A stretch of 64,000 nucleotides of DNA from Hymenobacter jeongseonensis (lineage in GTDB: Bacteria > Bacteroidota > Bacteroidia > Cytophagales > Hymenobacteraceae): contig NZ_JADQDQ010000013.1 in NCBI RefSeq assembly GCF_015694725.1, positions 1-64,000 of the forward strand, given 5' to 3'. Position numbers and translations under genes: made by a program. The notes beneath the pieces are model-generated. The model had not been told where the DNA came from. It ran no database searches and saw only the letters and a program-made list of their open reading frames with translations. Below, piece by piece: positions 1 to 64,000 of the stretch (positions within the stretch are counted from its first letter, which is position 1; each line of letters begins with the position of its first letter).

Positions 1-196
1 CAACCGTAGCACTGCCCGGCGCTACCGTGGAGCGACGTGAGGGAGCAAGTAAAGGAAATGTAGTTTGCGGAAACGGTCCGAATCGCAAAACGAGCGATAC
101 GAGCATTAGAAAAGACTACCTTGCTTTCGATCAAAGCCCTGTTACGCGGCTTAACCAGCGTCCTGGCTTTGCTGTGCGTATACGCCCCGCTGCTGC

Positions 197-898
197 ATGG
201 TTAACTCCTTTACTGTCCGTTTTCGGCCTCTTCTTGCCCTACTGCTATTGGCAGGGGGGACCTACGCCCAGCAGGCTCCGGCTCCCCGTCCTTATCGCAT
301 TACGACGACAACCGCGGCCCTATTTGCGCAGGCACAAGCCCGCCCTGCCCCAGCCAGCATAGTATCCGACAAGCAGGGCTTCACCCGCAGCGGCGAAACG
401 TTCACCCTCCGCTTGACCAAGGGCCGCCGCCTGCGCTTGGTGAGCAAACCCACCGCTGCATTCGAAGAAGAATCAGCCGAGTTGACTTACGTGGGAAAGC
501 TCGCCCACTTGCCCAAGTACGTGCTGCACGTGCTGTATTACGAGGGTTCGGCCTACCTGCTGGTGGACGAGACGACGGGCGTCATCGATACGCTGCAAGG
601 ACCTCCGGTGCCGAGTCCCAAACGGGGGGCAGTAGCCGCCCTCTACCAAGGCTACCCGTTCGAGGGCGCCCTAAACGGGGTCGAGGTGTTTCAAGTAGCC
701 GCGCCGCACTTGCGCCGCAAATTCAGCATTGCGCAGGGCAAGTGGGTGCCCTATGAGCTGGCGTGGGTCGATGAGCGTAACTTTCTGATCAAGTGCCTCC
801 CCGTGGCGGTGGAAGAAGCCATTGACAGGGGCAAATTGCCCGAGAAAACCCGGCAGAACAGCCAAAAATTCACCTATCTGCGGGTGACAATGCGTTGA
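197..898 (+). CDS. secreted hypothetical protein
   Basis: This 233-aa protein has a clear Sec signal peptide: charged start, then a leucine-rich core around residues 9-20, then an Ala-Gln cleavage region. The mature part is rich in beta-strand-like segments and shows no motif I recognise. The ATG at 197 is chosen because it places the signal peptide at the N-terminus. It reads rightwards while the next genes are the leftward lysis genes of the prophage, so it is either the first host gene beyond the prophage or a late accessory gene. Function unknown; secretion to the periplasm or surface is inferred. Confidence 0.7.
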   Translation: MVNSFTVRFRPLLALLLLAGGTYAQQAPAPRPYRITTTTAALFAQAQARPAPASIVSDKQGFTRSGETFTLRLTKGRRLRLVSKPTAAFEEESAELTYVGKLAHLPKYVLHVLYYEGSAYLLVDETTGVIDTLQGPPVPSPKRGAVAALYQGYPFEGALNGVEVFQVAAPHLRRKFSIAQGKWVPYELAWVDERNFLIKCLPVAVEEAIDRGKLPEKTRQNSQKFTYLRVTMR

Positions 899-984
899 AT
901 ACGCGGTAGTGCTTGCCTGCATTTGGACTGCTGCAGCACGGCGAGACAAGTTTAGCGAAACGGTCGAATAAAAAGACTGACGAC

Positions 985-1485
985 TCAAAGTAACAGCATC
1001 GCCAGCCGTTTTCGCTGCCAGTACAGCAACCCCACTACCGGCACCAGCAGCCACCAGTAGCTCAGCCCCTGCTCGGTCGTTGCCGTGGCCACCGCGCCCG
1101 GTGCTGCCGCCACGGGCGCCTTGGGCTTGGTGACCGTGGTGGCCACCGCGCCGGCCCCGGCCGCGACGGAGCCGGCCGGCTTGGTCAGGGCCGTACTGCC
1201 GGCCCCCGTGGCCACGGCGCTGTGCTTGATTTTAACGGTGCGCGGCTGGAGGCCGGACCGGGCCAGGTTGGCGGTTTGGGCCTTCTGCCACTGCCGGCGC
1301 TGGCGGGGTGTGCTGCCGGCCGGTGCCGGTACCAGGTACGCCGGCAGGTCGGCCAGCGAGTCGAGCACCAGGGGAGTGCTCACAAAGGCCACCGATGGAG
1401 TGGGCGGCGGGGTGTCAACGGGCCGGCTGCCCACACAGGAAGCCAGGCTCAGGGCACAAAGGGCGAATAGTAGCGGGGTTCTCAT
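985..1485 (-). CDS. putative unimolecular spanin (lipoprotein with C-terminal TM segment)
   Basis: The 166-aa protein begins with a signal peptide ending in a lipobox (LASC, Cys17) and ends with one strong transmembrane segment (residues about 140-157) followed by a basic tail. Between them lies a Pro/Thr/Ala-rich linker. Lipid anchor at one end and inner-membrane helix at the other is the layout of u-spanins such as phage T1 gp11, which link and fuse inner and outer membranes in the last step of Gram-negative lysis. The start codon overlaps the stop of the upstream endolysin gene (ATGA), which supports translational coupling and a lysis role. Topology is seen; the function is inferred from topology and position because spanins share little sequence. 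Confidence 0.72.
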   Translation of the reverse strand: MRTPLLFALCALSLASCVGSRPVDTPPPTPSVAFVSTPLVLDSLADLPAYLVPAPAGSTPRQRRQWQKAQTANLARSGLQPRTVKIKHSAVATGAGSTALTKPAGSVAAGAGAVATTVTKPKAPVAAAPGAVATATTEQGLSYWWLLVPVVGLLYWQRKRLAMLLL

Positions 1486-1949
1486 CGTTGCAGGTAAAGG
1501 GCAGCCTCGCGGCCGCGGCGAAGGGTCAGGCCCCGGTTGGGCTCCAAGACGCGGGTGCGGGGGTTGGTGACCTTGTTCCAGGCCCCGAACGCGGCCGTGA
1601 TAGCGGCGGCATCGGTGCTGCCCAGGTTAGCCAGGCGCAACACGCTCGACTTGTCAAAGCCCCCGGTCCCGATGTTGAAGCAGAAGCTCACCATCGCGTC
1701 AAACTGCTTCTGGGTCACCGCGCGCGTCAGCCGCTTCGCCACGTGGGCGCCGTACTTACTATCCACGTCGCGCTGGAGCAAGGCGCTGGCTTCGGCTTCG
1801 GTGAGGGTGGCGTAGAGGTACTTTTCCTCGCCGTGCAGTATCACGTGGCCGTAGCCAATGGTGGCCTTGCCGGCCGAGCAGAAGTACTTGCGGGCCATGA
1901 ACCGCTCTTCTCGCTTAATCAGGTCGAGCCCTGCTTTAGAAATTTTCAT
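1482..1949 (-). CDS. phage endolysin, GH24 lysozyme
   Basis: This 155-aa protein is the usual size for T4/P21-type lysozymes, which cut the MurNAc-GlcNAc bond of peptidoglycan. The catalytic Glu is most likely E15 in IKREERF, followed by the family signature TIGYGH (Thr at about residue 30). The C-terminal half carries the helical core, including a FCFNIG segment. There is no signal peptide or signal-anchor, so release would need the holin-like protein encoded about 0.8 kb upstream in the operon. The gene overlaps both neighbours by 4 bp (ATGA), placing it in a tightly coupled lysis cassette with the spanin. Confidence 0.92.
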   Translation of the reverse strand: MKISKAGLDLIKREERFMARKYFCSAGKATIGYGHVILHGEEKYLYATLTEAEASALLQRDVDSKYGAHVAKRLTRAVTQKQFDAMVSFCFNIGTGGFDKSSVLRLANLGSTDAAAITAAFGAWNKVTNPRTRVLEPNRGLTLRRGREAALYLQR

Positions 1950-2761
1950 GCGTTGGTTCTCTCGGCTTCGCGCCGGCGACGGGCCTGTTTGGCCAGGTTG
2001 AAAAAAGCGGTGTGCAGGCTCGTGTAAGCCACTTGCTCGTAGGTGCCGTAGGTGCCGCGCTCGGCCAACTCGGCCAGCATTTCCAGCACCTCCGTGCCAT
2101 CGCCTTTGGGCTGGGCCTTCGGAGCGGGGCCTTCGCCGGCTGGCTCGGGCTTTTTATAGAGGTCGGCGTAGGCGCGGTGCACGAAGCGCTGGGCCTTCAG
2201 GAAGTGGTGCAGCACCACGACTTTGTGCCCCAAGGGCAAGTCGGCCAACTCCACGGCGCGGGCCTCGGCAATCTTGCCGTGGTACCGCTCCCGGCGCTGC
2301 CCGTCCCAGCGGGGGTCGTTTTCGTCGATGCCCACGGCGGCCGGCCGGCAGAGCGTGGCCACCAACTGGTCGAGGGCGCGGGGCTGCGGCTGGCGGGGCC
2401 GGGCGAAGTGGTGAAAGAAGAGCGTGGCCATCGCGTACTCCACCAGCACGGCATCCGTGAGGTTGGCCTCGGGTAGCAGGTACACCCGGCCCCGGTGCTT
2501 GAAGCTGGGCAAGGCCGAGGCGTCGAGTTCCTCTTTCCAGACCCAGCCCACCAGGCTCACCAGGTCCCACAGCTGCTCGGACGTGAGCCGGCGCAGCTGC
2601 TTATCCTTCAGTTGCGGGCACCAGGCCCGCACGATGGCCAGCCGGGCGGCCACCGAATCGTGCACCAGGTGCGGGGCCGCGGCCAGCAGCTGCCGGGCCG
2701 TGAGCTCCCCGTAGCGCTCAGGCAAAAAGTAGGGCCGCTCGTCGAGACGAAAACGAATCAT
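1946..2761 (-). CDS. hypothetical phage protein in lysis cassette
   Basis: A 271-aa, mostly helical soluble protein with a charged C-terminus and no motif I recognise. It lies between the holin-like gene (11 bp upstream) and the endolysin (4-bp overlap) and so is co-transcribed with lysis genes. Its mostly helical make-up would fit a virion or assembly protein as well as a lysis regulator. No function is claimed. Confidence 0.7.
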   Translation of the reverse strand: MIRFRLDERPYFLPERYGELTARQLLAAAPHLVHDSVAARLAIVRAWCPQLKDKQLRRLTSEQLWDLVSLVGWVWKEELDASALPSFKHRGRVYLLPEANLTDAVLVEYAMATLFFHHFARPRQPQPRALDQLVATLCRPAAVGIDENDPRWDGQRRERYHGKIAEARAVELADLPLGHKVVVLHHFLKAQRFVHRAYADLYKKPEPAGEGPAPKAQPKGDGTEVLEMLAELAERGTYGTYEQVAYTSLHTAFFNLAKQARRRREAERTNA

Positions 2762-2772
2762 AGGTTGGTACT

Positions 2773-3231
2773 TTATTCGCCGTGGGTTGGTACTTCAGCG
2801 GGGGCGGCGGGTGGCTCCGGCAAGGGCGGCTCGGCCTCTACGGCGCGGGTAATGCGCTTTTGTAGCAGGTCGGCCACGGCTTCATCGACTAGGCCCAGCT
2901 TGCCAAACGAGATAATGAGGCTGCGCATGTGGACGATGACAAACGGGGCCATTGCCAGCTGCGAGAGGAAGAACAGGCCCGGCTCGTGGGCGGCAAACCC
3001 ATGGGCCAAACCCAGCAGCACGGTGTAGGCCACCAGGCGCAGCAGCAGGTTGCGGGGCACCAGCGGCTTGCCGGCGACTAGGTTGTTGGTCACCACGTCG
3101 AGCACCACCAGCACCAGCAGCAGGTAGTAGGTGTAGGCCGGCGACCAGATGTGCATTTCCACGAAGCTGCTGAGCCCGGCCAGCACCACGGCCCCGATTT
3201 CGAGGTTGAGAAAGCGAGCGCCGAGCATCAA
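2773..3231 (-). CDS. holin-like membrane protein
   Basis: The 152-aa protein has four hydrophobic segments (about residues 11-30, 33-50, 62-80 and 88-107) and then a soluble Pro/Glu-rich C-terminal tail. Size, topology and position just before the endolysin match the toxin-secretion/phage-lysis holin group common in Bacteroidota prophages. Holins form the inner-membrane lesions that let a signal-less endolysin reach the cell wall. It overlaps the upstream gene by 4 bp. Family membership is inferred, not read from a diagnostic motif. Confidence 0.6.
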   Translation of the reverse strand: MMLGARFLNLEIGAVVLAGLSSFVEMHIWSPAYTYYLLLVLVVLDVVTNNLVAGKPLVPRNLLLRLVAYTVLLGLAHGFAAHEPGLFFLSQLAMAPFVIVHMRSLIISFGKLGLVDEAVADLLQKRITRAVEAEPPLPEPPAAPAEVPTHGE

Positions 3232-4181
3232 ACGACGAACGTGGGCTTACCCGAATTATCAAACAGCTCGGCCGCCCGCACCTCGGCCAGCGGGCTTTCA
3301 GCGTCAAGGTGCCGCCGCAGCCGCTCCAGGTACTGCGTGGCCAGGCCCAGGGCTTTGCGGCTGAGCGCGCCCACCACGTCGGCCGAGGCCGCCTGCCGCT
3401 GGCGAATGCCGTCGTTGTCGCTGAGCACGCGGATGCCGGCGCCGGTGATGCTCACCGATAGCTCGGGCAAGGCCGCAGCCATGGTCAGGTGCGCCAGCGC
3501 CGGGCGCACCAGGGCCAACAATTTCTGGTCGGGTTGGCTGGGCGCCCCGCTTCGGAGCGCCGTGCGCAGGGCGGCCAGGCGGTCCTCGCCGAGCAGCGGG
3601 GCCAACTCCAGCTCTTCGACCCGTTGCAGGAACGGTAGCAGGGCCAGGTAGGCGCGGCGGCTGTTCTTAATGCTCAGGTACTTGCCCAATTCGTGGGCGC
3701 TGTGCAGCAACTGCCCCCGGCTCAGCTGGTATTGTTCCGACTGCACGTATTCGGGGAACGCGCCGGCACCGGCCTTGAAATCCAGCCACATCAGGGCCAC
3801 GTCCAGCTGCTGGTCGGCCTGCTCAGCGGCCGCGTCCACGAAGTTGTGGTACACCCACTGGCGGGTGGGCGTGGCGTTGCCGGCGCTCTGCTCGACCAGG
3901 CCCAACTCCCCCATCGCCACGGCCAGAAACGGCGCGGCTTCCAGCACGGCGTAATGCACCAGGCTGGCCCGTAACCGGGTGCGCAGGGCCAGGTAGTCAG
4001 CATCGAGCTCGGCCGTGGGCAAGCCCAGCTTTTCGAGCAGCTCAAAGCCCACGGCGGGCGCCAGGTGCTTGGGCTCGGCCTGCTCCACGAACGAGAGCAG
4101 GGTTTCGAACTTCATGTTCTTGTGCAGCGTGCCCAGGGACTCTTTTAGCTCCGCAGTGGTCGTAAACAGCATAAAATGCAT
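3228..4181 (-). CDS. hypothetical virion-associated protein (possibly DUF6712-like)
   Basis: A 317-aa, highly helical protein without signal or membrane segment. It sits directly downstream of the portal gene and overlaps the holin-like gene by 4 bp. Proteins of this size and helical content next to portals in Bacteroidota prophages are often annotated DUF6712, and the Leu/Ala-rich helices fit, but I cannot prove membership. A second ATG three codons in (4172) is an equally good start. A head-neck connector role is only a suggestion from position. Confidence 0.6.
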   Translation of the reverse strand: MHFMLFTTTAELKESLGTLHKNMKFETLLSFVEQAEPKHLAPAVGFELLEKLGLPTAELDADYLALRTRLRASLVHYAVLEAAPFLAVAMGELGLVEQSAGNATPTRQWVYHNFVDAAAEQADQQLDVALMWLDFKAGAGAFPEYVQSEQYQLSRGQLLHSAHELGKYLSIKNSRRAYLALLPFLQRVEELELAPLLGEDRLAALRTALRSGAPSQPDQKLLALVRPALAHLTMAAALPELSVSITGAGIRVLSDNDGIRQRQAASADVVGALSRKALGLATQYLERLRRHLDAESPLAEVRAAELFDNSGKPTFVV

Positions 4182-4204
4182 CTTATAAGTGAAGCCAGAG
4201 CGGC

Positions 4205-5473
4205 CTACATGGACTTGTTGGCCACCTTCTGCTGCCCCGTGGGGTTCTCGGCCAGCGTGGTCAGGTCCACGTCTTCGAAACCGAACTGGTGCGCGCGGTT
4301 GAAGCCCATGATGGCGTGGGCCGCCTTGAGGGTTTGCAGCAGAATTTTGCGCTTGGTTGGCGTGCGCAGGGCGATGTGCAGCTGGTAGCTGATGCGCTTT
4401 TCGGACCCCGAGCCGCCAAACTTGCCGCCCGTGTCGATGCCGGCCAGCGAGGGGTCGATGCCGTGGCCGCTGGTGTGGGCAATGTTGGCCTGGGTGTTGA
4501 CCGAATCGTAGGCTTTGTCGCTCATCTTGTTCTCGATGGGCACGATTTCCCAGCCCGGCAAGGCCTTGCCCATCGCGTCGACCGCGAACTTGGACACGAA
4601 GGCCTTGTCCGCGTTTTCTACGCCGGCCAGCATCTCGTTCATGGCCCCCATCAGGTCGCGCTCGGCCGCTTTCTGCTTCTCGGCGTCGCCGAACTGGTCG
4701 AAGTAGCCCTGCGGGATTTTGATGTGGTACTTCAGGTTGTAGCCGTTGTCGAGGCCCGAGCTATGGAAGCGCGGAATCTTGTTGCTCACCTCCGTCCACT
4801 TGCGCGTGCCCCAGTAGGGCGGCATGTCGTAGTACTTCTGGCCCGGCGTCCAGTCGCGGCCGTGCAGCAGGCACTCGCCGTACTTGGTTGGATTCCGCGG
4901 GTCGTAAGCCGGCAGCACCTTGGCCTCGTCGGCCTTGAAGTTGCGCCAGTCATGGTGCAGGGCGTACTTTTCCGGCCGGGGCTTGGTCGTCACTAGGGCG
5001 CGCACCACCGTGGCGTCGAAGCTCTGGATGCCCTCCACGTAGTTTTTCGAGGCCAGCGATAGCACCGAGAAGTAGTTGGCGAAGCCTTCGAGGTTGTAGG
5101 CCAGCGACTGCATGGCCGCGTCCCCGTCGATGCTTTCGAACCAGTCTTCCATCTCGGTGTCAATCACCGGCTCGACGACGATTTTGCCTTCCTTGATGCT
5201 GCGCTTGAAGCAGCCCACGCGGGAGCCGAGCAAGAAGTCCCGGGCCGTGGTAATGAGCTGGGGCTTGATGTGGTTGTTGTAAATCAACTCCAGCATCTGC
5301 TGCGGCTGCAAGTTGTCCTTGCCCCAGGGCGCAATCTTGAGCCCGCCGCTGGTGAGCGGCGCGGCCCCGAAATTCACGTCCTGCGCCTTGTCGCTCTTCG
5401 TGAGCTCGACCAGGGCCTGGGCGCCGGGCAGGATGAAGAGCCCCGCTCCTACTTCTTTGATGTCGCGTCTCAT
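4205..5473 (-). CDS. phage portal protein
   Basis: The 422-aa protein fits the size of HK97/SPP1-type portals, the dodecameric ring at the capsid vertex through which DNA enters. It has the early WGKDNLQPQ-type segment followed by a helical region (LIYNNHIKPQLITT), which resembles the N-terminal part of portals in Bacteroidota phages, and a C-terminal helical segment. It lies downstream of terL with only a small gene between, which is the standard terminase-portal neighbourhood. Annotation rests on resemblance and context. Confidence 0.75.
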   Translation of the reverse strand: MRRDIKEVGAGLFILPGAQALVELTKSDKAQDVNFGAAPLTSGGLKIAPWGKDNLQPQQMLELIYNNHIKPQLITTARDFLLGSRVGCFKRSIKEGKIVVEPVIDTEMEDWFESIDGDAAMQSLAYNLEGFANYFSVLSLASKNYVEGIQSFDATVVRALVTTKPRPEKYALHHDWRNFKADEAKVLPAYDPRNPTKYGECLLHGRDWTPGQKYYDMPPYWGTRKWTEVSNKIPRFHSSGLDNGYNLKYHIKIPQGYFDQFGDAEKQKAAERDLMGAMNEMLAGVENADKAFVSKFAVDAMGKALPGWEIVPIENKMSDKAYDSVNTQANIAHTSGHGIDPSLAGIDTGGKFGGSGSEKRISYQLHIALRTPTKRKILLQTLKAAHAIMGFNRAHQFGFEDVDLTTLAENPTGQQKVANKSM

Positions 5474-5477
5474 GGCC

Positions 5478-5780
5478 TTAGGCGTGCTGGATGCGCTGCC
5501 CGTTGAAGTGGGTCAGCAAGATGATTTTCAGGGCGAAGGATTTGTTGGTGGCGCAGTCCACCAGCTGCAGCGTGCCCTTCTGTTTGAGCTTGTAGCGAAA
5601 GCCCCCGCTGGTCGGGCTCGCCGCCGGGCCGATGCCGGCCAGCCCGCCCTTGCGCACAGCCGGCTTGCTGCCGCGGCGCCCGTCCGTTTTGTAGTACTGA
5701 AGCGAAAAGGCGCGGCCCTGCCCGTCCTGCTCGTGCTGGTCGATTTCGGCCAGCACCGTGCGTAAATGAATCCGTTGCAT
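5478..5780 (-). CDS. small hypothetical phage protein between terL and portal
   Basis: A 100-aa basic protein that starts a transcription unit: a terminator and a palindrome-rich control region lie just upstream (5781-6080) and the portal gene follows after 4 bp. No motif is recognised. Its predicted beta-rich composition and coupling to the portal gene suggest a small structural or assembly factor, but nothing shows this directly. Confidence 0.65.
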   Translation of the reverse strand: MQRIHLRTVLAEIDQHEQDGQGRAFSLQYYKTDGRRGSKPAVRKGGLAGIGPAASPTSGGFRYKLKQKGTLQLVDCATNKSFALKIILLTHFNGQRIQHA

Positions 5781-6080
5781 GGACTCAAATTGCCGTTTTC
5801 ACTCCCCGCCGGGTAGGACGGAAATAAATTATTGCGTGTTTTTCCCCTACGGCCCAGAAAATCAGCCACAACGCCCGGCCGGCAGTCGTTTTTTTATTGC
5901 GTGACGCCCGCCAGAGAGCGCGCCCTTTAGCGTTTGGCAATTGCCAAACCGGCAATTTTTCAGGTATATATGAACGGCCTACCCTGGGACGAGCACAAGC
6001 AAAAAGGGCCTTGGCAATAGCGCCAAAGCCCTTTCTCATGTAGTACAGATGGCAATTGCCGCTTGCTGCGACCAGGGGTG
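5781..6080 (-). promoter_or_regulatory. control region with GGCAATTGCC palindromes between terL and portal operon
   Basis: This 300-bp gap is more AT-rich than its surroundings. It holds a perfect 18-bp palindrome at 5932-5949 (core GGCAATTGCC), a second perfect 10-bp copy of the core at 6051-6060, and single GGCAA/TTGCC half-sites nearby. The same core recurs at 21364-21373 in another phage intergenic gap. The layout suggests binding sites for a dimeric phage regulator driving the 5780-leftward operon. No good -33/-7 pair was found, so the promoter itself is not placed. Confidence 0.5.
6003..6034 (-). terminator. Rho-independent terminator after terL
   Basis: A hairpin with a 7-bp outer stem (AAAGGGC/GCCCTTT), one mismatch and a 5-bp inner stem (TTGGC/GCCAA). 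Read on the minus strand it ends in a run of T. It follows the terL stop codon by about 50 bp and separates packaging from portal transcription. Confidence 0.75.
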
Positions 6081-7577
6081 CTAGTCGCGGCCTAAGAAGT
6101 AGACCGGTTCAAAGGTCTGGGCCTGCCCAAACAGGTGCCCGTACTTGCGGTAGACGATGTTATCAAAGCAGTCGCTCAGGTGGGTGGCCCGCTCCTGGTC
6201 GATGCTGCTTTTCTCCGAGTTCTTGTTCTTGGTCCAGTCGGGGTTGATGGGCGACTGCTGAATGGAGATGATGAGAAACTTGCACTTGTTGCGGTTAAAG
6301 CGCAGCACGGGCAGCCGGGCGTTGTTCTCGGCCAGCAGCTGGTTGATGGCAATGTGCTTGAGGCGGTGGTCGGGGTCGAGGCCCTGCACCATCAGGGTAG
6401 ATTTCCACCCACGGGCGGCCAGGCCCTGCTGAATGGTTTGGTAGAGCGTGAGATTTGAGCCCACCTGTTTGTTGTTGCCGTTGCGGTCCCCGTAGATGAG
6501 CAGTTCCTTGCGCTCGTGCCCCTCGTAGCTGTCGCAGAACTTCTCCACCAGCGCATCGAGCACCGTGGTGTCGCTCTGCTTGACCCAGAGCGCATCCAGG
6601 GCGCGGAACTCGTTGCCGTGTTCCTGGTGGACGGTAAGGGAGGTAAACGCGGCGTTAAAGTCAAAGCTGAGCTCGAGTAACCGTTTGGGGTCGCGGTCCG
6701 AGTCGATGCTGTGCGTAAGGCCGGTTTCCTCGTCGTGGGTATAGGTGTAGGTTTTCCAGACCCCGTGCTTTTCCTCATTGAAAGATGGGTAGAAGCTGTT
6801 GGGTAGCTTGGTTAGCCGCTTGTTCATCACCTCCACGTCCCACTCCAGCGGGGTCATGCCGTTGCGCAAATCGCGCAGGTACTTCTCGCCCAGCACGGCC
6901 ACGTTGTCGTAGGCCGTGGATTCGAGAAAGAAGTAGTTGTCGGGTTCCTCCTTGGCCAGGTCTTCGGTGTTGAACACCCACTGGCCCGAAGGCATCCAGG
7001 GCACGGACGTGTAATCGCAGAAAGTTTGGTGGTAGGGCGAATCGGGAAAGCGGTAGATGTTGCCCCGAATCATGGGCCGCAGAATCTTGTTGACGTGCTC
7101 CTGCTTCATGAGCGCGGATTCGTCGATGTGGCCTCCGTCGTAGTTGCCGCCCCGGGCCAGCTCGGCCCGGTCCATGCTCAGCATCTGAACGGTGTAGCCG
7201 TTGAGAAACGTAATCACGTTCTCGTAATTGCTGGGCGCCTGGTAGGGCTTAACCCACTCGCTGGGCGGCCGCTTGCCCTTCACGTAGTGCCCAAAGCCGC
7301 TTTTGGGGTCAAACTCGCGCAGCCCGTGGGCCTGCCAGGCCCCTTCCATCGCCGGCACCGTGTTGCTCAGCAGCTGCGTGTAGGTCAGCCCGGCCAGAAA
7401 CACCTTGGCCCGGGGCAGGTAGTTCATCTCCACCCGCGTCTGGTGGCCGGCCACGGTGGTTTTGCCCGAGCCCCGGCCGCCGACGAACGTGCGGCGCTTG
7501 TGGGTGGAGGACAGAAATTGCCGCTGCTTTTCGTTGACGTAAATGCGCCGGGAACCGCTTTTTTGCTTATTCGACAT
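6081..7577 (-). CDS. terL: terminase large subunit
   Basis: The 498-aa packaging motor has an N-terminal ATPase with Walker A GGRGSGKTT (residues 33-41) and a Walker B-like HIDES segment, then a C-terminal RNase H-like nuclease domain with LSFDFNAAF and LLIYGDRNG strands carrying acidic metal ligands. It translocates DNA into the prohead through the portal and cuts the concatemer. Length is normal. It overlaps terS by 11 bp and is followed by a terminator. The order terS-terL-portal is kept, but the head protease/capsid module lies about 7-10 kb upstream in transcription, which is unusual. Confidence 0.93.
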   Translation of the reverse strand: MSNKQKSGSRRIYVNEKQRQFLSSTHKRRTFVGGRGSGKTTVAGHQTRVEMNYLPRAKVFLAGLTYTQLLSNTVPAMEGAWQAHGLREFDPKSGFGHYVKGKRPPSEWVKPYQAPSNYENVITFLNGYTVQMLSMDRAELARGGNYDGGHIDESALMKQEHVNKILRPMIRGNIYRFPDSPYHQTFCDYTSVPWMPSGQWVFNTEDLAKEEPDNYFFLESTAYDNVAVLGEKYLRDLRNGMTPLEWDVEVMNKRLTKLPNSFYPSFNEEKHGVWKTYTYTHDEETGLTHSIDSDRDPKRLLELSFDFNAAFTSLTVHQEHGNEFRALDALWVKQSDTTVLDALVEKFCDSYEGHERKELLIYGDRNGNNKQVGSNLTLYQTIQQGLAARGWKSTLMVQGLDPDHRLKHIAINQLLAENNARLPVLRFNRNKCKFLIISIQQSPINPDWTKNKNSEKSSIDQERATHLSDCFDNIVYRKYGHLFGQAQTFEPVYFLGRD

Positions 7578-8079
7578 CGCTTACGTCTTCAAAGTCGGTG
7601 TCTTCCGTCGTTTCCTGCTCGCGCAGCACGGCCGGGTCGGTGCTGAAGTCCATGGGCACCGGAATGAGGAAGGCCTTGGGGTCGAGCACCGTCTTTTCGG
7701 CCTCAAAGAGGCCCAGCAGCTTATCGGCGTTTTCCTGGGCCCGAATGGCCGCGCCGATGTCGCCGTTTTTGCGGGCCAGGTTGGAGAGCAGCTTGTAATT
7801 CTCGTGAGAAATGACGCGCTGGCCCTTTTTGTCCACTTCTTCAATCGAGCCGTACAGGGCGATGCTTTCGCGCACGATGGCGTAGAGCTGCGGCTGGCTC
7901 AGCTCAAATTCCTTCTCCAGCGTGGCCAGCACCTGGTTGCGGCCGAAACCCAGGCAGAGCAGCGCGTGGGCCTTGCGGTACTTGGCCAGCATCTCCAGTT
8001 CCTCGTCCTTGAGCTCGCCGCCATCGACCAGGTGCGAACGGTATTTGTCGAGCTTATCGCCCTTTCCAAGTTTCTTCAT
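7567..8079 (-). CDS. terS: terminase small subunit-like protein
   Basis: A 170-aa protein with an N-terminal helical, helix-turn-helix-like part (residues 25-75, including a LSQPQLYAIVRES recognition-like helix), a central helical region and an acidic C-terminus. It lies immediately upstream of and overlaps terL. Small terminases of Bacteroidota phages look like this and recognise the packaging site on viral DNA. A perfect 11-bp hairpin ends 3 bp before its start codon. Assignment is from context plus HTH-like sequence. Confidence 0.75.
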   Translation of the reverse strand: MKKLGKGDKLDKYRSHLVDGGELKDEELEMLAKYRKAHALLCLGFGRNQVLATLEKEFELSQPQLYAIVRESIALYGSIEEVDKKGQRVISHENYKLLSNLARKNGDIGAAIRAQENADKLLGLFEAEKTVLDPKAFLIPVPMDFSTDPAVLREQETTEDTDFEDVSDVE

Positions 8080-8082
8080 AAA

Positions 8083-8114
8083 AGCAGGGTTGCCACGTAA
8101 GTAGCAACCCTGCT
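8083..8114 (-). terminator. hairpin directly in front of terS
   Basis: A perfect 11-bp inverted repeat (AGCAGGGTTGC / GCAACCCTGCT) with a 10-nt loop. On the minus strand its 3' arm runs into TTTT and then the terS ATG. It could terminate upstream transcription or act as a leader structure limiting terS translation. The sequence alone does not decide between them. Confidence 0.6.
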
Positions 8115-8223
8115 CAAGCCAGCAATAGGACGCAAATCCCTATCTTCGCAGTTCATCATCGGTTTTGAGATGCCGGTGTGTGAGCTGATAAGAAGGCCAG
8201 GCGCAAGTCTGGCCTTTCTTCGT

Positions 8224-8892
8224 TTAAAACGGCGGCTCCTCTTCGCCTGCAGGCGCGGGCTGCCGGCCGTCGATGAGCCGGAGCAGGTCGGCCGCGTAGT
8301 GGTAAGTGAGCCGGAAGCCGGCGCTGCGCTGGAAGGCCTCGGCCAGCCGGTGCCCGATGGTCTGGGGCCGGTAGCTCTGCTGACCCCGGGGGTGCGCCAC
8401 GATGAACTCCCACAGCTGGCCGGGCTCCACCGGCTGGCTTTCGTGGCTGAGCACCATTGCCTGCACGTCGAGGGCCTGGCCTTCGGGGCCGCAGTAGTTG
8501 CGCAGCAGCTGCGGGGTGAAGTGGTTCGCATCGCCCCAGCGCCGCAGGCTGGCCTCGGTGGTGCTCACCAGCCCGGCCGCTATCCGGCCCCAGGGCGTCT
8601 GGTCCGGCAACTCGTCGCCGCCCACGTCCACGAAGGCGCGCAGCTGCGTCATGGGGCAGTTGCTCTGCTCAATTATCCACTCCAGTATTTCTTCGCTCGG
8701 CAGCTGCGGCGGCTGGGGCCGGCCCTGGCCATCGAGCAGGCGCAGGGGCTCAAACCCGTAGGCGGCCAGCAGCTTGGCCGTTTGCACGTTAAAATGCCGC
8801 TGCTGGCCGACGACGGAGGCGAAGGCGTAATAGCCTGGCTCATCCAGGGTGCGCTTGCGCATCACCCGGTGCTTTTGGTCACCCTTGGGCAT
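8224..8892 (-). CDS. hypothetical phage protein
   Basis: A 222-aa soluble protein with a mix of helices and a Pro-rich C-terminus; no motif recognised. It overlaps the RarA-C-like gene upstream by 14 bp, so the two are translationally linked and may work together in phage DNA metabolism or packaging. The 109-bp gap downstream holds only the hairpin before terS. Confidence 0.6.
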   Translation of the reverse strand: MPKGDQKHRVMRKRTLDEPGYYAFASVVGQQRHFNVQTAKLLAAYGFEPLRLLDGQGRPQPPQLPSEEILEWIIEQSNCPMTQLRAFVDVGGDELPDQTPWGRIAAGLVSTTEASLRRWGDANHFTPQLLRNYCGPEGQALDVQAMVLSHESQPVEPGQLWEFIVAHPRGQQSYRPQTIGHRLAEAFQRSAGFRLTYHYAADLLRLIDGRQPAPAGEEEPPF

Positions 8893-9520
8893 CGGGTTCC
8901 GGGAAGAGGCTCAACACGTTGGACGGGGCCGGCACTTCAGGCTGCGGCTCGGTAGGGAACAGCGATGGCGCCGGGCTGCCAACTGCGTCCATCGCCAATT
9001 GCTTGTACTCGTGCTCGCCCGGCACGCTGCCCGAGTCGGCCAACAGCGTGCCAGTAAAGAAAAAATGGCGCCACCCCCGGCCCAGCCGACGGCCGCGCTC
9101 GTTGTGCTTGTCCAAGGCCCAATCCGGAATCTCGTGGTGCACGTGCTCGTGCCGCATCCAGTGGTAGAGCAGCGCGTGGTCAATCACGCGGCTCTTCGGG
9201 GCGCGGCAGAGCATGAGCACGGCATGCGTGAGGAACAGGCGCTCGGGCTGGTTCTTGTCCTCTTTCTTGGTGGCTTGCAGCTTGTGGTGCTGGTAGAGCG
9301 CCTGGACCTCGGCCACGATGCCGGGCACGGCCAGGCCCACGTCCTCGCTGGCCATGATGCGCAGGCGCTTCCAGATGTACTCGACGTAGTTGGAATTGAA
9401 CAGTTCCACGGCCCAATACATCGCCTCTTCTTCCATGCCGCGGCGAATGCACTTTTGCAGCGCGCTCGATACCTCGAAGAAGTCGTAGCCCTTCTTGGTT
9501 CTTAAATCGTATTTGCTCAT
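8879..9520 (-). CDS. stand-alone RarA/MgsA C-terminal domain protein
   Basis: Residues about 10-130 match the helical C-terminal domain of the replication-associated recombination ATPase RarA/MgsA: the segments KGYDFFEVSSALQKCIR, EEEAMYWAVEL and LRIMASEDVGLA correspond to the conserved tetramerisation/substrate part of that family. The AAA+ ATPase half (Walker A and B) is absent, and the remaining C-terminus is Pro-rich and phage-specific. In RarA this region drives tetramer formation and contacts SSB/DNA ends. A free-standing phage copy could poison or redirect the host protein. ATG at 9520 is preferred over an upstream one because homology begins right after it. Confidence 0.72.
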   Translation of the reverse strand: MSKYDLRTKKGYDFFEVSSALQKCIRRGMEEEAMYWAVELFNSNYVEYIWKRLRIMASEDVGLAVPGIVAEVQALYQHHKLQATKKEDKNQPERLFLTHAVLMLCRAPKSRVIDHALLYHWMRHEHVHHEIPDWALDKHNERGRRLGRGWRHFFFTGTLLADSGSVPGEHEYKQLAMDAVGSPAPSLFPTEPQPEVPAPSNVLSLFPEPDAQG

Positions 9521-9595
9521 TGGTTTGGGGAATGCAGTAGCACTTCCCCGACCTGTCGGCCGGGGAAACACCACTTATTCGTTGCGTTTTAAGGA

Positions 9596-10765
9596 TTAAG
9601 CGCGCGCCATGTAGAACTGGTGAGCGTCGATGTGCCGGCCGATAATCAGGCCGCTGGGCGCGGTCTTCAGCGCCTCGGTGGTGTGGTTGTAAATGTCCCA
9701 CAGGCTGCCGTCGCCGAAGTTGGTTTTCTCGCGTAACTCGCCGCGAATGATGCGCAGCTGCGCCTCGCTCACCACCGACTCGGAATAGAACAACTCGCCC
9801 AATATCTCGTGAATGATGCGCGGGTTGACTTCCACCTGCTTCATTTTCTCGGAGTCCACCTGCAGCTTGCGGTAGTGCTCTTCGAGCCGGTCAGCGGCCT
9901 TGCCCAGCATGGTGTTGAGTTCCTGCACCAAGTTGCCGTTGTGCATGGCCAGGGCCTTGAAATCGCCCGCGAACATCATGTTCGAGCAGACAATGACGCG
10001 GGAGCCGCCCACCACGCCCACCTGCATGCTCTTGTCGTAGCTATTGCGGAAGCCCAGGCACATGTCCTGCTCGCCGTTGAGCCCCTGCACGGTCATGTGC
10101 CCGAACATCTGCTGGCCCTGCCGATTCTGCGTGTACCGCTCGTCCTTGAGCTGCAGGCCCCGCTTGTCCAGCTGCTCCTTCACCGAGGTGATGAGGTCGA
10201 GGTGGCTCAGCGGCGAGTACGTCTTCGTACTCGCCGGCACCGCCGCGCTCAGGATGAGGTCGAGCGATTCGCTCCGGAACTGCCGGCGCTCCGCGGCGCT
10301 CACCGGATGCACCGGCGCGGGCGCGGGCGCCGGCGTGGCCTCGCGCACCACGGCGGCATCGAGAATGCCCTGGGCCTCGGCCAGTGCTTCGTTGGCCAGG
10401 TCCTCATCCGAGGGCTCGGGCAGCTGCTCGAGGCGCGACTGCTGGGCGACAAAGGCGGCGTCGGAGGCCTCCATGCTCTGGCTGGCCACGACCTCAGTGG
10501 CGGGCTGCGCTGCCTCCACTGGGGCCACGACGAGCGGGGCGGTTCCCTTTTTGGCGGCGCGCTTGGTGGCTAGCTTGGTCAGGGCCTCCGCGGCCAGCTC
10601 GTCGCGCAGGGTGTCGAGGGTTTTGCCGAGTTTGCTGCCCGCCGGCAGGTTCTGCTCGCCTTGGTACTGGCCGTTGATGAAGTCGAGCAGCAGGTCGAGC
10701 TTCTGGGCGGTGGTTTCGGCCGCGAGGGCGGTTTTGAGGGCGGCGGCTACGGTGGTCTTTTTCAT
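9596..10765 (-). CDS. DUF932-like phage protein
   Basis: Starting at the ATG at 10765 this is a 389-aa protein. An Ala/Lys-rich N-terminal third is followed by a domain (about residues 165-385) with GFRNSYDKSMQVGVVGGSRV and CSNMMF segments, typical of the DUF932/phage-plasmid-like family often encoded with phage or plasmid recombination genes. The biochemical role of the family is not settled. It is a monocistronic unit: a strong terminator lies upstream (10875-10904) and it has the repeated C-rich leader found in front of several other phage genes. Confidence 0.72.
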   Translation of the reverse strand: MKKTTVAAALKTALAAETTAQKLDLLLDFINGQYQGEQNLPAGSKLGKTLDTLRDELAAEALTKLATKRAAKKGTAPLVVAPVEAAQPATEVVASQSMEASDAAFVAQQSRLEQLPEPSDEDLANEALAEAQGILDAAVVREATPAPAPAPVHPVSAAERRQFRSESLDLILSAAVPASTKTYSPLSHLDLITSVKEQLDKRGLQLKDERYTQNRQGQQMFGHMTVQGLNGEQDMCLGFRNSYDKSMQVGVVGGSRVIVCSNMMFAGDFKALAMHNGNLVQELNTMLGKAADRLEEHYRKLQVDSEKMKQVEVNPRIIHEILGELFYSESVVSEAQLRIIRGELREKTNFGDGSLWDIYNHTTEALKTAPSGLIIGRHIDAHQFYMARA

Positions 10766-10799
10766 GGGGGTTGAGATGGTTGGTGTTAGTGTGAACTGA
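10766..10799 (-). promoter_or_regulatory. repeated phage leader element, copy A
   Basis: Read on the minus strand, the sequence from CAGTTCAC through CATCTCAACCCCC directly abuts the ATG. Closely similar leaders precede the genes starting at 30561 and 28142, and a short form precedes the gene at 31978. It lies in the 5' UTR, so it may be a translational enhancer or regulator-binding leader in place of a Shine-Dalgarno sequence. Confidence 0.5.
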
Positions 10800-10874
10800 T
10801 ATGTAAAGTTCTTCATACAGAACCATTTACAGAAACCAAACAACCTTTATTTACTAATAAGATACTGGCCAAAA

Positions 10875-10904
10875 AAAGCCCCGCAGCGGGTGCTGCGGGG
10901 CTTT
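10875..10904 (-). terminator. strong Rho-independent terminator
   Basis: A perfect 13-bp stem (AAAGCCCCGCAGC / GCTGCGGGGCTTT) with a 4-nt loop, followed on the minus strand by seven T. It ends the transcript of the 10921-11373 gene and insulates the DUF932-like gene. Confidence 0.9.
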
Positions 10905-10920
10905 ACAACGATAACATCAA

Positions 10921-11373
10921 TTACTCTATAACGCGAAAATTAACGTCCGGAAAGCTTTCGTGTTCTTCGTAGTGAATCTGAATTTTTTTGCCTTCTACCT
11001 CTAGAATTAGAGGCGCCGACTTAAGTAATTCTATTTCACGCGAGCTAAAGGAGCCGGTTATTGAAATAGCAGCATTTAAGGTCGCCATTCCATTGACGCC
11101 GGAAGTTCCATCTACAGTTGAAAGCTGGTGCTCTACTTCAGCTACCTTATCGATAAGCGGTTTGACTTCCTTCGTTTTTAAAGCGTGTATCGTTTGCTTG
11201 ATTATACTAACCTTGTCGTCAGCGGGGCATTGTTTTTCGATAGCTGCGACCAATTCTCGGTCGGCAGCCGATGAAAGCCTAAACCACTCTTGCATGGCTC
11301 TCTCTGCCTCAAAAAAGTCTTTGATGTGTTGGTGAAGCCTGTTGATGAGTACTGCGGAAAATCTACTTGGCAT
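10921..11373 (-). CDS. hypothetical protein
   Basis: A 150-aa protein: helical, charged first two thirds and a beta-like C-terminus. No family recognised. Its base composition is clearly less GC-rich than the phage genes on both sides, and it is followed by its own terminator, which suggests an inserted accessory (moron-type) gene. Upstream is the glycosyltransferase-like gene with a 42-bp gap. Confidence 0.6.
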   Translation of the reverse strand: MPSRFSAVLINRLHQHIKDFFEAERAMQEWFRLSSAADRELVAAIEKQCPADDKVSIIKQTIHALKTKEVKPLIDKVAEVEHQLSTVDGTSGVNGMATLNAAISITGSFSSREIELLKSAPLILEVEGKKIQIHYEEHESFPDVNFRVIE

Positions 11374-11415
11374 AATTAAAGGAGTTAGGTGCCCCTAAAA
11401 GTAGGATTTCCATTG

Positions 11416-12153
11416 TTAAAACGGCAGCTTCATCGTCTTTTGAAACTGGTGCTTTCGTTTGGCCAGCTTGCCATCTCGCTTTTCCTGAATCACGTCGCCG
11501 AAGCAGCGGCGCAGCAGCTCGAAGTCCAGCCGCTCGGCATCGAGGTTGCGGAACTCGGCTAGGCCGCCCTGCCCCACGAACGTATCCTTCTGAATGAACG
11601 TGAAGCGCGTATCCTTCCAGATAAGGCGGTGGTGGTAGGCATTCAGACACGAAATCCAGTAGTCCTCGTTGCAGATGATATCGGAGTTATACCACAGCTT
11701 CGAGCCGGCCAGCAGCCCGGTGGCGCACCCGGTCACGTAACCGGTCAGCGCAATCGGGGCCAGCGTTTTGTACATCGTCGGGTTGGGGTTGCTGGTGAAG
11801 CCCCACAGGTACGCGCCGGCCTGCTTGGCCGCGTATGCCGTTTCCTGGATGATTGCCATGACCCGGTCCGGCGCGACGCTCACCTTCTCGCCGGCCGGCA
11901 GGTACATGCGCCGGAAGTCCGTGATATCGTCGTCGAGTTGGAGCATGTCGCCAAAGTGCTGGTACATCCAGTTACGCTTGCGGGCCAGGCCCACCACGCT
12001 ATCGGGGTGGGTCACCAGCTCCGCGTCCGGATGCGCCGCCCGGTACTCGGCGGCCTGGCTCTCGGGAATGCAGATGATGGCGCCGGGCACCACGCCCAGG
12101 GTCAGGATGCGGCCCGCTCGCTTGTGGGAGGGAATTACGACTTTGACTTCCAT
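11416..12153 (-). CDS. TAGT-type DNA-base glycosyltransferase-like protein
   Basis: A 245-aa single-domain GT-A-like protein. The N-terminal VVIPSHKRAGR strand/loop (sugar-nucleotide side), RKRNWMYQHFG and LQLDDDI (an acidic metal-binding triad in the DxD position) form the pattern of the TET/JBP-associated glycosyltransferases seen in phages, which add sugars to hydroxylated pyrimidines in DNA. A later segment with CNEDYW fits the catalytic half. It overlaps the ParB-like gene, a partner repeatedly found with such enzymes. No TET/JBP hydroxylase or hydroxymethylase is visible in the window, so the acceptor base is unknown. ATG at 12162 is an alternative start. Confidence 0.62.
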   Translation of the reverse strand: MEVKVVIPSHKRAGRILTLGVVPGAIICIPESQAAEYRAAHPDAELVTHPDSVVGLARKRNWMYQHFGDMLQLDDDITDFRRMYLPAGEKVSVAPDRVMAIIQETAYAAKQAGAYLWGFTSNPNPTMYKTLAPIALTGYVTGCATGLLAGSKLWYNSDIICNEDYWISCLNAYHHRLIWKDTRFTFIQKDTFVGQGGLAEFRNLDAERLDFELLRRCFGDVIQEKRDGKLAKRKHQFQKTMKLPF

Positions 12154-12794
12154 TTCTCGCAAAACGCTTTCGCATCGATGACGCGGGTGGTACCAACTTC
12201 CTTGGCCTTGTAGCTCTGCTCCTTGCCCAGGCCCAGCACCTCGCGCACGTAGTTGGCGTCAATCTCATTGCGGCAGACGATAACCACGGCATCGTACTTC
12301 TCCGAAAACTCGGCCACAATCGGAAACTCGGCCGGCGCCGGCGGGGCGGCCTCCTCGCCGGCCAGCTGCTCGTCGAGGGCCGCCAGCTCCAGGCCCATCT
12401 CGCTGAGCACGTCGGCGTACTGGTCGCGCAGGATTTCGTCAATCCACTCCCCTTCGTTGATGTTGGAGGCCAGCACGATTTTCATCCGCTCCTCGCCCGT
12501 CAGCGCCCGGTTGGGCACCATCACAGCGAAGTGCTCCTGGCCCCGGCCCATGCCCATGAGCAGGTTGTGGCGCTTGTTGAAGGTGAGCAGCACGCCATCG
12601 GTGTCGAGCGTGGCCGCTTCAAAGACGCCAAGCTCCAGCAGCTTGAGTTCAAGGCGGCGGCGCTTTTCGGTGGTAATCTTCCCGAAGGGGTTGTTTTCCA
12701 GCGGCACCAGCGTATCGAGCCGGCGCTGTTCGGTGTGCCAGGCTAAGGGCACTACTTTATCTGTCTTCATGTCGGATTGGGGCGCGGTGCTCAT
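12135..12794 (-). CDS. ParB-like N-terminal domain protein
   Basis: A 219-aa protein whose residues about 25-110 resemble the ParB/Srx fold: an LVPLENNPFG segment followed by a helix and LLTFNKRHNLLMG in the place of the GxxR box. The C-terminal half is a linker and a small domain ending in a charged tail. Phage ParB-like proteins often accompany DNA-modification genes, and this one overlaps a TAGT-like glycosyltransferase (19 bp) and the upstream coiled-coil gene (4 bp, ATGA). CTPase, nuclease or adaptor activity cannot be decided from sequence. Confidence 0.65.
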   Translation of the reverse strand: MSTAPQSDMKTDKVVPLAWHTEQRRLDTLVPLENNPFGKITTEKRRRLELKLLELGVFEAATLDTDGVLLTFNKRHNLLMGMGRGQEHFAVMVPNRALTGEERMKIVLASNINEGEWIDEILRDQYADVLSEMGLELAALDEQLAGEEAAPPAPAEFPIVAEFSEKYDAVVIVCRNEIDANYVREVLGLGKEQSYKAKEVGTTRVIDAKAFCEKWKSKS

Positions 12795-13540
12795 GCGGGA
12801 AGCTGCTTAATCTGAAGTTCGAGCGTATCGAGTTCCACTTGAAGTTTGGCCACCTTCTCGGCTTTGAGCTGGTCGTCGGGCGTTTTGGCGGCGGCCTTCT
12901 TGGCCTTGCTCACCTGGCTGCGCAAATTGCCCCGCTTCTGGAGCAATTCGGCCCGGTCCACGACGGGAGCCGCTTCGCCGGCCGCGGGCGCCACGGGTGC
13001 CGTGGGCTCAACCTGAGTGGGCTCGCCGGCCACCAGGCGGCGGCGCTTTTCAGAGAGGGCGTTGTACTGGTTTTGCAGGCTCAGAATTTCGCCCACCACG
13101 CGGGGGCCATCGGCCTCGGGCAAGTCGGCCAGGCTGTTGCTCAGCTGGCAGCGCTGGTTATACACGCGCTGCATCAGCTGCGTGAGCTCGTCCACTTGGC
13201 CCTGCACCGCTTCAGGCACGGCCTGAGGAGCCGGCTCTACTTCTACCAGGAGCGCGGGCATTGTCACGCTGGTCACCAAGTTCACCGACGGGGCCGTGGC
13301 GCCCTGCACGGCCTGGGCAAAGTGGTTCATCACCTCGCCCACGTCCGCCAACCGGCCCTCGCAGCCTACTTTGCACAGCTCGTAGGTGAGCTTCTCGCGG
13401 TGGCCGGCCGACTCCTTCTTGAGCAAGGTGTTGACTAGGCTGCGGTGGCCGGTGAGTTCCTGCAGCAGCAGCACGCCGGCGCGGTAGTCGGCCGCATCGC
13501 CGGCTTCGAGCCAGGCGATGACTTTTTCGAGGTTTTCCAT
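12791..13540 (-). CDS. coiled-coil hypothetical protein
   Basis: A 249-aa protein with an Ala/Pro/Val-rich middle and two heptad-like helical regions (about residues 115-175 and 200-249). No enzyme motif is seen. It is the first gene of a tightly coupled trio (ATGA overlap) with the ParB-like and glycosyltransferase-like genes, so a role in the same DNA-modification or DNA-organising process is likely by context only. Confidence 0.65.
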   Translation of the reverse strand: MENLEKVIAWLEAGDAADYRAGVLLLQELTGHRSLVNTLLKKESAGHREKLTYELCKVGCEGRLADVGEVMNHFAQAVQGATAPSVNLVTSVTMPALLVEVEPAPQAVPEAVQGQVDELTQLMQRVYNQRCQLSNSLADLPEADGPRVVGEILSLQNQYNALSEKRRRLVAGEPTQVEPTAPVAPAAGEAAPVVDRAELLQKRGNLRSQVSKAKKAAAKTPDDQLKAEKVAKLQVELDTLELQIKQLPA

Positions 13541-13611
13541 CGGAATAACGTTGATTTCAGGTTGATTGAAACCAAAGCTATCCGAATGAGCAAGCGGCGA
13601 ATAGGACGTTT

Positions 13612-13917
13612 TTAGTCCTCGCCCAGCAAGTTACGGAAGGTCTGCACGACCTCCAATTGGTCGGTCATGGCCAGCCATTTATAGGGCTCCGCGAACTGGT
13701 TGGTTTGAAACAGCAGCTGCTGGCCTTCTTCCAGATACTCGTCCAGCAGCGCCCGCAGCGCCGTGAGCATTACCTGAGCGCCTTCCTCGTAATCGGCCAG
13801 TCCGTCATCGAGCGCTGCCTGCAGCTGGGCGTTGCCCTGGGCGCGCTGCACCAGGAAGCCGGCCAGAGCGGGCAGGGTCGAGAGCCGAAAGCGAGTGTTG
13901 GGCATGAGCAGCGCCAC
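13612..13917 (-). CDS. small helical hypothetical protein
   Basis: A 101-aa, Leu/Ala/Gln-rich helical protein with an acidic C-terminus and no recognised motif. An internal ATG at 13905 is an alternative start. It lies about 20 bp downstream of the structured element at 13938-14062, which could therefore be its leader. Confidence 0.55.
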   Translation of the reverse strand: MALLMPNTRFRLSTLPALAGFLVQRAQGNAQLQAALDDGLADYEEGAQVMLTALRALLDEYLEEGQQLLFQTNQFAEPYKWLAMTDQLEVVQTFRNLLGED

Positions 13918-13937
13918 GAGGAAAGCCGGAGGAATCG

Positions 13938-14062
13938 CTGCTAATACCTGTGACGCCTGAACGCCCTAGAATTGCGGGACTTACACCCGCACGCTCCCCC
14001 GGCCGTTTCCAGATGGCACGGCGGATGGCATTCAGGGTAAGAAGGATAACAGGTATTAGCGG
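13938..14062 (-). ncRNA. unidentified structured RNA or structured leader
   Basis: An 11-bp perfect closing stem (13941-13951 with 14049-14059) encloses a second 10-bp stem (13956-13965 with 14027-14036), which in turn encloses two hairpins: a 5-6-bp stem with a 7-nt loop (13974-13990) and GCCGT/ACGGC (14002-14022). In the second stem one pair is G-U if read on the minus strand but C-A on the plus strand, which favours minus-strand transcription like the genes. It sits between a terminator and a gene start. The 7-nt-loop hairpin has the geometry of a tRNA T-arm, but I could not fold a tRNA. No known RNA class is recognised. Confidence 0.55.
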
Positions 14063-14078
14063 GGCGAAGATAAAAGCA

Positions 14079-14109
14079 AAAAAGCCCCGCCGGGTGGGCG
14101 GGGCTTTTT
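14079..14109. terminator. bidirectional Rho-independent terminator
   Basis: A 13-bp stem (AAAAAGCCCCGCC / GGCGGGGCTTTTT) with a 5-nt loop, giving T runs on both strands. It ends the head-gene transcript that includes the 64-aa gene and separates it from the structured element downstream. Confidence 0.88.
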
Positions 14110-14128
14110 ATTACTCCAGTACGGACGG

Positions 14129-14323
14129 CTACTTGCTTTCGGCTTCCGCGGCCGCGAGGGCGCGCTGCGCAGCGGCCGGCGTCTTGCGTTTGAGCACGTG
14201 GGTCTTGTCCACCAGCTCCTCGGCCATTTCATCGGTGATTTTATCGAACGGGATAAAGTCGCCTTTGTATTGCAGGCCCTTCAAGCCCTCGGTGTTGACC
14301 AGGTCAAATTTTTTCAGTCCCAT
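14129..14323 (-). CDS. small hypothetical phage protein
   Basis: A 64-aa protein with a compact N-terminal part (FIPFDKITDEMAEELVDK, a beta-hairpin plus helix) and an Ala/Glu-rich C-terminal helix. It lies between the capsid-region gene and a terminator, so it ends the head operon. Small proteins of this build occur next to capsid genes in Bacteroidota prophages; no function is known to me. Confidence 0.6.
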   Translation of the reverse strand: MGLKKFDLVNTEGLKGLQYKGDFIPFDKITDEMAEELVDKTHVLKRKTPAAAQRALAAAEAESK

Positions 14324-14380
14324 GATAATGGTGCTAGGGTGAAAGGATAGATTTTATAAGCGAACGACGGGCCGACTGCC

Positions 14381-15070
14381 CTAGGCCGCGCCCTTCAGCG
14401 GAATGGCAGCGGTGTAGTAGTAGGGCACGTGGGTGAAGCCCTCGCCCGAGAACTTAAAGTCGGTGCCGTTCTTGTCGTTGCCCTTCTTGCCCGACTTGTA
14501 ATCGTGCTCGAACTTCACGCCGCGCCGCTTGTCGCCGGCGATGCGCAAGTTGCCGTTGCTGTCGCGGCCAATGACCACGAAATCGCCGTTCAGAGCCGCT
14601 TGAATCACGGCATCGGTGGCGGCTGAGCCGCGGGGAACGTACACTGCCAGGTCGTGGGCAATGCTCTGGTTGCCGGCATCGCCGGAGCTCTTGTGGTTGA
14701 TTTCGCCCGTATCCTGGGCAAACTCCCACGGCACGAAGCCGCAGCCCGCTTTGGGGATGATGGCGGTCGAGACGGTCACCTTGTCGGCACCCGGTTCCGG
14801 AAACGTCTCGATGTCGCGCCGGCGAATCACGTGGATATCGGTCAGGCCGCCCGGGTTGGGACAGTCGTCGAGGATGATTTCGGCGATGGGCACCACCACG
14901 CAGCCAAGCGCGGTACCGGGAATCGTCACCACCAGGGCGGTGAGCACGTCGGTACCGTGGGGCACGACCTGGGCCAGGGCCAGGGCCTGGTCGGGAAACA
15001 GGCTCACGCCTATCAGCAACACGGCCAGTAAGAACAGGCTCATTTTGAGAGCCGAGAACACTTTTTTCAT
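14381..15070 (-). CDS. putative virion structural protein with N-terminal signal-like segment
   Basis: A 229-aa protein directly after the major capsid gene. Residues about 50-225 look like a beta-rich, Gly/Asp-rich structural domain of the sort found in tail-tube or head-decoration proteins. The surprise is residues 1-31: two Lys, a long Leu/Val core and an ALA-AQ boundary, an apparently good Sec signal peptide. No shorter in-frame ATG would remove the hydrophobic stretch and keep the full domain. A phage protein that assembles in the cytoplasm should not carry one, so it may be a membrane or exported accessory protein instead. Confidence 0.6.
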   Translation of the reverse strand: MKKVFSALKMSLFLLAVLLIGVSLFPDQALALAQVVPHGTDVLTALVVTIPGTALGCVVVPIAEIILDDCPNPGGLTDIHVIRRRDIETFPEPGADKVTVSTAIIPKAGCGFVPWEFAQDTGEINHKSSGDAGNQSIAHDLAVYVPRGSAATDAVIQAALNGDFVVIGRDSNGNLRIAGDKRRGVKFEHDYKSGKKGNDKNGTDFKFSGEGFTHVPYYYTAAIPLKGAA

Positions 15071-15177
15071 GCGTACAGAAGAAAATTAAAAGCGAGGAAT
15101 GGGGTCGGCTATGAGATGCAAACGGGAGCTGAAGACCAGGACCCCGGCTGCCTGGGCAGGCAGCCGGAGCCGGAGGC

Positions 15178-16173
15178 TTACTCGGCCGCGGCCGCGGCGC
15201 GCAGGGCCACGCCTTTAGCCAGCGCGGCGTCGTTGCACCAGACGTACTCGGCAATGGCGAAGTCCGGTGCCGCCTCGAAGTCGGCCATGATGTCGATGTT
15301 GCGCTTGCTCTTCTCGACGATGAACGACGAGCCGGGCACGCCGCCCAGCGGGCCGGTGAGCCACACCAGGTTCTCGCGGGGCGTCACAATCATGCCGCCG
15401 GTGTCGGCCAGGCCGGGCTCGGGCGTGATGGTGATGTTGGTGCCGTCAATGGTCGTGTGCACGAACCCGCCGGTGTTGTTGGTGTTGCTGCCGAACGTGC
15501 CGCGGTAGTCGCGGTTGTAGAACTTAGCCACGGTGGGCTCGACCAGCATCACCAGGTCGCGGTTAATCAGATGCGAGGGCACCTTGTCGGCCAGGCCTTC
15601 GAGCTGGTCGATGGCGTTGGCCTGGGTCACGGGCGCCCCGGCGAAGATGTTGGCGGCCGCAATCACGCCTGCGTTGGACATGAGGGGCAGCAAGCCGTCG
15701 AAGATGCGGTTGGCCTGCTTTTTATCGGGGTTGTAAACGGCCTTGAACACGGCGTCGAGGTGCATTTCCTCCTTGCCCTTCTCCGCCATCCGGTCCATGA
15801 TGTACTGCTGGAACGGCACGTCGTACACGTCGCCGCGCTTGCTCTTGTTGATGCGGCCCAGGTAGCCCTTCCACATCGCGTTGATGACGGTGGGCGTGAG
15901 CGTGTAGTCGATTTTGCACGAGCGCACCTTGCCGATGCGGTTTTTAAAGCCCACCGTGCCCTTCGGGTCGAACGTGTCCTTGCCGCCGGGCTGGAGCACC
16001 GACGAGACGAAAATCTGGGTCAGGGCCTGCTCGTCCACCACGTCCACCAGCAGCCCCATGTAGTTAAGAAACGACTGGTCCGTGATGAGGATGGTGGAAA
16101 GCAGCTGCTGCGCCTCGCGCAGCGTGTAGCTGGTAATCTTGGCGGGCAAGCCCGAGAAATCTATTGCTGCCAT
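15178..16173 (-). CDS. major capsid protein
   Basis: A 331-aa protein of HK97-fold size. It follows a coiled-coil scaffold gene and an S49 protease gene, the standard protease-scaffold-capsid order. Features include an N-terminal helical part, a central basic loop (KSKRGDVYDVPFQQY) of the E-loop/spine region, and a C-terminal strand run (NIDIMADFEAAPDFAIAEYV). The coat forms the icosahedral shell around the DNA. Context is decisive; the fold assignment is inferred. Confidence 0.8.
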   Translation of the reverse strand: MAAIDFSGLPAKITSYTLREAQQLLSTILITDQSFLNYMGLLVDVVDEQALTQIFVSSVLQPGGKDTFDPKGTVGFKNRIGKVRSCKIDYTLTPTVINAMWKGYLGRINKSKRGDVYDVPFQQYIMDRMAEKGKEEMHLDAVFKAVYNPDKKQANRIFDGLLPLMSNAGVIAAANIFAGAPVTQANAIDQLEGLADKVPSHLINRDLVMLVEPTVAKFYNRDYRGTFGSNTNNTGGFVHTTIDGTNITITPEPGLADTGGMIVTPRENLVWLTGPLGGVPGSSFIVEKSKRNIDIMADFEAAPDFAIAEYVWCNDAALAKGVALRAAAAAE

Positions 16174-16233
16174 GCTGGATATGCCGGAAAGCTAAAGGGT
16201 GAGGAATAAGAAATGAATGGTGTTTTTCTGGGC

Positions 16234-16641
16234 CTACTTCTCGCCCAGGCGCTTTTTGACGCCGGCGATTTGCGAGGCGGCGGCTACTTCCCACGAGGCC
16301 TGGGGACCGTCGTGGTCGCCGTCGAGGTCGTTGCTGTTGTCCTCTTCCCGGCCGTCGGTCGCTTTTTGCTCCTTCTTCCAGTTTTCGAGGGTGGTGACCT
16401 TCTCCTGCTCCGCGCTCAGCTTCGTGCTGGCGGTGGCCAAGTCGGTTTTGGCAGTATCGAGGGCAGTTTGGGCGGCTACCTGGGCAGCGGCGGCCTGGGT
16501 GGCCTTGAGCTCGGCCGCGGATTTCTCCTGCTCGAGCAGCGCGATTTTATCGTCAGCTGCCTGCAAGTGGGCTTCGGTGACCGTGTCGGTGTTCCCCTTC
16601 AGGCCGAGAAAGCCTAAGATGTGAGCGAATTTGCCTTCCAT
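16234..16641 (-). CDS. capsid scaffold-like coiled-coil protein
   Basis: A 135-aa protein with an almost continuous Ala/Leu/Lys/Glu heptad coiled coil (residues about 25-95), an acidic Asp-rich linker and a basic C-terminal segment. This is the layout of internal scaffold proteins that direct capsid assembly and bind the coat with a basic C-terminus. It overlaps the protease gene by 28 bp upstream and precedes the major capsid gene. Confidence 0.72.
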   Translation of the reverse strand: MEGKFAHILGFLGLKGNTDTVTEAHLQAADDKIALLEQEKSAAELKATQAAAAQVAAQTALDTAKTDLATASTKLSAEQEKVTTLENWKKEQKATDGREEDNSNDLDGDHDGPQASWEVAAASQIAGVKKRLGEK

Positions 16642-17642
16642 GCGTTGTTAAAATTTTGGGTGAATGATGAAGCGGAATTGCCCGCGCCAGCGCCCGACTG
16701 GGCCAGCTGCGCGGCTTTGTTGACGGCGTCCTGCAGCGAGCCGATGGCATCGACCAGGCCGTGCTTTTTGGCGTCGATGCCCCGGTAGACTTTGCCGGTG
16801 AACACGTCCTCTTTGGTGCTCAGCTTGCCGGCCCGGCCCCTTTCCACGGCCGCGATGAAGGTTTCCCCAATCTGGTCGAGGTCGGCCTGCACCGAGGCGC
16901 GCACCGCATCGGTGAGCTCCTCGACGCCGTTCATGCGGGCCTTGTCCACGGCGCGGGTCGAGCGCAGGATTTCCACCTTAAAGCCCTGCTTTTCGAGGTA
17001 AGCCCCCTGGAAGATGTTCATGCACAGCACGCCCAGGCTGCCGGCGTAGCCGGTGCTGGCCGAGTTGATGTAGATGTAGGCGGTTTGCGCGGCAATCCAG
17101 TAAGCGGCCGAAGCGCCCAGCCCGTCGATGTAAGACACGACGGGCTTGCTGGCATTGGCCAAGGCCTGGGCGAACTCTTCGGTCCCGTCGACCTGGCCAC
17201 CGGGCGAATCGATGTCGAGCACAATGGCCGAAATCTCCGGGTCGCGCAGCGCGGCCGAGAGCATGCTCATCATGTCTTTGGTGCCCAAGGAGCAGTAGCC
17301 ACCGCGCTTCTGGATGGTGCCTTGCACCGGAATCACGGCCACTTTCGAGCCGCTGGTATTCGCCGAGCTGCCACCCCGTGGGCCGGCCAGCGCGGCCGCC
17401 ATGCTCGTGGCCAGATTCAGGCCGTGGCCCGCCGGGGTCGGCATGCCGGCCAACTCGCCCGCCTGGCTCACCCACATCGTGGGGTAGCCTTCGGCATCGG
17501 CGTGAGCGTACTTGCGCGGCTTGGCCTCCGCCGCCGAGAGCGCGGGCAGGCCCTTGCCAATGCGGGCCAGGATGCGCTCCTTGGCCATGCCGTAGTACTT
17601 CGATTCGAGGGCCCAGGCGGAGCTGGAAAGCAGGTCGTCCAT
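16614..17642 (-). CDS. phage head maturation protease, S49 (SppA/protease C) family
   Basis: Starting at the ATG at 17642 this is a 342-aa Ser-Lys protease. Strands IAVIPVQGTI-like and AIVLDIDSPGGQVDG lead to the nucleophile motif GLGASAAYW (Ser at about 177), followed by YAGSLGVL and the segment with a likely catalytic Lys (TRAVDKARMNG, Lys about 234). This matches prohead proteases that remove the scaffold and capsid N-termini. It is the first gene of the head operon, with a terminator at 17708-17733 just upstream. Confidence 0.88.
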   Translation of the reverse strand: MDDLLSSSAWALESKYYGMAKERILARIGKGLPALSAAEAKPRKYAHADAEGYPTMWVSQAGELAGMPTPAGHGLNLATSMAAALAGPRGGSSANTSGSKVAVIPVQGTIQKRGGYCSLGTKDMMSMLSAALRDPEISAIVLDIDSPGGQVDGTEEFAQALANASKPVVSYIDGLGASAAYWIAAQTAYIYINSASTGYAGSLGVLCMNIFQGAYLEKQGFKVEILRSTRAVDKARMNGVEELTDAVRASVQADLDQIGETFIAAVERGRAGKLSTKEDVFTGKVYRGIDAKKHGLVDAIGSLQDAVNKAAQLAQSGAGAGNSASSFTQNFNNAWKANSLTS

Positions 17643-17707
17643 AAGTGCACCGCCTAGGAGGCAGTATACAATGTTCGCCTTTTGAGCTACCGGCCTATAG
17701 GACGAAA

Positions 17708-17733
17708 AAAGCCCCGCCAATGGGCGGGGCTTT
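17708..17733. terminator. Rho-independent terminator between tail and head operons
   Basis: A perfect 11-bp stem (AAAGCCCCGCC / GGCGGGGCTTT) with a 4-nt loop and a run of T on the minus strand. It ends the tail/adhesin transcript after the 32-aa membrane peptide, so the head operon needs its own promoter in the 65 bp before 17642. Confidence 0.85.
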
Positions 17734-17751
17734 CGTGCTTTTGGTAAGGGC

Positions 17752-17850
17752 TCAGCGTCGGGGGCGGGATTTCCAGGCCACGCCGCCCAGCATGGCCAGC
17801 AAGAGCACGACGGCCATTTTGACGACGAGGGGCGGCAGTACCAGAATCAT
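17752..17850 (-). CDS. 32-aa single-pass membrane micropeptide
   Basis: This short frame starts with an ATG overlapping the stop of the upstream gene (ATGA at 17847-17850) and encodes one hydrophobic helix (residues 2-25, with LVVKMAVVLLLAMLGGVAW) ending in a basic KSRPRR tail. The stop is followed by a terminator after about 20 bp. Coupling, topology and terminator placement support a real gene. It could be a small pinholin-like or membrane-targeting peptide; no family is recognised. Confidence 0.55.
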   Translation of the reverse strand: MILVLPPLVVKMAVVLLLAMLGGVAWKSRPRR

Positions 17851-18323
17851 CGAAACTTACCCATCGTGTCGGCGCGGGCAATGTGGTCCTCAATCATGCC
17901 GTCAATATCAATGGGCGAATACTTGCGCACCATCATAAAATAATCCCCCTGGTACATCGTGGTCTGGGGGGCGTTCACGGCGTTTTCCCACTCCTCGGCC
18001 GGGTTAAGGCCGTGAATGGAGTGGTGACGAATAGCCAGCAGCTGGTCGGTCGCCGGGTCCACTATGGTTTCGTTGTCGGCCACCAGCTTCTGCTCGTAGC
18101 CGTCGTGGTCAAATCCCTGGCCACTGAGCACCGGCCCGGCCTGGCCGTCAACGCTGGCGTGTAGCGTCACCTGCACGGTAATGATGGCGCTGCACACGCC
18201 TTCGCGGGTTTGCTCGTGGTCCAGCTTTTTGAAGCGGGCGACCTGCTTAAACAGGGTTTCGCCAATTACCCGGTCGCACACGGGCGTTTCAATCAGGTCG
18301 CGGGGGGGTTCGTATAATGGCAT
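17847..18323 (-). CDS. hypothetical phage tail-region protein
   Basis: The 158-aa protein starts at the ATG at 18323; the frame upstream is Pro/Thr-rich noise. It mixes strands and acidic loops (GFDHDGYEQKLVADN) and shows no known motif. It follows the lectin-like gene after 7 bp and is coupled to the micropeptide, so it belongs to the receptor-binding/tail operon. Confidence 0.6.
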   Translation of the reverse strand: MPLYEPPRDLIETPVCDRVIGETLFKQVARFKKLDHEQTREGVCSAIITVQVTLHASVDGQAGPVLSGQGFDHDGYEQKLVADNETIVDPATDQLLAIRHHSIHGLNPAEEWENAVNAPQTTMYQGDYFMMVRKYSPIDIDGMIEDHIARADTMGKFR

Positions 18324-18330
18324 GGCTCTG

Positions 18331-19185
18331 TTAAAAATGGGAGGCAAGGTTGGCAAACAGGACGGCGTTGGTGGCCGCGCCGGGGTAGGTGCGCAGAAAT
18401 AGAATCTCCTGCATGGCGCCGGTGTAGCGGCGGCTCGCGTCCAGGGCGGTGTTGGAGTTGGCGTTGTAGCCGCCCAAAAAGAAGGCGTAAGAGGCATTCA
18501 TGACGTAGGTGGCATCAATGGCCACGGCGGCCCCGACCTGCTGGAGCACCCCGCCTTGAAACTCGTAAGCGCTTTGCGACGGAATGCTGCGAATGGCTTG
18601 CTGGGATGCGACGCGCCACGTATTGAGCGCCCACGGGGAGGCCACCACTGCGGGAAAGCGGCTGGTCGTGTCGTGCCAAATCGGAAGCACCCCGTTCAGG
18701 TATAGCCAGGAATAGCGGCCGTTGACGCTGTTCAGGAAGGACTTGGCGTACACGCTGCTGGCCGTGTAGCTGGCCGGCTTGATGGCGCAGTAGCTAATCA
18801 TGTCGCCGCTGCCGGGGTTGTAGCCGCTTTGCTCGATGGCTTTGTAGACTTCGGCGCCGGTGTAAATCAGGGTGTCGATGCCGTTGAGTGGAACGACGGC
18901 GCAGCCATAAGGGCATGTGCCTTCCAGTAGCAGATCTTTGCCGCTCAGCTCAAACAAGCGGGTAACCCGACCCTGGGCGTCTTTTATCGAGCCAAACGCC
19001 GGGCTCAGCCAGGCGCCTAAATTCAGGTTGTAGTCGTATTTGAGCTTGAACCGGGAAATGACGTACTCCAGGTTTACGTTGCTGCCTCCAGCGGCGAGTA
19101 CGCGGTTCTGGTGCGCGTAACCGTCGCGGACCCACGGGGGGCTGCCACCCCAACCGGGGTTTTTGATGGATAAAGCGCCCTGCAT
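18331..19185 (-). CDS. putative lectin-like tail protein (concanavalin/LamG-like)
   Basis: A 284-aa protein with start at 19185 overlapping the stop of the upstream gene (TAATG). Its C-terminal part carries strands and a closing motif (YTGAMQEILFLRTYPG, then a short helix) like the end of LamG/concanavalin A-like domains, which bind surface sugars. Aromatic-rich stretches through the chain fit a carbohydrate-binding role at the virion tip. It pairs with the fibre-like gene upstream. The domain call is from pattern only. Confidence 0.5.
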   Translation of the reverse strand: MQGALSIKNPGWGGSPPWVRDGYAHQNRVLAAGGSNVNLEYVISRFKLKYDYNLNLGAWLSPAFGSIKDAQGRVTRLFELSGKDLLLEGTCPYGCAVVPLNGIDTLIYTGAEVYKAIEQSGYNPGSGDMISYCAIKPASYTASSVYAKSFLNSVNGRYSWLYLNGVLPIWHDTTSRFPAVVASPWALNTWRVASQQAIRSIPSQSAYEFQGGVLQQVGAAVAIDATYVMNASYAFFLGGYNANSNTALDASRRYTGAMQEILFLRTYPGAATNAVLFANLASHF

Positions 19186-20366
19186 TATTCGGGTGACCAA
19201 GTGGCCACTACGTCGGCTTCGTTGGCACCAAAGCACCAAAGCGTGAGGATGGCAAATTTCGTAGCGGCTAGGCTGCTGGGCTTCGAGTTATTGGTCCAGC
19301 GCCAGGCGCTGGGAAACAGCATCGTGCGGTTGGTGCCGTCGGCAATCACGCGCACTACCTTGCTTTTGGTGTCGGCCTTGTTGAGTGTGGCTAGGAACTC
19401 CAGGTTGCCCGATAGAGTAATGCTGCGCACGTTGGCGGCGTTAAAATCCAGCACTATCGTGGGGCTGTAATTCAGCGTCGTGTGCACGTCGAGCGGCATC
19501 TTGCCGGCCAGCGCGCTGGCCAGGGCGGCCTGGGCGCGGGCGTCGGTGAAGTACTTGTTGGCGGCGCCTTCGGCCAGCGCGTCGGTGTTGGCCAGGTTTT
19601 GGCCGGCCGGCAGCTGGGCGGCCGGCACCTTGCCGCCCACTAAGTCGGCTTTGGCAGGCAACGCCCCCTCCACGGCCGAAACCCGGGCTTTGAGGGCCGT
19701 GTCGTCGTAAATGGGGGCCGTGAGCGGCGCGAAGGGTTTGTAAATCGGGTCATCGTCGAGGCCGGTGGGCACCGGGTGCTGAAACCCGACGCTGGCTTCC
19801 CGCCACTCCAAGAGCCGCGTCACGGGCGGCACCAGCGCGGCGAAGGTGTGCTGCACCACTTCGCCCTTCACGTAGTCCTGGTCCTCGAGCTGAAGCACCG
19901 GATACGAGAGGATGCGCTCTTCTTCCGTGCCGCTGGTACGCACCCAGCGGGCTTTCACCGTCGCGGTAGTGGTGGGCAACTCGTCCACCAGCGCATCAAT
20001 GGGGCCGGTGGACGAGTAGATGAGCCGGAAATCCATCGGGTCCACCTTCACGCCGGCGCCGGCCGTGGCCGCGTCCGTGCCGTTGGTGGCCCGGGCGTCC
20101 ATGCCCAGGATGCGGGAGCGCACCGGAATCAGGGCCGTGTCGATGGTGGGCTGGCCATTGACGAGGAGAATCGTGGGCACGCGAAACAGCGCGCCCTTGA
20201 CCTGGTTGGTGGTCAGCGCCTCAAAGCGGTCACTCAGCTGCTGGCGGGCATCGGCCACGACCTGGGCCAGCACCAGACGCATATGGGCCGGCGTAATCTT
20301 GGCCAGCACGTTGTCCACGATGTACTGGGCAATAACAGCAAAAACATTATTCGGGTCGTACGGCAT
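19185..20366 (-). CDS. putative tail fibre protein
   Basis: A 393-aa protein. Residues about 1-190 form a virion-attachment-like part. A fibre-like linker follows (KARVSAVEGALPAKADLVGG, AAQLPAG, then KYFTDARAQAALASALAGKM), as commonly seen in trimeric phage fibres. The C-terminus (about 300-393) is a beta-rich tip ending in TWSPE. Fibres bind the host surface. It overlaps both neighbours by one base, showing a compact adhesin operon. Confidence 0.68.
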   Translation of the reverse strand: MPYDPNNVFAVIAQYIVDNVLAKITPAHMRLVLAQVVADARQQLSDRFEALTTNQVKGALFRVPTILLVNGQPTIDTALIPVRSRILGMDARATNGTDAATAGAGVKVDPMDFRLIYSSTGPIDALVDELPTTTATVKARWVRTSGTEEERILSYPVLQLEDQDYVKGEVVQHTFAALVPPVTRLLEWREASVGFQHPVPTGLDDDPIYKPFAPLTAPIYDDTALKARVSAVEGALPAKADLVGGKVPAAQLPAGQNLANTDALAEGAANKYFTDARAQAALASALAGKMPLDVHTTLNYSPTIVLDFNAANVRSITLSGNLEFLATLNKADTKSKVVRVIADGTNRTMLFPSAWRWTNNSKPSSLAATKFAILTLWCFGANEADVVATWSPE

Positions 20367-20911
20367 CAGCTAAAGCCAAAGGAGAACCCGGCCGACCAGG
20401 CGCGGCGGGCGTCGGCGGGCAGGAGCTCTTGTTCGAGAAAAAAGGGAGCCCGCGCCGGCAGCACGCCGGTGAAGGTGAAGGGCAGGGCGTTGCGGTCCGT
20501 GGGCTTGCGGCCGGTTTCGGTGCCGATGAGCAGCTTCAGCGGCCACTCGGGCGTACCGGCCAGCTTGGTGCGGCCGTTGCCGTCGAGAAACGCGGCCAGG
20601 TAGCGGCCGCCCGTCAGCCGGGCCACGGCCTCGCTCACGTCGGGCGCGTCGCCGGCCACGAGCAGCTGGAGCTTGACCTTATAGAAGTCGCCCTGCTCGT
20701 TTTGCTCGGGGTCTTCGTCGTAGCTGGCCGACTCGTCGAGGAAATAAATATCGGCGAAGTTGGCCGGGTCGAACAGGTCGAGCTCCGTGGCCACCACGCT
20801 GGCCACCGGCTCGGCGTAGCCGCGCACGTTGCCGGCCGGCCACACCCGCAGCCCGCGCAGGCCGCCGATGTTGAAGCACTCGCTGGGCGGTATGGAAATT
20901 ACCGGCAGCAT
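20366..20911 (-). CDS. hypothetical structural protein
   Basis: A 181-aa protein with many short strands, an acidic loop (DESASYDEDPEQNEQGD) and a C-terminal Phe-rich strand. No recognised family. One-base overlaps with the DUF5675 gene upstream and the fibre gene downstream place it in the tail/adhesin operon; a tail completion or fibre-connector role is plausible but unproven. Confidence 0.6.
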   Translation of the reverse strand: MLPVISIPPSECFNIGGLRGLRVWPAGNVRGYAEPVASVVATELDLFDPANFADIYFLDESASYDEDPEQNEQGDFYKVKLQLLVAGDAPDVSEAVARLTGGRYLAAFLDGNGRTKLAGTPEWPLKLLIGTETGRKPTDRNALPFTFTGVLPARAPFFLEQELLPADARRAWSAGFSFGFS

Positions 20912-21291
20912 CAGGCGATGGTCAATTCGATTGCGCCGAACGGGAGCAACGCCCCCATGAGCTTTTCAAAGGCTTCCTGCGACTTGTAAATCTTGGTGTG
21001 GCACGGCAGCTTGGCCAGCCCCACCAGCACGCAGGCGTCGCTGTCCTTGGCCGTGGTGCCGGTGTGCATCCGGACGCCCCACTTAGCTGGCACCTTCTCG
21101 GACACGAGCAGCGGCATGAGCTTGCGAAACTTCGGGCTCTGGTTTAAGAGCACTTGGTACGTATCGGCCGGGATGGCCACCCCAATGCGTTCGAGGGTGT
21201 AGCAGAAGAAATTGCCGTTGAGCGACAACTCGCCCAGGATGCAGCCGTGGGCGGGCTTGCCGCGCTTCAGGGCCAGGAGTGCTTTGTTCAT
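20911..21291 (-). CDS. DUF5675 family protein
   Basis: A 126-aa protein from the ATG at 21291. Its N-terminal pattern (basic residues, then LGELSLNGNFFCYTLER, then PADTYQVLLNQSPKF) matches DUF5675, a small domain common in Bacteroidota and phages that may be a peptidoglycan-active or peptidase-like fold. It opens the adhesin operon after a 256-bp control gap rich in GGCAA sites. Activity is not established. Confidence 0.7.
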   Translation of the reverse strand: MNKALLALKRGKPAHGCILGELSLNGNFFCYTLERIGVAIPADTYQVLLNQSPKFRKLMPLLVSEKVPAKWGVRMHTGTTAKDSDACVLVGLAKLPCHTKIYKSQEAFEKLMGALLPFGAIELTIA

Positions 21292-21547
21292 GGGCCCAAG
21301 AAGCCACATTGCCCTCCCGGGTAATAGGCCGCTTGCCGGCAGCGGCTACCGGGCGATTGGCCCGGCAATTGCCACCGGCCGCGGCAACCCTTCCGGCAAC
21401 TCCCCGCCCGCCTCCCCTGCCCTTCCCGCGCCGGCCTGGGGAACAACTGGCAAATCCTGGGGAAGAACTGGCAAGTTTATTTTTTGCCGGGCCCAGCCTT
21501 TTTTTTTCGATATTCCGTTAGCGGTGCCCTCACACGCGAAGGTGTTC
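21292..21547 (-). promoter_or_regulatory. control region with GGCAATTGCC and 21-bp tandem repeat
   Basis: This gap before the DUF5675/fibre operon holds the same perfect palindrome GGCAATTGCC (21364-21373) as the portal-operon control region and at least five more GGCAA or TTGCC half-sites. At 21435-21476 a 21-bp unit is repeated in tandem with two mismatches; each unit contains one TGGCAA. This suggests a binding array for one phage regulator. No canonical promoter could be placed. Confidence 0.5.
21435..21476. repeat. 21-bp tandem repeat, two copies
   Basis: Two adjacent 21-bp units (21435-21455 and 21456-21476), each beginning CCTGGGGAA and ending in TGGCAA plus two bases; they differ at two positions. 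The period is two DNA helical turns, so both copies present the same face. Confidence 0.8.
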
Positions 21548-23503
21548 TCACACGCGAACCAGCTCCGCGACCACCGGCTTGCGCAGCGGCACCGTCACCG
21601 AGAGCTTGCGCACCAGGTACTCGATGCCGTCGAGCCGCACCTTGCGGGCCAGCTCCAGCCGGGCCAGGTCGAGCACGCTCAGCCGCAGCGGCTGCTTGAC
21701 CACCACGCCCCGGCGCTTCACCTCCAGCCAGCCGCGCAGCAGTTGCTGGTAGGTGCCGGCCGCGCCCTCCAGCCGCAAACTCAGCTGGCCCACTACGTCG
21801 CCGGCCTGGTTCGTGGCCAGGGGCGTGACGAGCGGGTACAGGGTGCCGTCGCTGGCCGGCTGCATCCCGCGCCAGAACAGCAGGCGCAGCGCGGCCGGCC
21901 GCGGCGGGGCATCGGGCGAGGCGTTGGCCGGTTCGAAGCCCGCCCGGCTCAGCGCCGGCACTTCCATGAAGTCGGTGGCCAGCGGGTCGAGCTGCACCGC
22001 CAGCTGGGGGTCGGCCTGAAACGGGGCCCGGCCCAGGTGGGTGTAGGCAAAGCCCTGGGCGTATTCGGTGCCGTCCGTGCCGCCCACCTCCACCCCTTCG
22101 AGCGCGGGGGCCAGGTAGCGCCACGTCAGGTCCACGGTGGTGCCGCTGAAATTCCACACCCCGCTGCTTTGGTAGTACGCGCCCTGGGCCCGCACCAGCC
22201 GGGTTTCCAGGGGCGCGCCCACCAGGGCGGTGGCCGGCAGATCGGCCAGTTGCTCCACGGCCGGGCCCAGCGTGGCCGGGTCGGGGGCCTGGCGCAGCAG
22301 CTGCTCGGTGAGCAAATCGTCGGGGTCGGTTTCGTAGACCAGCTTCAGCCGCCCGGCCTCGGCAATTTCCACCTCCGCCGCCCCGGCCAGGCGGCCCGTC
22401 AGGTCGGGCACCTCGGCCGCGGGGGCCGCCACCACGTCGCGCAGCAGGCAGGTGCTCACCCGGCGGTTCACTTCGTCGATGAGCACGACCAAGCCCAGGC
22501 CCTTGCGCACGGCCCGCAGCAGGCCGGCCACGTCGAGGGCGGGCAACGCATCGGCCAGGTGGAAGCTGCTCTGCACCACGCCCGCCGCGTCCCGGCTCGT
22601 GCGCAGGGCATTGGCCGGGCTGAAAATGACGATGTCGCCCAACTCGCCGGGCAGAAAGTTGGGCTCGTCGATGACCAGCCCGCTTTCCTCAAACACGCAG
22701 CGCAGCACGTAGCGCAGGCGCGGGAACGGGCAAGCCAGCTGCCCGTACGCCGGCAGCAGCTGGCCTTCGGAAGAGCGGTAGGGCCGCGAGGCGGCGGGAT
22801 TGAAAATATCGTAGAGCGGCACCACCAGGCGCTGGTAGCCCACAAAGCCCACGTGGGCGAAGCTACCCCCGGCCGGCACGCCGTACCCGGGATTCGCGCC
22901 CCCCAGCCAGGGATTGATTACGACGGGCGGGTGCGCCGGGGGCGCGGGCGGCTGGCCTTCCACGACTACCGGCGCGGGCGCGGGGTCGTAGAAGTCGTCG
23001 CAGCGCACCGGGGCAAACACGTAGTCATACGCTTCCGGATGCCGCACCACTTCGTTGGCGTGGGCCACCCAGCCCGGCACCTGGAACAGGCCCCCGGTTT
23101 CCCCGCCGCCGAAGGGCTGGGCGGGCGGCAGGTGCCGCACCCCGCCGTAGCCAAAGCTGGCCAGCATCCGGCCGGTCAGGCTCGCCCCCACCGCGCCCAG
23201 GGCTCCGCTCAGATTCACGCTGTAGCGCTTGGTGCTGGCCGAGCGCACCCGCTGGGTGCCCACCAGCAGCGGCACGCCATCCAGGCGCAATTCGGCCGGC
23301 AGTTCCGCGCCCGGCGCCACGTGGGCATCGAGCCGCTCGGGAAAGCCGTAGAGCGGCCCGTTGGGCGGGGCCGGCACGGCAATCGAATACGAAAACGTGC
23401 CGCGCACCACTTCCTCGTCGAAAACGGGCGAGTGGTACTCCAGCTGCACGCTGGTGCCGGGGCTGAGCACTACGGGGCGCTCGTCGGAAAGGAGTTCCAG
23501 CAT
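21548..23503 (-). CDS. large hypothetical tail/baseplate-type structural protein
   Basis: A 651-aa, beta-rich, Pro/Ala/Gly-rich protein. It has repeated short strands, an internal segment with a helix-poor TGRLAGAAEVEIAEAGRLKL stretch, and a C-terminal part (VRLDGIEYLVRKLSVTVPL) resembling the closing strands of phage baseplate or distal-tail hub proteins. It comes 18 bp after another large structural gene. With no tape measure nearby, it may form part of a short tail. Specific family not recognised. Confidence 0.6.
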   Translation of the reverse strand: MLELLSDERPVVLSPGTSVQLEYHSPVFDEEVVRGTFSYSIAVPAPPNGPLYGFPERLDAHVAPGAELPAELRLDGVPLLVGTQRVRSASTKRYSVNLSGALGAVGASLTGRMLASFGYGGVRHLPPAQPFGGGETGGLFQVPGWVAHANEVVRHPEAYDYVFAPVRCDDFYDPAPAPVVVEGQPPAPPAHPPVVINPWLGGANPGYGVPAGGSFAHVGFVGYQRLVVPLYDIFNPAASRPYRSSEGQLLPAYGQLACPFPRLRYVLRCVFEESGLVIDEPNFLPGELGDIVIFSPANALRTSRDAAGVVQSSFHLADALPALDVAGLLRAVRKGLGLVVLIDEVNRRVSTCLLRDVVAAPAAEVPDLTGRLAGAAEVEIAEAGRLKLVYETDPDDLLTEQLLRQAPDPATLGPAVEQLADLPATALVGAPLETRLVRAQGAYYQSSGVWNFSGTTVDLTWRYLAPALEGVEVGGTDGTEYAQGFAYTHLGRAPFQADPQLAVQLDPLATDFMEVPALSRAGFEPANASPDAPPRPAALRLLFWRGMQPASDGTLYPLVTPLATNQAGDVVGQLSLRLEGAAGTYQQLLRGWLEVKRRGVVVKQPLRLSVLDLARLELARKVRLDGIEYLVRKLSVTVPLRKPVVAELVRV

Positions 23504-23521
23504 CGGGATTAGGGCAAGTAG

Positions 23522-25216
23522 TTAAGGCAAGTCGGCGTAGGCGGTGGGCGCAAAGGCGTAATCAAATTCAAGGAGCATGCCCCGCAGCGGAGCCTCGTCG
23601 CTTTCCGGGACCAGCACGCGCTTGGTGGGGTCCAGCGGCCAGAGCCGGCCGCCCTTCCATTCCCAGATTTCGCGGGCCAGCACCAGCTCCTGCAGCCAGC
23701 GCAGCTGCGCCGCCTTCAGCCAGCCGGTGGCCAGCTTCAGTTTGCGGGAGCCGGTCACGTCGAAGGCCTGGCGCTCGGCGGCCGGGCTGCTGCTACCGGG
23801 CACGGCCGGCAGCTCAAACCGGTCGGCCGAGGCCTCCAGTACGCCTTCGAGCCGCCCTTCCGTGCGCAGCGTGTCAAACCCGCCCAGCGAGTTGGTGAAG
23901 TGCAGGTAGCGGCTGCGCGCCGTTTCCGGCACCAGCTGGTAGGTGCTCACCCCGCTGAGCGGTTCGCCCAGGGGCGAGTAGAGCGCCACGCTCATCGAAT
24001 CGGTATCGGCCCGGGGCCGCACCGGAATGGCCAGCAGCTGGGCCAGCGGGCCGCGCCCGGCGCTCAGGTCCACCGCCTCATCTTCCACTTCGGGCGGGGC
24101 TTCGGCAAAGCCGGTGCGGTAGTAACTCCGGCGCACGGTGAGCACCGCAGGCGCGGCGCTCGGGCAGAGCCAGAACAGCCATTCGGGCTGCTGGGCCGTG
24201 AGGCGCTTGCCGGCCGGCTGCCAGCTCAGAAACGGCGGCTGGCCGAAGGCCTCCAGCCGGTAGGCGAAGTAATCCACGTGCCGGTGCTCTACCGGCAGCC
24301 CGCCGCGCAGGGCCGTGCGCAGGGCACTGGTGACAAAGGCGGCGGGTACGCCCTCGGCCAGCACCGTGGCCGTGCGCACGAAGTAGTTAACCAGCGGGGT
24401 GCGGCACAGCACGGTGGCCAGCGTGGACGTGGGCGGTACCACGGCCGTAAGCAGCGGGGCCAGCAGCGTATCGAGGCGAAAATCAACCCGGCCGCTGGCG
24501 CTGGCCCGGCGCCGGGCGCGAAACACCAGGGCGAAATCCTCTTCCCGGTGCTGGCTCTCGGCGTAGAGCTCCAGCAGCACGTCGGCCCCGGCCGGCGCAG
24601 CCACCGGGTACCAGAGCGGCTGCAACACGAAGTCCACGGCGCTGGTGGGCCCCACCGGCGCGGCGGGCGGGGCGGGCACGGCCACGTCGAAGGCCACCGA
24701 GCGGGCGCAGTTGGCCACGCCGGTGTCGTTCACGGTGAGCACGTGGCGGCCGGGGCCCAGGCCGTAGAACTTGGGCGAGGCCTGCGGCAAGCCGCCATCG
24801 AGCCGGTAGCGCACCGCGCCGTGGCTGTCCTCGTACTGGGCCGCCAGGTTGGCGCCGGTGGCCGTGGCCGTGAGCTCGTAGTACACGCTCAGGTTGCAAC
24901 TCGGCGGCACGGCCGGCACAAAGCCGCAGCTGAGGCTATCCGCCGTGGGCACCAGAGTAAACCCGCCCGCCCCGTCGTGGACGTAGCTCAGGTAGGTGGT
25001 GCCGTCGCACTTGCTGAAAAACTCGCCCTCGACGCTGTAGTTCTCGGGCGGGTTGTGGTTCTGAAAGTCGTCGTAGCCGCCCGTGGTGTGGGTTACCGTC
25101 TCGTTGACCTCGTCAAATTCGTAGCGGTCCACGTCATAGGTCGAGCCGTACACCTGGGGCGTGTTCGGGTCCTGGTAGTTGGTCTGATTCGAGTAAGCCA
25201 GCAGAATTAAAATCAT
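23522..25216 (-). CDS. large hypothetical virion protein
   Basis: A 564-aa protein. The N-terminal 170 residues contain an Ig-like/adhesin-type module (CNLSVYYELTATATGAN, then RHVLTVNDTGVANC), often seen in surface-exposed virion or Bacteroidota secreted proteins. Later parts are beta-rich, ending in an aromatic C-terminus (LLEFDYAFAPTAYADLP). It overlaps the 165-aa gene upstream by 4 bp. Structural role inferred from size, composition and position. Confidence 0.6.
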   Translation of the reverse strand: MILILLAYSNQTNYQDPNTPQVYGSTYDVDRYEFDEVNETVTHTTGGYDDFQNHNPPENYSVEGEFFSKCDGTTYLSYVHDGAGGFTLVPTADSLSCGFVPAVPPSCNLSVYYELTATATGANLAAQYEDSHGAVRYRLDGGLPQASPKFYGLGPGRHVLTVNDTGVANCARSVAFDVAVPAPPAAPVGPTSAVDFVLQPLWYPVAAPAGADVLLELYAESQHREEDFALVFRARRRASASGRVDFRLDTLLAPLLTAVVPPTSTLATVLCRTPLVNYFVRTATVLAEGVPAAFVTSALRTALRGGLPVEHRHVDYFAYRLEAFGQPPFLSWQPAGKRLTAQQPEWLFWLCPSAAPAVLTVRRSYYRTGFAEAPPEVEDEAVDLSAGRGPLAQLLAIPVRPRADTDSMSVALYSPLGEPLSGVSTYQLVPETARSRYLHFTNSLGGFDTLRTEGRLEGVLEASADRFELPAVPGSSSPAAERQAFDVTGSRKLKLATGWLKAAQLRWLQELVLAREIWEWKGGRLWPLDPTKRVLVPESDEAPLRGMLLEFDYAFAPTAYADLP

Positions 25217-25710
25217 GCGCCCTGCCCTCCTTCCTCGTCGGCCCAGCGGCTGGGCTCGTATTGCATCTCCACGTAGCTGCTGAGCTCAAACTCGAAGCGC
25301 CAGCCGATTTCGTTGTCCACCGTGAGCGTGGCGATGGGCTCGAGCGGCCGCTCGTTGAGCGTAAAACTGAACTTGCGCTTCTTGCGGTCCCGCACCATGC
25401 GGCTGAGCACGTCGAGGGCAATCTGCTCGCTGGCTGCCCAGCCGGCATCCTGCGCGTCGTAATCGTCACTGGGCACGTCCTGAAGCACCACAAACGCGCA
25501 CTGCCGCCGCCCCAGGGGCGCGGTGCCGTCCTTCTCGCTAAAGCCCAGCGTGGGCGTTTCCAGCCACAGGCACGGATAGGTCATGCCGCTGCGGCTGCCA
25601 CTAATAATGCGCCCGGCCGAGCCGTGCACGAAGCTGCCGGCCAGGGCCCGGTTGGCCCCGGCCAGCTGCCGGAAATAGTCAATAAAATCGGGGAGCTTGT
25701 GTGGGTCCAT
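25213..25710 (-). CDS. hypothetical phage structural protein
   Basis: A 165-aa protein with an N-terminal helix, a central Gly/Ser-rich loop, long strands (KFSFTLNERPLEPIATLTVDN) and a C-terminal tail. Size and strand pattern resemble head-tail joining or tail completion proteins, but I see no diagnostic motif. It overlaps the next gene by 4 bp (coupled). Confidence 0.58.
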   Translation of the reverse strand: MDPHKLPDFIDYFRQLAGANRALAGSFVHGSAGRIISGSRSGMTYPCLWLETPTLGFSEKDGTAPLGRRQCAFVVLQDVPSDDYDAQDAGWAASEQIALDVLSRMVRDRKKRKFSFTLNERPLEPIATLTVDNEIGWRFEFELSSYVEMQYEPSRWADEEGGQGA

Positions 25711-25742
25711 GACCCAAAGAAACAGCGGGCGGTTACCCCCTA

Positions 25743-26255
25743 TTAGGACGCAACCGCGTAGTCGGAGCGCAGGGCCGAGCCGCCGTTTTCGTACATCAGC
25801 TCGTAGTGCTTGTTGCCCTTCATGATTTTATCGCGGTAGTCGCGGTACACCTTGCGGGCCTCCTCCAGGTCGTAATCGCTGGGGTTGATTTCGTAGAGGT
25901 TGTAGAACGAGCGCAGCGCGGCCCGCTCGTTTTGGGTGACGGCCACCTGGCCCTTGACAAACGCGATGAGCTGCTGCTGAAAGAACTTGTCGAGCGTTTC
26001 CCCGATTTGCTTGGCCGAAGCCGGCGTGAGCGTGTGGTGCCGCAGGGCCGTGGGCAGGCTGATGAGCAGCACCGGGCCCTGGGCCGGCACCGGCCGGTCC
26101 AGCTGCCGGAAGGGCAGCTTCTCCACTTTCATGCGCACGGTGCGCCCCATGTAGGTGTTTTGGTGAATGTTGACGGGTTCCGGACCCAGTTCCTTTAACA
26201 GGAATTGCCGCACGTGGGCCTGTACGGGAAGGGCGAAGACAGGGCTCTTGCTCAA
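25743..26255 (-). CDS. hypothetical phage protein, first gene of structural operon
   Basis: A 170-aa protein with strands in the first half (TVRMKVEKLPFRQL, VLLISLP) and a charged helical second half (AARSFYNLYE-like, DYDLEEARKVYRDYRDK). No family recognised. It heads the leftward structural operon, 56 bp after the serine recombinase stop. Confidence 0.58.
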   Translation of the reverse strand: MSKSPVFALPVQAHVRQFLLKELGPEPVNIHQNTYMGRTVRMKVEKLPFRQLDRPVPAQGPVLLISLPTALRHHTLTPASAKQIGETLDKFFQQQLIAFVKGQVAVTQNERAALRSFYNLYEINPSDYDLEEARKVYRDYRDKIMKGNKHYELMYENGGSALRSDYAVAS

Positions 26256-26310
26256 GGAAAAGAATTAGGAGTAGAATATGCTCAAATGTATCGGTGCGTA
26301 ACGCGGGGAA

Positions 26311-26979
26311 TTAGGACGAAAGTGCGGCGGTTGCGGCCGCTTCCAGCGCGGTTTTTACTTTCTGAACGGTGTTGGTGGAGCAGTTCGCCAATTTCGCAAC
26401 GTCCCGAACACTCAGCCTCTTCTGCAAATGTTCAACCACTTTCGGGTATTTGCTAATGGTTTGTGCCGACGACTTCGTGGACCCGGCCGGCCGGCCCTTC
26501 TGCGCGCCGGCCGCGAAGGCCGCGGCCTGGCCGGATTTGATGCGGTGGCCCATCCGTTCGGTTTCCATCTCGTCCACTTCCATGAGTACGGTCATCACCA
26601 GGCGCGCCATCGGGTTCACCTTGCCGTCGGGCAGCAGGTAGCCCAGCTGAATGTTGAGGGCAAAGACCGACACGCCCAAGTCGGCCAGCTCTTCGACCAC
26701 GGCCCGCGTCTCGCGGGCCCGCCGGCCCAGGCGGCTAAGCTCGGTGACGAGCACCATCCGGATGCGGCCCGACTTGGCCAGGTGCAGCAGCTGGTCGAGG
26801 TCGGGGCGCTTGGCCCGGCTGCGGCGCGAGCCACTCAGCTTCTCGGCGATGGTGGCCACCACCTCGTAGCCGGACCGGTCGGCGTGGCGCTGGGTGTCGA
26901 GCAGCTGCCGGCCAAAGTCCTGGGCTTCCTTGCTCACGCGGGCGAAGAGGGCAACGGGTAGCGGGTCGGCGTGTGTCAT
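26311..26979 (-). CDS. serine recombinase (resolvase/invertase family)
   Basis: Starting at the ATG at 26979 (222 aa), it has the catalytic N-terminal domain with VALFARVSKEAQD (nucleophile Ser in RVSK), the GSRRSRAKRPDLDQLL segment and LVTELSRLGRRARE, then the long E-helix and a short C-terminal HTH (LSVRDVAKLANCSTNTVQKVK). These small enzymes invert or resolve DNA between short sites. The element also has a tyrosine integrase, so this is probably not the integrase. It may control orientation or copy state of phage DNA, for instance of the adhesin genes downstream, but I found no clear inverted target sites. Confidence 0.9.
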   Translation of the reverse strand: MTHADPLPVALFARVSKEAQDFGRQLLDTQRHADRSGYEVVATIAEKLSGSRRSRAKRPDLDQLLHLAKSGRIRMVLVTELSRLGRRARETRAVVEELADLGVSVFALNIQLGYLLPDGKVNPMARLVMTVLMEVDEMETERMGHRIKSGQAAAFAAGAQKGRPAGSTKSSAQTISKYPKVVEHLQKRLSVRDVAKLANCSTNTVQKVKTALEAAATAALSS

Positions 26980-27018
26980 ATTAAGCAAGTGGTTTTCGAG
27001 CGACAATTTTAGGGAAGT

Positions 27019-27056
27019 AAAAACGCCCCGGAAACGGTCGGTTAAGGGGTGTTTTT
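27019..27056. terminator. bidirectional terminator-like hairpin
   Basis: An 11-bp stem (AAAAACGCCCC / GGGGTGTTTTT, one G-T pair) with a 16-nt loop, between the divergent recombinase and 73-aa genes. T runs on both strands. Confidence 0.6.
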
Positions 27057-27097
27057 GCGCAATACTTTTTTTGAGACAAGAATCGAAATTGTTCAGC

Positions 27098-27128
27098 TTG
27101 TGGAGCGCATCACGGTCAGTTAGTTTTG
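27098..27128 (+). promoter_or_regulatory. Bacteroidota-type promoter for the 73-aa gene
   Basis: TTG at 27098-27100 and an exact TAnnTTTG (-7, TAGTTTTG) at 27121-27128 are separated by 20 bp, fitting the -33/-7 consensus of Bacteroidota sigma factors. The start codon of the small rightward gene lies about 65 bp downstream. Confidence 0.6.
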
Positions 27129-27192
27129 AAGTTGGTCCCGTGCGGGATGTTAGTCTGGTAATGATTTAGGTAATTAGTTAAAGTAAATTGTG

Positions 27193-27414
27193 ATGAAGAT
27201 TCCTGCTTTCCATTCCCAGTGGCGGGGCTTGGCATTGGAAGATGCCTGGCACGACAACGACGAGTGTTTTATTGTCAAAAGCATTCCCCGAGCCCATCGA
27301 ATTCCGGGCAAGGAAACGGTCACGCGCAAGCACTGCCGGTACTGTGTTTTGCTCAATGAGCCCGCAACCAGCAAACCGCTGCCTCGGCTGCTTTCAGCGG
27401 AATCCGACTACTAG
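27193..27414 (+). CDS. small hypothetical protein, rightward gene inside the prophage
   Basis: A 73-aa protein (ATG at 27193 right after an in-frame GTG). It contains two separated Cys (KHCRYC) near residue 54, a possible metal-binding hairpin. It is the only rightward gene in the leftward early/late region and has its own promoter and terminator, typical of a moron expressed in the lysogen. Less GC-rich than its neighbours. Function unknown. Confidence 0.5.
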   Translation: MKIPAFHSQWRGLALEDAWHDNDECFIVKSIPRAHRIPGKETVTRKHCRYCVLLNEPATSKPLPRLLSAESDY

Positions 27415-27440
27415 GTGTGTTCTCACCAAACGCAACGCAT

Positions 27441-27465
27441 CGCTCCTAGGGGAGCGGCTCTTTTC
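27441..27465 (+). terminator. terminator-like hairpin after the 73-aa gene
   Basis: A CGCTCC / GGAGCG stem with a TAGG loop followed by GCTCTTTTCC, 27 bp after the stop codon. The stem is short but GC-rich. Confidence 0.5.
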
Positions 27466-27501
27466 CTCCTTGTTCAGTACCACACCGTACCCAAAGGGTT
27501 T

Positions 27502-27879
27502 TTAGGTAAATTTGATGAGGTGCTCGAGATTGAGCGATACCTGCTGCACCTTGCCCAGCACCACGTGGCCCGAGTAAGAATGGGGCCACACGTAGAGCAT
27601 GAGGGCCACCAGCTCGTCGCACCGGAGGCGAAACTGGACGGGCTTGTTTTTGGGCACGCCCACGCGGCGGAGTTCGCGGTCATCGAGGCGCTTGAGCCGC
27701 TTGGCCACGCGCAGCAGGGCCGGCAGCGCGACCACCACGCCGGCTGATTCGACGCGGAGGCCCTGGTTCTGGTGAAGCCGGATGGCATTGCGGCGGCCGC
27801 AGTCAGCCACGGCCCACCAGAGCTGGCCGGCTTCGCCGCGGTTAAGTTCAATCACTTGGTCGAGGTGTGGAAAACTCAT
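27502..27879 (-). CDS. hypothetical early phage protein
   Basis: A 125-aa protein starting at the ATG at 27879, which overlaps the stop of the upstream gene (ATGA). The middle is basic (LLRVAKRLKRLDDRELRRVG) and could bind nucleic acid. No family recognised. Last gene of the early leftward operon. Confidence 0.55.
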   Translation of the reverse strand: MSFPHLDQVIELNRGEAGQLWWAVADCGRRNAIRLHQNQGLRVESAGVVVALPALLRVAKRLKRLDDRELRRVGVPKNKPVQFRLRCDELVALMLYVWPHSYSGHVVLGKVQQVSLNLEHLIKFT

Positions 27880-28142
27880 AGCCACTGCCCGTTTTTCATG
27901 CGCGCCACCTCCTGCCCGGTGTGCACGTCGTAGAGGATGGCCACGTTGATTTTGGCGTGCACGCTCTCGGCGTACTTCTTGAGCCGCTTAATCTCCAGCT
28001 CGCGCGGGTCGAGCGGCACGTAGGTGCTGGCGTTGCTGCGCCCGTAGAGCGTGCGGGCGTTGCCGTCCTTGAAGTAAACGAGCAGCTTGGTGTGGGCGGC
28101 GGCCTTGAGCTTCTCGCCGGGAGTGGGTGCCGGATGGGACAT
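27876..28142 (-). CDS. small hypothetical early protein
   Basis: An 88-aa protein from the ATG at 28142, preceded by the repeated C-rich leader element; the frame further upstream is noise. It is basic with a helical centre (ELEIKRLKKYAESVHAK). Coupled to the 125-aa gene downstream. Function unknown. Confidence 0.55.
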   Translation of the reverse strand: MSHPAPTPGEKLKAAAHTKLLVYFKDGNARTLYGRSNASTYVPLDPRELEIKRLKKYAESVHAKINVAILYDVHTGQEVARMKNGQWL

Positions 28143-28174
28143 GGAAATGGGCTGAGATGGGTTGGGGTGAGCTG
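28143..28174 (-). promoter_or_regulatory. repeated phage leader element, copy C
   Basis: On the minus strand CAGCTCACCCCAACCC followed by ATCTCAGCCC and a short spacer abuts the ATG at 28142. It matches the leaders before 30561 and 10765 at most positions. Confidence 0.5.
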
Positions 28175-28201
28175 AATGAAGAATGAGTATTAGGCGTTGC
28201 G

Positions 28202-29557
28202 CTAGACTTTGCCGCCGGCGGCGATGAAGTAGAACTTGTCCAGGGCCCGGGGGTCGCGCAGGGCCTGCACCTTCTTGAGGTGCTTGTGGTAGAGTTGGGC
28301 GGCCGTGAGGGCCAGCACCCGCTTGCCGGCCGTTTTTAGCCGCCAGCCCCGCATTTCCGCTCCCGCCCGACGCAGGGTGGTGGCCACGTGGTACTCGTGG
28401 CGGCGCAGCATCTTCTGGGCCAGCCATTCCTCGGTTTTGACGAAGCCCAGCCCGTTTTCGCGGTCGAAATAGCCCCGGCCCTTCACGATTTCGGCGTAGG
28501 GCGCCGGCAGGAACCGGCCCGGGTTGCGCTTGAGCCAGTCGGCCACCAAATCCACCCGCTCGAGGGCCTGCTGGTGGTAGAGCTCGTACTCCCGCTCCGA
28601 AAGCCCGGCCTGAAAACCGGCGAATACGCCAAACCAGATGGCGTTCTGGGCCTTGGCGTGCTGCGCCTCGTCAAAGGCCACGTCCCCGTAGAGCTGGGGC
28701 CGAGCATAGGCCCAAAACGACATCACAAGCCGCTTTTGAGCCAGCGTCGGCCCCGTTTTCGGCGCGCTGGCCGCGGTCTGGGCCAGTTTGCGGGCCTCGG
28801 CCCTCGGCCGGCGCCGCGCCCCAGCCTGCCCCGTTTCTGCCGCTGCCCCGAGCGGTTCCGGGTCGGGCTGCGGCCCTGTGTTGCCAGTGAGTGTTGCCTG
28901 TGTTTCCAGTTTTGGAGCCGGCGGCGTTGCCACCACTAACTTATCCACCTGGCTAGTTTCCAGTTTCCGTGTTTCCAGTGTTTCAAATGCTACACTAAGC
29001 GGAAATTTTGTCGGCTCACTGTTGAGAATCGCGCCGATTTGCAAGCGGTCCAAATCGCTTTCCACCGGCATTTCGGGGGCTTGCCACACGTATTTGGGGT
29101 TTATCCACAGCTCAAAGTCGGCGCGGGTGCCGTGCCAGGCCTTGCGCACCAGCGCGCCCATCTTGAGCAGCAAATCGATGTGGGTGCGCACGCTGCGCGA
29201 CGACATCGAGCGGCGCTTGCCCAAGCTCTTGCAGTTCACCGCAATCGGCGGGGCCTGCGGGGCCGCGTCGGTGCCCACCTGGGCAAAGTCAAAGCCCGGC
29301 TCGCGGTTGCTCCGCTCCAGGGCCCGCACGCTCATGAACACCAAATCGGTCATCAACTCCTTGGCCGTGGCCGGGGCTGCCTTGGGCTGCACGTAGTAGT
29401 GCTCCGTGCGGGCCGGCACCAGCACCTGCCCCTCGGCGTCGAGCCGGGCCTGGTGGGTGCGGGAGCGCAGCTGCAACGGCATGGCCGCGCACTGGGCTTC
29501 GAAGTCCTGGTGCCAGAGCCGGCGGGCCTTGGCGAGGGTAAGGGGAAGAGGCAGCAT
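28202..29557 (-). CDS. winged-helix replication initiator-like protein
   Basis: A 451-aa basic protein. Residues about 115-150 form a winged-helix-like segment (LGKRRSMSSRSVRTHIDLLL, KMGALVRKAWHG), as in phage replication initiators that reset host replisome loading. A long Pro/Ala/Gln linker (about 200-265) leads to a helical C-terminal domain with QHAKAQNAIWFGVFAGFQAG and a basic tail. Position among early genes supports a replication role. Relation to DnaD/RepA-type proteins is inferred only. Confidence 0.58.
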   Translation of the reverse strand: MLPLPLTLAKARRLWHQDFEAQCAAMPLQLRSRTHQARLDAEGQVLVPARTEHYYVQPKAAPATAKELMTDLVFMSVRALERSNREPGFDFAQVGTDAAPQAPPIAVNCKSLGKRRSMSSRSVRTHIDLLLKMGALVRKAWHGTRADFELWINPKYVWQAPEMPVESDLDRLQIGAILNSEPTKFPLSVAFETLETRKLETSQVDKLVVATPPAPKLETQATLTGNTGPQPDPEPLGAAAETGQAGARRRPRAEARKLAQTAASAPKTGPTLAQKRLVMSFWAYARPQLYGDVAFDEAQHAKAQNAIWFGVFAGFQAGLSEREYELYHQQALERVDLVADWLKRNPGRFLPAPYAEIVKGRGYFDRENGLGFVKTEEWLAQKMLRRHEYHVATTLRRAGAEMRGWRLKTAGKRVLALTAAQLYHKHLKKVQALRDPRALDKFYFIAAGGKV

Positions 29558-29724
29558 TTAAAAGAGAAAGGGAAGAAAATGGTGGCGTGGGCAGCGGAGG
29601 CGTGTCCTCCCCTGCTCCCCAGCGCCGGAGCTGCAGCTGCAGACCCTGTGCTCCCTGACCGGCTTCGACGCCGGGTGCCTGCTGCGCGCAGGGGCCCTCG
29701 GTGGGCTCAGGAAAATGTATCACG
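29558..29724. other. 167-bp gap without a recognised feature
   Basis: GC-rich sequence between the replication-like gene and the 75-aa gene. I see no promoter, hairpin or credible short gene here. Confidence 0.4.
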
Positions 29725-29952
29725 TTAGCAGCCGCCCTCCGGCACCAGCGCCCCGTGCTGCTGGCACAAGGACCGGAGCAGTTCGGCCTGGGCCTCCATG
29801 GCCTCGGCGATGCGCACCAGGGCGCTGGCCTGAATGATTTCAGCCGAAACCGTGCTCTTCTCCCCCACGCGCACCCTGTCACCGGAGGTCGCGTGAATTT
29901 TGAACTTGCTGATGTCGGCCAGCGAGCGAACTTTTGGCTCCACGTTACTCAC
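29725..29952 (-). CDS. small hypothetical early protein
   Basis: About 75 aa from a GTG at 29952 that overlaps the end of the upstream gene by 8 bp; a longer reading from 29988 is possible. A helix rich in Ala/Glu (IIQASALVRIAEAMEAQAEL) dominates. Start and function are uncertain. Confidence 0.45.
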   Translation of the reverse strand: MSNVEPKVRSLADISKFKIHATSGDRVRVGEKSTVSAEIIQASALVRIAEAMEAQAELLRSLCQQHGALVPEGGC

Positions 29953-30289
29953 AGCTGCCGCCCCCTTTCTCCGTGCTGAGCACGGCATCCAGCCCGCGCA
30001 GGCGGCTAGTCAGCGAATCAACGATGAAACGGGTGCCTTCCTGGTGGCTGGCATCGGGCTGCCAGGCCCCGCAGGCGTATTGCTCCAGGCAGAACTCGGC
30101 TTGCTTGAGTTGCTCGAGCACTTCGACCCGCTCCACCCGCAGGGCCTGCCGGCGCAGCGGGTCGGGCTTCGGCAACTGCGAGAGCGGGCGCAGGTTGATT
30201 TGGCGGCCCAGGTTCATGCCCAGGGCCAGCGTGAACGCCACCAGACCCTGGTCGGTGGCGTTCGAGGTGTACACGTTGATGGCCTCCAT
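29945..30289 (-). CDS. hypothetical early phage protein
   Basis: A 114-aa protein with an N-terminal hydrophobic/Thr-rich part, then charged helices (RRQALRVERVEVLEQLKQAE). Lies 2 bp after the 89-aa gene. No family recognised. Confidence 0.5.
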   Translation of the reverse strand: MEAINVYTSNATDQGLVAFTLALGMNLGRQINLRPLSQLPKPDPLRRQALRVERVEVLEQLKQAEFCLEQYACGAWQPDASHQEGTRFIVDSLTSRLRGLDAVLSTEKGGGSCE

Positions 30290-30291
30290 GC

Positions 30292-30561
30292 TCAGGCCGC
30301 GGCTTGCAGGCTGGAACCATGGCTTGCCGCATCGGCCGCGTCATCGGCCACCATCTCCTCCAAGCGCACGGTGTGCACCTTGCGCAGGGTGAAGAGGCGG
30401 GCCATGCGGTCGAGGACCGTGTTTTTGGCGGCTTCGGAGCCGATGCTAGCCAGGTCGCTCGATGCGCTTGTGATGGCGTCGTTGTACTGCCGGAGGGCTT
30501 CCTGATGGTCTTCGATTTCGAGGTCCATGAACTCGTCGGTGGTTAAGGTTTCGATTGACAT
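30292..30561 (-). CDS. small acidic helical early protein
   Basis: An 89-aa protein from the ATG at 30561 (preceded by the leader element; upstream frame is noise). Acidic N-terminus (DEFMDLEIEDHQEALRQY) then helices. Function unknown; possible regulator or DNA-mimic by charge only. Confidence 0.52.
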   Translation of the reverse strand: MSIETLTTDEFMDLEIEDHQEALRQYNDAITSASSDLASIGSEAAKNTVLDRMARLFTLRKVHTVRLEEMVADDAADAASHGSSLQAAA

Positions 30562-30592
30562 GGGGGGTTGAGATGGGATTGGGGTGAACTGA
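30562..30592 (-). promoter_or_regulatory. repeated phage leader element, copy B
   Basis: On the minus strand CAGTTCACCCCAATCCC followed by ATCTCAACCCCCC directly abuts the ATG. This is the most complete copy; a TTTTT run precedes it, as also at 31990. Confidence 0.55.
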
Positions 30593-30599
30593 AAAAGTC

Positions 30600-30992
30600 T
30601 TAGGAAGCCAGGCGCAGGGCCGGTAGCGCGCCCGCCGGAACGGGAAGCGCCGCCGGCAGCTGCGGGGCCGGCAGCTGGGCCAAATCGTAGGCCTCGCCCC
30701 GGCCGAAAGCCAGCAGCGCGGGCCAAGGAATGCGGGGCTCGGCCTCGCCGAACGTGAGCACGGCCAGCTTGATGAGCTGCTTGTTGCGGCCCCGCTTGCC
30801 CACTTTCGTCCAGCGCTGCACCGCCGAGCGGCTCACGCTCAGGTGCTCCATGACCTGCTCGATGGTGAGCAGCACCACGGCCGCGCTGGCCTCGGGCGCG
30901 GGGGCCGGGCGCTTAATGGCTTCGATGTGGCCCAGGATGGTGCGGAAGCACTCATCGAGGTAGCCCACGGTGGGCAGGTCGTCGCGTCTCAT
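30600..30992 (-). CDS. helix-turn-helix DNA-binding protein
   Basis: A 130-aa protein. Residues about 42-75 form an excisionase/MerR-type HTH: LTIEQVMEHLSVSRSAVQRW followed by a Lys/Gly/Arg-rich wing and a segment closing the motif (PRIPWPALLAF). Such proteins act as excisionases or early regulators. It lies in the early operon and is coupled by 4 bp to the gene upstream. An excisionase role would need a site near the integrase, more than 9 kb away. Confidence 0.68.
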   Translation of the reverse strand: MRRDDLPTVGYLDECFRTILGHIEAIKRPAPAPEASAAVVLLTIEQVMEHLSVSRSAVQRWTKVGKRGRNKQLIKLAVLTFGEAEPRIPWPALLAFGRGEAYDLAQLPAPQLPAALPVPAGALPALRLAS

Positions 30993-31399
30993 GAGGCGGT
31001 AGCGGGGGTTTTGGTGAGGGTAGCGCGGGCAGCTGCTAAGCGCTGGCGGGCCGCGTCGAAGTCATCGTTTTGCAGCACCAGCAGGCGCACTTCCTTGAGG
31101 CGGCGCACCTGCGTGGCCGCGAAGCACACGGCCGGCGTGGGGGTGCCCGGCCGCAGCACGCCCATGCTGCACGCGGCCCAGCTGACGGGGCCACTGGCCG
31201 GGTGGTGGTGGGCATACTGAAAGTGGAACTGCTCCCCCGTTAGGCTCGTCCACGTACCCGTCACCAGCGAGAGGCTGGGCGTGGGCGTGGGCTGCTCGAG
31301 TACCTGAAAGCCCACGCTGCGCAGCCACTGCGCGATATGCGGGCCCAAGTCGCGGGGGCCGGGCGGTGGCGCGGAGCCGTAGGGGGCGCGGGCTCCCAT
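30989..31399 (-). CDS. hypothetical early phage protein
   Basis: A 136-aa protein; N-terminus Pro/Gly-rich, then strands with several His (FHFQYAHHHPASG) and a C-terminal helix. It overlaps both neighbours by 1-4 bp. No family recognised. Confidence 0.52.
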   Translation of the reverse strand: MGARAPYGSAPPPGPRDLGPHIAQWLRSVGFQVLEQPTPTPSLSLVTGTWTSLTGEQFHFQYAHHHPASGPVSWAACSMGVLRPGTPTPAVCFAATQVRRLKEVRLLVLQNDDFDAARQRLAAARATLTKTPATAS

Positions 31400-31692
31400 C
31401 AGGCGGCTTTGGGAAGCAGCAGTTGAAACTCCTGGCGCGCGTCCGTCCAGTCAATCTCGCGGATGCCCGCCGGCGGCGAGGCCACCAGCCACACCTCGTC
31501 CTGGGTGCGGCCCTCTTCGTGGGCGCTGCGCAAATCCAGCGGCATCGAGCCGTTGACGTACACCGTGAAATGCCCCGCTTGGTAGCAGTAGCCTAATATG
31601 GGTTCCACGAGGGCCGCGCCGGCCGGCAGCTCCGAGACGCGCACGCGCTTGCCGCTGCGGGCATCGGTGAGGGAAACGACGGGCTTAAGCAT
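31399..31692 (-). CDS. hypothetical early phage protein
   Basis: A 97-aa mixed alpha/beta protein (LTDARSGKRVRVSELPAG; FTVYVNGSMPLDL). One-base overlap with the gene downstream, 8-bp overlap upstream. No family recognised. Confidence 0.52.
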   Translation of the reverse strand: MLKPVVSLTDARSGKRVRVSELPAGAALVEPILGYCYQAGHFTVYVNGSMPLDLRSAHEEGRTQDEVWLVASPPAGIREIDWTDARQEFQLLLPKAA

Positions 31693-31978
31693 TGAGGTAG
31701 GCCTGCGTCGTGGTCATTGGGGCCGGCATGCGGCCGACCAATTGCAGGCTGCGAAAGCGGGCCCGACGTACTTTCTCTCCCTGCACCAGAATGGGCAGTT
31801 CTTCCACAAAGCGCGGGTGCTCGGCCATGAGCTCCTCGCCCCGCCGGTCCAGCTCGTCGAGCGGGATGAGTTTGACCACCGCGCTGGGCAGGTGGTGCGT
31901 GACGAGTTCGTGCATGTCGCGGATGCACGGCTTTTTGCGGGGGGCTGGGTCCGCCAGCGCGTCGGTGTTGAGATGCAT
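31685..31978 (-). CDS. hypothetical early phage protein
   Basis: A 97-aa charged, mostly helical protein. Its ATG follows a shortened form of the leader element (CAGCTCACCC) with the same upstream TTTTT run. Function unknown. Confidence 0.52.
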   Translation of the reverse strand: MHLNTDALADPAPRKKPCIRDMHELVTHHLPSAVVKLIPLDELDRRGEELMAEHPRFVEELPILVQGEKVRRARFRSLQLVGRMPAPMTTTQAYLNA

Positions 31979-31996
31979 GGGTGAGCTGAAAAAGGG

Positions 31997-32251
31997 TTAG
32001 GAAATAGGAAACAGGGCTTCCTGTACCTGCTTTTCAGCAGGCAGCAGCTCGGCCGGAATGGAGAAGTCGGGCAGCCCGATGCGCACCAGGTCGATGAGCC
32101 AGGCCAGTTTGATGTAGCGCCCGTGGCGCACCCCCATCAGTTTCACAGAGGACGCTTCGTGTCCACCTCGGACAGCCACGTCCACGGCGCTGGCGTGCAA
32201 ATCCTCGCACACCAAAGCGAGCAAGTGGAAATATTTCTGCCTATCGGTCAT
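31997..32251 (-). CDS. first early gene, small hypothetical protein
   Basis: An 84-aa protein with a helical first half (YFHLLALVCEDLHASAVDVA) and a VKLMGVRHGRYIKLAWLIDL segment that looks like a short HTH-type recognition region. It is the first gene transcribed leftward from the switch region, the position of Cro-like proteins. A Cro-like role is an inference from position and weak pattern. Confidence 0.5.
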   Translation of the reverse strand: MTDRQKYFHLLALVCEDLHASAVDVAVRGGHEASSVKLMGVRHGRYIKLAWLIDLVRIGLPDFSIPAELLPAEKQVQEALFPIS

Positions 32252-32391
32252 CGTGTTTGGGCGCTTTCGTCAATGCCTTGCTTTATTGCGAGGGCATTGA
32301 GTTGTACACGCCACAAACATACGCTAATGAGTCATTATAGACTCACCATTTTAAACTCAAATTATTGGCCTTTGAGCCAATTATAACTCAA
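32252..32391. promoter_or_regulatory. lysogeny switch: divergent operator/promoter region
   Basis: The gap between the divergent first early gene and the repressor holds an array of ACTCA/TGAGT half-sites: TTGAGTT (32297-32303), GAGTC-6 bp-GACTC (32329-32344), AACTCAA (32354-32360 and 32385-32391) and an ATTGGC-6 bp-GCCAAT palindrome around 32363-32380. A leftward -7 element (TATGTTTG, exact TAnnTTTG) lies at 32314-32321, so a dimer on 32329-32344 would cover the -33 side of the early promoter. The rightmost half-site touches the repressor start, suggesting autoregulation. Confidence 0.68.
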
Positions 32392-32880
32392 GTGACTGTA
32401 AACGAGAGACTAAATTTTTTGATTAATGAGTTGAATTTGAGTGCTAGAGCATTCAGCGCTGCCATTGGCATGCCTGATTCCAACACCAGAAACTACTTAA
32501 CTAAAGGAACTAAGCTCAACTCAGAGTACCTGGAAAGTATTGCGAGCCATTTTAGCCGAGTCGATTTAAACTGGTTATTGACTGGTAAAGGCAAGCCTTT
32601 CCTACCCGAATCAGGTGAAAGCGCTGGTTCAATGACCATCAATCAAAAAAATAATTCTGGGAATTCTATCAACGGCAACCAGGGCACGGCCACCCAGAAC
32701 AACCACCACTACAACATTGCCGACTGCGAGAAGGACCGCGACACCTACAAAGCTGAACGCGACCTAGCCCGCACTGAAAACGAACTCCTCCGCCAGCAAC
32801 TCGCAATGCAGGAGGCCCTGATTGCCGCCAAAGACGAAACCCTCACGCTGCTGCGTGGCAGCCACAACCGCCCTAATTAA
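32392..32880 (+). CDS. phage repressor, XRE-type HTH with C-terminal coiled coil
   Basis: A 162-aa protein read from the GTG at 32392 (MTVNERLNFLINEL...). Residues about 5-65 are a Bacteroidota phage-type HTH: NLSARAFSAAIGMPDSNTRN as the two helices, and the closing VDLNWLLTGKGKPF motif. A Gln/Asn-rich linker and a coiled coil (about 105-150) for oligomerisation follow; there is no S24 autoprotease domain, so induction would not use RecA cleavage of this protein. It starts inside its own operator array. The 3' end of this gene has degenerate copies at about 35690 and 36970. Confidence 0.82.
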   Translation: MTVNERLNFLINELNLSARAFSAAIGMPDSNTRNYLTKGTKLNSEYLESIASHFSRVDLNWLLTGKGKPFLPESGESAGSMTINQKNNSGNSINGNQGTATQNNHHYNIADCEKDRDTYKAERDLARTENELLRQQLAMQEALIAAKDETLTLLRGSHNRPN

Positions 32881-32900
32881 TTGCTTCCTTTCCCACCGCA

Positions 32901-33095
32901 ATGGGCCTAAAATACAGTCTATACACCCCAACTGAATCGCTTGTAATCTATATGAAGGACAAAAGGAACCGCCAATACTGGTGCCAGGCCTTTTGTTGTA
33001 CTCGTCCACAACTGCGCGATGCTGTTGCCGCAGTTGGCCCCAAAGCCGAAGACGTTCGCCGGTACTTGCGGGGAGAGATGCCCGACAACCAGTAA
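32901..33095 (+). CDS. DUF3606-like mini-protein, copy 1
   Basis: Up to 64 aa (an internal ATG at 32952 gives 47 aa). The core YWCQAFCCTRPQLRDAVAAV followed by a G-x-VRRYL end matches DUF3606, a small helical domain of unknown role, with Cys-rich variation here. It follows the repressor by 20 bp in the rightward cargo operon. Two further copies lie downstream. Confidence 0.65.
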   Translation: MGLKYSLYTPTESLVIYMKDKRNRQYWCQAFCCTRPQLRDAVAAVGPKAEDVRRYLRGEMPDNQ

Positions 33096-33134
33096 ACCCT
33101 TACTTCTTTCCTCATTCTTCTCTTTCTACCCACT

Positions 33135-33359
33135 ATGACCAACGACCAAACCCCGCTCGTTCGGCCGGAAAATGTGCACATCGACCTCGAACAAGCACAT
33201 GAACTGCCCGGCTGGTGCCAGGCCTTGATGTGCACCGAAGACCAATTGCGGGAGGCCGTGTCCACCGTGGGCGGTAAGGTGATTTCCGTATACCTGCATT
33301 TGCAGCTAAATAAAATAAGTCCTCTACACGCTCTACCTCGTCCTGAGCAGCCTAATTAA
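33135..33359 (+). CDS. DUF3606-like mini-protein, copy 2
   Basis: A 74-aa protein with GWCQALMCTEDQLREAVSTV followed by a glycine and a VYLHL end, the DUF3606 core, plus a longer, less conserved C-terminus. Same WCQ and CT residues as the other two copies, showing common descent in this locus. Confidence 0.65.
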   Translation: MTNDQTPLVRPENVHIDLEQAHELPGWCQALMCTEDQLREAVSTVGGKVISVYLHLQLNKISPLHALPRPEQPN

Positions 33360-33411
33360 ACGGACAAGCCGCCCGCACGCAATTCCCACCCGCCCTGTCT
33401 CCGCTTCTCCC

Positions 33412-33609
33412 ATGAAAACATTCACCGTGACCGTTCAGGGCATCTCCCAGGAGGTTCCCGTGCTGCACACCACCATTACGTGCACGCTCGATGGCGGGGC
33501 GCTTGTTCATACGTCGCACGATGGGATACACGAAGCGCCTGCGCTGGTGGTTGACCAAACCTGCGACGAGGCCATTTCACGCTTGGAGAAAGCCCGCAAA
33601 ACCAAATGA
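33412..33609 (+). CDS. small hypothetical protein between DUF3606 copies
   Basis: A 65-aa beta-rich protein (FTVTVQGISQEVPVLHTTIT) with a helical C-terminus. Its stop overlaps the start of the third DUF3606 gene (ATGA), so the two are translationally coupled. No family recognised. Confidence 0.58.
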   Translation: MKTFTVTVQGISQEVPVLHTTITCTLDGGALVHTSHDGIHEAPALVVDQTCDEAISRLEKARKTK

Positions 33610-33773
33610 GTCTCTCCTACCAACCCGCTGAACTCACTCGGGTGAACCTGCATTCCACTGTGGAGGTGAACTACTGGTGCCAAACCCTCAACTGCACCGA
33701 AACCCGGCTGCGCAACGCCGTGCTGGCCGTCGGGCCGCTGGTGGCGGATGTGCGTGGGTATTTGAACCGCTGA
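33606..33773 (+). CDS. DUF3606-like mini-protein, copy 3
   Basis: A 55-aa protein starting at the ATG that overlaps the upstream stop. The core YWCQTLNCTETRLRNAVLAV, then GPLVADVRGYLNR, is a full DUF3606 domain and is the closest of the three to the family consensus. Stop at 33771-33773. Confidence 0.68.
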   Translation: MSLSYQPAELTRVNLHSTVEVNYWCQTLNCTETRLRNAVLAVGPLVADVRGYLNR

Positions 33774-33816
33774 AGCAATTGACGCTGCTACCACCATTTG
33801 CCACCCTGATTTTTAC

Positions 33817-34566
33817 ATGAAGCAAGCCTTTACTACTTATCTCCTTACCGGGAGCCTGTTACTTGCCGCTGCCACAACCCACGCCCAGACCACGTTTCGC
33901 ATCGGCCCCAAACTGGGCTACAATCGTTCTTTCGGCGGCTTCGAGTACCCCAACCAGGACTATTTGAAAGTGACCAACTCCTCCCGTAGCGGCGTGGAGG
34001 CGGGCGTCGTGGCCCACGTGGGTTTCTCCGACCACTTTGCGGTGCAGCCGGCCGTGCTCTACGCCCAGAAGGGCTTTGGTTTCGTGGAAGACGCCTACGA
34101 TGCGCCCTACAACTACACGTACAAAGGGGAATACAGCTTCCACTTCAACTACCTGACCGTGCCCGTCAACCTGCTCTACAGCTCCCAGCCCGGCGGCCAG
34201 GGCTTGCAGGTGTTTGCCGGCCCGTACGTGGGCTGGCTGCTGGGCGGCGCGTTTACCTCCTCGCAAACCGGCCGGTACGCGAGCGGCGGCGGCCCAACCA
34301 ACTCCAACCAGGGCAAGGTAGAGGCCGGCGATACCTACCACAACAACCCCAAGGAGGCCTATGTCTCTAGGGGCGTGGACGCCGGCGTGCAAGGGGGACT
34401 CGGCCTCGGTTTTGCCGGCGGAATCCAGGTGCAAGCCAGCTACAGCCAGGGCCTGCGCAACCTGGGGGCCAAATACGAATCCGGTCTGAGCACGCGAACC
34501 CCGCCCACCTACCGCAATCATGCCTTCCAGATTTCGTTGTCCTACCTGTGGGGCCCGAAGAGCTAA
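33817..34566 (+). CDS. outer-membrane beta-barrel protein (PorT/OMP_b-brl type), copy 1
   Basis: A 249-aa secreted protein: signal peptide to about residue 24 (ending THAQ), then an 8-strand-like barrel beginning FRIGPKLGYN, with alternating hydrophobic strands, Gly/Tyr turns and a C-terminal strand (QISLSYLWGPKS). This is the PorT-like small barrel common in Bacteroidota. Sited as lysogenic cargo, it could alter the cell surface, e.g. mask or change a phage receptor (superinfection exclusion). A paralogue follows after 50 bp. Confidence 0.82.
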   Translation: MKQAFTTYLLTGSLLLAAATTHAQTTFRIGPKLGYNRSFGGFEYPNQDYLKVTNSSRSGVEAGVVAHVGFSDHFAVQPAVLYAQKGFGFVEDAYDAPYNYTYKGEYSFHFNYLTVPVNLLYSSQPGGQGLQVFAGPYVGWLLGGAFTSSQTGRYASGGGPTNSNQGKVEAGDTYHNNPKEAYVSRGVDAGVQGGLGLGFAGGIQVQASYSQGLRNLGAKYESGLSTRTPPTYRNHAFQISLSYLWGPKS

Positions 34567-34615
34567 ATAACCCACAGCTGCTTTTCAGGAAGCATTTTCT
34601 ACCCGACTGACTCAC

Positions 34616-35383
34616 ATGAGGAGAACCTTTACTAGCTCGCTACTGGCCAGCTGCCTGTTGCTAGCCGCTTCTTCGGCCAATGCCCAAACCACGTTCCGCA
34701 TTGGCCCCCAAGTAGGCTACAACTTGTCCTCCAGCAGCATGCGCTACCCCAACTTACACCCCTACATGTCCCTTAACAACTACTACCGCAGCGGTGCGGA
34801 GGCCGGGCTTGTGGCACAGGTAGGCTTGTCCGACCACTTTGCGGTGCAACCGGCGGTGCTCTATGCGCAGAAAGGCTATGGCTACGTCGTTCACAACAAC
34901 TACGACCCAAGTACTTTCACCTATTCTAGGGAAACCGCCTTCCGCGTAGCTTACCTGACAATGCCCGTAAACGTGGTCTACAGCCAGCGGCCCAATAGCG
35001 AAGGGATGCAGGTATTTGTGGGTCCATACCTGGGCTACCTGCTGGGTGGCACCTACACGTTCAGCGTTGACGAGACGAATGTCAGTGGGTCCTCGCGCAG
35101 CGTGACCAATAAGGGCAAAGTGGTGGCCAGCGACAGTTACGACAACTTGCCTGACAGCAAGTACGAATCCAAGGGCTTGGACGTGGGCCTGCAAGCAGGG
35201 GTGGGTTACGGCTTCGCAGGAGGGCTTCAGGTACAGGTCAGCTACAGCCAAGGCTTGCGGAACCTCGCGGCCACGTATGAGAACGGCCAGGATTTTTCCA
35301 TCGCCCCGGTCTACCAAAATCCGTCTTACCGGAACCGCACCTTACAGCTCTCGTTGGCCTACCTGTTTGGCCCGAAGAGCTAG
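34616..35383 (+). CDS. outer-membrane beta-barrel protein (PorT/OMP_b-brl type), copy 2
   Basis: A 255-aa paralogue of the preceding gene with the same FRIGPQVGYN start after the signal peptide, shared DHFAVQPAVLYAQKG strand and the same GPKS C-terminus. The loops between strands differ most, as expected for surface-exposed parts under selection. Tandem duplication inside the cargo zone. Confidence 0.82.
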   Translation: MRRTFTSSLLASCLLLAASSANAQTTFRIGPQVGYNLSSSSMRYPNLHPYMSLNNYYRSGAEAGLVAQVGLSDHFAVQPAVLYAQKGYGYVVHNNYDPSTFTYSRETAFRVAYLTMPVNVVYSQRPNSEGMQVFVGPYLGYLLGGTYTFSVDETNVSGSSRSVTNKGKVVASDSYDNLPDSKYESKGLDVGLQAGVGYGFAGGLQVQVSYSQGLRNLAATYENGQDFSIAPVYQNPSYRNRTLQLSLAYLFGPKS

Positions 35384-35389
35384 GCTCTG

Positions 35390-35656
35390 ATGGCTACTTC
35401 CCATTACGACTTCCGCGCATTGCCCTTCGAGCAGCAGCTGCCGCTGGTGTGGGTCGAAGGCACGTTCCTGGCCCGGCGCTGGGAGGAAGAGGACGGCGTG
35501 AGCCTCTACCACATGGACGGGGGATTCTTCTGCGAGGTGTACCTAGAAGTGGAAACCTACAAGGTAGTACGCGTGCGCACTTTCACGCGCATGGAGCGCT
35601 TGGAGGACTATGCCTGCTACGTCAATATTGACGATTTGACAGAACCGAAACGCTGA
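35390..35656 (+). CDS. small hypothetical protein
   Basis: An 88-aa acidic protein with a strand-rich core (FFCEVYLEVETYKVVRVRTF) and an N-terminal FRALPFEQQLPLVW segment. It looks like a family of small Bacteroidota proteins of unknown role. It follows the barrel gene by 6 bp, so it is likely in the same transcript. Confidence 0.6.
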   Translation: MATSHYDFRALPFEQQLPLVWVEGTFLARRWEEEDGVSLYHMDGGFFCEVYLEVETYKVVRVRTFTRMERLEDYACYVNIDDLTEPKR

Positions 35657-35745
35657 ATAAGCAGAGCTTAATACAAACGGACCAAGTTGCCGCCAAAGAC
35701 GAAATGCTCGCGTTACTACGCGGCTGCCATAACCGACTAAACTAA
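35653..35745 (+). repeat. degenerate copy of the repressor gene 3' end (copy 2)
   Basis: Translated in frame, this stretch ends VAAKDEMLALLRGCHNRLN and a stop, clearly homologous to the repressor end (IAAKDETLTLLRGSHNRPN). The homology is both protein- and DNA-level. No HTH part remains. It stops 2 bp before the ATG of the alarmone synthetase gene, so it marks the junction of a cargo block. Confidence 0.8.
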
Positions 35746-35747
35746 CT

Positions 35748-36830
35748 ATGTCGACTGAAAAGGACACTGAGCTTAAGGAAGCTGGATTGACAAGCGAGGG
35801 GATGCAAGCAATTCGCCAAGATTTTGTCAAAAAAGTCACCAGCTATGAGCATACGGCGCAATACATCACCAATCTTTTACTCAAGACCCCAGGCGTTCAT
35901 TCTGTCCGATATCGGGTAAAAAACCCTTTACACTTACACAAAAAGATTGTCAGAAAAAAGCTGGAGAATAATGAGCGAGTCATCACGCTTGCTACTTATG
36001 AGGAAGAAATCACTGATTTGGCTGGTATCCGGATACTGCACCTATTCAAAAGTGATTGGCAGCATATCCATAAGTTCATAATGAACACATGGACGCTGAA
36101 AGAGAGGCCCATTGCATATCACCGCCAGGGCGACTCGCCAGCTTTTCTGAAGATGTTTGAGGAATGCGACATCAAGGAGCATCCGTACGGATACCGCTCG
36201 GTCCATTACATTATCGAGACATCGCCGACTAAGGCAAAGCGCTACATAGAGCTCCAGGTGCGAACAATATTTGAGGAGGGATGGAGCGAAATCGACCATA
36301 AGGTACGATACCCCAGTTTTTCTGACAATCCTTTAACAAACAGCCTGTTGATGATACTTAACCGACTTGCTGGCAGTGCCGACGAGATGAGCAGCTTTGT
36401 GCAGGAACTGAGCATACACTTAGAGCAATCTCAGCATGAACTAGAGAAGATGCAGGAGGAGCGGGACGAGCAAATAGCTAAGTTGAACAGCCTCATTGAT
36501 AATCCAGAAACATCCAAGCAAATTAAATCAACGCTGGAGGGAGTAGCAAAGTCTATTAGCCATTCTCCGCAATTCATCTTGCCACCTGATGCAATGGCAG
36601 GTGTCCTCAATGTAATAAAATCTAACTTTTTGAGCATTAATGAGGGTATTTTTAGAAACGCAGGTGCGGGTGGGTTGGCTAATCTGCACCAGACTAACGC
36701 TATTGACAAAGTAATGGATATGGTTGCGGAGGAAGCCGAAAAGACAAATCAGCATCTTCAACGTCAGAAAAAGGGAATTAAAACTAAGCGTAAGCCAAAA
36801 CCCAAGCCTACAACTTCACCTGATGCATAA
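35748..36830 (+). CDS. RelA/SpoT-type alarmone synthetase domain protein
   Basis: A 360-aa protein. The synthetase motifs are intact: RYRVKNPLHLHKKI, Asp90 in DLAGIRIL (metal ligand), YGYRSVHY (147-154) and ELQVRT (168-173), followed by EIDHKVRY. There is no HD hydrolase domain. Residues about 215-345 are a long helical/coiled-coil region with a very basic C-terminus. It pyrophosphorylates a nucleotide or, as in toxSAS/CapRel toxins, tRNA; the substrate cannot be read from sequence. As prophage cargo it is a candidate abortive-infection or stress-signalling toxin. Less GC-rich than the phage genes, suggesting acquisition. Confidence 0.85.
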   Translation: MSTEKDTELKEAGLTSEGMQAIRQDFVKKVTSYEHTAQYITNLLLKTPGVHSVRYRVKNPLHLHKKIVRKKLENNERVITLATYEEEITDLAGIRILHLFKSDWQHIHKFIMNTWTLKERPIAYHRQGDSPAFLKMFEECDIKEHPYGYRSVHYIIETSPTKAKRYIELQVRTIFEEGWSEIDHKVRYPSFSDNPLTNSLLMILNRLAGSADEMSSFVQELSIHLEQSQHELEKMQEERDEQIAKLNSLIDNPETSKQIKSTLEGVAKSISHSPQFILPPDAMAGVLNVIKSNFLSINEGIFRNAGAGGLANLHQTNAIDKVMDMVAEEAEKTNQHLQRQKKGIKTKRKPKPKPTTSPDA

Positions 36831-36903
36831 AATATTGAATACTCGCTTTGTAATATACAAAACCTCATATAAAAAGATTTGCTGTGAAGTAGCTAAAACT
36901 AAA

Positions 36904-36928
36904 ACGAGCTGCCCAAGGAGCAGCTCGT
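36904..36928 (+). terminator. hairpin after the alarmone synthetase gene
   Basis: A perfect 9-bp stem (ACGAGCTGC / GCAGCTCGT) with a 7-nt loop, about 75 bp after the stop. The T tail is poor, so termination is likely but not certain. Confidence 0.5.
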
Positions 36929-36959
36929 TATGAATGATACCCTGCTAGCAGTGCATTAT

Positions 36960-37020
36960 AACATTATCGCGGCGAAGGAAGAATTGCTGGCACTGCTTAG
37001 AGGCAGTAGGAACCAACCAA
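36960..37020 (+). repeat. degenerate copy of the repressor gene 3' end (copy 3)
   Basis: In frame this reads IIAAKEELLALLRGSRNQPN, again matching the repressor C-terminus, here without its stop codon. It abuts the 3' end of the NACHT gene on the other strand (37022). Third occurrence of the same tail within 5 kb, each at a cargo boundary. Confidence 0.72.
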
Positions 37021-37021
37021 A

Positions 37022-39787
37022 TCAACTTTCTGATTCAACATTATTTAATGCTTCTGCTAACAAACCCTCTCTATGTATTTTTAACATTTCTTCGTTAGCA
37101 GCACGCTGAATGCTCGCAACTTGAGCAGGATGAAGTTCGAATAAAACAGCATCAGTAACTGTATCTCTAATTATGGCATGCTCTAAAGCGCCATCATGCA
37201 TCCTAGCTCCGTTAAGGTTAACCTCATGAAAACGAGCAGCACTAAAGTTTGCTCCAAGAAGCTTTGCTTTTTCTAAATTAGTCTTTATAAGAGTTGCATC
37301 TTCAAAACTTGCTCCATCGGCCTTCACGCCCTCCATATTTGTGTAATTCAAATTGGCTTGGATAAATATCGCATGCTGTACTTCCGCACCTCGTAGTACT
37401 GAATTGGATAAGTTGGCACTGTAAAAGTCGACTACTGCCAATTCTGTTTCTTCAAGGTTCAAAAAGTCCAAGTGATATGCCGCGAGTGCTGATGCTGGAC
37501 TATATCGCTGACCCTGCACTCGCCTAAACCAAGCGCCAAATACTAGGCGAGTGGCATGTGAAATTGGGCTAATTTCTTGTGTTACCCTGGCGCAGGCTGA
37601 CATGCAGACTAACAATGCCTCCTCAGCATTCCGCGCCATAAAATTTTCTTGCTTGAAAGTAGTTCGGGGTAACTGTTCCATTGGCATCCCACTACGCAGC
37701 ACTAAGCTGAAAAGCTCGGCAAAACAAGACTGGATTTTACGCGCTTTTGCTTTCCCCTTCAAACGCAATTCGTTTTGTACAAAACGAAAGAGATAAGAAG
37801 TCATAGGGCTTGGGCCAGCCAGCTGAACCCAGCGCCATAATGCTTCGCGCTCATCCCATCCTTCATCTGAGCTTTCCCTCCTATTATCTCGCTCCTTGGC
37901 GACTTTCTCCATCGCCCGTACAATTCGCCTAGCTGTTAAGTACTCGCCAAAGCTCTTGTGCGTAAACATGAATGTAGCATCGCCGCTGGAGCTCCGTCGG
38001 CCGTATTGCCGGAAGAAAAACGCAGCAAGAAGGCGTAACACTCCAGCTTTGGCTCCTTGCTCGAATGTTTTCAAATGACGGTCAAGTCCATTATTGAAGC
38101 AGTGCTCTTCTATCTCTCGTACTGTGGTTGTTCTTCCATCGCCGTGCCACGCGGCCAGCCCTACTTCTTCCAATACCCGCGCAAAGCTTTCCAACGTCAT
38201 TCCCTCTATCTGTGTGTACCGGCGCTTATTTTCATAAGCTCTTTCATGCACAGAACTCACTAAGTCAGCATAGATTTTATTCAAGTTGACAGCTTTGGTA
38301 AAATCCAAAGCCCCTCTTGTATAGCTCAATGCGACAAGGTAATTCAGTAGAGGTTGGGAAGTAACCTCATTTAAATCATCACGGTCTAGGTGCTTTGGAA
38401 GCCCTTCATATTTTTTGCCCGTTAGTTCTCCATATTGCTGCCACCATATATCTCGTTGGTCGTAGTCATAGAGGTCATCAGGGTCAATTATCTCTTCCTC
38501 ATTATTGTCATCATCATTAACTTCTTCTTCAATATAATAGGGTAACAAAGTCAATAACTGGTGCGGTCTGCGACTACTAAATTCAGTTTCATTGTCCTGC
38601 AGAACCATTTCTCTACCGCTAATAATGGCCCTTAACTTTAGAGTTTGGCTATTACGCTTTTCGAGGGTCAGGTCTACTTCCCTAACAAATGCTCGTGCCG
38701 TTTCAACTGCTGCTTTTCCTTGGCTAGCTAGCTCATCAAGCCCATCAAAAATTATGAGCAAATTAGTTTCTCCGTTAGTCGGGCTAAGTGGATTATGGGG
38801 AAGAATATTCTCTTCCGTGACAAAGTCCCCAACTGCTTCTGTCAAATCTTTTGATGAATCAAACCGATGCAACGGAATAAACAGAACTTTTATTTCCGTG
38901 GAATTAGCGATATGGGCTGCAAATATTTTGGCGAAAGAAGATTTACCACTACCAGGACCTCCACTAATTATTCGAATGGCATCGTCTTTTTTCCCGTTAC
39001 CTAACCAAGTTGAGAGTTCATTTTTCAGCTCTACTATTCTTTTAGTCCTTTTACGCTTGTCCATCCCATCCAATTCTTTATGAATGGGAAAAACTTCATA
39101 GTAAGCTCGCAGAGGCACATAGATTTGCTTTAAACTAAAGGCCTCTTCGAATGTGCTTTCATTGATTGCTAACTCAAGTCGGGAAGCGTAGGACTGCCAA
39201 GCCCACATTTGGTTACTTGCATCCTGGAACGGCGTATCCGTACTGTCTAAAAGGGGTTGGTACAGCTTGGAATGCTTTTTCCACTCCTCATTAAGCGCAT
39301 ACAAGTAGTACGCTGGAAAACGGCCACCTACCGCATTTGCTATATGCGCTTCTAGACCCATAAGTTCTAGCCACCTGCACAGAAGTGCTTGGAAGCTTTT
39401 CACAACTTTTAGTTCAGTCGGCTTTTGAAAGAAAGCCTTGTCAATGGGGATATCATGCTCACTTATCGTAAAATCGAGCACAGTTTTAGTGGAAGACGCA
39501 TACGGCTTAGTGCCAAAAAAACCAGATTTAGCGGTTTCTCCAACTAACTCAAACATTGAGGCCGTAGCAGCCCGCCGAATAAGTATATAGGCGATAGCTG
39601 GCGGCTCAGTGCCAATACCTAATGCCTTCACTGCATCAATACTGTCGCTTGCTACCTCATCCCATTTTCCTTGAAAGGAATGCATGACTCCTTTCGCGAG
39701 AGCAGAGAAAAGGTCCTTACCATCTACGGCCAGTGACCTACCTGTTATTCCTTTGGGTTTAGATGCTTTTTGAGATGGTGATGCCAT
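37022..39787 (-). CDS. NACHT NTPase with C-terminal pentapeptide repeats (NLR-like)
   Basis: A 921-aa protein from the ATG at 39787 (a start nine codons upstream is possible). An N-terminal helical effector-like region (about 1-265) precedes a STAND/NACHT ATPase with Walker A GGPGSGKSS (276-284) and Walker B LLIIFDGLDEL (343-353), then winged-helix/helical parts, and pentapeptide repeats (about 770-870, ANLSNSVLRGAEVQ-type units). Bacterial NLR proteins of this layout sense phage components and trigger cell shutdown. It lies as antisense cargo between repressor and integrase. The trigger and effector activity are unknown. Confidence 0.85.
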   Translation of the reverse strand: MASPSQKASKPKGITGRSLAVDGKDLFSALAKGVMHSFQGKWDEVASDSIDAVKALGIGTEPPAIAYILIRRAATASMFELVGETAKSGFFGTKPYASSTKTVLDFTISEHDIPIDKAFFQKPTELKVVKSFQALLCRWLELMGLEAHIANAVGGRFPAYYLYALNEEWKKHSKLYQPLLDSTDTPFQDASNQMWAWQSYASRLELAINESTFEEAFSLKQIYVPLRAYYEVFPIHKELDGMDKRKRTKRIVELKNELSTWLGNGKKDDAIRIISGGPGSGKSSFAKIFAAHIANSTEIKVLFIPLHRFDSSKDLTEAVGDFVTEENILPHNPLSPTNGETNLLIIFDGLDELASQGKAAVETARAFVREVDLTLEKRNSQTLKLRAIISGREMVLQDNETEFSSRRPHQLLTLLPYYIEEEVNDDDNNEEEIIDPDDLYDYDQRDIWWQQYGELTGKKYEGLPKHLDRDDLNEVTSQPLLNYLVALSYTRGALDFTKAVNLNKIYADLVSSVHERAYENKRRYTQIEGMTLESFARVLEEVGLAAWHGDGRTTTVREIEEHCFNNGLDRHLKTFEQGAKAGVLRLLAAFFFRQYGRRSSSGDATFMFTHKSFGEYLTARRIVRAMEKVAKERDNRRESSDEGWDEREALWRWVQLAGPSPMTSYLFRFVQNELRLKGKAKARKIQSCFAELFSLVLRSGMPMEQLPRTTFKQENFMARNAEEALLVCMSACARVTQEISPISHATRLVFGAWFRRVQGQRYSPASALAAYHLDFLNLEETELAVVDFYSANLSNSVLRGAEVQHAIFIQANLNYTNMEGVKADGASFEDATLIKTNLEKAKLLGANFSAARFHEVNLNGARMHDGALEHAIIRDTVTDAVLFELHPAQVASIQRAANEEMLKIHREGLLAEALNNVESES

Positions 39788-39814
39788 TAGTTTGGTAGAT
39801 ATTGGATATAGCAC

Positions 39815-39983
39815 AATAGTACAGCTTGTACATTACATTCAACAGCCACGATTACTTCGTATTAAGACAGGCTTTCTCCACAGTAGTTGCTGTTTGCGAA
39901 AGACTCCCAACTAGTTCTGCTAATGATGCCTAATTTATACTTGACCGCAACAATTCTTTTTTTGCAATCTATAGGTTATTAAA
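39815..39983. other. AT-rich gap between NACHT gene and integrase
   Basis: This 169-bp divergent gap must hold the promoters of both genes. It is AT-rich, with a run of T at 39957-39963 before the integrase, but I cannot place a convincing -33/-7 pair. Confidence 0.4.
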
Positions 39984-41402
39984 ATGGAAGTAACCCGCCA
40001 GCTACGCCTCGACGCCCTCACCAAAAAAGGCCTGGCTCCCATCCAGCTCACCTTTTGCTGGGACCGGCTGCGGTTGCGCCTCGGCTCGGGTGAAACCTGC
40101 GACCCCAAGCACTGGAACCCCAAGCGCGAGGAAGTAAAGCCCGTCCCTGGCAACTTCGCCGCTGCCACCAACCTCGTGCTCGAGCGCTACACCCAGGCCG
40201 CGCAGGCAGCGGAGCGCGCCGCCCAGGAAACCCGCACGCTGCTGCCCAAAGAGCAGATGCTGGCCGAAATCAAGCGGCGCTACCAACTGCTCACCGCCGG
40301 CGACGAGGCCCAGGCCGAAAGCCCCGAAGTAGCCCCGCTGCCGGTGGTCGAGGCCGCTCCGCCCACCTTCCTGGAATACTACGACCAGTGGCTGGGCGAG
40401 CAGACCCGCAAAACCAGCCACAAGACCGGCCAGGGCCTAAGCAAGTCCTACCTCGACAGCCTGGCCAACACCCGCGCCGTGCTCGAGGACTTTGCCGGCC
40501 GCGACACGCAGCCCCTCGCCTTCCCAGCCGTGGACCACGCCTGGTACGCCCGCTTCCGCGAGTTCTTCTATCAGGGCAGCTGGGGCACGTCGGTCAACAC
40601 TTTCGGCAAGCACGTGCGCCACCTCAAGTCCTTTCTGGCCTGGGCCGAGGACCGGGAGCTGCCGGTAAACCGCAAGTACCGCAAGTTCGAAGCGCCCGAC
40701 GAGTACATCGGCGCCGACGCCCTTACCCAGGCCGAGCTGCTGCGCCTGGCCGCCGTGGACTTCCACACGGCCGAGGCCCGGGCCTACGTGCAGCAGCAGT
40801 TCGAGCAGCTCGACCCGGCCCTGCAGGCGCAGGCCGCCACCAAGAAAGGCATGCGCGTGAGCCAGGCCGACCCGCGCCGCGTGGCCGAGCGGCTGCGGAT
40901 GCTCGAGCGCAGCCGCGACAAGGTGCTGCTCTGCTGCTACCTGGGCCTGCGCATCTCCGACGCCGACAAGCTCAGCCCGCGCCAGCTCCACGGCGATTTG
41001 GTCAAGCTCAAGGCTACCAAGACCCGCAAGGACTGCTACATCCCCTACTTCGACGACGACGTGTTCCGCCCCGTGGCCCTCGTGCAGAAGTACGCGGCCC
41101 TGCACTTGGCCACCTGCCTGCCGGTGGTCAACGGCTTGTCGGATTACCTGCCCCACGTGCAGCACCTGGCCGGGCTCACCCGCTTCAAGCTCACGAGTAA
41201 AATCGGCCGCAAAACCTTCGTCACGCTCAAGATTAGCCAGGGCGTGCCGCGGGCCCAGGTCATGCAGGCCACCGGCCACCGCACCGAGTCGAGCTTCAAC
41301 CGCTATTTGGGCGTGGTAGAAGAAGAACTGCTGGCGACGTTTCGCAAAACGGCCCGTACGGTGGATAAGGCAGCTGCGGAGAAGCGCTCGGATGCGGCGT
41401 AA
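39984..41402 (+). CDS. int: tyrosine recombinase (prophage integrase)
   Basis: A 472-aa integrase of Bacteroidota type: N-terminal arm-binding part (about 1-60), a linker, SAM-like core-binding domain (about 115-235) and catalytic domain. Visible catalytic residues are Arg323 (LGLRISDADKL), Arg409, His432 (TGHRTESS) and nucleophile Tyr441 (NRYLGV). The residue usually His in the HxxR box is Lys406 (SKIGRKTF). It catalyses insertion and excision of the element at its att site. It is the last gene inside the right end of the prophage. GC content is back to the high level of the phage. Confidence 0.93.
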   Translation: MEVTRQLRLDALTKKGLAPIQLTFCWDRLRLRLGSGETCDPKHWNPKREEVKPVPGNFAAATNLVLERYTQAAQAAERAAQETRTLLPKEQMLAEIKRRYQLLTAGDEAQAESPEVAPLPVVEAAPPTFLEYYDQWLGEQTRKTSHKTGQGLSKSYLDSLANTRAVLEDFAGRDTQPLAFPAVDHAWYARFREFFYQGSWGTSVNTFGKHVRHLKSFLAWAEDRELPVNRKYRKFEAPDEYIGADALTQAELLRLAAVDFHTAEARAYVQQQFEQLDPALQAQAATKKGMRVSQADPRRVAERLRMLERSRDKVLLCCYLGLRISDADKLSPRQLHGDLVKLKATKTRKDCYIPYFDDDVFRPVALVQKYAALHLATCLPVVNGLSDYLPHVQHLAGLTRFKLTSKIGRKTFVTLKISQGVPRAQVMQATGHRTESSFNRYLGVVEEELLATFRKTARTVDKAAAEKRSDAA

Positions 41403-41459
41403 TGCCTCAGGGCTGCTACCTTTCATTCCTTACTTCTTCACTCCCCAACTCCCCTGCCC

Positions 41460-41798
41460 ATGTTCACCAAACACGCGCCCAAGCTCCTCGTCCTGCTCTT
41501 GACCCTGCTCATCGGCGGCGGCATCATCGCGGCCAAATCCCCTGCCGAGCCCAAGCAGTACGACTACGTTACGGTGGTGCTCTACAACCGCACCACCTTG
41601 ACCCTCTCCTACAAAGACAGGTTCGAAGAAAAAAAGGTCGCCTTTGCCGGGGAGAAGCACGTCTACAACTTCACCCCGCTGCTGGCCCAAATCGGGGAAT
41701 TGGAAGCCCAGGGCTACGAGCTGGTCGTCGCCGACTATCAGCCCGGTTCCGAGTCCAGCCGGCAGTCGAATTACGCCCTCCTGCGCAAACCCCGCTAG
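41460..41798 (+). CDS. small exported or membrane-anchored hypothetical protein
   Basis: A 112-aa protein with an N-terminal hydrophobic segment (LLVLLLTLLIGGGIIAA) as signal or anchor, then a beta-alpha domain (YDYVTVVLYNRTTLTLSY; LLAQIGELEAQGYELVVADY) typical of small periplasmic proteins with a tight ferredoxin-like fold. It follows the integrase by 57 bp. It could be the last gene of the element or a host gene. Confidence 0.6.
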   Translation: MFTKHAPKLLVLLLTLLIGGGIIAAKSPAEPKQYDYVTVVLYNRTTLTLSYKDRFEEKKVAFAGEKHVYNFTPLLAQIGELEAQGYELVVADYQPGSESSRQSNYALLRKPR

Positions 41799-42136
41799 CA
41801 GGCCACGCCCTACGCGCCGAGTTGCTCCACGGCAAAAGGGGGGCACTTCTGTGGCAAAAAACTGTGGCACGGACGTGCCCACCGCCGCTTGAGCTGGCTT
41901 AGTCCTCGGACCCAAAACCGCCACCACAGCGCATAGAGGCCATTTGGCTAAGTCTGCCTGAGCCTGAATAAGCGCCTGGACGTCCCGTCCAGACCGCTAC
42001 CGTTTGTAAAAACACCCTGTAAGTCATGCACTTGCAGGGTGTTTTTGTTTTCGGGTAAAACATAGGTAAAACAAGTGGGATTCTTCCACAGAGTTGGCGT
42101 GAATTATTCCCCAGCTCGCCAAGGGAAAGCTTGACG
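41799..42136. other. probable right boundary of the prophage
   Basis: This 338-bp gap has no gene. It holds a GTGGCA direct repeat near 41852-41875, a small CTGGAC/GTCCAG hairpin at about 41976-41992 and a strong terminator (42008-42046). Composition changes here from phage-like to island-like. An attachment site is expected close to here, but no matching second copy was found near the left end and no tRNA was seen. Confidence 0.45.
42008..42046. terminator. strong bidirectional terminator
   Basis: A 17-bp stem (one G-T pair) from AAAAACACCCTGTAAGT to ACTTGCAGGGTGTTTTT with a 5-nt loop and T runs on both strands. It ends the integrase-side transcript from the left and the Argonaute operon from the right. 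Confidence 0.88.
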
Positions 42137-43024
42137 CTATGACGGCCCACTTGAGGGCGCGAAGTGGTACCCTAACAATTTCCTGATTGAACGCTCTGTG
42201 AGCGTAGCCACCAGCCTCCGCAGGTCAGTTAGTGAGCCGATGAGCGTGAGCACAGTCACAACGGTCAAAATAATTTTGACGATTGAGTTATCCGCGTAGC
42301 GCACGTTGAGGAACACCAATAGGAGCACCACGCCGAAAAAGGCTGCCCAGGCTATCACTGCACTAAGCCTTTTGACTCGTTCCAGAAAACGTTCAGCGAA
42401 TTGATCTGCCGTAAAACGTTGCTCTGGGTTGAGCAGCCCCTTGGCCTCAAACGCCGCCCGGATGGCGCGCATGGAGACGATAGTCAAGAACTCTGACTCA
42501 AACCAGGGAAAGGGGTGCCGCCATAGGTGCGACACCATCTTGTTCAGCCGCTCGGCATCGGGCTGGCCTTGGTCGGTCATTAATCGGAACACCACCGAAA
42601 TCTGGTGGTAATCCTCCCGAGCGTTGTGGTTGCCGGCCAAGATGTTCTCGAAGGTCTTGTTCACAAGACGCTTTTCGTTCTCGTCAACTGGGCGCAATCG
42701 AATCACCTGCCGCAGCCAGCCGTCGTCCAGTTGGAACTTGCGTACCGTGCACACGAGAGCGAAAACGAGATAGTCATTGTGCACCCACTCGGTGTCTGGT
42801 CGCAGTCGGCGGGTGCTCAGCTTTAGGTAGAGCGCCGCGGCAGTTGTACGGTCGTTGTCGCGCACGCTGGTCAGCAGGTGCTTCACGGCGCCTTCGTTAT
42901 CGGCCGGGTCTAGGGCACCCAGTGGTGGCATCGGCTGCCCGTCAAGGAAGTCGATGAAGAAGCAAACGAGCGGGGTGGCTCGTAGGGGCTTCCAGTAATC
43001 CGCTTTGGCTTCTAGAGAAACCAT
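42137..43024 (-). CDS. Argonaute-associated membrane protein (putative effector)
   Basis: A 295-aa protein: a soluble helical N-terminal region (about 1-215) and a closely spaced pair of transmembrane helices (about 219-240 and 246-265, with short VRYADNS loop), then a basic cytoplasmic tail. The start overlaps the end of the Argonaute gene by 13 bp, so both are co-translated. Inactive prokaryotic Argonautes are known to be paired with nuclease, Sir2 or membrane effectors; the membrane type is expected to depolarise or permeabilise the membrane on guide-target recognition. That role is inferred. Confidence 0.68.
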   Translation of the reverse strand: MVSLEAKADYWKPLRATPLVCFFIDFLDGQPMPPLGALDPADNEGAVKHLLTSVRDNDRTTAAALYLKLSTRRLRPDTEWVHNDYLVFALVCTVRKFQLDDGWLRQVIRLRPVDENEKRLVNKTFENILAGNHNAREDYHQISVVFRLMTDQGQPDAERLNKMVSHLWRHPFPWFESEFLTIVSMRAIRAAFEAKGLLNPEQRFTADQFAERFLERVKRLSAVIAWAAFFGVVLLLVFLNVRYADNSIVKIILTVVTVLTLIGSLTDLRRLVATLTERSIRKLLGYHFAPSSGPS

Positions 43025-45237
43025 TTCTTTTCGCGCAATTGGGAGTTGGCAATCCCCGCATTCCAGCCCGGGATGCTACGCAGGTCACTGAGCTGGCGCG
43101 TCAGTAGGTTGGCGTACAGGAGCGTCGCGGGAGTATAAATCGGCTCGAAATTGCGGAAAGACAGGCGGCTGAATTTGAACACCTGCTGCACCACGTACTG
43201 GACATCTAGGAAGGTCGACTTCTCGTGAATGCTGACCAGCACGGGCGTGGGAACGCCGTGCCGAACATTTCGCATCTCCTTATTACCCACGAGCTGAACC
43301 AAGCATTGGCGCGAGCCCAGCGGCCAGGCATACCCCCTACTCGGAACAAACGCTCCCTTACCGCTCGTCCGAGAGTCGTCGTGCAGCAGGTAGGGATGAC
43401 GTTCCGCCAACGTCACAAAGGCGAACTTGATGTCATACTGCGGGTATTCATTCACCAACTGCGCCACCACGTCAGCCTCCAAGTTCTTGATGGGCTTGAA
43501 GATGTGAAAAATCAGGCGGATGCGGTCCTGCGGGCTCCAACTATACTCGCTGGAAAGCCGGTCAAGCGCATCCTTCAAGTTGCTGAGAAGGGTGGCAAAA
43601 TACTCGTCGAAAGGTACGTGGCGCGTTCGGCTATTGGTCAGGTACTTCCCATCGGCCGCGAAGAAGGTGCTGATGCCGACAAAACGGGTTTGGGCAGCAC
43701 CGGCATACTGGCTATCACGAAGGATGGTGTGGCCAATGCCGATAACCAACTCCCGGTCCACGCTCTGGTCCACTGGAATGGTCCAAGGGGTGCCGCCCAG
43801 CTTGGCGTAGAGTTGCAGCGCGATGCCGTCGATGGTGAACGTGGGGTTCGCAGCCGTCTCCGGCTTGATAAACTGCACGACTGTGCCCTGCATGTACAAA
43901 AATGACTTTACCCGGAAGTACGGGTTATCCACATTGGGCAGGTTTCGGAAGTCCGCTGACGTCTCCATAATGGCCAAGTCGAAAGCTGCGTCCAGCTTCT
44001 GCACACCTCGGTCGATGGCCGCGAGGTAGGCGGCGGCCGAGTAATCTCCAATTTCCTCGATGATGTAGGTCATTGAGGTCAGCCGGTACTTGTTCACCAT
44101 ACCGTTGCCGAAGAAGCTGTGTTGCGGAATACCGTCTCGTAACTCGGCCAGGAACTTGGTGAAGATGCTCGCGTTTTGCCTGTGAAAGACCACGAGCACC
44201 TTGGGGGCATTGAGTGAGAAGCCCACGGACCTGCTATACGGCCCGTGCTGGTTCAGGCCTTGCGATGGGAAGAAGCTCTGACGGGTCTTGCTGATGTCAA
44301 AGATGAGGCTCGGCTCACTCAAGGAGAAGCCAGTGGGTGCGGTTACCGTGTTCCGGTCACTGATGCGAAAACCAAAAGCGTCTTGGTTACGATACTCCAG
44401 TCGCCGCAGCCACTTGCTTAAGGACTCAATCTGGCTCATGACCACATCGGGCTTGAGCTGCCGGGCCTCAAGCTCTTTGATGGTACGCATGATGGTGTCC
44501 GCACGGGGTTCCCCCACGTTCCACGCCAGAAAGGCAGTAATGTTAACGCGGGAGTTGTGGAGGTGCAGTTCGTGCAGGGGGTAATCTGCGGGGCCCTCAT
44601 TGGTCAGCACGGTGGCTACTCCGCTGATAATCCGCTGCACGGGGCCGAGCAGGGATATTTCTGGTGCAACAACCCCATCCGAGTAGTCAAGCGCCTGGAT
44701 GCCAATAACTTCGCGCCCCACTAGGTCGAAGCCCGTTTCGGCTAAGTCCTGGCAGGTCCGGTTCAGACGCCATTTGTAGCGGTGGTTGACGAGCATTCCA
44801 AAGGTCAATTGCTCCGCGTTGCTTTCATTCTGCCGGAATTGCACCTCGGTGATGCGCTTGAAAGTTAACACGTCGCGCAGTGGTTCGGGCACCACGTCGG
44901 CCGCCAAATCCAGCTCGCGGCGACGGGCAGCGAAGCGGAAGGGATAGAACTCTGGTTGCAGGTCTGGTTGGTCTCGCTTCACCGCCCGGAAGAAAAGGTG
45001 TTTAATCAGCGAGCTGACCACCTGTGGCTCCTGTTGAATGGATAACCGCGCCGTTTCTCCAATCGTAGCCGCACCCTCCTCCCCTGGTGAGATGTAGATG
45101 TAGTCGCCGCGTCGAAAAAAGGAATGCGTACTGTTGTGCTCCTGACGCAGACGCCCAAGCAGCCCGTCTTGATACGGCACGCGCTGTACGTCAAACTCCG
45201 TGAAGTCAAACTCAATTGGGTAGAAGTTGGATTTCAT
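43012..45237 (-). CDS. prokaryotic Argonaute, catalytically inactive PIWI
   Basis: A 741-aa protein with pAgo hallmarks in order: MID-like part (APKVLVVFHRQNASIFTKFL), the guide-binding stretch NPYFRVKSFLYMQGTVVQF (Lys and Gln contact the 5' phosphate), LYAKLGGTPWTI, the PIWI core from about 490, and the typical C-terminal end PGWNAG...LREKKWFL with a terminal Leu carboxylate. The first catalytic Asp position is Gly502 (VIGIGHT) and LIFHIFKP has no Asp, so the DEDX tetrad is broken: it should bind but not cut targets. It resembles long-B pAgos, which sense foreign nucleic acid and activate a partner protein. Confidence 0.85.
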   Translation of the reverse strand: MKSNFYPIEFDFTEFDVQRVPYQDGLLGRLRQEHNSTHSFFRRGDYIYISPGEEGAATIGETARLSIQQEPQVVSSLIKHLFFRAVKRDQPDLQPEFYPFRFAARRRELDLAADVVPEPLRDVLTFKRITEVQFRQNESNAEQLTFGMLVNHRYKWRLNRTCQDLAETGFDLVGREVIGIQALDYSDGVVAPEISLLGPVQRIISGVATVLTNEGPADYPLHELHLHNSRVNITAFLAWNVGEPRADTIMRTIKELEARQLKPDVVMSQIESLSKWLRRLEYRNQDAFGFRISDRNTVTAPTGFSLSEPSLIFDISKTRQSFFPSQGLNQHGPYSRSVGFSLNAPKVLVVFHRQNASIFTKFLAELRDGIPQHSFFGNGMVNKYRLTSMTYIIEEIGDYSAAAYLAAIDRGVQKLDAAFDLAIMETSADFRNLPNVDNPYFRVKSFLYMQGTVVQFIKPETAANPTFTIDGIALQLYAKLGGTPWTIPVDQSVDRELVIGIGHTILRDSQYAGAAQTRFVGISTFFAADGKYLTNSRTRHVPFDEYFATLLSNLKDALDRLSSEYSWSPQDRIRLIFHIFKPIKNLEADVVAQLVNEYPQYDIKFAFVTLAERHPYLLHDDSRTSGKGAFVPSRGYAWPLGSRQCLVQLVGNKEMRNVRHGVPTPVLVSIHEKSTFLDVQYVVQQVFKFSRLSFRNFEPIYTPATLLYANLLTRQLSDLRSIPGWNAGIANSQLREKKWFL

Positions 45238-45271
45238 AGGTCGCTTTTTTCTAGCAATTACACAACTGGCT

Positions 45272-45592
45272 TCAATATGATAAGTCAGCAGTAATTACTA
45301 GCACAGGGCCTCTTAAAATGTCATCTTCGTCCTCAGTGTCTACTAAGATTCCTGTTATCTCGGAAAAAACCTTCATAGCAGCCGGATTTGCTTCGCCTTC
45401 AGAGTCAAACACGGAATAAATCAGGTATCCATTCCCATTGGCAAGTACATCTACCAAAAAAGGTGCGCAACCCAGAATCTCTGCAGCTGATTCTGAGCTC
45501 TGAATCACCTGGCCGCTCACCTCATTTAAACAGAACTCTGCTCCCACGATAGCGACCGGAGCTTCACTTGGCTGGTAAAGTGTAGTATTCAT
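45272..45592 (-). CDS. small acidic protein upstream of the Argonaute gene
   Basis: A 106-aa protein from the ATG at 45592, with beta-rich, Asp/Glu-rich sequence (ILVDTEDEDDILRGPVLVIT). It ends 34 bp before the Argonaute start on the same strand, so it may be the first gene of the operon and a third component (accessory or inhibitor). No family recognised; independent origin is also possible. Confidence 0.5.
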   Translation of the reverse strand: MNTTLYQPSEAPVAIVGAEFCLNEVSGQVIQSSESAAEILGCAPFLVDVLANGNGYLIYSVFDSEGEANPAAMKVFSEITGILVDTEDEDDILRGPVLVITADLSY

Positions 45593-45685
45593 TCTAATGT
45601 CTTTTGCTTCCAATGTGCAAGGTAGCTTATTCGATAGGCATTGATTTTTCTCGCACAAATATCTCTTAATATGCGTTAGGCAGGT

Positions 45686-46123
45686 ATGGCCGATGTGCAT
45701 AGCAAGGATACTCGCAGCTTCAACATGTCCCGCATCAGGAGTAGGGATACAAAGCCTGAAACCATAGTTCGACAATATTTGCATCGAGAGGGTCTTAGGT
45801 TTCGCTTACATCATCCTGATTTGCCAGGCAAGCCCGATATTGTGCTGCCACGTTTTCAGACTGTAGTACTGGTGCATGGATGCTTCTGGCACGCCCACGA
45901 CGACAAACCATGTTTTCGTCTGCCATCATCCCGCACCGAATGGTGGCAGCGTAAACTTGGTTATAACAAGGCTCGAGACTGGCAGCAGCAGCGTGAGCTT
46001 ACCATGTTAGGCTGGCGTGTGATTGTAGTATGGGAATGTGAGCTAAAATCTTCCCAACGCGCTGAAACATTAAAGCATCTTATTCAGGAAATACTACACC
46101 CCCTTGACGACAGTTACGATTAA
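45686..46123 (+). CDS. vsr: very short patch repair endonuclease
   Basis: A 145-aa Vsr protein of normal size. Motifs: MSRIRSRDTKPE, PGKPDIVLPR (catalytic Asp of the PD-(D/E)XK-like core), VHGCFWHAHDD (His and Cys/Asp zinc and metal ligands) and WWQRKLGYNKARD. Vsr nicks next to T:G mismatches created by deamination of 5-methylcytosine and so protects methylated recognition sites. The matching cytosine-C5 methyltransferase is about 10 kb downstream in the same array, implying one functional unit. Confidence 0.93.
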   Translation: MADVHSKDTRSFNMSRIRSRDTKPETIVRQYLHREGLRFRLHHPDLPGKPDIVLPRFQTVVLVHGCFWHAHDDKPCFRLPSSRTEWWQRKLGYNKARDWQQQRELTMLGWRVIVVWECELKSSQRAETLKHLIQEILHPLDDSYD

Positions 46124-46209
46124 TAAAAGAAAAAAAAGAGCGATGGCATAAGTGATAGAGTTGTGTTTTTCGAGGCTACTTTGCGTCGGGCATCCATACT
46201 CTACCATGC

Positions 46210-49200
46210 ATGAATTATATCTACTGGAATAAATTAGTTGCTGATTTCCTTTTCACACCATCCCGTAAAAACCAAGAAGTTTTCCTCTATTTGACGGAAG
46301 ACGATATTGTACAAGCCTTAAAAAAAGCTGCTGCTGGTTCTGGCACACAAGAGTTGGTTCGCCGAATGGCTGAATGGGAGGAAGGGGACATACTTTCCGA
46401 TTTCTGGAAAGCACTGAGGGAAGGACCTCTATTCTGGCGCTGTCCTCCAAATCGCGCGCATCAAGACTACTGGGTGGGTGAAAATGGCCGTTCCAAGCGT
46501 CAATCCCGACCGGCTCCAACTAATCCCGCTCAATGCGCGACGTATGCACTTGCAGACTGGAGACGCGCCCCAGCATCCAGTACTAATACTAGCAGCCGCA
46601 AATTCTATCATGAGCAGGGTGCCCTAGCACAAACTACTCCGTTGCACCTGCTTTACTTGGCTTGTTTCACCATGCCATTCAGCATGGCAGATGCCACACA
46701 GCTTAATGCTGGCTTTTATGAGATTTGGCGGGCTTTCTTTCTAAGCAAGGGACTCATCTCCGGCGGCCATCATTTTCCTGACAACTCCCTCACGCAGCTC
46801 AACAGCAATTGGGCTGCAATGTGGGAGGAACTGGCACGCTGGAGTCAGGAAGAACTCGGTAGTGAGCGGGGTATATTACGTGCCAGGCAATTAGGGGGCT
46901 ACAGTTATGTTGGGTGGCCACAATCACAATGTCTGCTACCTCCCACTGCATTAAATCAACTGCCCCGGTTTTTTGCATACCATCACCTTATGCCTGGCAG
47001 CCGTATTGCAGCTGGGGAATTGCGTCAGCTTTTGCTACAGGGGCCATTGGTACTACCTGCTGCGACTCTTAGAGAGCTGCGTACCGACACTGTTCTTGGA
47101 CAAGCCCTTACCGATATTGTATCGCGCAAGCTGCAAGCATGGAGTGGAAGCACGGGGTATCGTGAGCGTAGAACAGTAATCCGCAACGGTGTTCCAAGAG
47201 TAGAGGAAATCACCCTCCGTGGCAATACATATGGTACGCTTCTGCCGTTCCTGCCAATCGACCTCGCTGAGAGCGAAATGGTCAGCTGGTCTTATCGGCT
47301 TTCTATTAGAGCTCCGCTGCCAGAGAATCTTACAATTACTGTCCCAGGTCAGCCGCCAGTAGCGGTACAACCAACTTCAGCGGAATGGTCTTGTGCTATT
47401 CCAGGTGTTTTGCCCAGTCCCATCCTTCAGGAATTTACGGATGCTCACAACGGGTGGACACTTAGTGCCAAACTCCTTCCATTGCAAGTTTTTGCACCAG
47501 GTGGACGCTATGGGTTCTATCAATATTGGGCTCCAATCCCAGCTTTGGAGCACGGTACTGAGCTATTGGTATTATGTGAAAGAGAACTCGCCAGTGGAGT
47601 CCGTCAACTCGCCCAATGCGCCAACGCTTTTCAAGACTGGTCAAATTTTGCTGGGCTTCCGGCTAATTACAGTCTGTTTTGGCTAAGTAATTTACCTGCC
47701 AATACTTATTCATTTATTGGAGCTCCGGTAGCTATTGAAACATACATCAGGGCCCAAGGAGGTCTTGACTGCGGTTTTCGTTCTTTCCTGAGAAGTTTGC
47801 CGCCGTCGTTTCGCCTAATAAACGGAGCAGTAGGGCAGCAACTCGGCTGCACACTCCTCAACATCGGCCAGACGGCCGAGTTGCTGCCAGATAACCGAGC
47901 CCCACATGACCAAAGCGGTTGGATTCTGCCTGCCGATTTACCATCAGGACAGCCATTCCGCATAACCGGAATCGGGAAAGCAGAGCTCCAAACACTGCCG
48001 TTTAAGTTACAAGAGCCTGCACTGCCTACCTCCTACCAGGTCCCATTGCGAGGTCCTCGCGGAGAGGTTGCAAGCCCCGAGGAAACATTGGTTTACAATG
48101 GCACTTGCTTGTCGGGTCACATCGGCCAGCTACACCAATTGCACCTACGAAACGGGGGAGTTCAGCCGCAGTTTGAGCCAGTCATTCCTTTTGGTCATCT
48201 TGCCCCGCCAGCTACTGCTTTCACGCAAGATAATTTTGGAGACTCACCCAATGACTTACTACTCCACTACCTGTCAAGCGTAAGCAAGCTAACCAACCAG
48301 GCCTTTGGCGAGGCTCTGCAAACCATACACGATGCACGACGTCTTTCTTGTCCTGCACCAGCCCGCTATCCCACACCCACTACTGCCGACCGACAAGCTG
48401 CATTTCGCTTGTATAGCCAACTCGGCTTTGGTGATTATGATTCTCTTGCTGGTACAATTCAGGTACTGCCCCCTGCCTTGCTGCGCCTCCCGATTGCCGG
48501 TAGTGCCGGGCGCCGAATGCTGCTCACGGGGGCCCGCACCCCACAGCTTTTACTGCAGTTGCGTTCCGCTGCCGAAGCCCATGGGGTCCTGCTGACGATT
48601 AATAGTCAATTCAATGGCGAAAGTATCTGGAATAGCCTTTCTGACCCCGAAACAACCATTAGTTCTGCTACTACTCAGGCCTTTCGTCAACTCCTGCCCA
48701 ACCGTGTAGAGCTGTTAGCCCATGGCCACCCAACGCAGGGATACGGTGATGATAAACTTAAAGGCCTGGCAGCGCAATGTGGTATCCAGTTTTGCGGCGA
48801 TATGATCTCAGCCGACCTGCTGCAATTCTCAGGAAGCCTTATTGAATATCAACAGGCGCTGGCTCCTTACACCGAGGAACTGCCCACCGACTGGAAGCAG
48901 TCATGGTTTGACCCGCAAACGCTTAAATGGTACCCTGGAGCCGGTGACCGCGCCTTTTGCTTAACCGAATATGAGTACCGGGTGTACCGGCGGCAATGCT
49001 TCCTATGGCAGGATGGTATTCCCTACGCAGTTGATAAGAGCTGGGGACGGTACCTAGTATTGCAGCAAGCTAACCAACAGGTCCTGCACTACAACCACAC
49101 CCGGCAATTGCTCAAGGTGCCAGCTGCCGCTCCCTTTCCTGAAATTCCCGCCCGCGCCGTTGCCCTTCTGAGCGGTTATGCCCCAGCCTTGGAGTGGGAC

Positions 49201-49308
49201 ACGCGTGAGAAGAGGCTTTACAACGTGTACCAAACCGGAAACACCTACACCCTACTGCATAGCCGCCTATATTCTGTCCTTGGTCAGCGGCTTCACGAAA
49301 CTCTCTAA
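46210..49308 (+). CDS. large protein of unknown fold, partner of the DUF1998 helicase (DruH-like?)
   Basis: A 1032-aa protein lying 9 bp before the DruE-like helicase gene. It is rich in Leu, Pro, Gln and aromatic residues. Its C-terminal third has LYSQLGFGDYDSLAG, VLPPALLRLP and GRRMLLTGARTPQLLLQL, which reads like a conserved core, but I do not recognise a catalytic motif. Two-gene cassettes of a roughly 1000-aa unknown protein (DruH) and a roughly 2000-aa DUF1998 helicase (DruE) define Druantia type III, and size and order match. Homology to DruH is not shown by sequence here. Confidence 0.6.
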   Translation: MNYIYWNKLVADFLFTPSRKNQEVFLYLTEDDIVQALKKAAAGSGTQELVRRMAEWEEGDILSDFWKALREGPLFWRCPPNRAHQDYWVGENGRSKRQSRPAPTNPAQCATYALADWRRAPASSTNTSSRKFYHEQGALAQTTPLHLLYLACFTMPFSMADATQLNAGFYEIWRAFFLSKGLISGGHHFPDNSLTQLNSNWAAMWEELARWSQEELGSERGILRARQLGGYSYVGWPQSQCLLPPTALNQLPRFFAYHHLMPGSRIAAGELRQLLLQGPLVLPAATLRELRTDTVLGQALTDIVSRKLQAWSGSTGYRERRTVIRNGVPRVEEITLRGNTYGTLLPFLPIDLAESEMVSWSYRLSIRAPLPENLTITVPGQPPVAVQPTSAEWSCAIPGVLPSPILQEFTDAHNGWTLSAKLLPLQVFAPGGRYGFYQYWAPIPALEHGTELLVLCERELASGVRQLAQCANAFQDWSNFAGLPANYSLFWLSNLPANTYSFIGAPVAIETYIRAQGGLDCGFRSFLRSLPPSFRLINGAVGQQLGCTLLNIGQTAELLPDNRAPHDQSGWILPADLPSGQPFRITGIGKAELQTLPFKLQEPALPTSYQVPLRGPRGEVASPEETLVYNGTCLSGHIGQLHQLHLRNGGVQPQFEPVIPFGHLAPPATAFTQDNFGDSPNDLLLHYLSSVSKLTNQAFGEALQTIHDARRLSCPAPARYPTPTTADRQAAFRLYSQLGFGDYDSLAGTIQVLPPALLRLPIAGSAGRRMLLTGARTPQLLLQLRSAAEAHGVLLTINSQFNGESIWNSLSDPETTISSATTQAFRQLLPNRVELLAHGHPTQGYGDDKLKGLAAQCGIQFCGDMISADLLQFSGSLIEYQQALAPYTEELPTDWKQSWFDPQTLKWYPGAGDRAFCLTEYEYRVYRRQCFLWQDGIPYAVDKSWGRYLVLQQANQQVLHYNHTRQLLKVPAAAPFPEIPARAVALLSGYAPALEWDTREKRLYNVYQTGNTYTLLHSRLYSVLGQRLHETL

Positions 49309-49317
49309 TCTACCAGA

Positions 49318-52300
49318 ATGAACGACCCTATTGGTTCCTTCGATACCATCCGCGACAATTTTGTTCGCTACGTTGAAACTGCCTTCCGCACCAAGTTCGA
49401 TGAGCCTGGCGAGTTTGAGGACCTGCGCAACAAGCTTCTTCATCAGGATGGTGTACTCTATCGCCAGCCTTGGGCAGAACCTTTGCCAGAATACCAAAGC
49501 AGCGGCAAAACCGTGGCCCTGCTTACAGACGCTGACTTGCCCGGCCTCTCACCTATGCAGAGTGACCTATTCCGCGGATTAATTCAGGCCGGACTAATCG
49601 ACAACCCTGCTGTCGAGCTGTACGAGCATCAAAAACAGATGCTATCTAATGCTCTGGAGCATAAGCACTGCGTCATCACTTCCGGGACGGGTTCCGGTAA
49701 AACAGAATCCTTTCTACTGCCACTGCTGGCACAGATTACAAAGGAAATTCCAACCTGGCCAGCTGCTGGCACCATGGAGCCTCCTGCCAAAAACTGGTGG
49801 TCAGGGACTAACCGTTTAACCAATGGCCAAGTAGCTGACGCAAATGGTGCTTCCACCAGCGGCCTTAAGGCTGCTGCGCAGCAGCGCGGGCACGAAAATA
49901 CTGGCCGACAGGCCGCGGTGCGGGCGCTCATCCTGTACCCAATGAACGCCTTGGTCGAAGACCAGATGACACGACTGCGCCGGGCTCTCGACTCCGACGA
50001 TGCCCGCCAGTGGTTCGATATGAATGCCCGTGGTAACCGCATTCACTTCGGTCGTTACACCGGTGCCTCTCCTGTAGCGGGGTCCCTGCGGGAGCTTGAC
50101 GCCAATGGCCGCTTAAAAATTAATGGCTACAAACTGGAGGAACTGCGTGAAGAATTAAGCCAGTACAGCCGCAACGTCGACGCTATCAATGAGTTTACTA
50201 GTCTGCCCGCCAATCAGACGCGCCGCAAAGACTTAGTATCATTTTTTCCACGGCTCGATGGAGCCGAGATGCGAAGCCGGTTTGATATGCAGGATGCTCC
50301 GCCCGACATCCTTATTACAAACTTTTCGATGCTCAGCATTATGCTGATGCGCACCCTCGACGGCCCAGTTTTTGAAAAAACACGCAACTGGCTGGCAGCA
50401 GATTCCAGCCACATTTTTCACTTGGTCATTGACGAACTGCACCTTTACCGTGGCACCGCCGGCACTGAGGTTTCTTACTTGCTGCGGCTCGTACTTGACC
50501 GCTTGGGCTTGAACCCGAACCATCCCCAGTTGCGCATCCTAGCCAGCAGTGCCTCGCTCGAAACCGAAGGAAAAGCTGGCGAATACAGCAGCCAATTTCT
50601 GGAAGACTTTTTTGGGGTCCCTCCTAAAGAGGACGGTACTTCTTCTTTTGAAATCATCAGAGGCCAGGAGATAGACGCCGCGCTTCCCAGCGAAGCATTA
50701 CTACCTCTCCCTCTCGCGCCATTTGCAAGCCTTGCCAAAGCTTCGGATGCTAATACCGAACTACCAGATGCCGACGCCGCTTTAGCGGCGGATGCACTTA
50801 ATACCTTCAGCCATTGCGCGCCTATAAGTCCTGCCCCTGCTACGGGATTAGAGGCATTAGCAACCAGCCTTTGGTCATCTGAGCTCCGTCTGCGTGAAAG
50901 ATTATACAGTGCATGTCGCGTTACTGATACAGAAACCGGACGCACCAAATTGCGGGCGGTTCCAACATTGCCAGCCGTTGGTGATAAGTTAGCTCCTGGC
51001 TTTCACTACTTGGCTGAATCACTTTTTGGTCAAGGCCATACCCAGCAGCAGTTGCATGACGCCCTAAGGGGACTTTTCATTGCTCGAGGCTCCTTTGAAG
51101 GCAAATTCCCCGCAATAGAGAAGATGGCCCGCTCTAATGCACGCAGCCTGCCGCGGTTCCGTTTCCACTTCTTTTTTCGCAACATTGATGGCCTCTGGCT
51201 TGGCTTGCCGAGCTCCGACGACATGGCACCTGATAGCGAAGGAAAACTAATTCGCAGACCCTATGGTGAGTTACTAGCTCATACCTCATTGCGTACCACT
51301 GCCGGACAACACGTTCTGGAAGGCCTGTACTGCGACCGCTGCGGCACCGTTTTTTACGGCGGAGCGCGCTTAAACTGGGACTTACCTGGCATTACCGATG
51401 GGAGCAAATTTCAAATGCTTTCTGTGAGTCCAGATATTGAGGGAATCCCCGAAAAAGCTGCGGAGACACTGGTTGAACGGCGCAGCTATGCCGATTATGC
51501 TGTGTTCTGGCCCCAAGCCGGGCAGGAGTTTGTACAACACGAGAGGGCCAGGGGAAATGGCGACTTCTGGAAGCAACCTGTGATTCGGGGGGCAACGGTA
51601 AATAGTGAATCGTATTGGCGACCTGCCCGCATTGATAGCCGGAGTGGCCGGGTAGAAACCGGCGAAAACTTTGCCCCCAGCACTGGAACCGATGGACCAG
51701 ACTGGATATACGGCCGAGTATTTCGGGTTGATGGCACACCTAGTACGGAGACAGCTCAACGCTTACGGGCAATGCCGGCAGTTTGCCCTGGCTGTGGTGC
51801 CAACCACGAATTGGGCGTATACCGCCTCAGTTCAGTGCGTGGGTTTCGGACTGGTTTCGGCCAAACAAGCCAAACTTTCGCCAAAGAGTTATTGCTACAA
51901 TTGCCCGCAGGGGCCGATACCCGCAAACTCGTTGTCTTCTCTGATAGCCGAGATGACGCTGCTCAGGTGGCCAATGGCATCGAGCGCAACCATTATGGTG
52001 ACCTTTTACGTGAACTGCTAACACAGTATTTGCAACAGCATGTGGCCACAGGGGCTGAATTGGTAACAGCAATCTCTAGTCCCTCACTAACACCAGAGGA
52101 ATTTGAAGAAATCCGAAAAAAGCAGCCCACGCTGAGCCTCAAAATTCGAACTTGGTTACGACGGGCAAAGGATATTACCAGTGGTTTCGAAGATGAGCGA
52201 GTGGAAGCTCAGGAAGCCCTACGTGAGCTTGCTCTCCTGAACCAGCGTGTTGTTTCAATTAAGAGCTTGGCGCAAGGATTGGACGTCGCGGGGCAGGCGC

Positions 52301-55300
52301 CTGTCGGGGGTGGTGCTTTGCTGCGCGAGTTTCTTAAGCTTGGTGTTAATCCAGGTGGTAATGATTTAGAGTTACAGTACACTGATGCTCAGAATCACCG
52401 AAATCCATGGTATCAGGGAGTTGACTATTCCCAGCCAAACCAGCCCAAATGGAACAGCGTTAATGTTGGATTTGCCGACCGTATCAGCGAAGGCCTTACC
52501 CAGCGAATTGCCGAATTGCTATTCCGGCGGTTATTCTACTCTCTGGAAGCTTCCGGGTTAGGAACACCAGTTGTCAGGCCTGAGCCGGAAGCAGCAACCC
52601 TTTCTGCCTTACCGACTTCGCTGAGAAGTCACTCTTCGGATATTCTCAGCGCTGTGGTTCGGATTCTTGGTGACAAGTATAAATACGTCGGTAGTGAATA
52701 CCAGCGCGACAACCAGGATGCCCTTCAGAACGCCGAGGACTTTCCCGGTGCTATAAAAAAATATTTAAAGGCGGTGTGCGCCCACCTTGAAGGGTCTGAC
52801 GCTAACTGGTATGATGTAGGGGAATGGGTTCGCCAGCAGTTGCGTCGCTCAGCTAATGGCATGCTACCTGCCATCAATGCGTTCGGGAATGTTGACGTTA
52901 TTAACCTCTGGCTTAAAGCAGCCAGAGCTGCTGACCCTTACTGGAAATGCAAAACCTGCCACCGCATTCATCTGCACCGTGCCGCGGGCATTTGTACTAG
53001 TTGCCGAAAGCTGCTTCCTGCCACGGCCCACTCCCGAAACGGTGTTCCGCAAACCTGCCGGCATTTGTGGAAGAAAAATTATCTGGCCTACCACGCTGCA
53101 CTGCACCCCCGCGAATCCATCCGCTTACACTGCGAAGAACTCACGGGTCAAACCGACGACCAGTTTGAGCGCCAGCGGCACTTTCGCAATGTCATTCTGT
53201 CGAATGATGGCCCGGCGCAAGTCCGGCAAATAGATTTGCTTAGCGTTACCACAACATTGGAGGTAGGCGTCGACATTGGAGCTCTGCAGGCAGTAATGCT
53301 TGGTAACATGCCCCCACAACGCTTCAATTACCAGCAACGTGTGGGCCGGGCGGGCCGCCGCGGGCAGGCATATTCAGTTGCATTTACGTTCTGCCGCGGG
53401 CGCAGCCACGACGAGTTTTACTTTGCCAACCCACACAAAATTACGGGTGACGACGCGCCCACACCATTCCTAGCCATCGACCAGCCCCGCATCCTACGGC
53501 GGGTACTCGCCAAGGCAGCCCTTCGCGAGGCATTTAGTGCTGCACAGGCGGCTGGAGGCGGAGTTCATGGTGAGTTTGGTGGTACCGTTGAATGGGCCGG
53601 CTACCGTTCATCTGTGTCATCTTGGCTAGAAGACAAGGGAGAAGCATGGGCCACAGACATCCTGGGTGTAATGACCGGACGCAAAAACGCCCATCTCGTT
53701 CCCGAGCTTGTTGCTTGGGTTGGTGACTGCAAGAAAGGTTTACTTTCTGACGTAGACCGGGTGATGAACAGTAACACCCCAGGTGAGAGCACTGCAGATA
53801 AGCTTGCTCAGGGTGGTGTGCTGCCCATGTTTGGCATGCCTACATCTGTGCGCAACCTGCAATTGGGTGCCCGCCGCGACCAGCATGGGCGCTGGACCCT
53901 GCCTCTCATCGACCGTCCTCTCGATATGGCTATCTACGAATTTGCCCCCGGCGCTCAAAAGCTGAAGGACAAATTCTACCACAAGGCTATTGGCTTCACC
54001 TCAACACTTGACGAGAAGCGAGGTCCTAACAACAGTTCAATAATCACTAACCAAGACGACGGCCCCTTCTTGCTTCGGCGCTGGATGCTCTCCTGCCCCG
54101 TCTGCTATTTCACTAAAACATACGAAGCTGACCCCGATCAGCGTATTGCTCCGCCTGCTCCCGAATGCCCCAATCCCAAGTGTAAAGCGCCTCTGCTACC
54201 GGCTGAAAATGGTATTAGCTCGGTGCATATTTTCGAAGTCGTGTCGCCTAGGGCATTCCGGACTGATTACAGTGCCGGCCATGATGACCGTGAGCAAACT
54301 GATTCATCTACTCAGCGTCCGCCTCTTCTAGCAGAAACCAATACCACAAGCGCCAAACCTGCAGAACTATCGCTTGGCAACGGTTGGGCGCTTCTAGCTG
54401 ATGATGATATCACCTGGCGACTGAACAAAGGCCCACGCGATGCATTTTTTGCTGGTGAGTTCCGTCCTAGCTGGCAGGAGCGGCAAATAAATGCCACCAC
54501 TTGGACCCGTAAACAATGGATGTTTAAGGAGGATGGTGTTGAGCGAGTAGCCCTGGCAGCCAATAAAAAGACCGAAATCATCCGGTTGCATCCCGCTACG
54601 GTACCCATTGGCATCAACCTTGATTTCACCCGTTCGACCGGACCGCAACGCGACGGACTCAAGTCCGCTTATTACTCGGCTGCGTTTCTGTTGCAGCGAG
54701 CCATTTCTGATAAGCTTGATATAGAACCAGATGAAATTGAAATTGGTGGCATCACCCAAATAAGTTTAAATGATGCCCGTCGCCTAGAACCCATGGTTGG
54801 GCAAATCGTGCTCAGTGATGCGTTGCCAAATGGCTCGGGCTTCGTCCGGCGTATGTTTGAACATCTCAACGCCACCCCTCTGTTAACTGAGATGCTGAAT
54901 GGCGCCCGCGCAGGCACCTACTTAGGAACAATCCACAGTTCAAATCACAAGAGAGACTGCAAAAGCGCCTGCTATCAATGTCTGATGGGCTACCGAAACA
55001 TGAGTTACCATGCTCTGCTCGATTGGCGGCTGGCCCTAACACTACTACGCATCATGCGTGACCCTGATTATCTCGCAGGTACCGATGGTAAGTTCGACAC
55101 CCCCGAACTTGAGGGCTGGCTCGACACTAATCATCAACAGTTGCAAATTTTCGCCACCAGTTTCTTTTCCACACCTACCACTCCAGGCGAAATTCGTTGG
55201 CTAACCCCTAAAAACGGCCCTGCAATACCTGCCCTGGCCTGGGGCCCTAATAAGCGGAACCTAGCGTTAGTAGTGCATCCCCTTTGGGACCTGAAACACC

Positions 55301-55473
55301 CAGCTGAGAAGACTTGGCTGAATGAAATCCTGGCTTTGGCGCGTTTGGCAGTCGCTGAGAATGAGGGTGGCCTATTGCAATTTATCGACTCGTTTAACCT
55401 AGCCCGCCGCTCTGGGCAGTGTTACCAGTGGTTGCGGGGAAGCACCAATGGCCAGCCTCACAATCTGGTGTAG
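49318..55473 (+). CDS. giant DEAD-like helicase with DUF1998-type C-terminus (DruE-like)
   Basis: A 2051-aa protein. Superfamily 2 helicase motifs: Q-like LYEHQKQML (101-109), Walker A TSGTGSGKTE (121-130), LILYPMNALVEDQ, DELH (372-375), and in the second core LLSVTTTLEVGVDIG and QQRVGRAGRRG (about 1339-1349). Several Cys pairs (CDRCG, CPGCG, CKTCH with CTSC, CPVC with CPNPKC) suggest zinc modules. The C-terminal SACYQCLMGYRN (about 1882) with YHALLDWRLAL is the DUF1998 signature. DruE of Druantia and DISARM-type helicases act in phage defence. Fusion of helicase and DUF1998 in one about 2000-aa chain fits DruE rather than DISARM. Confidence 0.86.
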   Translation: MNDPIGSFDTIRDNFVRYVETAFRTKFDEPGEFEDLRNKLLHQDGVLYRQPWAEPLPEYQSSGKTVALLTDADLPGLSPMQSDLFRGLIQAGLIDNPAVELYEHQKQMLSNALEHKHCVITSGTGSGKTESFLLPLLAQITKEIPTWPAAGTMEPPAKNWWSGTNRLTNGQVADANGASTSGLKAAAQQRGHENTGRQAAVRALILYPMNALVEDQMTRLRRALDSDDARQWFDMNARGNRIHFGRYTGASPVAGSLRELDANGRLKINGYKLEELREELSQYSRNVDAINEFTSLPANQTRRKDLVSFFPRLDGAEMRSRFDMQDAPPDILITNFSMLSIMLMRTLDGPVFEKTRNWLAADSSHIFHLVIDELHLYRGTAGTEVSYLLRLVLDRLGLNPNHPQLRILASSASLETEGKAGEYSSQFLEDFFGVPPKEDGTSSFEIIRGQEIDAALPSEALLPLPLAPFASLAKASDANTELPDADAALAADALNTFSHCAPISPAPATGLEALATSLWSSELRLRERLYSACRVTDTETGRTKLRAVPTLPAVGDKLAPGFHYLAESLFGQGHTQQQLHDALRGLFIARGSFEGKFPAIEKMARSNARSLPRFRFHFFFRNIDGLWLGLPSSDDMAPDSEGKLIRRPYGELLAHTSLRTTAGQHVLEGLYCDRCGTVFYGGARLNWDLPGITDGSKFQMLSVSPDIEGIPEKAAETLVERRSYADYAVFWPQAGQEFVQHERARGNGDFWKQPVIRGATVNSESYWRPARIDSRSGRVETGENFAPSTGTDGPDWIYGRVFRVDGTPSTETAQRLRAMPAVCPGCGANHELGVYRLSSVRGFRTGFGQTSQTFAKELLLQLPAGADTRKLVVFSDSRDDAAQVANGIERNHYGDLLRELLTQYLQQHVATGAELVTAISSPSLTPEEFEEIRKKQPTLSLKIRTWLRRAKDITSGFEDERVEAQEALRELALLNQRVVSIKSLAQGLDVAGQAPVGGGALLREFLKLGVNPGGNDLELQYTDAQNHRNPWYQGVDYSQPNQPKWNSVNVGFADRISEGLTQRIAELLFRRLFYSLEASGLGTPVVRPEPEAATLSALPTSLRSHSSDILSAVVRILGDKYKYVGSEYQRDNQDALQNAEDFPGAIKKYLKAVCAHLEGSDANWYDVGEWVRQQLRRSANGMLPAINAFGNVDVINLWLKAARAADPYWKCKTCHRIHLHRAAGICTSCRKLLPATAHSRNGVPQTCRHLWKKNYLAYHAALHPRESIRLHCEELTGQTDDQFERQRHFRNVILSNDGPAQVRQIDLLSVTTTLEVGVDIGALQAVMLGNMPPQRFNYQQRVGRAGRRGQAYSVAFTFCRGRSHDEFYFANPHKITGDDAPTPFLAIDQPRILRRVLAKAALREAFSAAQAAGGGVHGEFGGTVEWAGYRSSVSSWLEDKGEAWATDILGVMTGRKNAHLVPELVAWVGDCKKGLLSDVDRVMNSNTPGESTADKLAQGGVLPMFGMPTSVRNLQLGARRDQHGRWTLPLIDRPLDMAIYEFAPGAQKLKDKFYHKAIGFTSTLDEKRGPNNSSIITNQDDGPFLLRRWMLSCPVCYFTKTYEADPDQRIAPPAPECPNPKCKAPLLPAENGISSVHIFEVVSPRAFRTDYSAGHDDREQTDSSTQRPPLLAETNTTSAKPAELSLGNGWALLADDDITWRLNKGPRDAFFAGEFRPSWQERQINATTWTRKQWMFKEDGVERVALAANKKTEIIRLHPATVPIGINLDFTRSTGPQRDGLKSAYYSAAFLLQRAISDKLDIEPDEIEIGGITQISLNDARRLEPMVGQIVLSDALPNGSGFVRRMFEHLNATPLLTEMLNGARAGTYLGTIHSSNHKRDCKSACYQCLMGYRNMSYHALLDWRLALTLLRIMRDPDYLAGTDGKFDTPELEGWLDTNHQQLQIFATSFFSTPTTPGEIRWLTPKNGPAIPALAWGPNKRNLALVVHPLWDLKHPAEKTWLNEILALARLAVAENEGGLLQFIDSFNLARRSGQCYQWLRGSTNGQPHNLV

Positions 55474-55477
55474 TCTA

Positions 55478-56320
55478 ATGGCTATTACAATCACTGCCCC
55501 TGCCAGGATTTCTCCTAGCCAGTATTTTCGGGTACTTGCCTGTCCATATCAATCACTACTCGCCTCGACACCTGAAGCAAGATCGTTACCTGGCATGTTT
55601 GGCAGCGGGGGCGCGTCTGAAGTGGGGACTGTTGTGCACGGCATGCTGAAACGGTCGGTTGCGACCGACCTCTCTGATGCAGTCGCATTTGAATCTGTTT
55701 GGCAGGAACTGTTAAGTGAGAAGGAAGCAGACCTAATTCGGAATGGAGCTTCCCATCTTGTTCCTTTGACCTACCGAGCTAACGGCTATGCAGTTACCAA
55801 GCTTCTTTTAAGCTGGCACCTTGCCATGATGCCCAAGGCTGCCCCATTTCCTGGTGACTCAGATATTCCATTTGGTGCCGAGAAGTGGTTATCAGACAAC
55901 TCCGGCTCCGTAGGTGGTATTGCTGACCTCATTCGCTTGGGAATCGACGGGCCCGAAATTGTCGACTACAAAACCGGTTCAATTTTTCAACTTAATTCAA
56001 ACGATGAAGCTGAAATAAAGCCAGTTTATTCTCAGCAATTGCAGCTTTACGCGGCCCTTCTCCATGAGCAGACTGGTCACTTTCCCGCACATCTTTTTTT
56101 AGCAGATTTAGCTGGCAAGGAACACGAAGTAGAATTTACCGAACTTGGCTGCCTCCAACTTTTAAGCAACGCTCGTCGCTTGCTTACTCAAATGAAAGCA
56201 GCCGTAAACGCCGGCAATCCTGAGTCACTTGCAATTCCAAGCCAAGAGCAGTGCCGTTACTGCCAAGTACGTCCATTATGTAGCCCATATAACGATTGGA
56301 CTGAACAACTGGGAGCATAA
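55478..56320 (+). CDS. Cas4/RecB-type nuclease with iron-sulfur cysteines
   Basis: A 280-aa protein from the ATG at 55478, five bases after the helicase stop. All RecB-nuclease motifs are visible: LACPYQ (first Cys), GTVVHGML (His), GGIADLI (Asp), EIVDYKTGS (D-Y-K), QLQLYAALL (QxxxY), and a C-terminal CRYCQVRPLC, giving four Cys for a 4Fe-4S cluster as in Cas4 and AddB. It probably degrades DNA together with the helicase, like an AddAB-style pair. No CRISPR genes are nearby. Confidence 0.85.
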   Translation: MAITITAPARISPSQYFRVLACPYQSLLASTPEARSLPGMFGSGGASEVGTVVHGMLKRSVATDLSDAVAFESVWQELLSEKEADLIRNGASHLVPLTYRANGYAVTKLLLSWHLAMMPKAAPFPGDSDIPFGAEKWLSDNSGSVGGIADLIRLGIDGPEIVDYKTGSIFQLNSNDEAEIKPVYSQQLQLYAALLHEQTGHFPAHLFLADLAGKEHEVEFTELGCLQLLSNARRLLTQMKAAVNAGNPESLAIPSQEQCRYCQVRPLCSPYNDWTEQLGA

Positions 56321-56405
56321 TTAATTACCTGCTCGGGGTGTATCCGTGCCATAGCCGTACTTTTATTCTTTATTCCAATTCCGGTTTTACCTAATCTGCC
56401 CTGCT

Positions 56406-57659
56406 GTGTCTGCTATCCCTCCTCCTCATTTAACCGTTACCCATCAAATACCTGTCCTTTCCTTTTTCACAGGTGGCGGCCTACTCGATATGGGTTTTGA
56501 AGAAGCGGGCTTTGATATTGTGTGGACTAACGAATTGGACCCTGGCTTTGCTAAGTTATATTCTGAAGGGATAACTAGTTGGCGGAGAAAACACAAACCT
56601 AGTGCCCCTGAGGCTCGGATTTCCCACATTGGAAACCTGCTAGACATTACACCTGCCGAGATTGCACGACAGGCATTCCCTAAAGGCAAACCCTCACTGT
56701 TTGGCATTATTGGAGGGCCACCCTGCCAGGATTTCAGTATCGCTGGCTCTCGCCAGGGTATTGAGGGCGAGCGCGGCAAAATAACTCCTGCTTACTGCCA
56801 GGTTATTAACGAACTGCAACCAGCGTTCTTTGTTTTTGAAAATGTTACCGGTCTACTTCAAAAAAATCACCGGGCCGAGTTCGATAAGCTCCGGGACGCA
56901 TTCAATAGGCACTACATCACTGATTTCGCTCCCCTCAACGCCTTGGATTATGGAGTGCCTCAAAGCCGGGAACGATTGCTGCTCATCGGTCTGCGCCGTG
57001 ACTTAGTGCAAGTACCCAAATCCGGCCTTTTCTCGGATGCTATACCACCAATCGGCTGGGCAAACTGGAAACGTGAGCAAAGCCACGCTGGCCTGCGCAC
57101 TCAGTTTCAGTGGCCAAGAGTTGAAGAATTAGAAGTTAGGCCCGCCGCTCCACTGAACCCTCAGCAATTGGAATTATGCGTCAGTCGTTGTTTGCATTCC
57201 GAAGAAGATACATCGCTCCCCAACGCCTGCGACCGATTCAAACTCTATTCCGCTATTCCTGCCAAAACCCCCGAAGGCCTTGTAAATAACCGGTCTTTTA
57301 AACGCTTACACCGTTACCGTTACAGCCCCACGGCATGCTACGGCAATAATGAGGTACACCTCCACCCATTTGAGAATCGCCGCCTCTCTGTAAGGGAAGT
57401 ACTCCGTATTCAGAGTGTTGACGATAGCTATGTATTATCAGAGGGCCCTCCTCTGGGCAGCAAATTTAAAATGATTGGTAATGGTGTGCCTGTCGCTCTT
57501 GCCAATGGTGTGGCTCGCACCATTACCCGCCTACTACAAGAGTTTTGCGGGTTTCAGCAGGTTTCAGCGCCAATAGGTATGAGTTCACCCGCTCATGTAT
57601 CGCAATATACCTTCAAGCGTCCCATCGACATCAACGATGAGGTGCTTTTTGACTTTTAG
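56406..57659 (+). CDS. dcm: cytosine-C5 DNA methyltransferase
   Basis: A 417-aa enzyme from a GTG start at 56406. Conserved blocks: I SFFTGGGLLDMGFEEAGFDI (SAM binding), IV GGPPCQDFSIAG (catalytic Cys), VI FVFENVTGLL, VIII SRERLLLIGLR, IX RRLSVREVLRIQ, X GNGVPVALANGVA. The target-recognition region between VIII and IX is about 150 residues; its target sequence cannot be read. It is expected to mark host DNA against the helicase/nuclease proteins of the island. Vsr is in the same array. Confidence 0.93.
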   Translation: MSAIPPPHLTVTHQIPVLSFFTGGGLLDMGFEEAGFDIVWTNELDPGFAKLYSEGITSWRRKHKPSAPEARISHIGNLLDITPAEIARQAFPKGKPSLFGIIGGPPCQDFSIAGSRQGIEGERGKITPAYCQVINELQPAFFVFENVTGLLQKNHRAEFDKLRDAFNRHYITDFAPLNALDYGVPQSRERLLLIGLRRDLVQVPKSGLFSDAIPPIGWANWKREQSHAGLRTQFQWPRVEELEVRPAAPLNPQQLELCVSRCLHSEEDTSLPNACDRFKLYSAIPAKTPEGLVNNRSFKRLHRYRYSPTACYGNNEVHLHPFENRRLSVREVLRIQSVDDSYVLSEGPPLGSKFKMIGNGVPVALANGVARTITRLLQEFCGFQQVSAPIGMSSPAHVSQYTFKRPIDINDEVLFDF

Positions 57660-57723
57660 CAGTTTTAATTCAACGCACCCCAACAATACGCGCCATAATT
57701 ATTACTGACAATCAACAGATTAC

Positions 57724-58491
57724 TTGTCCGCCATCAAACTCTCTCCTACCTACTCGGCTACAGTAAATGCCATTGCAGAGCTTTACCTTACCCGCCGCCG
57801 ACAACCCTCGCTGCGGACGCTGGTGCCAGCGTTAGCCCAATGGGTGCAGGCTAACCAAGAACATAACCGCCTAGAAAGCGGCCACCTGAATGTATTCAGG
57901 TTCATGCGGCCTGGCGAAATAACCCACAGTCGCTTGCTGGCATTCTTCCTGGACGCGCAGGCGGCCCATGGACAAGGAACATTGTTTCTGACGCAATTTT
58001 TGAAGCAAATAGATATCTGCGAGCCAAGCTGCGGCCCTTGGCTAGTTACTGCTGAGGCCGGGCGTGTGGATGTACTGCTACGCCGTGCCCACCCTCACGC
58101 CGTGGTAGTAATAGAAAACAAATCAAACTATGCGCCCGACCAGCCCAATCAGCTTTACCGTTACTGGCACAAGCAGATTTACCTCGCTCAACTAGCCCGT
58201 AAATGCTCTGCTGCTGAGCGACAAACTCCATCCCGAACCCAATACCGGGTGATATATCTTGCTCCGGCAGTGAATAAGCAGCCAGACTCACACGCCATAT
58301 GCCGCCCCGATGGCTGGGAACTAAAGTGGCCAGAGTTACCATCTGTTGTGCCTTTGGGTTTAGTTGAGCACCATCAATTTGGACTTTTAATCGTGGCATG
58401 GCTCACAGCCTGCTTAGCCCAACTTCCGCCTAATAATCACCGATTGCGCCAGTTCACACAACAATATCTTCAGTTCTGGCAGACCTTGTAA
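57724..58491 (+). CDS. PD-(D/E)XK nuclease superfamily protein (PDDEXK_4-like)
   Basis: A 255-aa protein starting with TTG at 57724. It has the family pattern SRLLAFFLDAQAAHGQG near residue 65, then RVDVLL and VVVIENKSN as the D...ExK active site, followed by QLYRYW. This build matches the PDDEXK_4 family, usually in defence islands. It lies 64 bp after the methyltransferase and could be the cognate restriction enzyme, in which case the pair is a type II-like restriction-modification unit. Confidence 0.8.
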   Translation: MSAIKLSPTYSATVNAIAELYLTRRRQPSLRTLVPALAQWVQANQEHNRLESGHLNVFRFMRPGEITHSRLLAFFLDAQAAHGQGTLFLTQFLKQIDICEPSCGPWLVTAEAGRVDVLLRRAHPHAVVVIENKSNYAPDQPNQLYRYWHKQIYLAQLARKCSAAERQTPSRTQYRVIYLAPAVNKQPDSHAICRPDGWELKWPELPSVVPLGLVEHHQFGLLIVAWLTACLAQLPPNNHRLRQFTQQYLQFWQTL

Positions 58492-58504
58492 CTTTTCCAT
58501 CATT

Positions 58505-59092
58505 ATGGAAGCCGAAGAATTACGCCAGTCAGTGCTTTTGTTTGATACGCCCGACAAGTGGAATGCATTTTTGGAGTTGAGCCGCCAGACTGACCGGCTC
58601 AAACGCATGATGACACGCCCGGCCGTTGAACGTGCCGACCGATACTTTCAGCTAGAACACCCCAAACCCAAATGGTCGTTCCGGCAGTTCAGTCCCGACG
58701 AGTTCAGCATGGTGTGGTATCTAACAGAATATGGGGAGTACTCCATCTGCCTCGTTTTTCACTGGGATGGAATATTCGTTCTCGAAGCACGGGGTGGCTG
58801 TAACGATGTAGCTAAAACAACCGCCCTGCTCCAGGAAGCCCGATTTCGGATACTGTTGGAATGCTTTGAGCGGATAGATACTTGGTGGGATAACCACTTA
58901 CTCGCTAAGGAGAAGTTCAACTTTAGCTTTGGTACTTCAGCCGATGGCCACTACGGCCCCTTTCGCCTGGCTTGGCATGCACACTACAATACTGAGAGCT
59001 TAATAAACCAGTTAGGAAGAAAGCTCGCGCCTTTCCAAACTCCTGAGATGACCCAGCTGCTCTCGGAATTAAATGCATTAACAAAGAAGTAA
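58505..59092 (+). CDS. hypothetical protein linked to the PD-(D/E)XK gene
   Basis: A 195-aa alpha/beta protein with aromatic-rich strands (EFSMVWYLTEYGEYSICLVF) and no recognised motif. It follows the PD-(D/E)XK gene by 13 bp, so it is very probably co-transcribed and may be its partner or specificity factor. Confidence 0.6.
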   Translation: MEAEELRQSVLLFDTPDKWNAFLELSRQTDRLKRMMTRPAVERADRYFQLEHPKPKWSFRQFSPDEFSMVWYLTEYGEYSICLVFHWDGIFVLEARGGCNDVAKTTALLQEARFRILLECFERIDTWWDNHLLAKEKFNFSFGTSADGHYGPFRLAWHAHYNTESLINQLGRKLAPFQTPEMTQLLSELNALTKK

Positions 59093-59305
59093 TATTAACC
59101 CGTTGGTTAGTAAATAATTAAGCTTACAACTATTCCGAATTGTGGGCCGGTACTTGACCGTGCTAAAGGGTTCTATTTGTGTAGGCACAAAAGCTCCTCC
59201 GTGTGGAATATTTACATTAGTGGCTGTGCAGGCTGCCTCTTTAGATTTTATCGAGCTTCTGCAGTATTTAGCGCCTAATAGGCATGTGATTTTTTGCGCT
59301 TCTTA
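59093..59305. other. 213-bp gap before the paralogous pair
   Basis: AT-rich spacer. I see no clear hairpin or promoter, but its length suggests that the downstream pair has its own promoter. Confidence 0.4.
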
Positions 59306-60502
59306 ATGCTGCATTCCCCTCATCTGGTCACCGCTACTGATTTAACTGAACGCCACTACAGGCTTGAAGAACGCGGGTTATTCCCAGACCTTGTTCAGCG
59401 CTTAATCCTGAGTTCTGACTTGTCGGTGCGTGGCCTTCAGTTTCGTTCTTATGAAAGCATTGCCATCAGTGGCTGGGATGGGATTGTCGAACAAGCGGAT
59501 GGTTCCACCTTCGTACCCACCGGTGCTTCCCGCTGGGAAATTGGTACCAACGTGGATGCCCAATCTAAAGTCAAAAGTGATTTCGAGAAGCGCAACGCGC
59601 CTCCAGCTCCACCAAAAAAACGAGGCCGGCCCAAGAAGAATCCGCCTGCTACATCCGCAGTAGGGGTTACGGCAGTAGGGGCTCCGACCGCACCTCCAGT
59701 TGGTATAGTGTCACCAGAAGAGCTAGTGTTCCGTGGCAAAACGACATTAGTTTTTGTAATCGGACGAGAATGGCCCGACAACAGAACATGGGCAGCTGCG
59801 CAAACAAAAGCAAATGAATGGAAGGCCATCCGTGTATTTGATGCGAGTGACATTTACACCTGGCTCACCCAGCACCCTGGTCTTCATCTCTGGCTTTCTC
59901 GGCAGATGGGAAAGCCTGTACGAGGCACCAACGACCTTGAAAACTGGTGGGCCGACTGGGCTTTCTCGATAAACATAAGGATTCAGCCGGACTGGCTGAT
60001 AGCTGGTCGACAACAGCACAGAGACCGCCTAATAGAATGGCTTAAGGAGGGAGATGCTATTTTCCCTATTTTTGGAAAATCCACTCGGGAAGCTCAAGCG
60101 TTTCTGGCCGCCTGCGTTATGTCTCTGGCAGAGGATGACCGCTTGACGCTTCTGGGACGCATTGTGCTAGTGGCACGAGAGGACGTCTGGGAAGAATTAG
60201 TTTGGGAAGAGAAAAAGTTAATTCTGGTTTTCGATTTCTTATCGGAAAGACAGTACGTGTTATGCTCGATGGCCGCTCGACAAGGTCACCGGGTAATAAT
60301 AACTAACCCACAGCAAGACGAAAGAAATATACCAAGTAATAGCCTGCTACCTCCAATTGGGGTGGAAGAATTACGGGCGTTACTGATTCAGCAAGGAATG
60401 CCAGCGCAACTTGCATCAACCAATACCCAGCTGGCCAGCCAGCTATTTACTGGGTCAAACTCGCAGGTCATGAAATGGCCTTTTTTGAACCCTAATTATT
60501 AG
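59306..60502 (+). CDS. short paralogue of the giant protein downstream
   Basis: A 398-aa protein from the ATG at 59306, chosen because its first residues align with the giant protein (MLH...TATDLTER vs MLH...TASDLEHW). Shared blocks are FPDLVQRLI, SGWDGIVEQADGSTFVPTG then SRWEIGT, a strand with VFVIGREW, LTQHPGLHLWLSRQMGK, ENWWADWAF and WLIAGR. It ends after about 380 residues, where the large protein continues for at least 780 more. A basic Pro/Lys-rich stretch (PPKKRGRPKKNPPA) is an AT-hook-like insert. This is either a truncated duplicate or a separate short subunit; the gene itself is intact. Confidence 0.65.
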   Translation: MLHSPHLVTATDLTERHYRLEERGLFPDLVQRLILSSDLSVRGLQFRSYESIAISGWDGIVEQADGSTFVPTGASRWEIGTNVDAQSKVKSDFEKRNAPPAPPKKRGRPKKNPPATSAVGVTAVGAPTAPPVGIVSPEELVFRGKTTLVFVIGREWPDNRTWAAAQTKANEWKAIRVFDASDIYTWLTQHPGLHLWLSRQMGKPVRGTNDLENWWADWAFSINIRIQPDWLIAGRQQHRDRLIEWLKEGDAIFPIFGKSTREAQAFLAACVMSLAEDDRLTLLGRIVLVAREDVWEELVWEEKKLILVFDFLSERQYVLCSMAARQGHRVIITNPQQDERNIPSNSLLPPIGVEELRALLIQQGMPAQLASTNTQLASQLFTGSNSQVMKWPFLNPNY

Positions 60503-60522
60503 CTTTCTTAACGTCTTGAATT

Positions 60523-63500
60523 ATGCTGCATAAGCTGCTGGCTACCGCTTCCGACCTCGAACATTGGGCTGACCTGCTTGAGGGAAAATCAACCTTCCCA
60601 GAGCTACTACGTCGGCTCATTAGCAGGACGACCCGTTCGCTCACCAGTATCAGCTTCTCATCCGCTGAGGGCGTTCAACTAGGCGGGTGGGACGGAATTA
60701 CGACAGCTGAAGAAGCCACCAAATTTGTACCCGCTAACTCAACCGGTTGGGAGTTGGGTACTAATAAAGGTCAAAAAGGCAAAGCTGATGATGACTATGA
60801 AACCCGAACGGCTGAACCATTAGAGTTGAAACCAAGCGACGCCACGTTCATCTTTTGCACCCCGCGTCGCTGGGGGCAGCGCCGGAAATGGGCAGCTGCG
60901 CGCCGCGGCGAAGGAAGGTGGCGCGACGTTCGGGCTTACGATGCAGACGACCTTATTGCTTGGCTTACAGAGTCACCAGCCACGCACATTTGGCTTTCCC
61001 ATCTACTTGGCAAGCATCCTGAGGGCGTGCAAGATTTAGAAAGCTGGTGGGATGGTTGGGCAGCCCAAACAACGCCGGTGATGCAAGGGCACTGGCTGCT
61101 CGCTGGACGCTCAATCGCGCAGAATGCTCTTGTTACTTGGCTGACTGCGGCTCCTGCGACTCCCCAAGTTCACTCACTATTCGCCAGCACCGCCGACGAG
61201 GCGCGCGCTTTTGTTGCCAGCTGTCTCCTAGCCCTGCCCTTGCCGGAACGCACAACCTTGTTAGCTCAGACTGTTGTGGTGAGCAGCGAGTCGGCTTGGC
61301 AGCAACTTATTTTATTTAACGAGCCGCTGCTTCTGCTAGTGAACTTCGAGTCAGAACGTATAAATCAGCTTCAAGCAGCGGCTACAAGGCAGGGTCATAG
61401 GGTGTTGCTGCCTCGTGCAGCCAATGAACTCCGAGATGGTTACACCGCTATTCCTCCCCTGCAACGGGAAGCACTGCAGCAGGCATTAGAGCAGGCGTCG
61501 TTTACTCGGTTAGATGCTGCTGAAAAGGCCAGCCTAGCCCGGCGCAGCTTCACCGCGTTTCACCGTACGTTACTAACTGATAAATCTCTACACCACCTCT
61601 GGTGGCAAGATTCTGGTGTTGCCAGGCAACTTTTGCCACTACTTCTACTCAACCGTTGGCAAACGACTTCGCCAGGCGACCAACTGGTAGTAGAAATGCT
61701 AAGTGGCCAGCCCTATCAGGCAATGGAAACGTTGTTGAGGACATGGGCACAGCAGCCTGCGGCCCCGGTACGCCTGCTTGATAGAGAATGGTTTATACTT
61801 GACCCTGCAGATGTATGGGAGCAAACGGCCGCCTATCTCACTTCTGACTTGCTCAAAAGCTTCAGCGAAGTAGTGCAGCATGTACTAGGTGCACCTTTAG
61901 CCCGCTTTGACTTAGCCCCAGACGAAAGACGTTTTGCCGGGTTGCGCGGCCCGCAGGATGATTATTCCAATACATTACGCCACGGCCTTACTACTTCATT
62001 AGCTCTGCTAAGCACGCATACTCCGCCAGCTGCACCAGCTCGGCGTGTACCTGGCTGGGTTGGAGGCCAAGTACATCAGCTTGTTGCTAATGCATTGCAG
62101 GATGCAAATGGCTACCTGCTGGCTTCTCTCGACAACCACTTGCCGCCGCTGGCGGAAGCGGCCCCAGACGTATTCCTGTCTACTATTTTGCAAGGCCTGC
62201 GCAACTCTGCTCCGGCGTTGGTGAAGTTGTTCGAGGAAGAGGCTGGTCTTTTTCACAGTACGGCTCACCACACAGGTTTACTTTGGGCTTTGGAGGGCTT
62301 GGCCTGGCCTCCCCAGTACTTCCCCGATGCTACCCTGGCACTGGCCATCCTGACGCGCCTTGACCCAGGGGGGCAATTGGCGAACCGGCCAATTAATTCT
62401 CTACGGACTATCTTCTTGACATGGCGGCCACAAACCAACGCTAGCGTTGAGGAGCGGCTTACAGTACTGGACCGCATTCAACAGATGGAACCAGAGGTAA
62501 GTTGGCGGCTATTAAAGCTACTGCTGCCCAGTGCACACGATACATCGTTCGGCACTCACGTCCCGACTTTTCAGTGGCGAGACTGGGGGGTTAACCCTGA
62601 CCAGAGAACACCTATAAAAGAATACCACAATTACCTAATTGGCCTGACTGAACGGGTGCTTCACGCGGCGGGTACTATTCCTCAACGGTGGGGCCAGTTG
62701 ATGGGTGAGCTCCCGGAATGGATGGCCCGACTGCCAAATGCTGGCTTGCGTAAGCAGGTTTTAGCCGCTCTCAGCCAGCTGGCATCGGTGCCCTTGTCTG
62801 AATCCGACCGCCTGACTCTGCTTCAAGAATTGCGCGACCTTCTCAACCGGCACCGCTCGTTTAAACAAGCCGACTGGACATGGAGTGAAGCGCAGTTGGC
62901 TCCTTTAGCGTTACTCTATGAGGAGCTCCAGCCATCGGATTTAATTAGCCGGCACGCTTGGCTTTTCGAGCAATGGCCTAAATTACCGGAAGGAATAGAA
63001 CGCCGCAGCAGTGCAGATGCGGAGGAGGTTATTAGCAAGCGTCAAGAACAGGCGCTGAGCGAAATACTAGCTGCACTAGGCAATGAAGCGATTTCGCAGT
63101 TACTACCTGTTATAACAAATCCTTTTTGGCTAGGGCGCATTTGCGGGCAGAGTACGCACATTAGTGACGCTGAAAAATTGCAGCTTTTTAAGCGCTACGC
63201 AGCAGCTGTTGAGGAGCGCGAAGCCGACTTCGGGCGTGGCCTCGCATCCAGTTTTATACTTGCGCTGGGAGAAGAGAATGCCCGCATCGAGGTTCTCAGC
63301 GAAAATATTGCCTGGCAGCCCAACCAAGCCGGCATATGGCTGGCTAACATGCCAATGAAGGCGACTACCTGGCATCTGGCGAAGGAGTTAGGCCCGGAAG
63401 TTGTGGCCGAATACTGGAAGCGGGCATGGCACTACGTGAAAAATGATGCTGAAGCACCCGAAGCAGTACAAAACTTCCTAACACATGGCCGTCCAGAAGC

Positions 63501-64000
63501 TGCCGCCAATGTACTTACAATGCTACAGCATCACGACAATGAGCGGCTGCCTGCGTCCTTGGTATTAGCTACGTTGGAAGCTCTGCTCGCAGCTCAGCTT
63601 AAAACAGACCAACCGCTGGTTCAGCGCTACGAGTTAGAAACACTGCTGAGCGAACTACCCTACGCCCCGGTTGAATACCGTAGCCAAGCTATAAAGTTGG
63701 CCTTTCTCTTCAGTTCAGCGGTACCCCTTGAAAACCCCCAACTCTTAAACGAAGAGCTTGAGCGCAATCCTGCCTTTTATATTGAACTGCTCGAAGGTCT
63801 TTACAAACCTGACAATGCGTCTGAAACTGAAATTGAAGCCTTACCCGAGCAAGAACGCGAAATCAAACAGCTATTCGCTAGTCAGGCGTGGAGTATCCTG
63901 CACCACTGGGAATCCGTGCCAGGTGTACAGCCAAATGGCACCTTAGATGGACCCTACCTACACGACTGGGTAAACCAAGCCAGGGAATTAGCATCTGAGA
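60523..64000 (+). CDS. giant island protein of unknown function, truncated by the window edge
   Basis: An open frame from the ATG at 60523 to the window end (more than 1159 aa, no stop). The first about 370 residues are homologous to the preceding gene: GGWDGITT, then FVPANSTGWELGT, a basic stretch, FIFCTPRRWGQRRKW, WLTESPATHIWLSHLLGK, ESWWDGWAA, HWLLAGR, and a segment with EARAFVASCLLAL. The rest is a very long helical, Leu/Ala/Trp/Gln-rich repeat region, superhelix-like. No P-loop with a clean GKS/T is seen in the readable part; a GWDG...WExG...K spacing could be a diverged nuclease core. Defence role inferred from the island. Confidence 0.62.
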   Translation, partial: MLHKLLATASDLEHWADLLEGKSTFPELLRRLISRTTRSLTSISFSSAEGVQLGGWDGITTAEEATKFVPANSTGWELGTNKGQKGKADDDYETRTAEPLELKPSDATFIFCTPRRWGQRRKWAAARRGEGRWRDVRAYDADDLIAWLTESPATHIWLSHLLGKHPEGVQDLESWWDGWAAQTTPVMQGHWLLAGRSIAQNALVTWLTAAPATPQVHSLFASTADEARAFVASCLLALPLPERTTLLAQTVVVSSESAWQQLILFNEPLLLLVNFESERINQLQAAATRQGHRVLLPRAANELRDGYTAIPPLQREALQQALEQASFTRLDAAEKASLARRSFTAFHRTLLTDKSLHHLWWQDSGVARQLLPLLLLNRWQTTSPGDQLVVEMLSGQPYQAMETLLRTWAQQPAAPVRLLDREWFILDPADVWEQTAAYLTSDLLKSFSEVVQHVLGAPLARFDLAPDERRFAGLRGPQDDYSNTLRHGLTTSLALLSTHTPPAAPARRVPGWVGGQVHQLVANALQDANGYLLASLDNHLPPLAEAAPDVFLSTILQGLRNSAPALVKLFEEEAGLFHSTAHHTGLLWALEGLAWPPQYFPDATLALAILTRLDPGGQLANRPINSLRTIFLTWRPQTNASVEERLTVLDRIQQMEPEVSWRLLKLLLPSAHDTSFGTHVPTFQWRDWGVNPDQRTPIKEYHNYLIGLTERVLHAAGTIPQRWGQLMGELPEWMARLPNAGLRKQVLAALSQLASVPLSESDRLTLLQELRDLLNRHRSFKQADWTWSEAQLAPLALLYEELQPSDLISRHAWLFEQWPKLPEGIERRSSADAEEVISKRQEQALSEILAALGNEAISQLLPVITNPFWLGRICGQSTHISDAEKLQLFKRYAAAVEEREADFGRGLASSFILALGEENARIEVLSENIAWQPNQAGIWLANMPMKATTWHLAKELGPEVVAEYWKRAWHYVKNDAEAPEAVQNFLTHGRPEAAANVLTMLQHHDNERLPASLVLATLEALLAAQLKTDQPLVQRYELETLLSELPYAPVEYRSQAIKLAFLFSSAVPLENPQLLNEELERNPAFYIELLEGLYKPDNASETEIEALPEQEREIKQLFASQAWSILHHWESVPGVQPNGTLDGPYLHDWVNQARELASE

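Follow-up and report, generated by a model that had tools for sequence, protein, structure and literature searches.

Known Druantia Systems and Placement of the Locus

Druantia type IV was published in 2021 as a set of DruE, DruF and DruL that lacks DruM and DruG, two proteins of type II (PMC8565338). A literature search, whose coverage was incomplete, retrieved no paper on this type beyond PADLOC. Type II comprises DruM, DruF, DruG and DruE, and type III comprises DruH and DruE. The DruE proteins of types I and II end in inactivated Vsr domains (PMC12458937). In type III, DruE is a helicase-nuclease effector and DruH is the probable sensor; the system engages 3′-tailed DNA and has no methylase (PMC13192584). 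Recent mechanistic work concerned type III, and little or no published mechanism was found for types I, II, and IV.

The locus analyzed here lies in a 64,000-nt stretch of DNA (the window) from the 5.19 Mb genome of Hymenobacter jeongseonensis. It is a variant of Druantia type IV and not type IV as published. Homologs of DruE, DruF and DruL were present and DruG was absent, as in type IV; DruK models already stand in PADLOC-DB v2.0.0, and both the type and the present family occur in many phyla. However, DruM was not absent: the window locus carried a fused F-L protein and a methylase (M) that is obligate in the genus, usually together with Vsr.

DruE2 was the best model for the helicase and DruM2 the best match of the methylase, which recalls type II; of the three loci that resemble type II (L023, L024 and L057), the last two also had Vsr alongside. 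In contrast to type II, no protein of the cluster matched the PADLOC DruG models, and DruL and DruK were present. In the DruE phylogeny, the window protein fell within an F/L-type clade (SH-aLRT 99), separate from L023 and L024, which are of the DruG type. Locus L057, whose layout is similar to these two, and the Anaeromyxobacter locus, in which K, M and Vsr accompany a distant FL, grouped with the DruG-type loci. Type III shares the YprA-family helicase core and a large sensor-type partner, but its DruE bears a C-terminal PLD nuclease, and methylase, K and Vsr are missing from it (PMC12458937, PMC13192584). DISARM and ARMADA follow a similar logic of YprA-family helicase, DNA methylase and nuclease; however, they have a separate DrmB gene, or a PglX-type methylase with a BrxHII helicase, and none of these was found in the cluster.

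Gene Organization and Genomic Context

Six open reading frames, all on the forward strand, were confirmed in the order and almost exactly at the positions given in a preliminary description of this DNA:

45686..46123 (+), vsr, very-short-patch mismatch endonuclease (145 aa; TIGR00632, 138.7 bits)
46210..49308 (+), FL, DruF-DruL fusion (1032 aa; PADLOC DruF4 and DruL4)
49318..55473 (+), DruE, YprA-family SF2 helicase (2051 aa; PADLOC DruE2 and DruE4, full length)
55478..56320 (+), DruK, RecB/Cas4-type PD-(D/E)XK nuclease (PADLOC DruK, 93.5 bits; Pfam PDDEXK_1, 69.5 bits)
56406..57659 (+), M, DruM-like C5-cytosine methyltransferase (PADLOC DruM2, 392.6 bits; Pfam, 173 bits)
57724..58491 (+), PDDEXK_4 / PDC-S26 nuclease, a passenger (PF14281 and PDC-S26)

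The gap between FL and DruE was 9 nt, as first reported. The DruK reading frame opens at 55448, 26 nt inside druE, and its nearest relatives begin at an ATG equivalent to 55478; from this internal ATG the DruE–DruK gap is 4 nt rather than the 5 nt first given. The remaining gaps were looser: 86 nt between vsr and FL, 85 nt between K and M, and 64 nt between M and PDDEXK_4. Inside the cluster there was no match to a Bacteroidota −33/−7 promoter, and sigma-70-type and terminator-like sites occurred at chance level.

The G+C content decreased from about 0.60–0.67 to about 0.53 beyond 32 kb, with local swings. The cluster sits in a dense defence island, and other defence-type genes were found in this low-G+C half. 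A NACHT protein with NNH3 and pentapeptide repeats (37022–39814, −) and a RelA/SpoT-domain protein (35748–36830, +) are probable further defence genes of the island.

Components of the Cluster

DruE was matched over its full length by PADLOC DruE2 (1695 bits) and DruE4 (1553 bits), and by DrmA with only about 32 bits. It belonged to the Druantia branch of the YprA-family helicases, which upheld the Druantia-like character first proposed. Its Walker A (GTGSGKTE), DELH and QRVGRAGR motifs were conserved in 13 sequences. Solved structures related to it were 9wae (719 bits), whose entry name is just "Helicase," and 9tu7 (114 bits). At the C-terminus, the Asp corresponding to Vsr D51 was missing in 15 of 15 aligned sequences. 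An hhalign comparison aligned this region with Vsr at the expected motif, but with a probability of 0.3%; because the profile match was weak, the Vsr-like fold of the C-terminus rests on the published account of DruE (PMC12458937) and on the missing Asp. Judged by these residues, the C-terminal nuclease domain is apparently dead.

The 1032-aa protein had been described as unknown. It matched PADLOC DruF4 at residues 201–626 (E 1.4e-31) and DruL4 at residues 728–993 (E 2.5e-32), with an F part at about residues 1–640 and an L part at about 680–1028. These parts stand as separate genes in other genomes (L012, L014, L016, L020, L022, L049, and L081), and the protein is therefore a fusion of the DruF and DruL of published type IV. 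The AF2 model of FL (pLDDT 80, pTM 0.51) had a low-confidence linker at residues 649–679, at the F/L split point; the L part modeled by itself reached pLDDT 84 and pTM 0.81. Some PADLOC DruF2 models are 1011–1030 aa long and their C-terminal part matches DruL-type proteins, so that PADLOC probably contains fused forms already, without naming them. No match to FL was found in Pfam or NCBIfam, nor in a profile search of the PDB. Neither the FL model nor that of the L part had a significant structural match in the PDB, and FL had none among viral structures (best E about 0.1). Several of the top PDB matches of the FL model were tandem Ig/FN3-like proteins, which are of little meaning at E about 0.1.

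In DruK, residues H64, D160, D173-x-K175, Q197, Y201, C32, C269, C272, and C278 were invariant in 13 sequences. Based on these residues, it is predicted to be an Fe-S-type RecB-family nuclease whose catalytic residues and four cysteines are intact. The first supposition, that no described Druantia has a Cas4-like nuclease plus Vsr, did not hold for the nuclease, as PADLOC already contains DruK. The methylase kept its PC and ENV motifs in 16 of 16 aligned sequences. In Vsr, E25, D51, W68, and H69 were kept in 8 aligned Vsr sequences, and the enzyme is predicted to be active.

Co-occurrence and Conserved Order

A total of 120 Hymenobacter genomes were searched separately with each component (FL, E, K, M, PDDEXK_4, and Vsr). 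DruE was found in eight genomes with an intact locus and as one decayed copy in Hymenobacter G106; FL occurred in the same nine genomes. K was detected in the same eight intact-Druantia genomes and only alongside FL and E. M matched in exactly these eight and in 0 of the 112 others, a coincidence with a chance of about 1e-12 if phylogeny is ignored. No orphan FL, E, K or M was found across the 120 genomes. In the preliminary description, tight spacing was taken to mark FL, DruE and DruK as a core trio. The tight core was indeed conserved, but a restriction to three genes was rejected, for the linkage of M in Hymenobacter was as strict as that within the trio; M therefore joins FL, E and K in a core of four genes, obligate within the genus. 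In the decayed locus of G106 (L051, 6542–15670, −), FL and DruE were in pieces and K was lost, and vsr and a different methylase lay nearby.

A scan of public genomes with the DruE alignment gave 14 loci, and genus and phylum scans added more. The comparison covered 19 distinct loci that have both a DruF and a DruL part, with E present by construction; 17 carried K and 16 carried M, and Vsr occurred in 11, always together with M. The order F/L-E-K-M was fixed across these loci. Their hosts comprised ANME-1 and ANME-2 archaea, Planctomycetes, Neomarinimicrobiota, Anaeromyxobacter, Selenomonadales, and other Bacteroidota; the arrangement FL-E-K-M was present in Hymenobacter, G475, G270, G212, ANME-1, Planctomycetes, and Neomarinimicrobiota. 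There were exceptions: F-L-E only in ANME-2, F-L-E-M-Vsr without K in Selenomonadales, and F-L-E-K without M in G374. Thus, neither M nor K is universal. In ANME-2, F-L-E stood without adjacent K, M or Vsr (L016, 1505–10348; L022, 3127–12117); it is possible that this is a minimal type IV, or that the nuclease is located elsewhere.

The window is a dense island that also holds the pAgo, NACHT-pentapeptide and RelA/SpoT-domain proteins, in which unrelated defence genes might have been gathered by chance. For the cluster this is highly improbable: it was refuted for FL, E, K, and M by their strict co-occurrence across 120 genomes and by a gene order shared between archaea and several bacterial phyla, and the conservation of the neighborhood predicted for the trio was borne out beyond this genome. 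Chance clustering holds for the PDDEXK_4 gene.

Pairwise-distance correlations, which are open to inflation by host phylogeny, were 0.95 for FL-E, 0.96 for E-K, 0.94 for FL-K, 0.77 for E-M, and 0.79 for E-V (Mantel p 0.001 or less). Within Hymenobacter the E-M correlation was 0.81, and that of Vsr was weak. Since E-M fell below the values within the FL-E-K trio, M may have been swapped in some lineages; the methylases of the Anaeromyxobacter and Selenomonadales loci were distant. A search of the phage collection gave no match and that of the plasmid collection two distant matches; the IMG/VR scan gave one relative on a viral contig, with FL-E-K (L059).

The family is rare and known, and E, F, L and K are already in PADLOC, so the novelty first claimed against the named subtypes held only in part. 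What is new is that M is a fourth component, obligate in one genus and usual across phyla, contrary to the definition of type IV, which is to be amended in that a methylase is usual in the sampled loci. The recurrent F-L fusion and Vsr as an optional partner of M are also new, as is the contrast between an intact DruK and an apparently dead nuclease domain in DruE.

Vsr and the PDDEXK_4 Nuclease

Both nucleases, the methylase and Vsr had been counted in a single array. M and DruK belong to its core, and Vsr is a frequent, losable accessory, an optional helper of M; the PDDEXK_4 gene does not belong. Vsr adjoined the cluster in seven of the eight intact Hymenobacter loci, once truncated and once on the opposite strand; it was absent from the H. 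psychrotolerans locus and a pseudogene in ISL-91. It was found in 25 of the 120 genomes, including eight of the nine with Druantia. The gene lay upstream in most Hymenobacter loci and downstream of M elsewhere. Among the 19 F/L loci, its restriction to those with M (11/16, against 0/3 without M; hypergeometric 56/969, about 0.06) is suggestive only. Vsr would gain a simple role from this arrangement, as the repair partner of the methylase.

The PDDEXK_4 gene was detected in four of the 120 Hymenobacter genomes and in no other Druantia locus examined. It was rejected as a member of the system because three of its four carrier genomes had no Druantia and all other Druantia loci lacked it; it is a passenger. 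A vsr gene, a 5mC methylase and a nuclease make up a classic set, and in the window these three flank the trio, as would be seen if Druantia genes had been inserted into a type II restriction-modification set. This is very unlikely. PDDEXK_4 accompanied M in no other locus, so that the co-inherited cognate restriction enzyme of such a set is missing and the explanation is refuted for the nuclease; M itself was found only with the trio in Hymenobacter.

Proposed Mechanism

We consider it probable that the locus is a Druantia IV-like set of four genes, FL-DruE-DruK-DruM, with an optional Vsr, which would work as follows. DruM would methylate the host DNA at cytosines within a fixed motif. A complex of FL and DruE would load on invader DNA without this mark, or on aberrant structures formed as that DNA replicates, and DruE would translocate along the DNA. 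DruK would cut the exposed strand in place of the apparently dead C-terminal Vsr-like domain of DruE, and Vsr would repair the T:G mismatches left by deaminated 5mC of DruM. The roles of DruE and of its sensor partner were assigned by analogy with Druantia III (PMC13192584), by which FL would be a sensor or loader. DruK is the putative effector nuclease, M would mark self DNA, and the whole is presumably an anti-phage defence.

That the four genes travel together suggests a system that cuts DNA without the cell's own methyl mark. Because the linkage of M is obligate, we infer that its mark shields host DNA from FL-E-K. In its full form, this proposal makes the 5mC of DruM the licence by which host DNA is spared by FL-DruE-DruK, as in self/non-self restriction, with cutting outsourced to DruK, the nuclease domain of DruE having died. 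It is put forward tentatively, and could well be right. If true, it would link helicase-driven Druantia with classical modification-based restriction.

M and Vsr could instead form a linked and functionally separate methylation cassette, epigenetic or a shield against other restriction enzymes, and FL-E-K could sense an infection-specific DNA structure regardless of methylation, as in Druantia III, which has no methylase and engages 3′-tailed DNA (PMC13192584). The weaker co-divergence of E-M than of E-K points the same way, and some F-L-E and F-L-E-K loci lack M; because of these methylase-free loci the explanation was retained, as a rather unlikely one. However, M and FL-E-K were always together in Hymenobacter (8/8 intact loci, 0/112 other genomes), with the exception of one decayed locus, and M co-diverged with E within the genus (r 0.81) and held the same position across phyla. 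An intact methylase beside a separate intact nuclease raises two testable questions: whether a Druantia reads DNA modification, and which protein cuts when the nuclease of DruE is dead.

Other Genes Near Druantia Loci

A pAgo gene (PADLOC pAgo_II, 744 bits) with its partner "Aga_Unknown" adjoined Druantia in three of the eight intact Hymenobacter loci (window, 42137–45237, −; L013, 19035–22171, −; L021, 3492–6619, +). Close pAgo relatives occurred in seven of the 120 genomes, and four of these seven also had Druantia (hypergeometric p about 0.0003–0.0005). Away from Druantia, pAgo stood alone or adjoined a type IIG enzyme, and it was rejected as part of the system because it is equally often found away from Druantia.

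Divergent from vsr, a small protein of ~100 aa without a Pfam match was conserved in the window (45272–45592, −) and in Hymenobacter M29 (L011, 5972–6280, −). A standalone DUF3427 protein, not present in the window, was divergent beside vsr in three Hymenobacter Druantia loci (L012, 539–949, −; L049, 18065–18499, +; L050, 18232–18711, +). One of the three copies was also weakly SRA-like, and the protein is possibly a reader of modified bases.

Downstream of the cluster, two related proteins in tandem (59294–60502 and 60523–63999, +) shared an N-terminal "GWDG...WE(I/L)GTN" motif; the second is at least 1159 aa long and runs off the window. They had no Pfam match and just a marginal PD-Lambda-4_A match. 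Another Druantia arrangement was found in a Bacteroidota locus (L083, 3269–13868, −), in which a DruE variant had UvrD/GajB-like, F-like (595 aa) and L-like (423 aa) proteins as partners, with vsr and a methylase after them.
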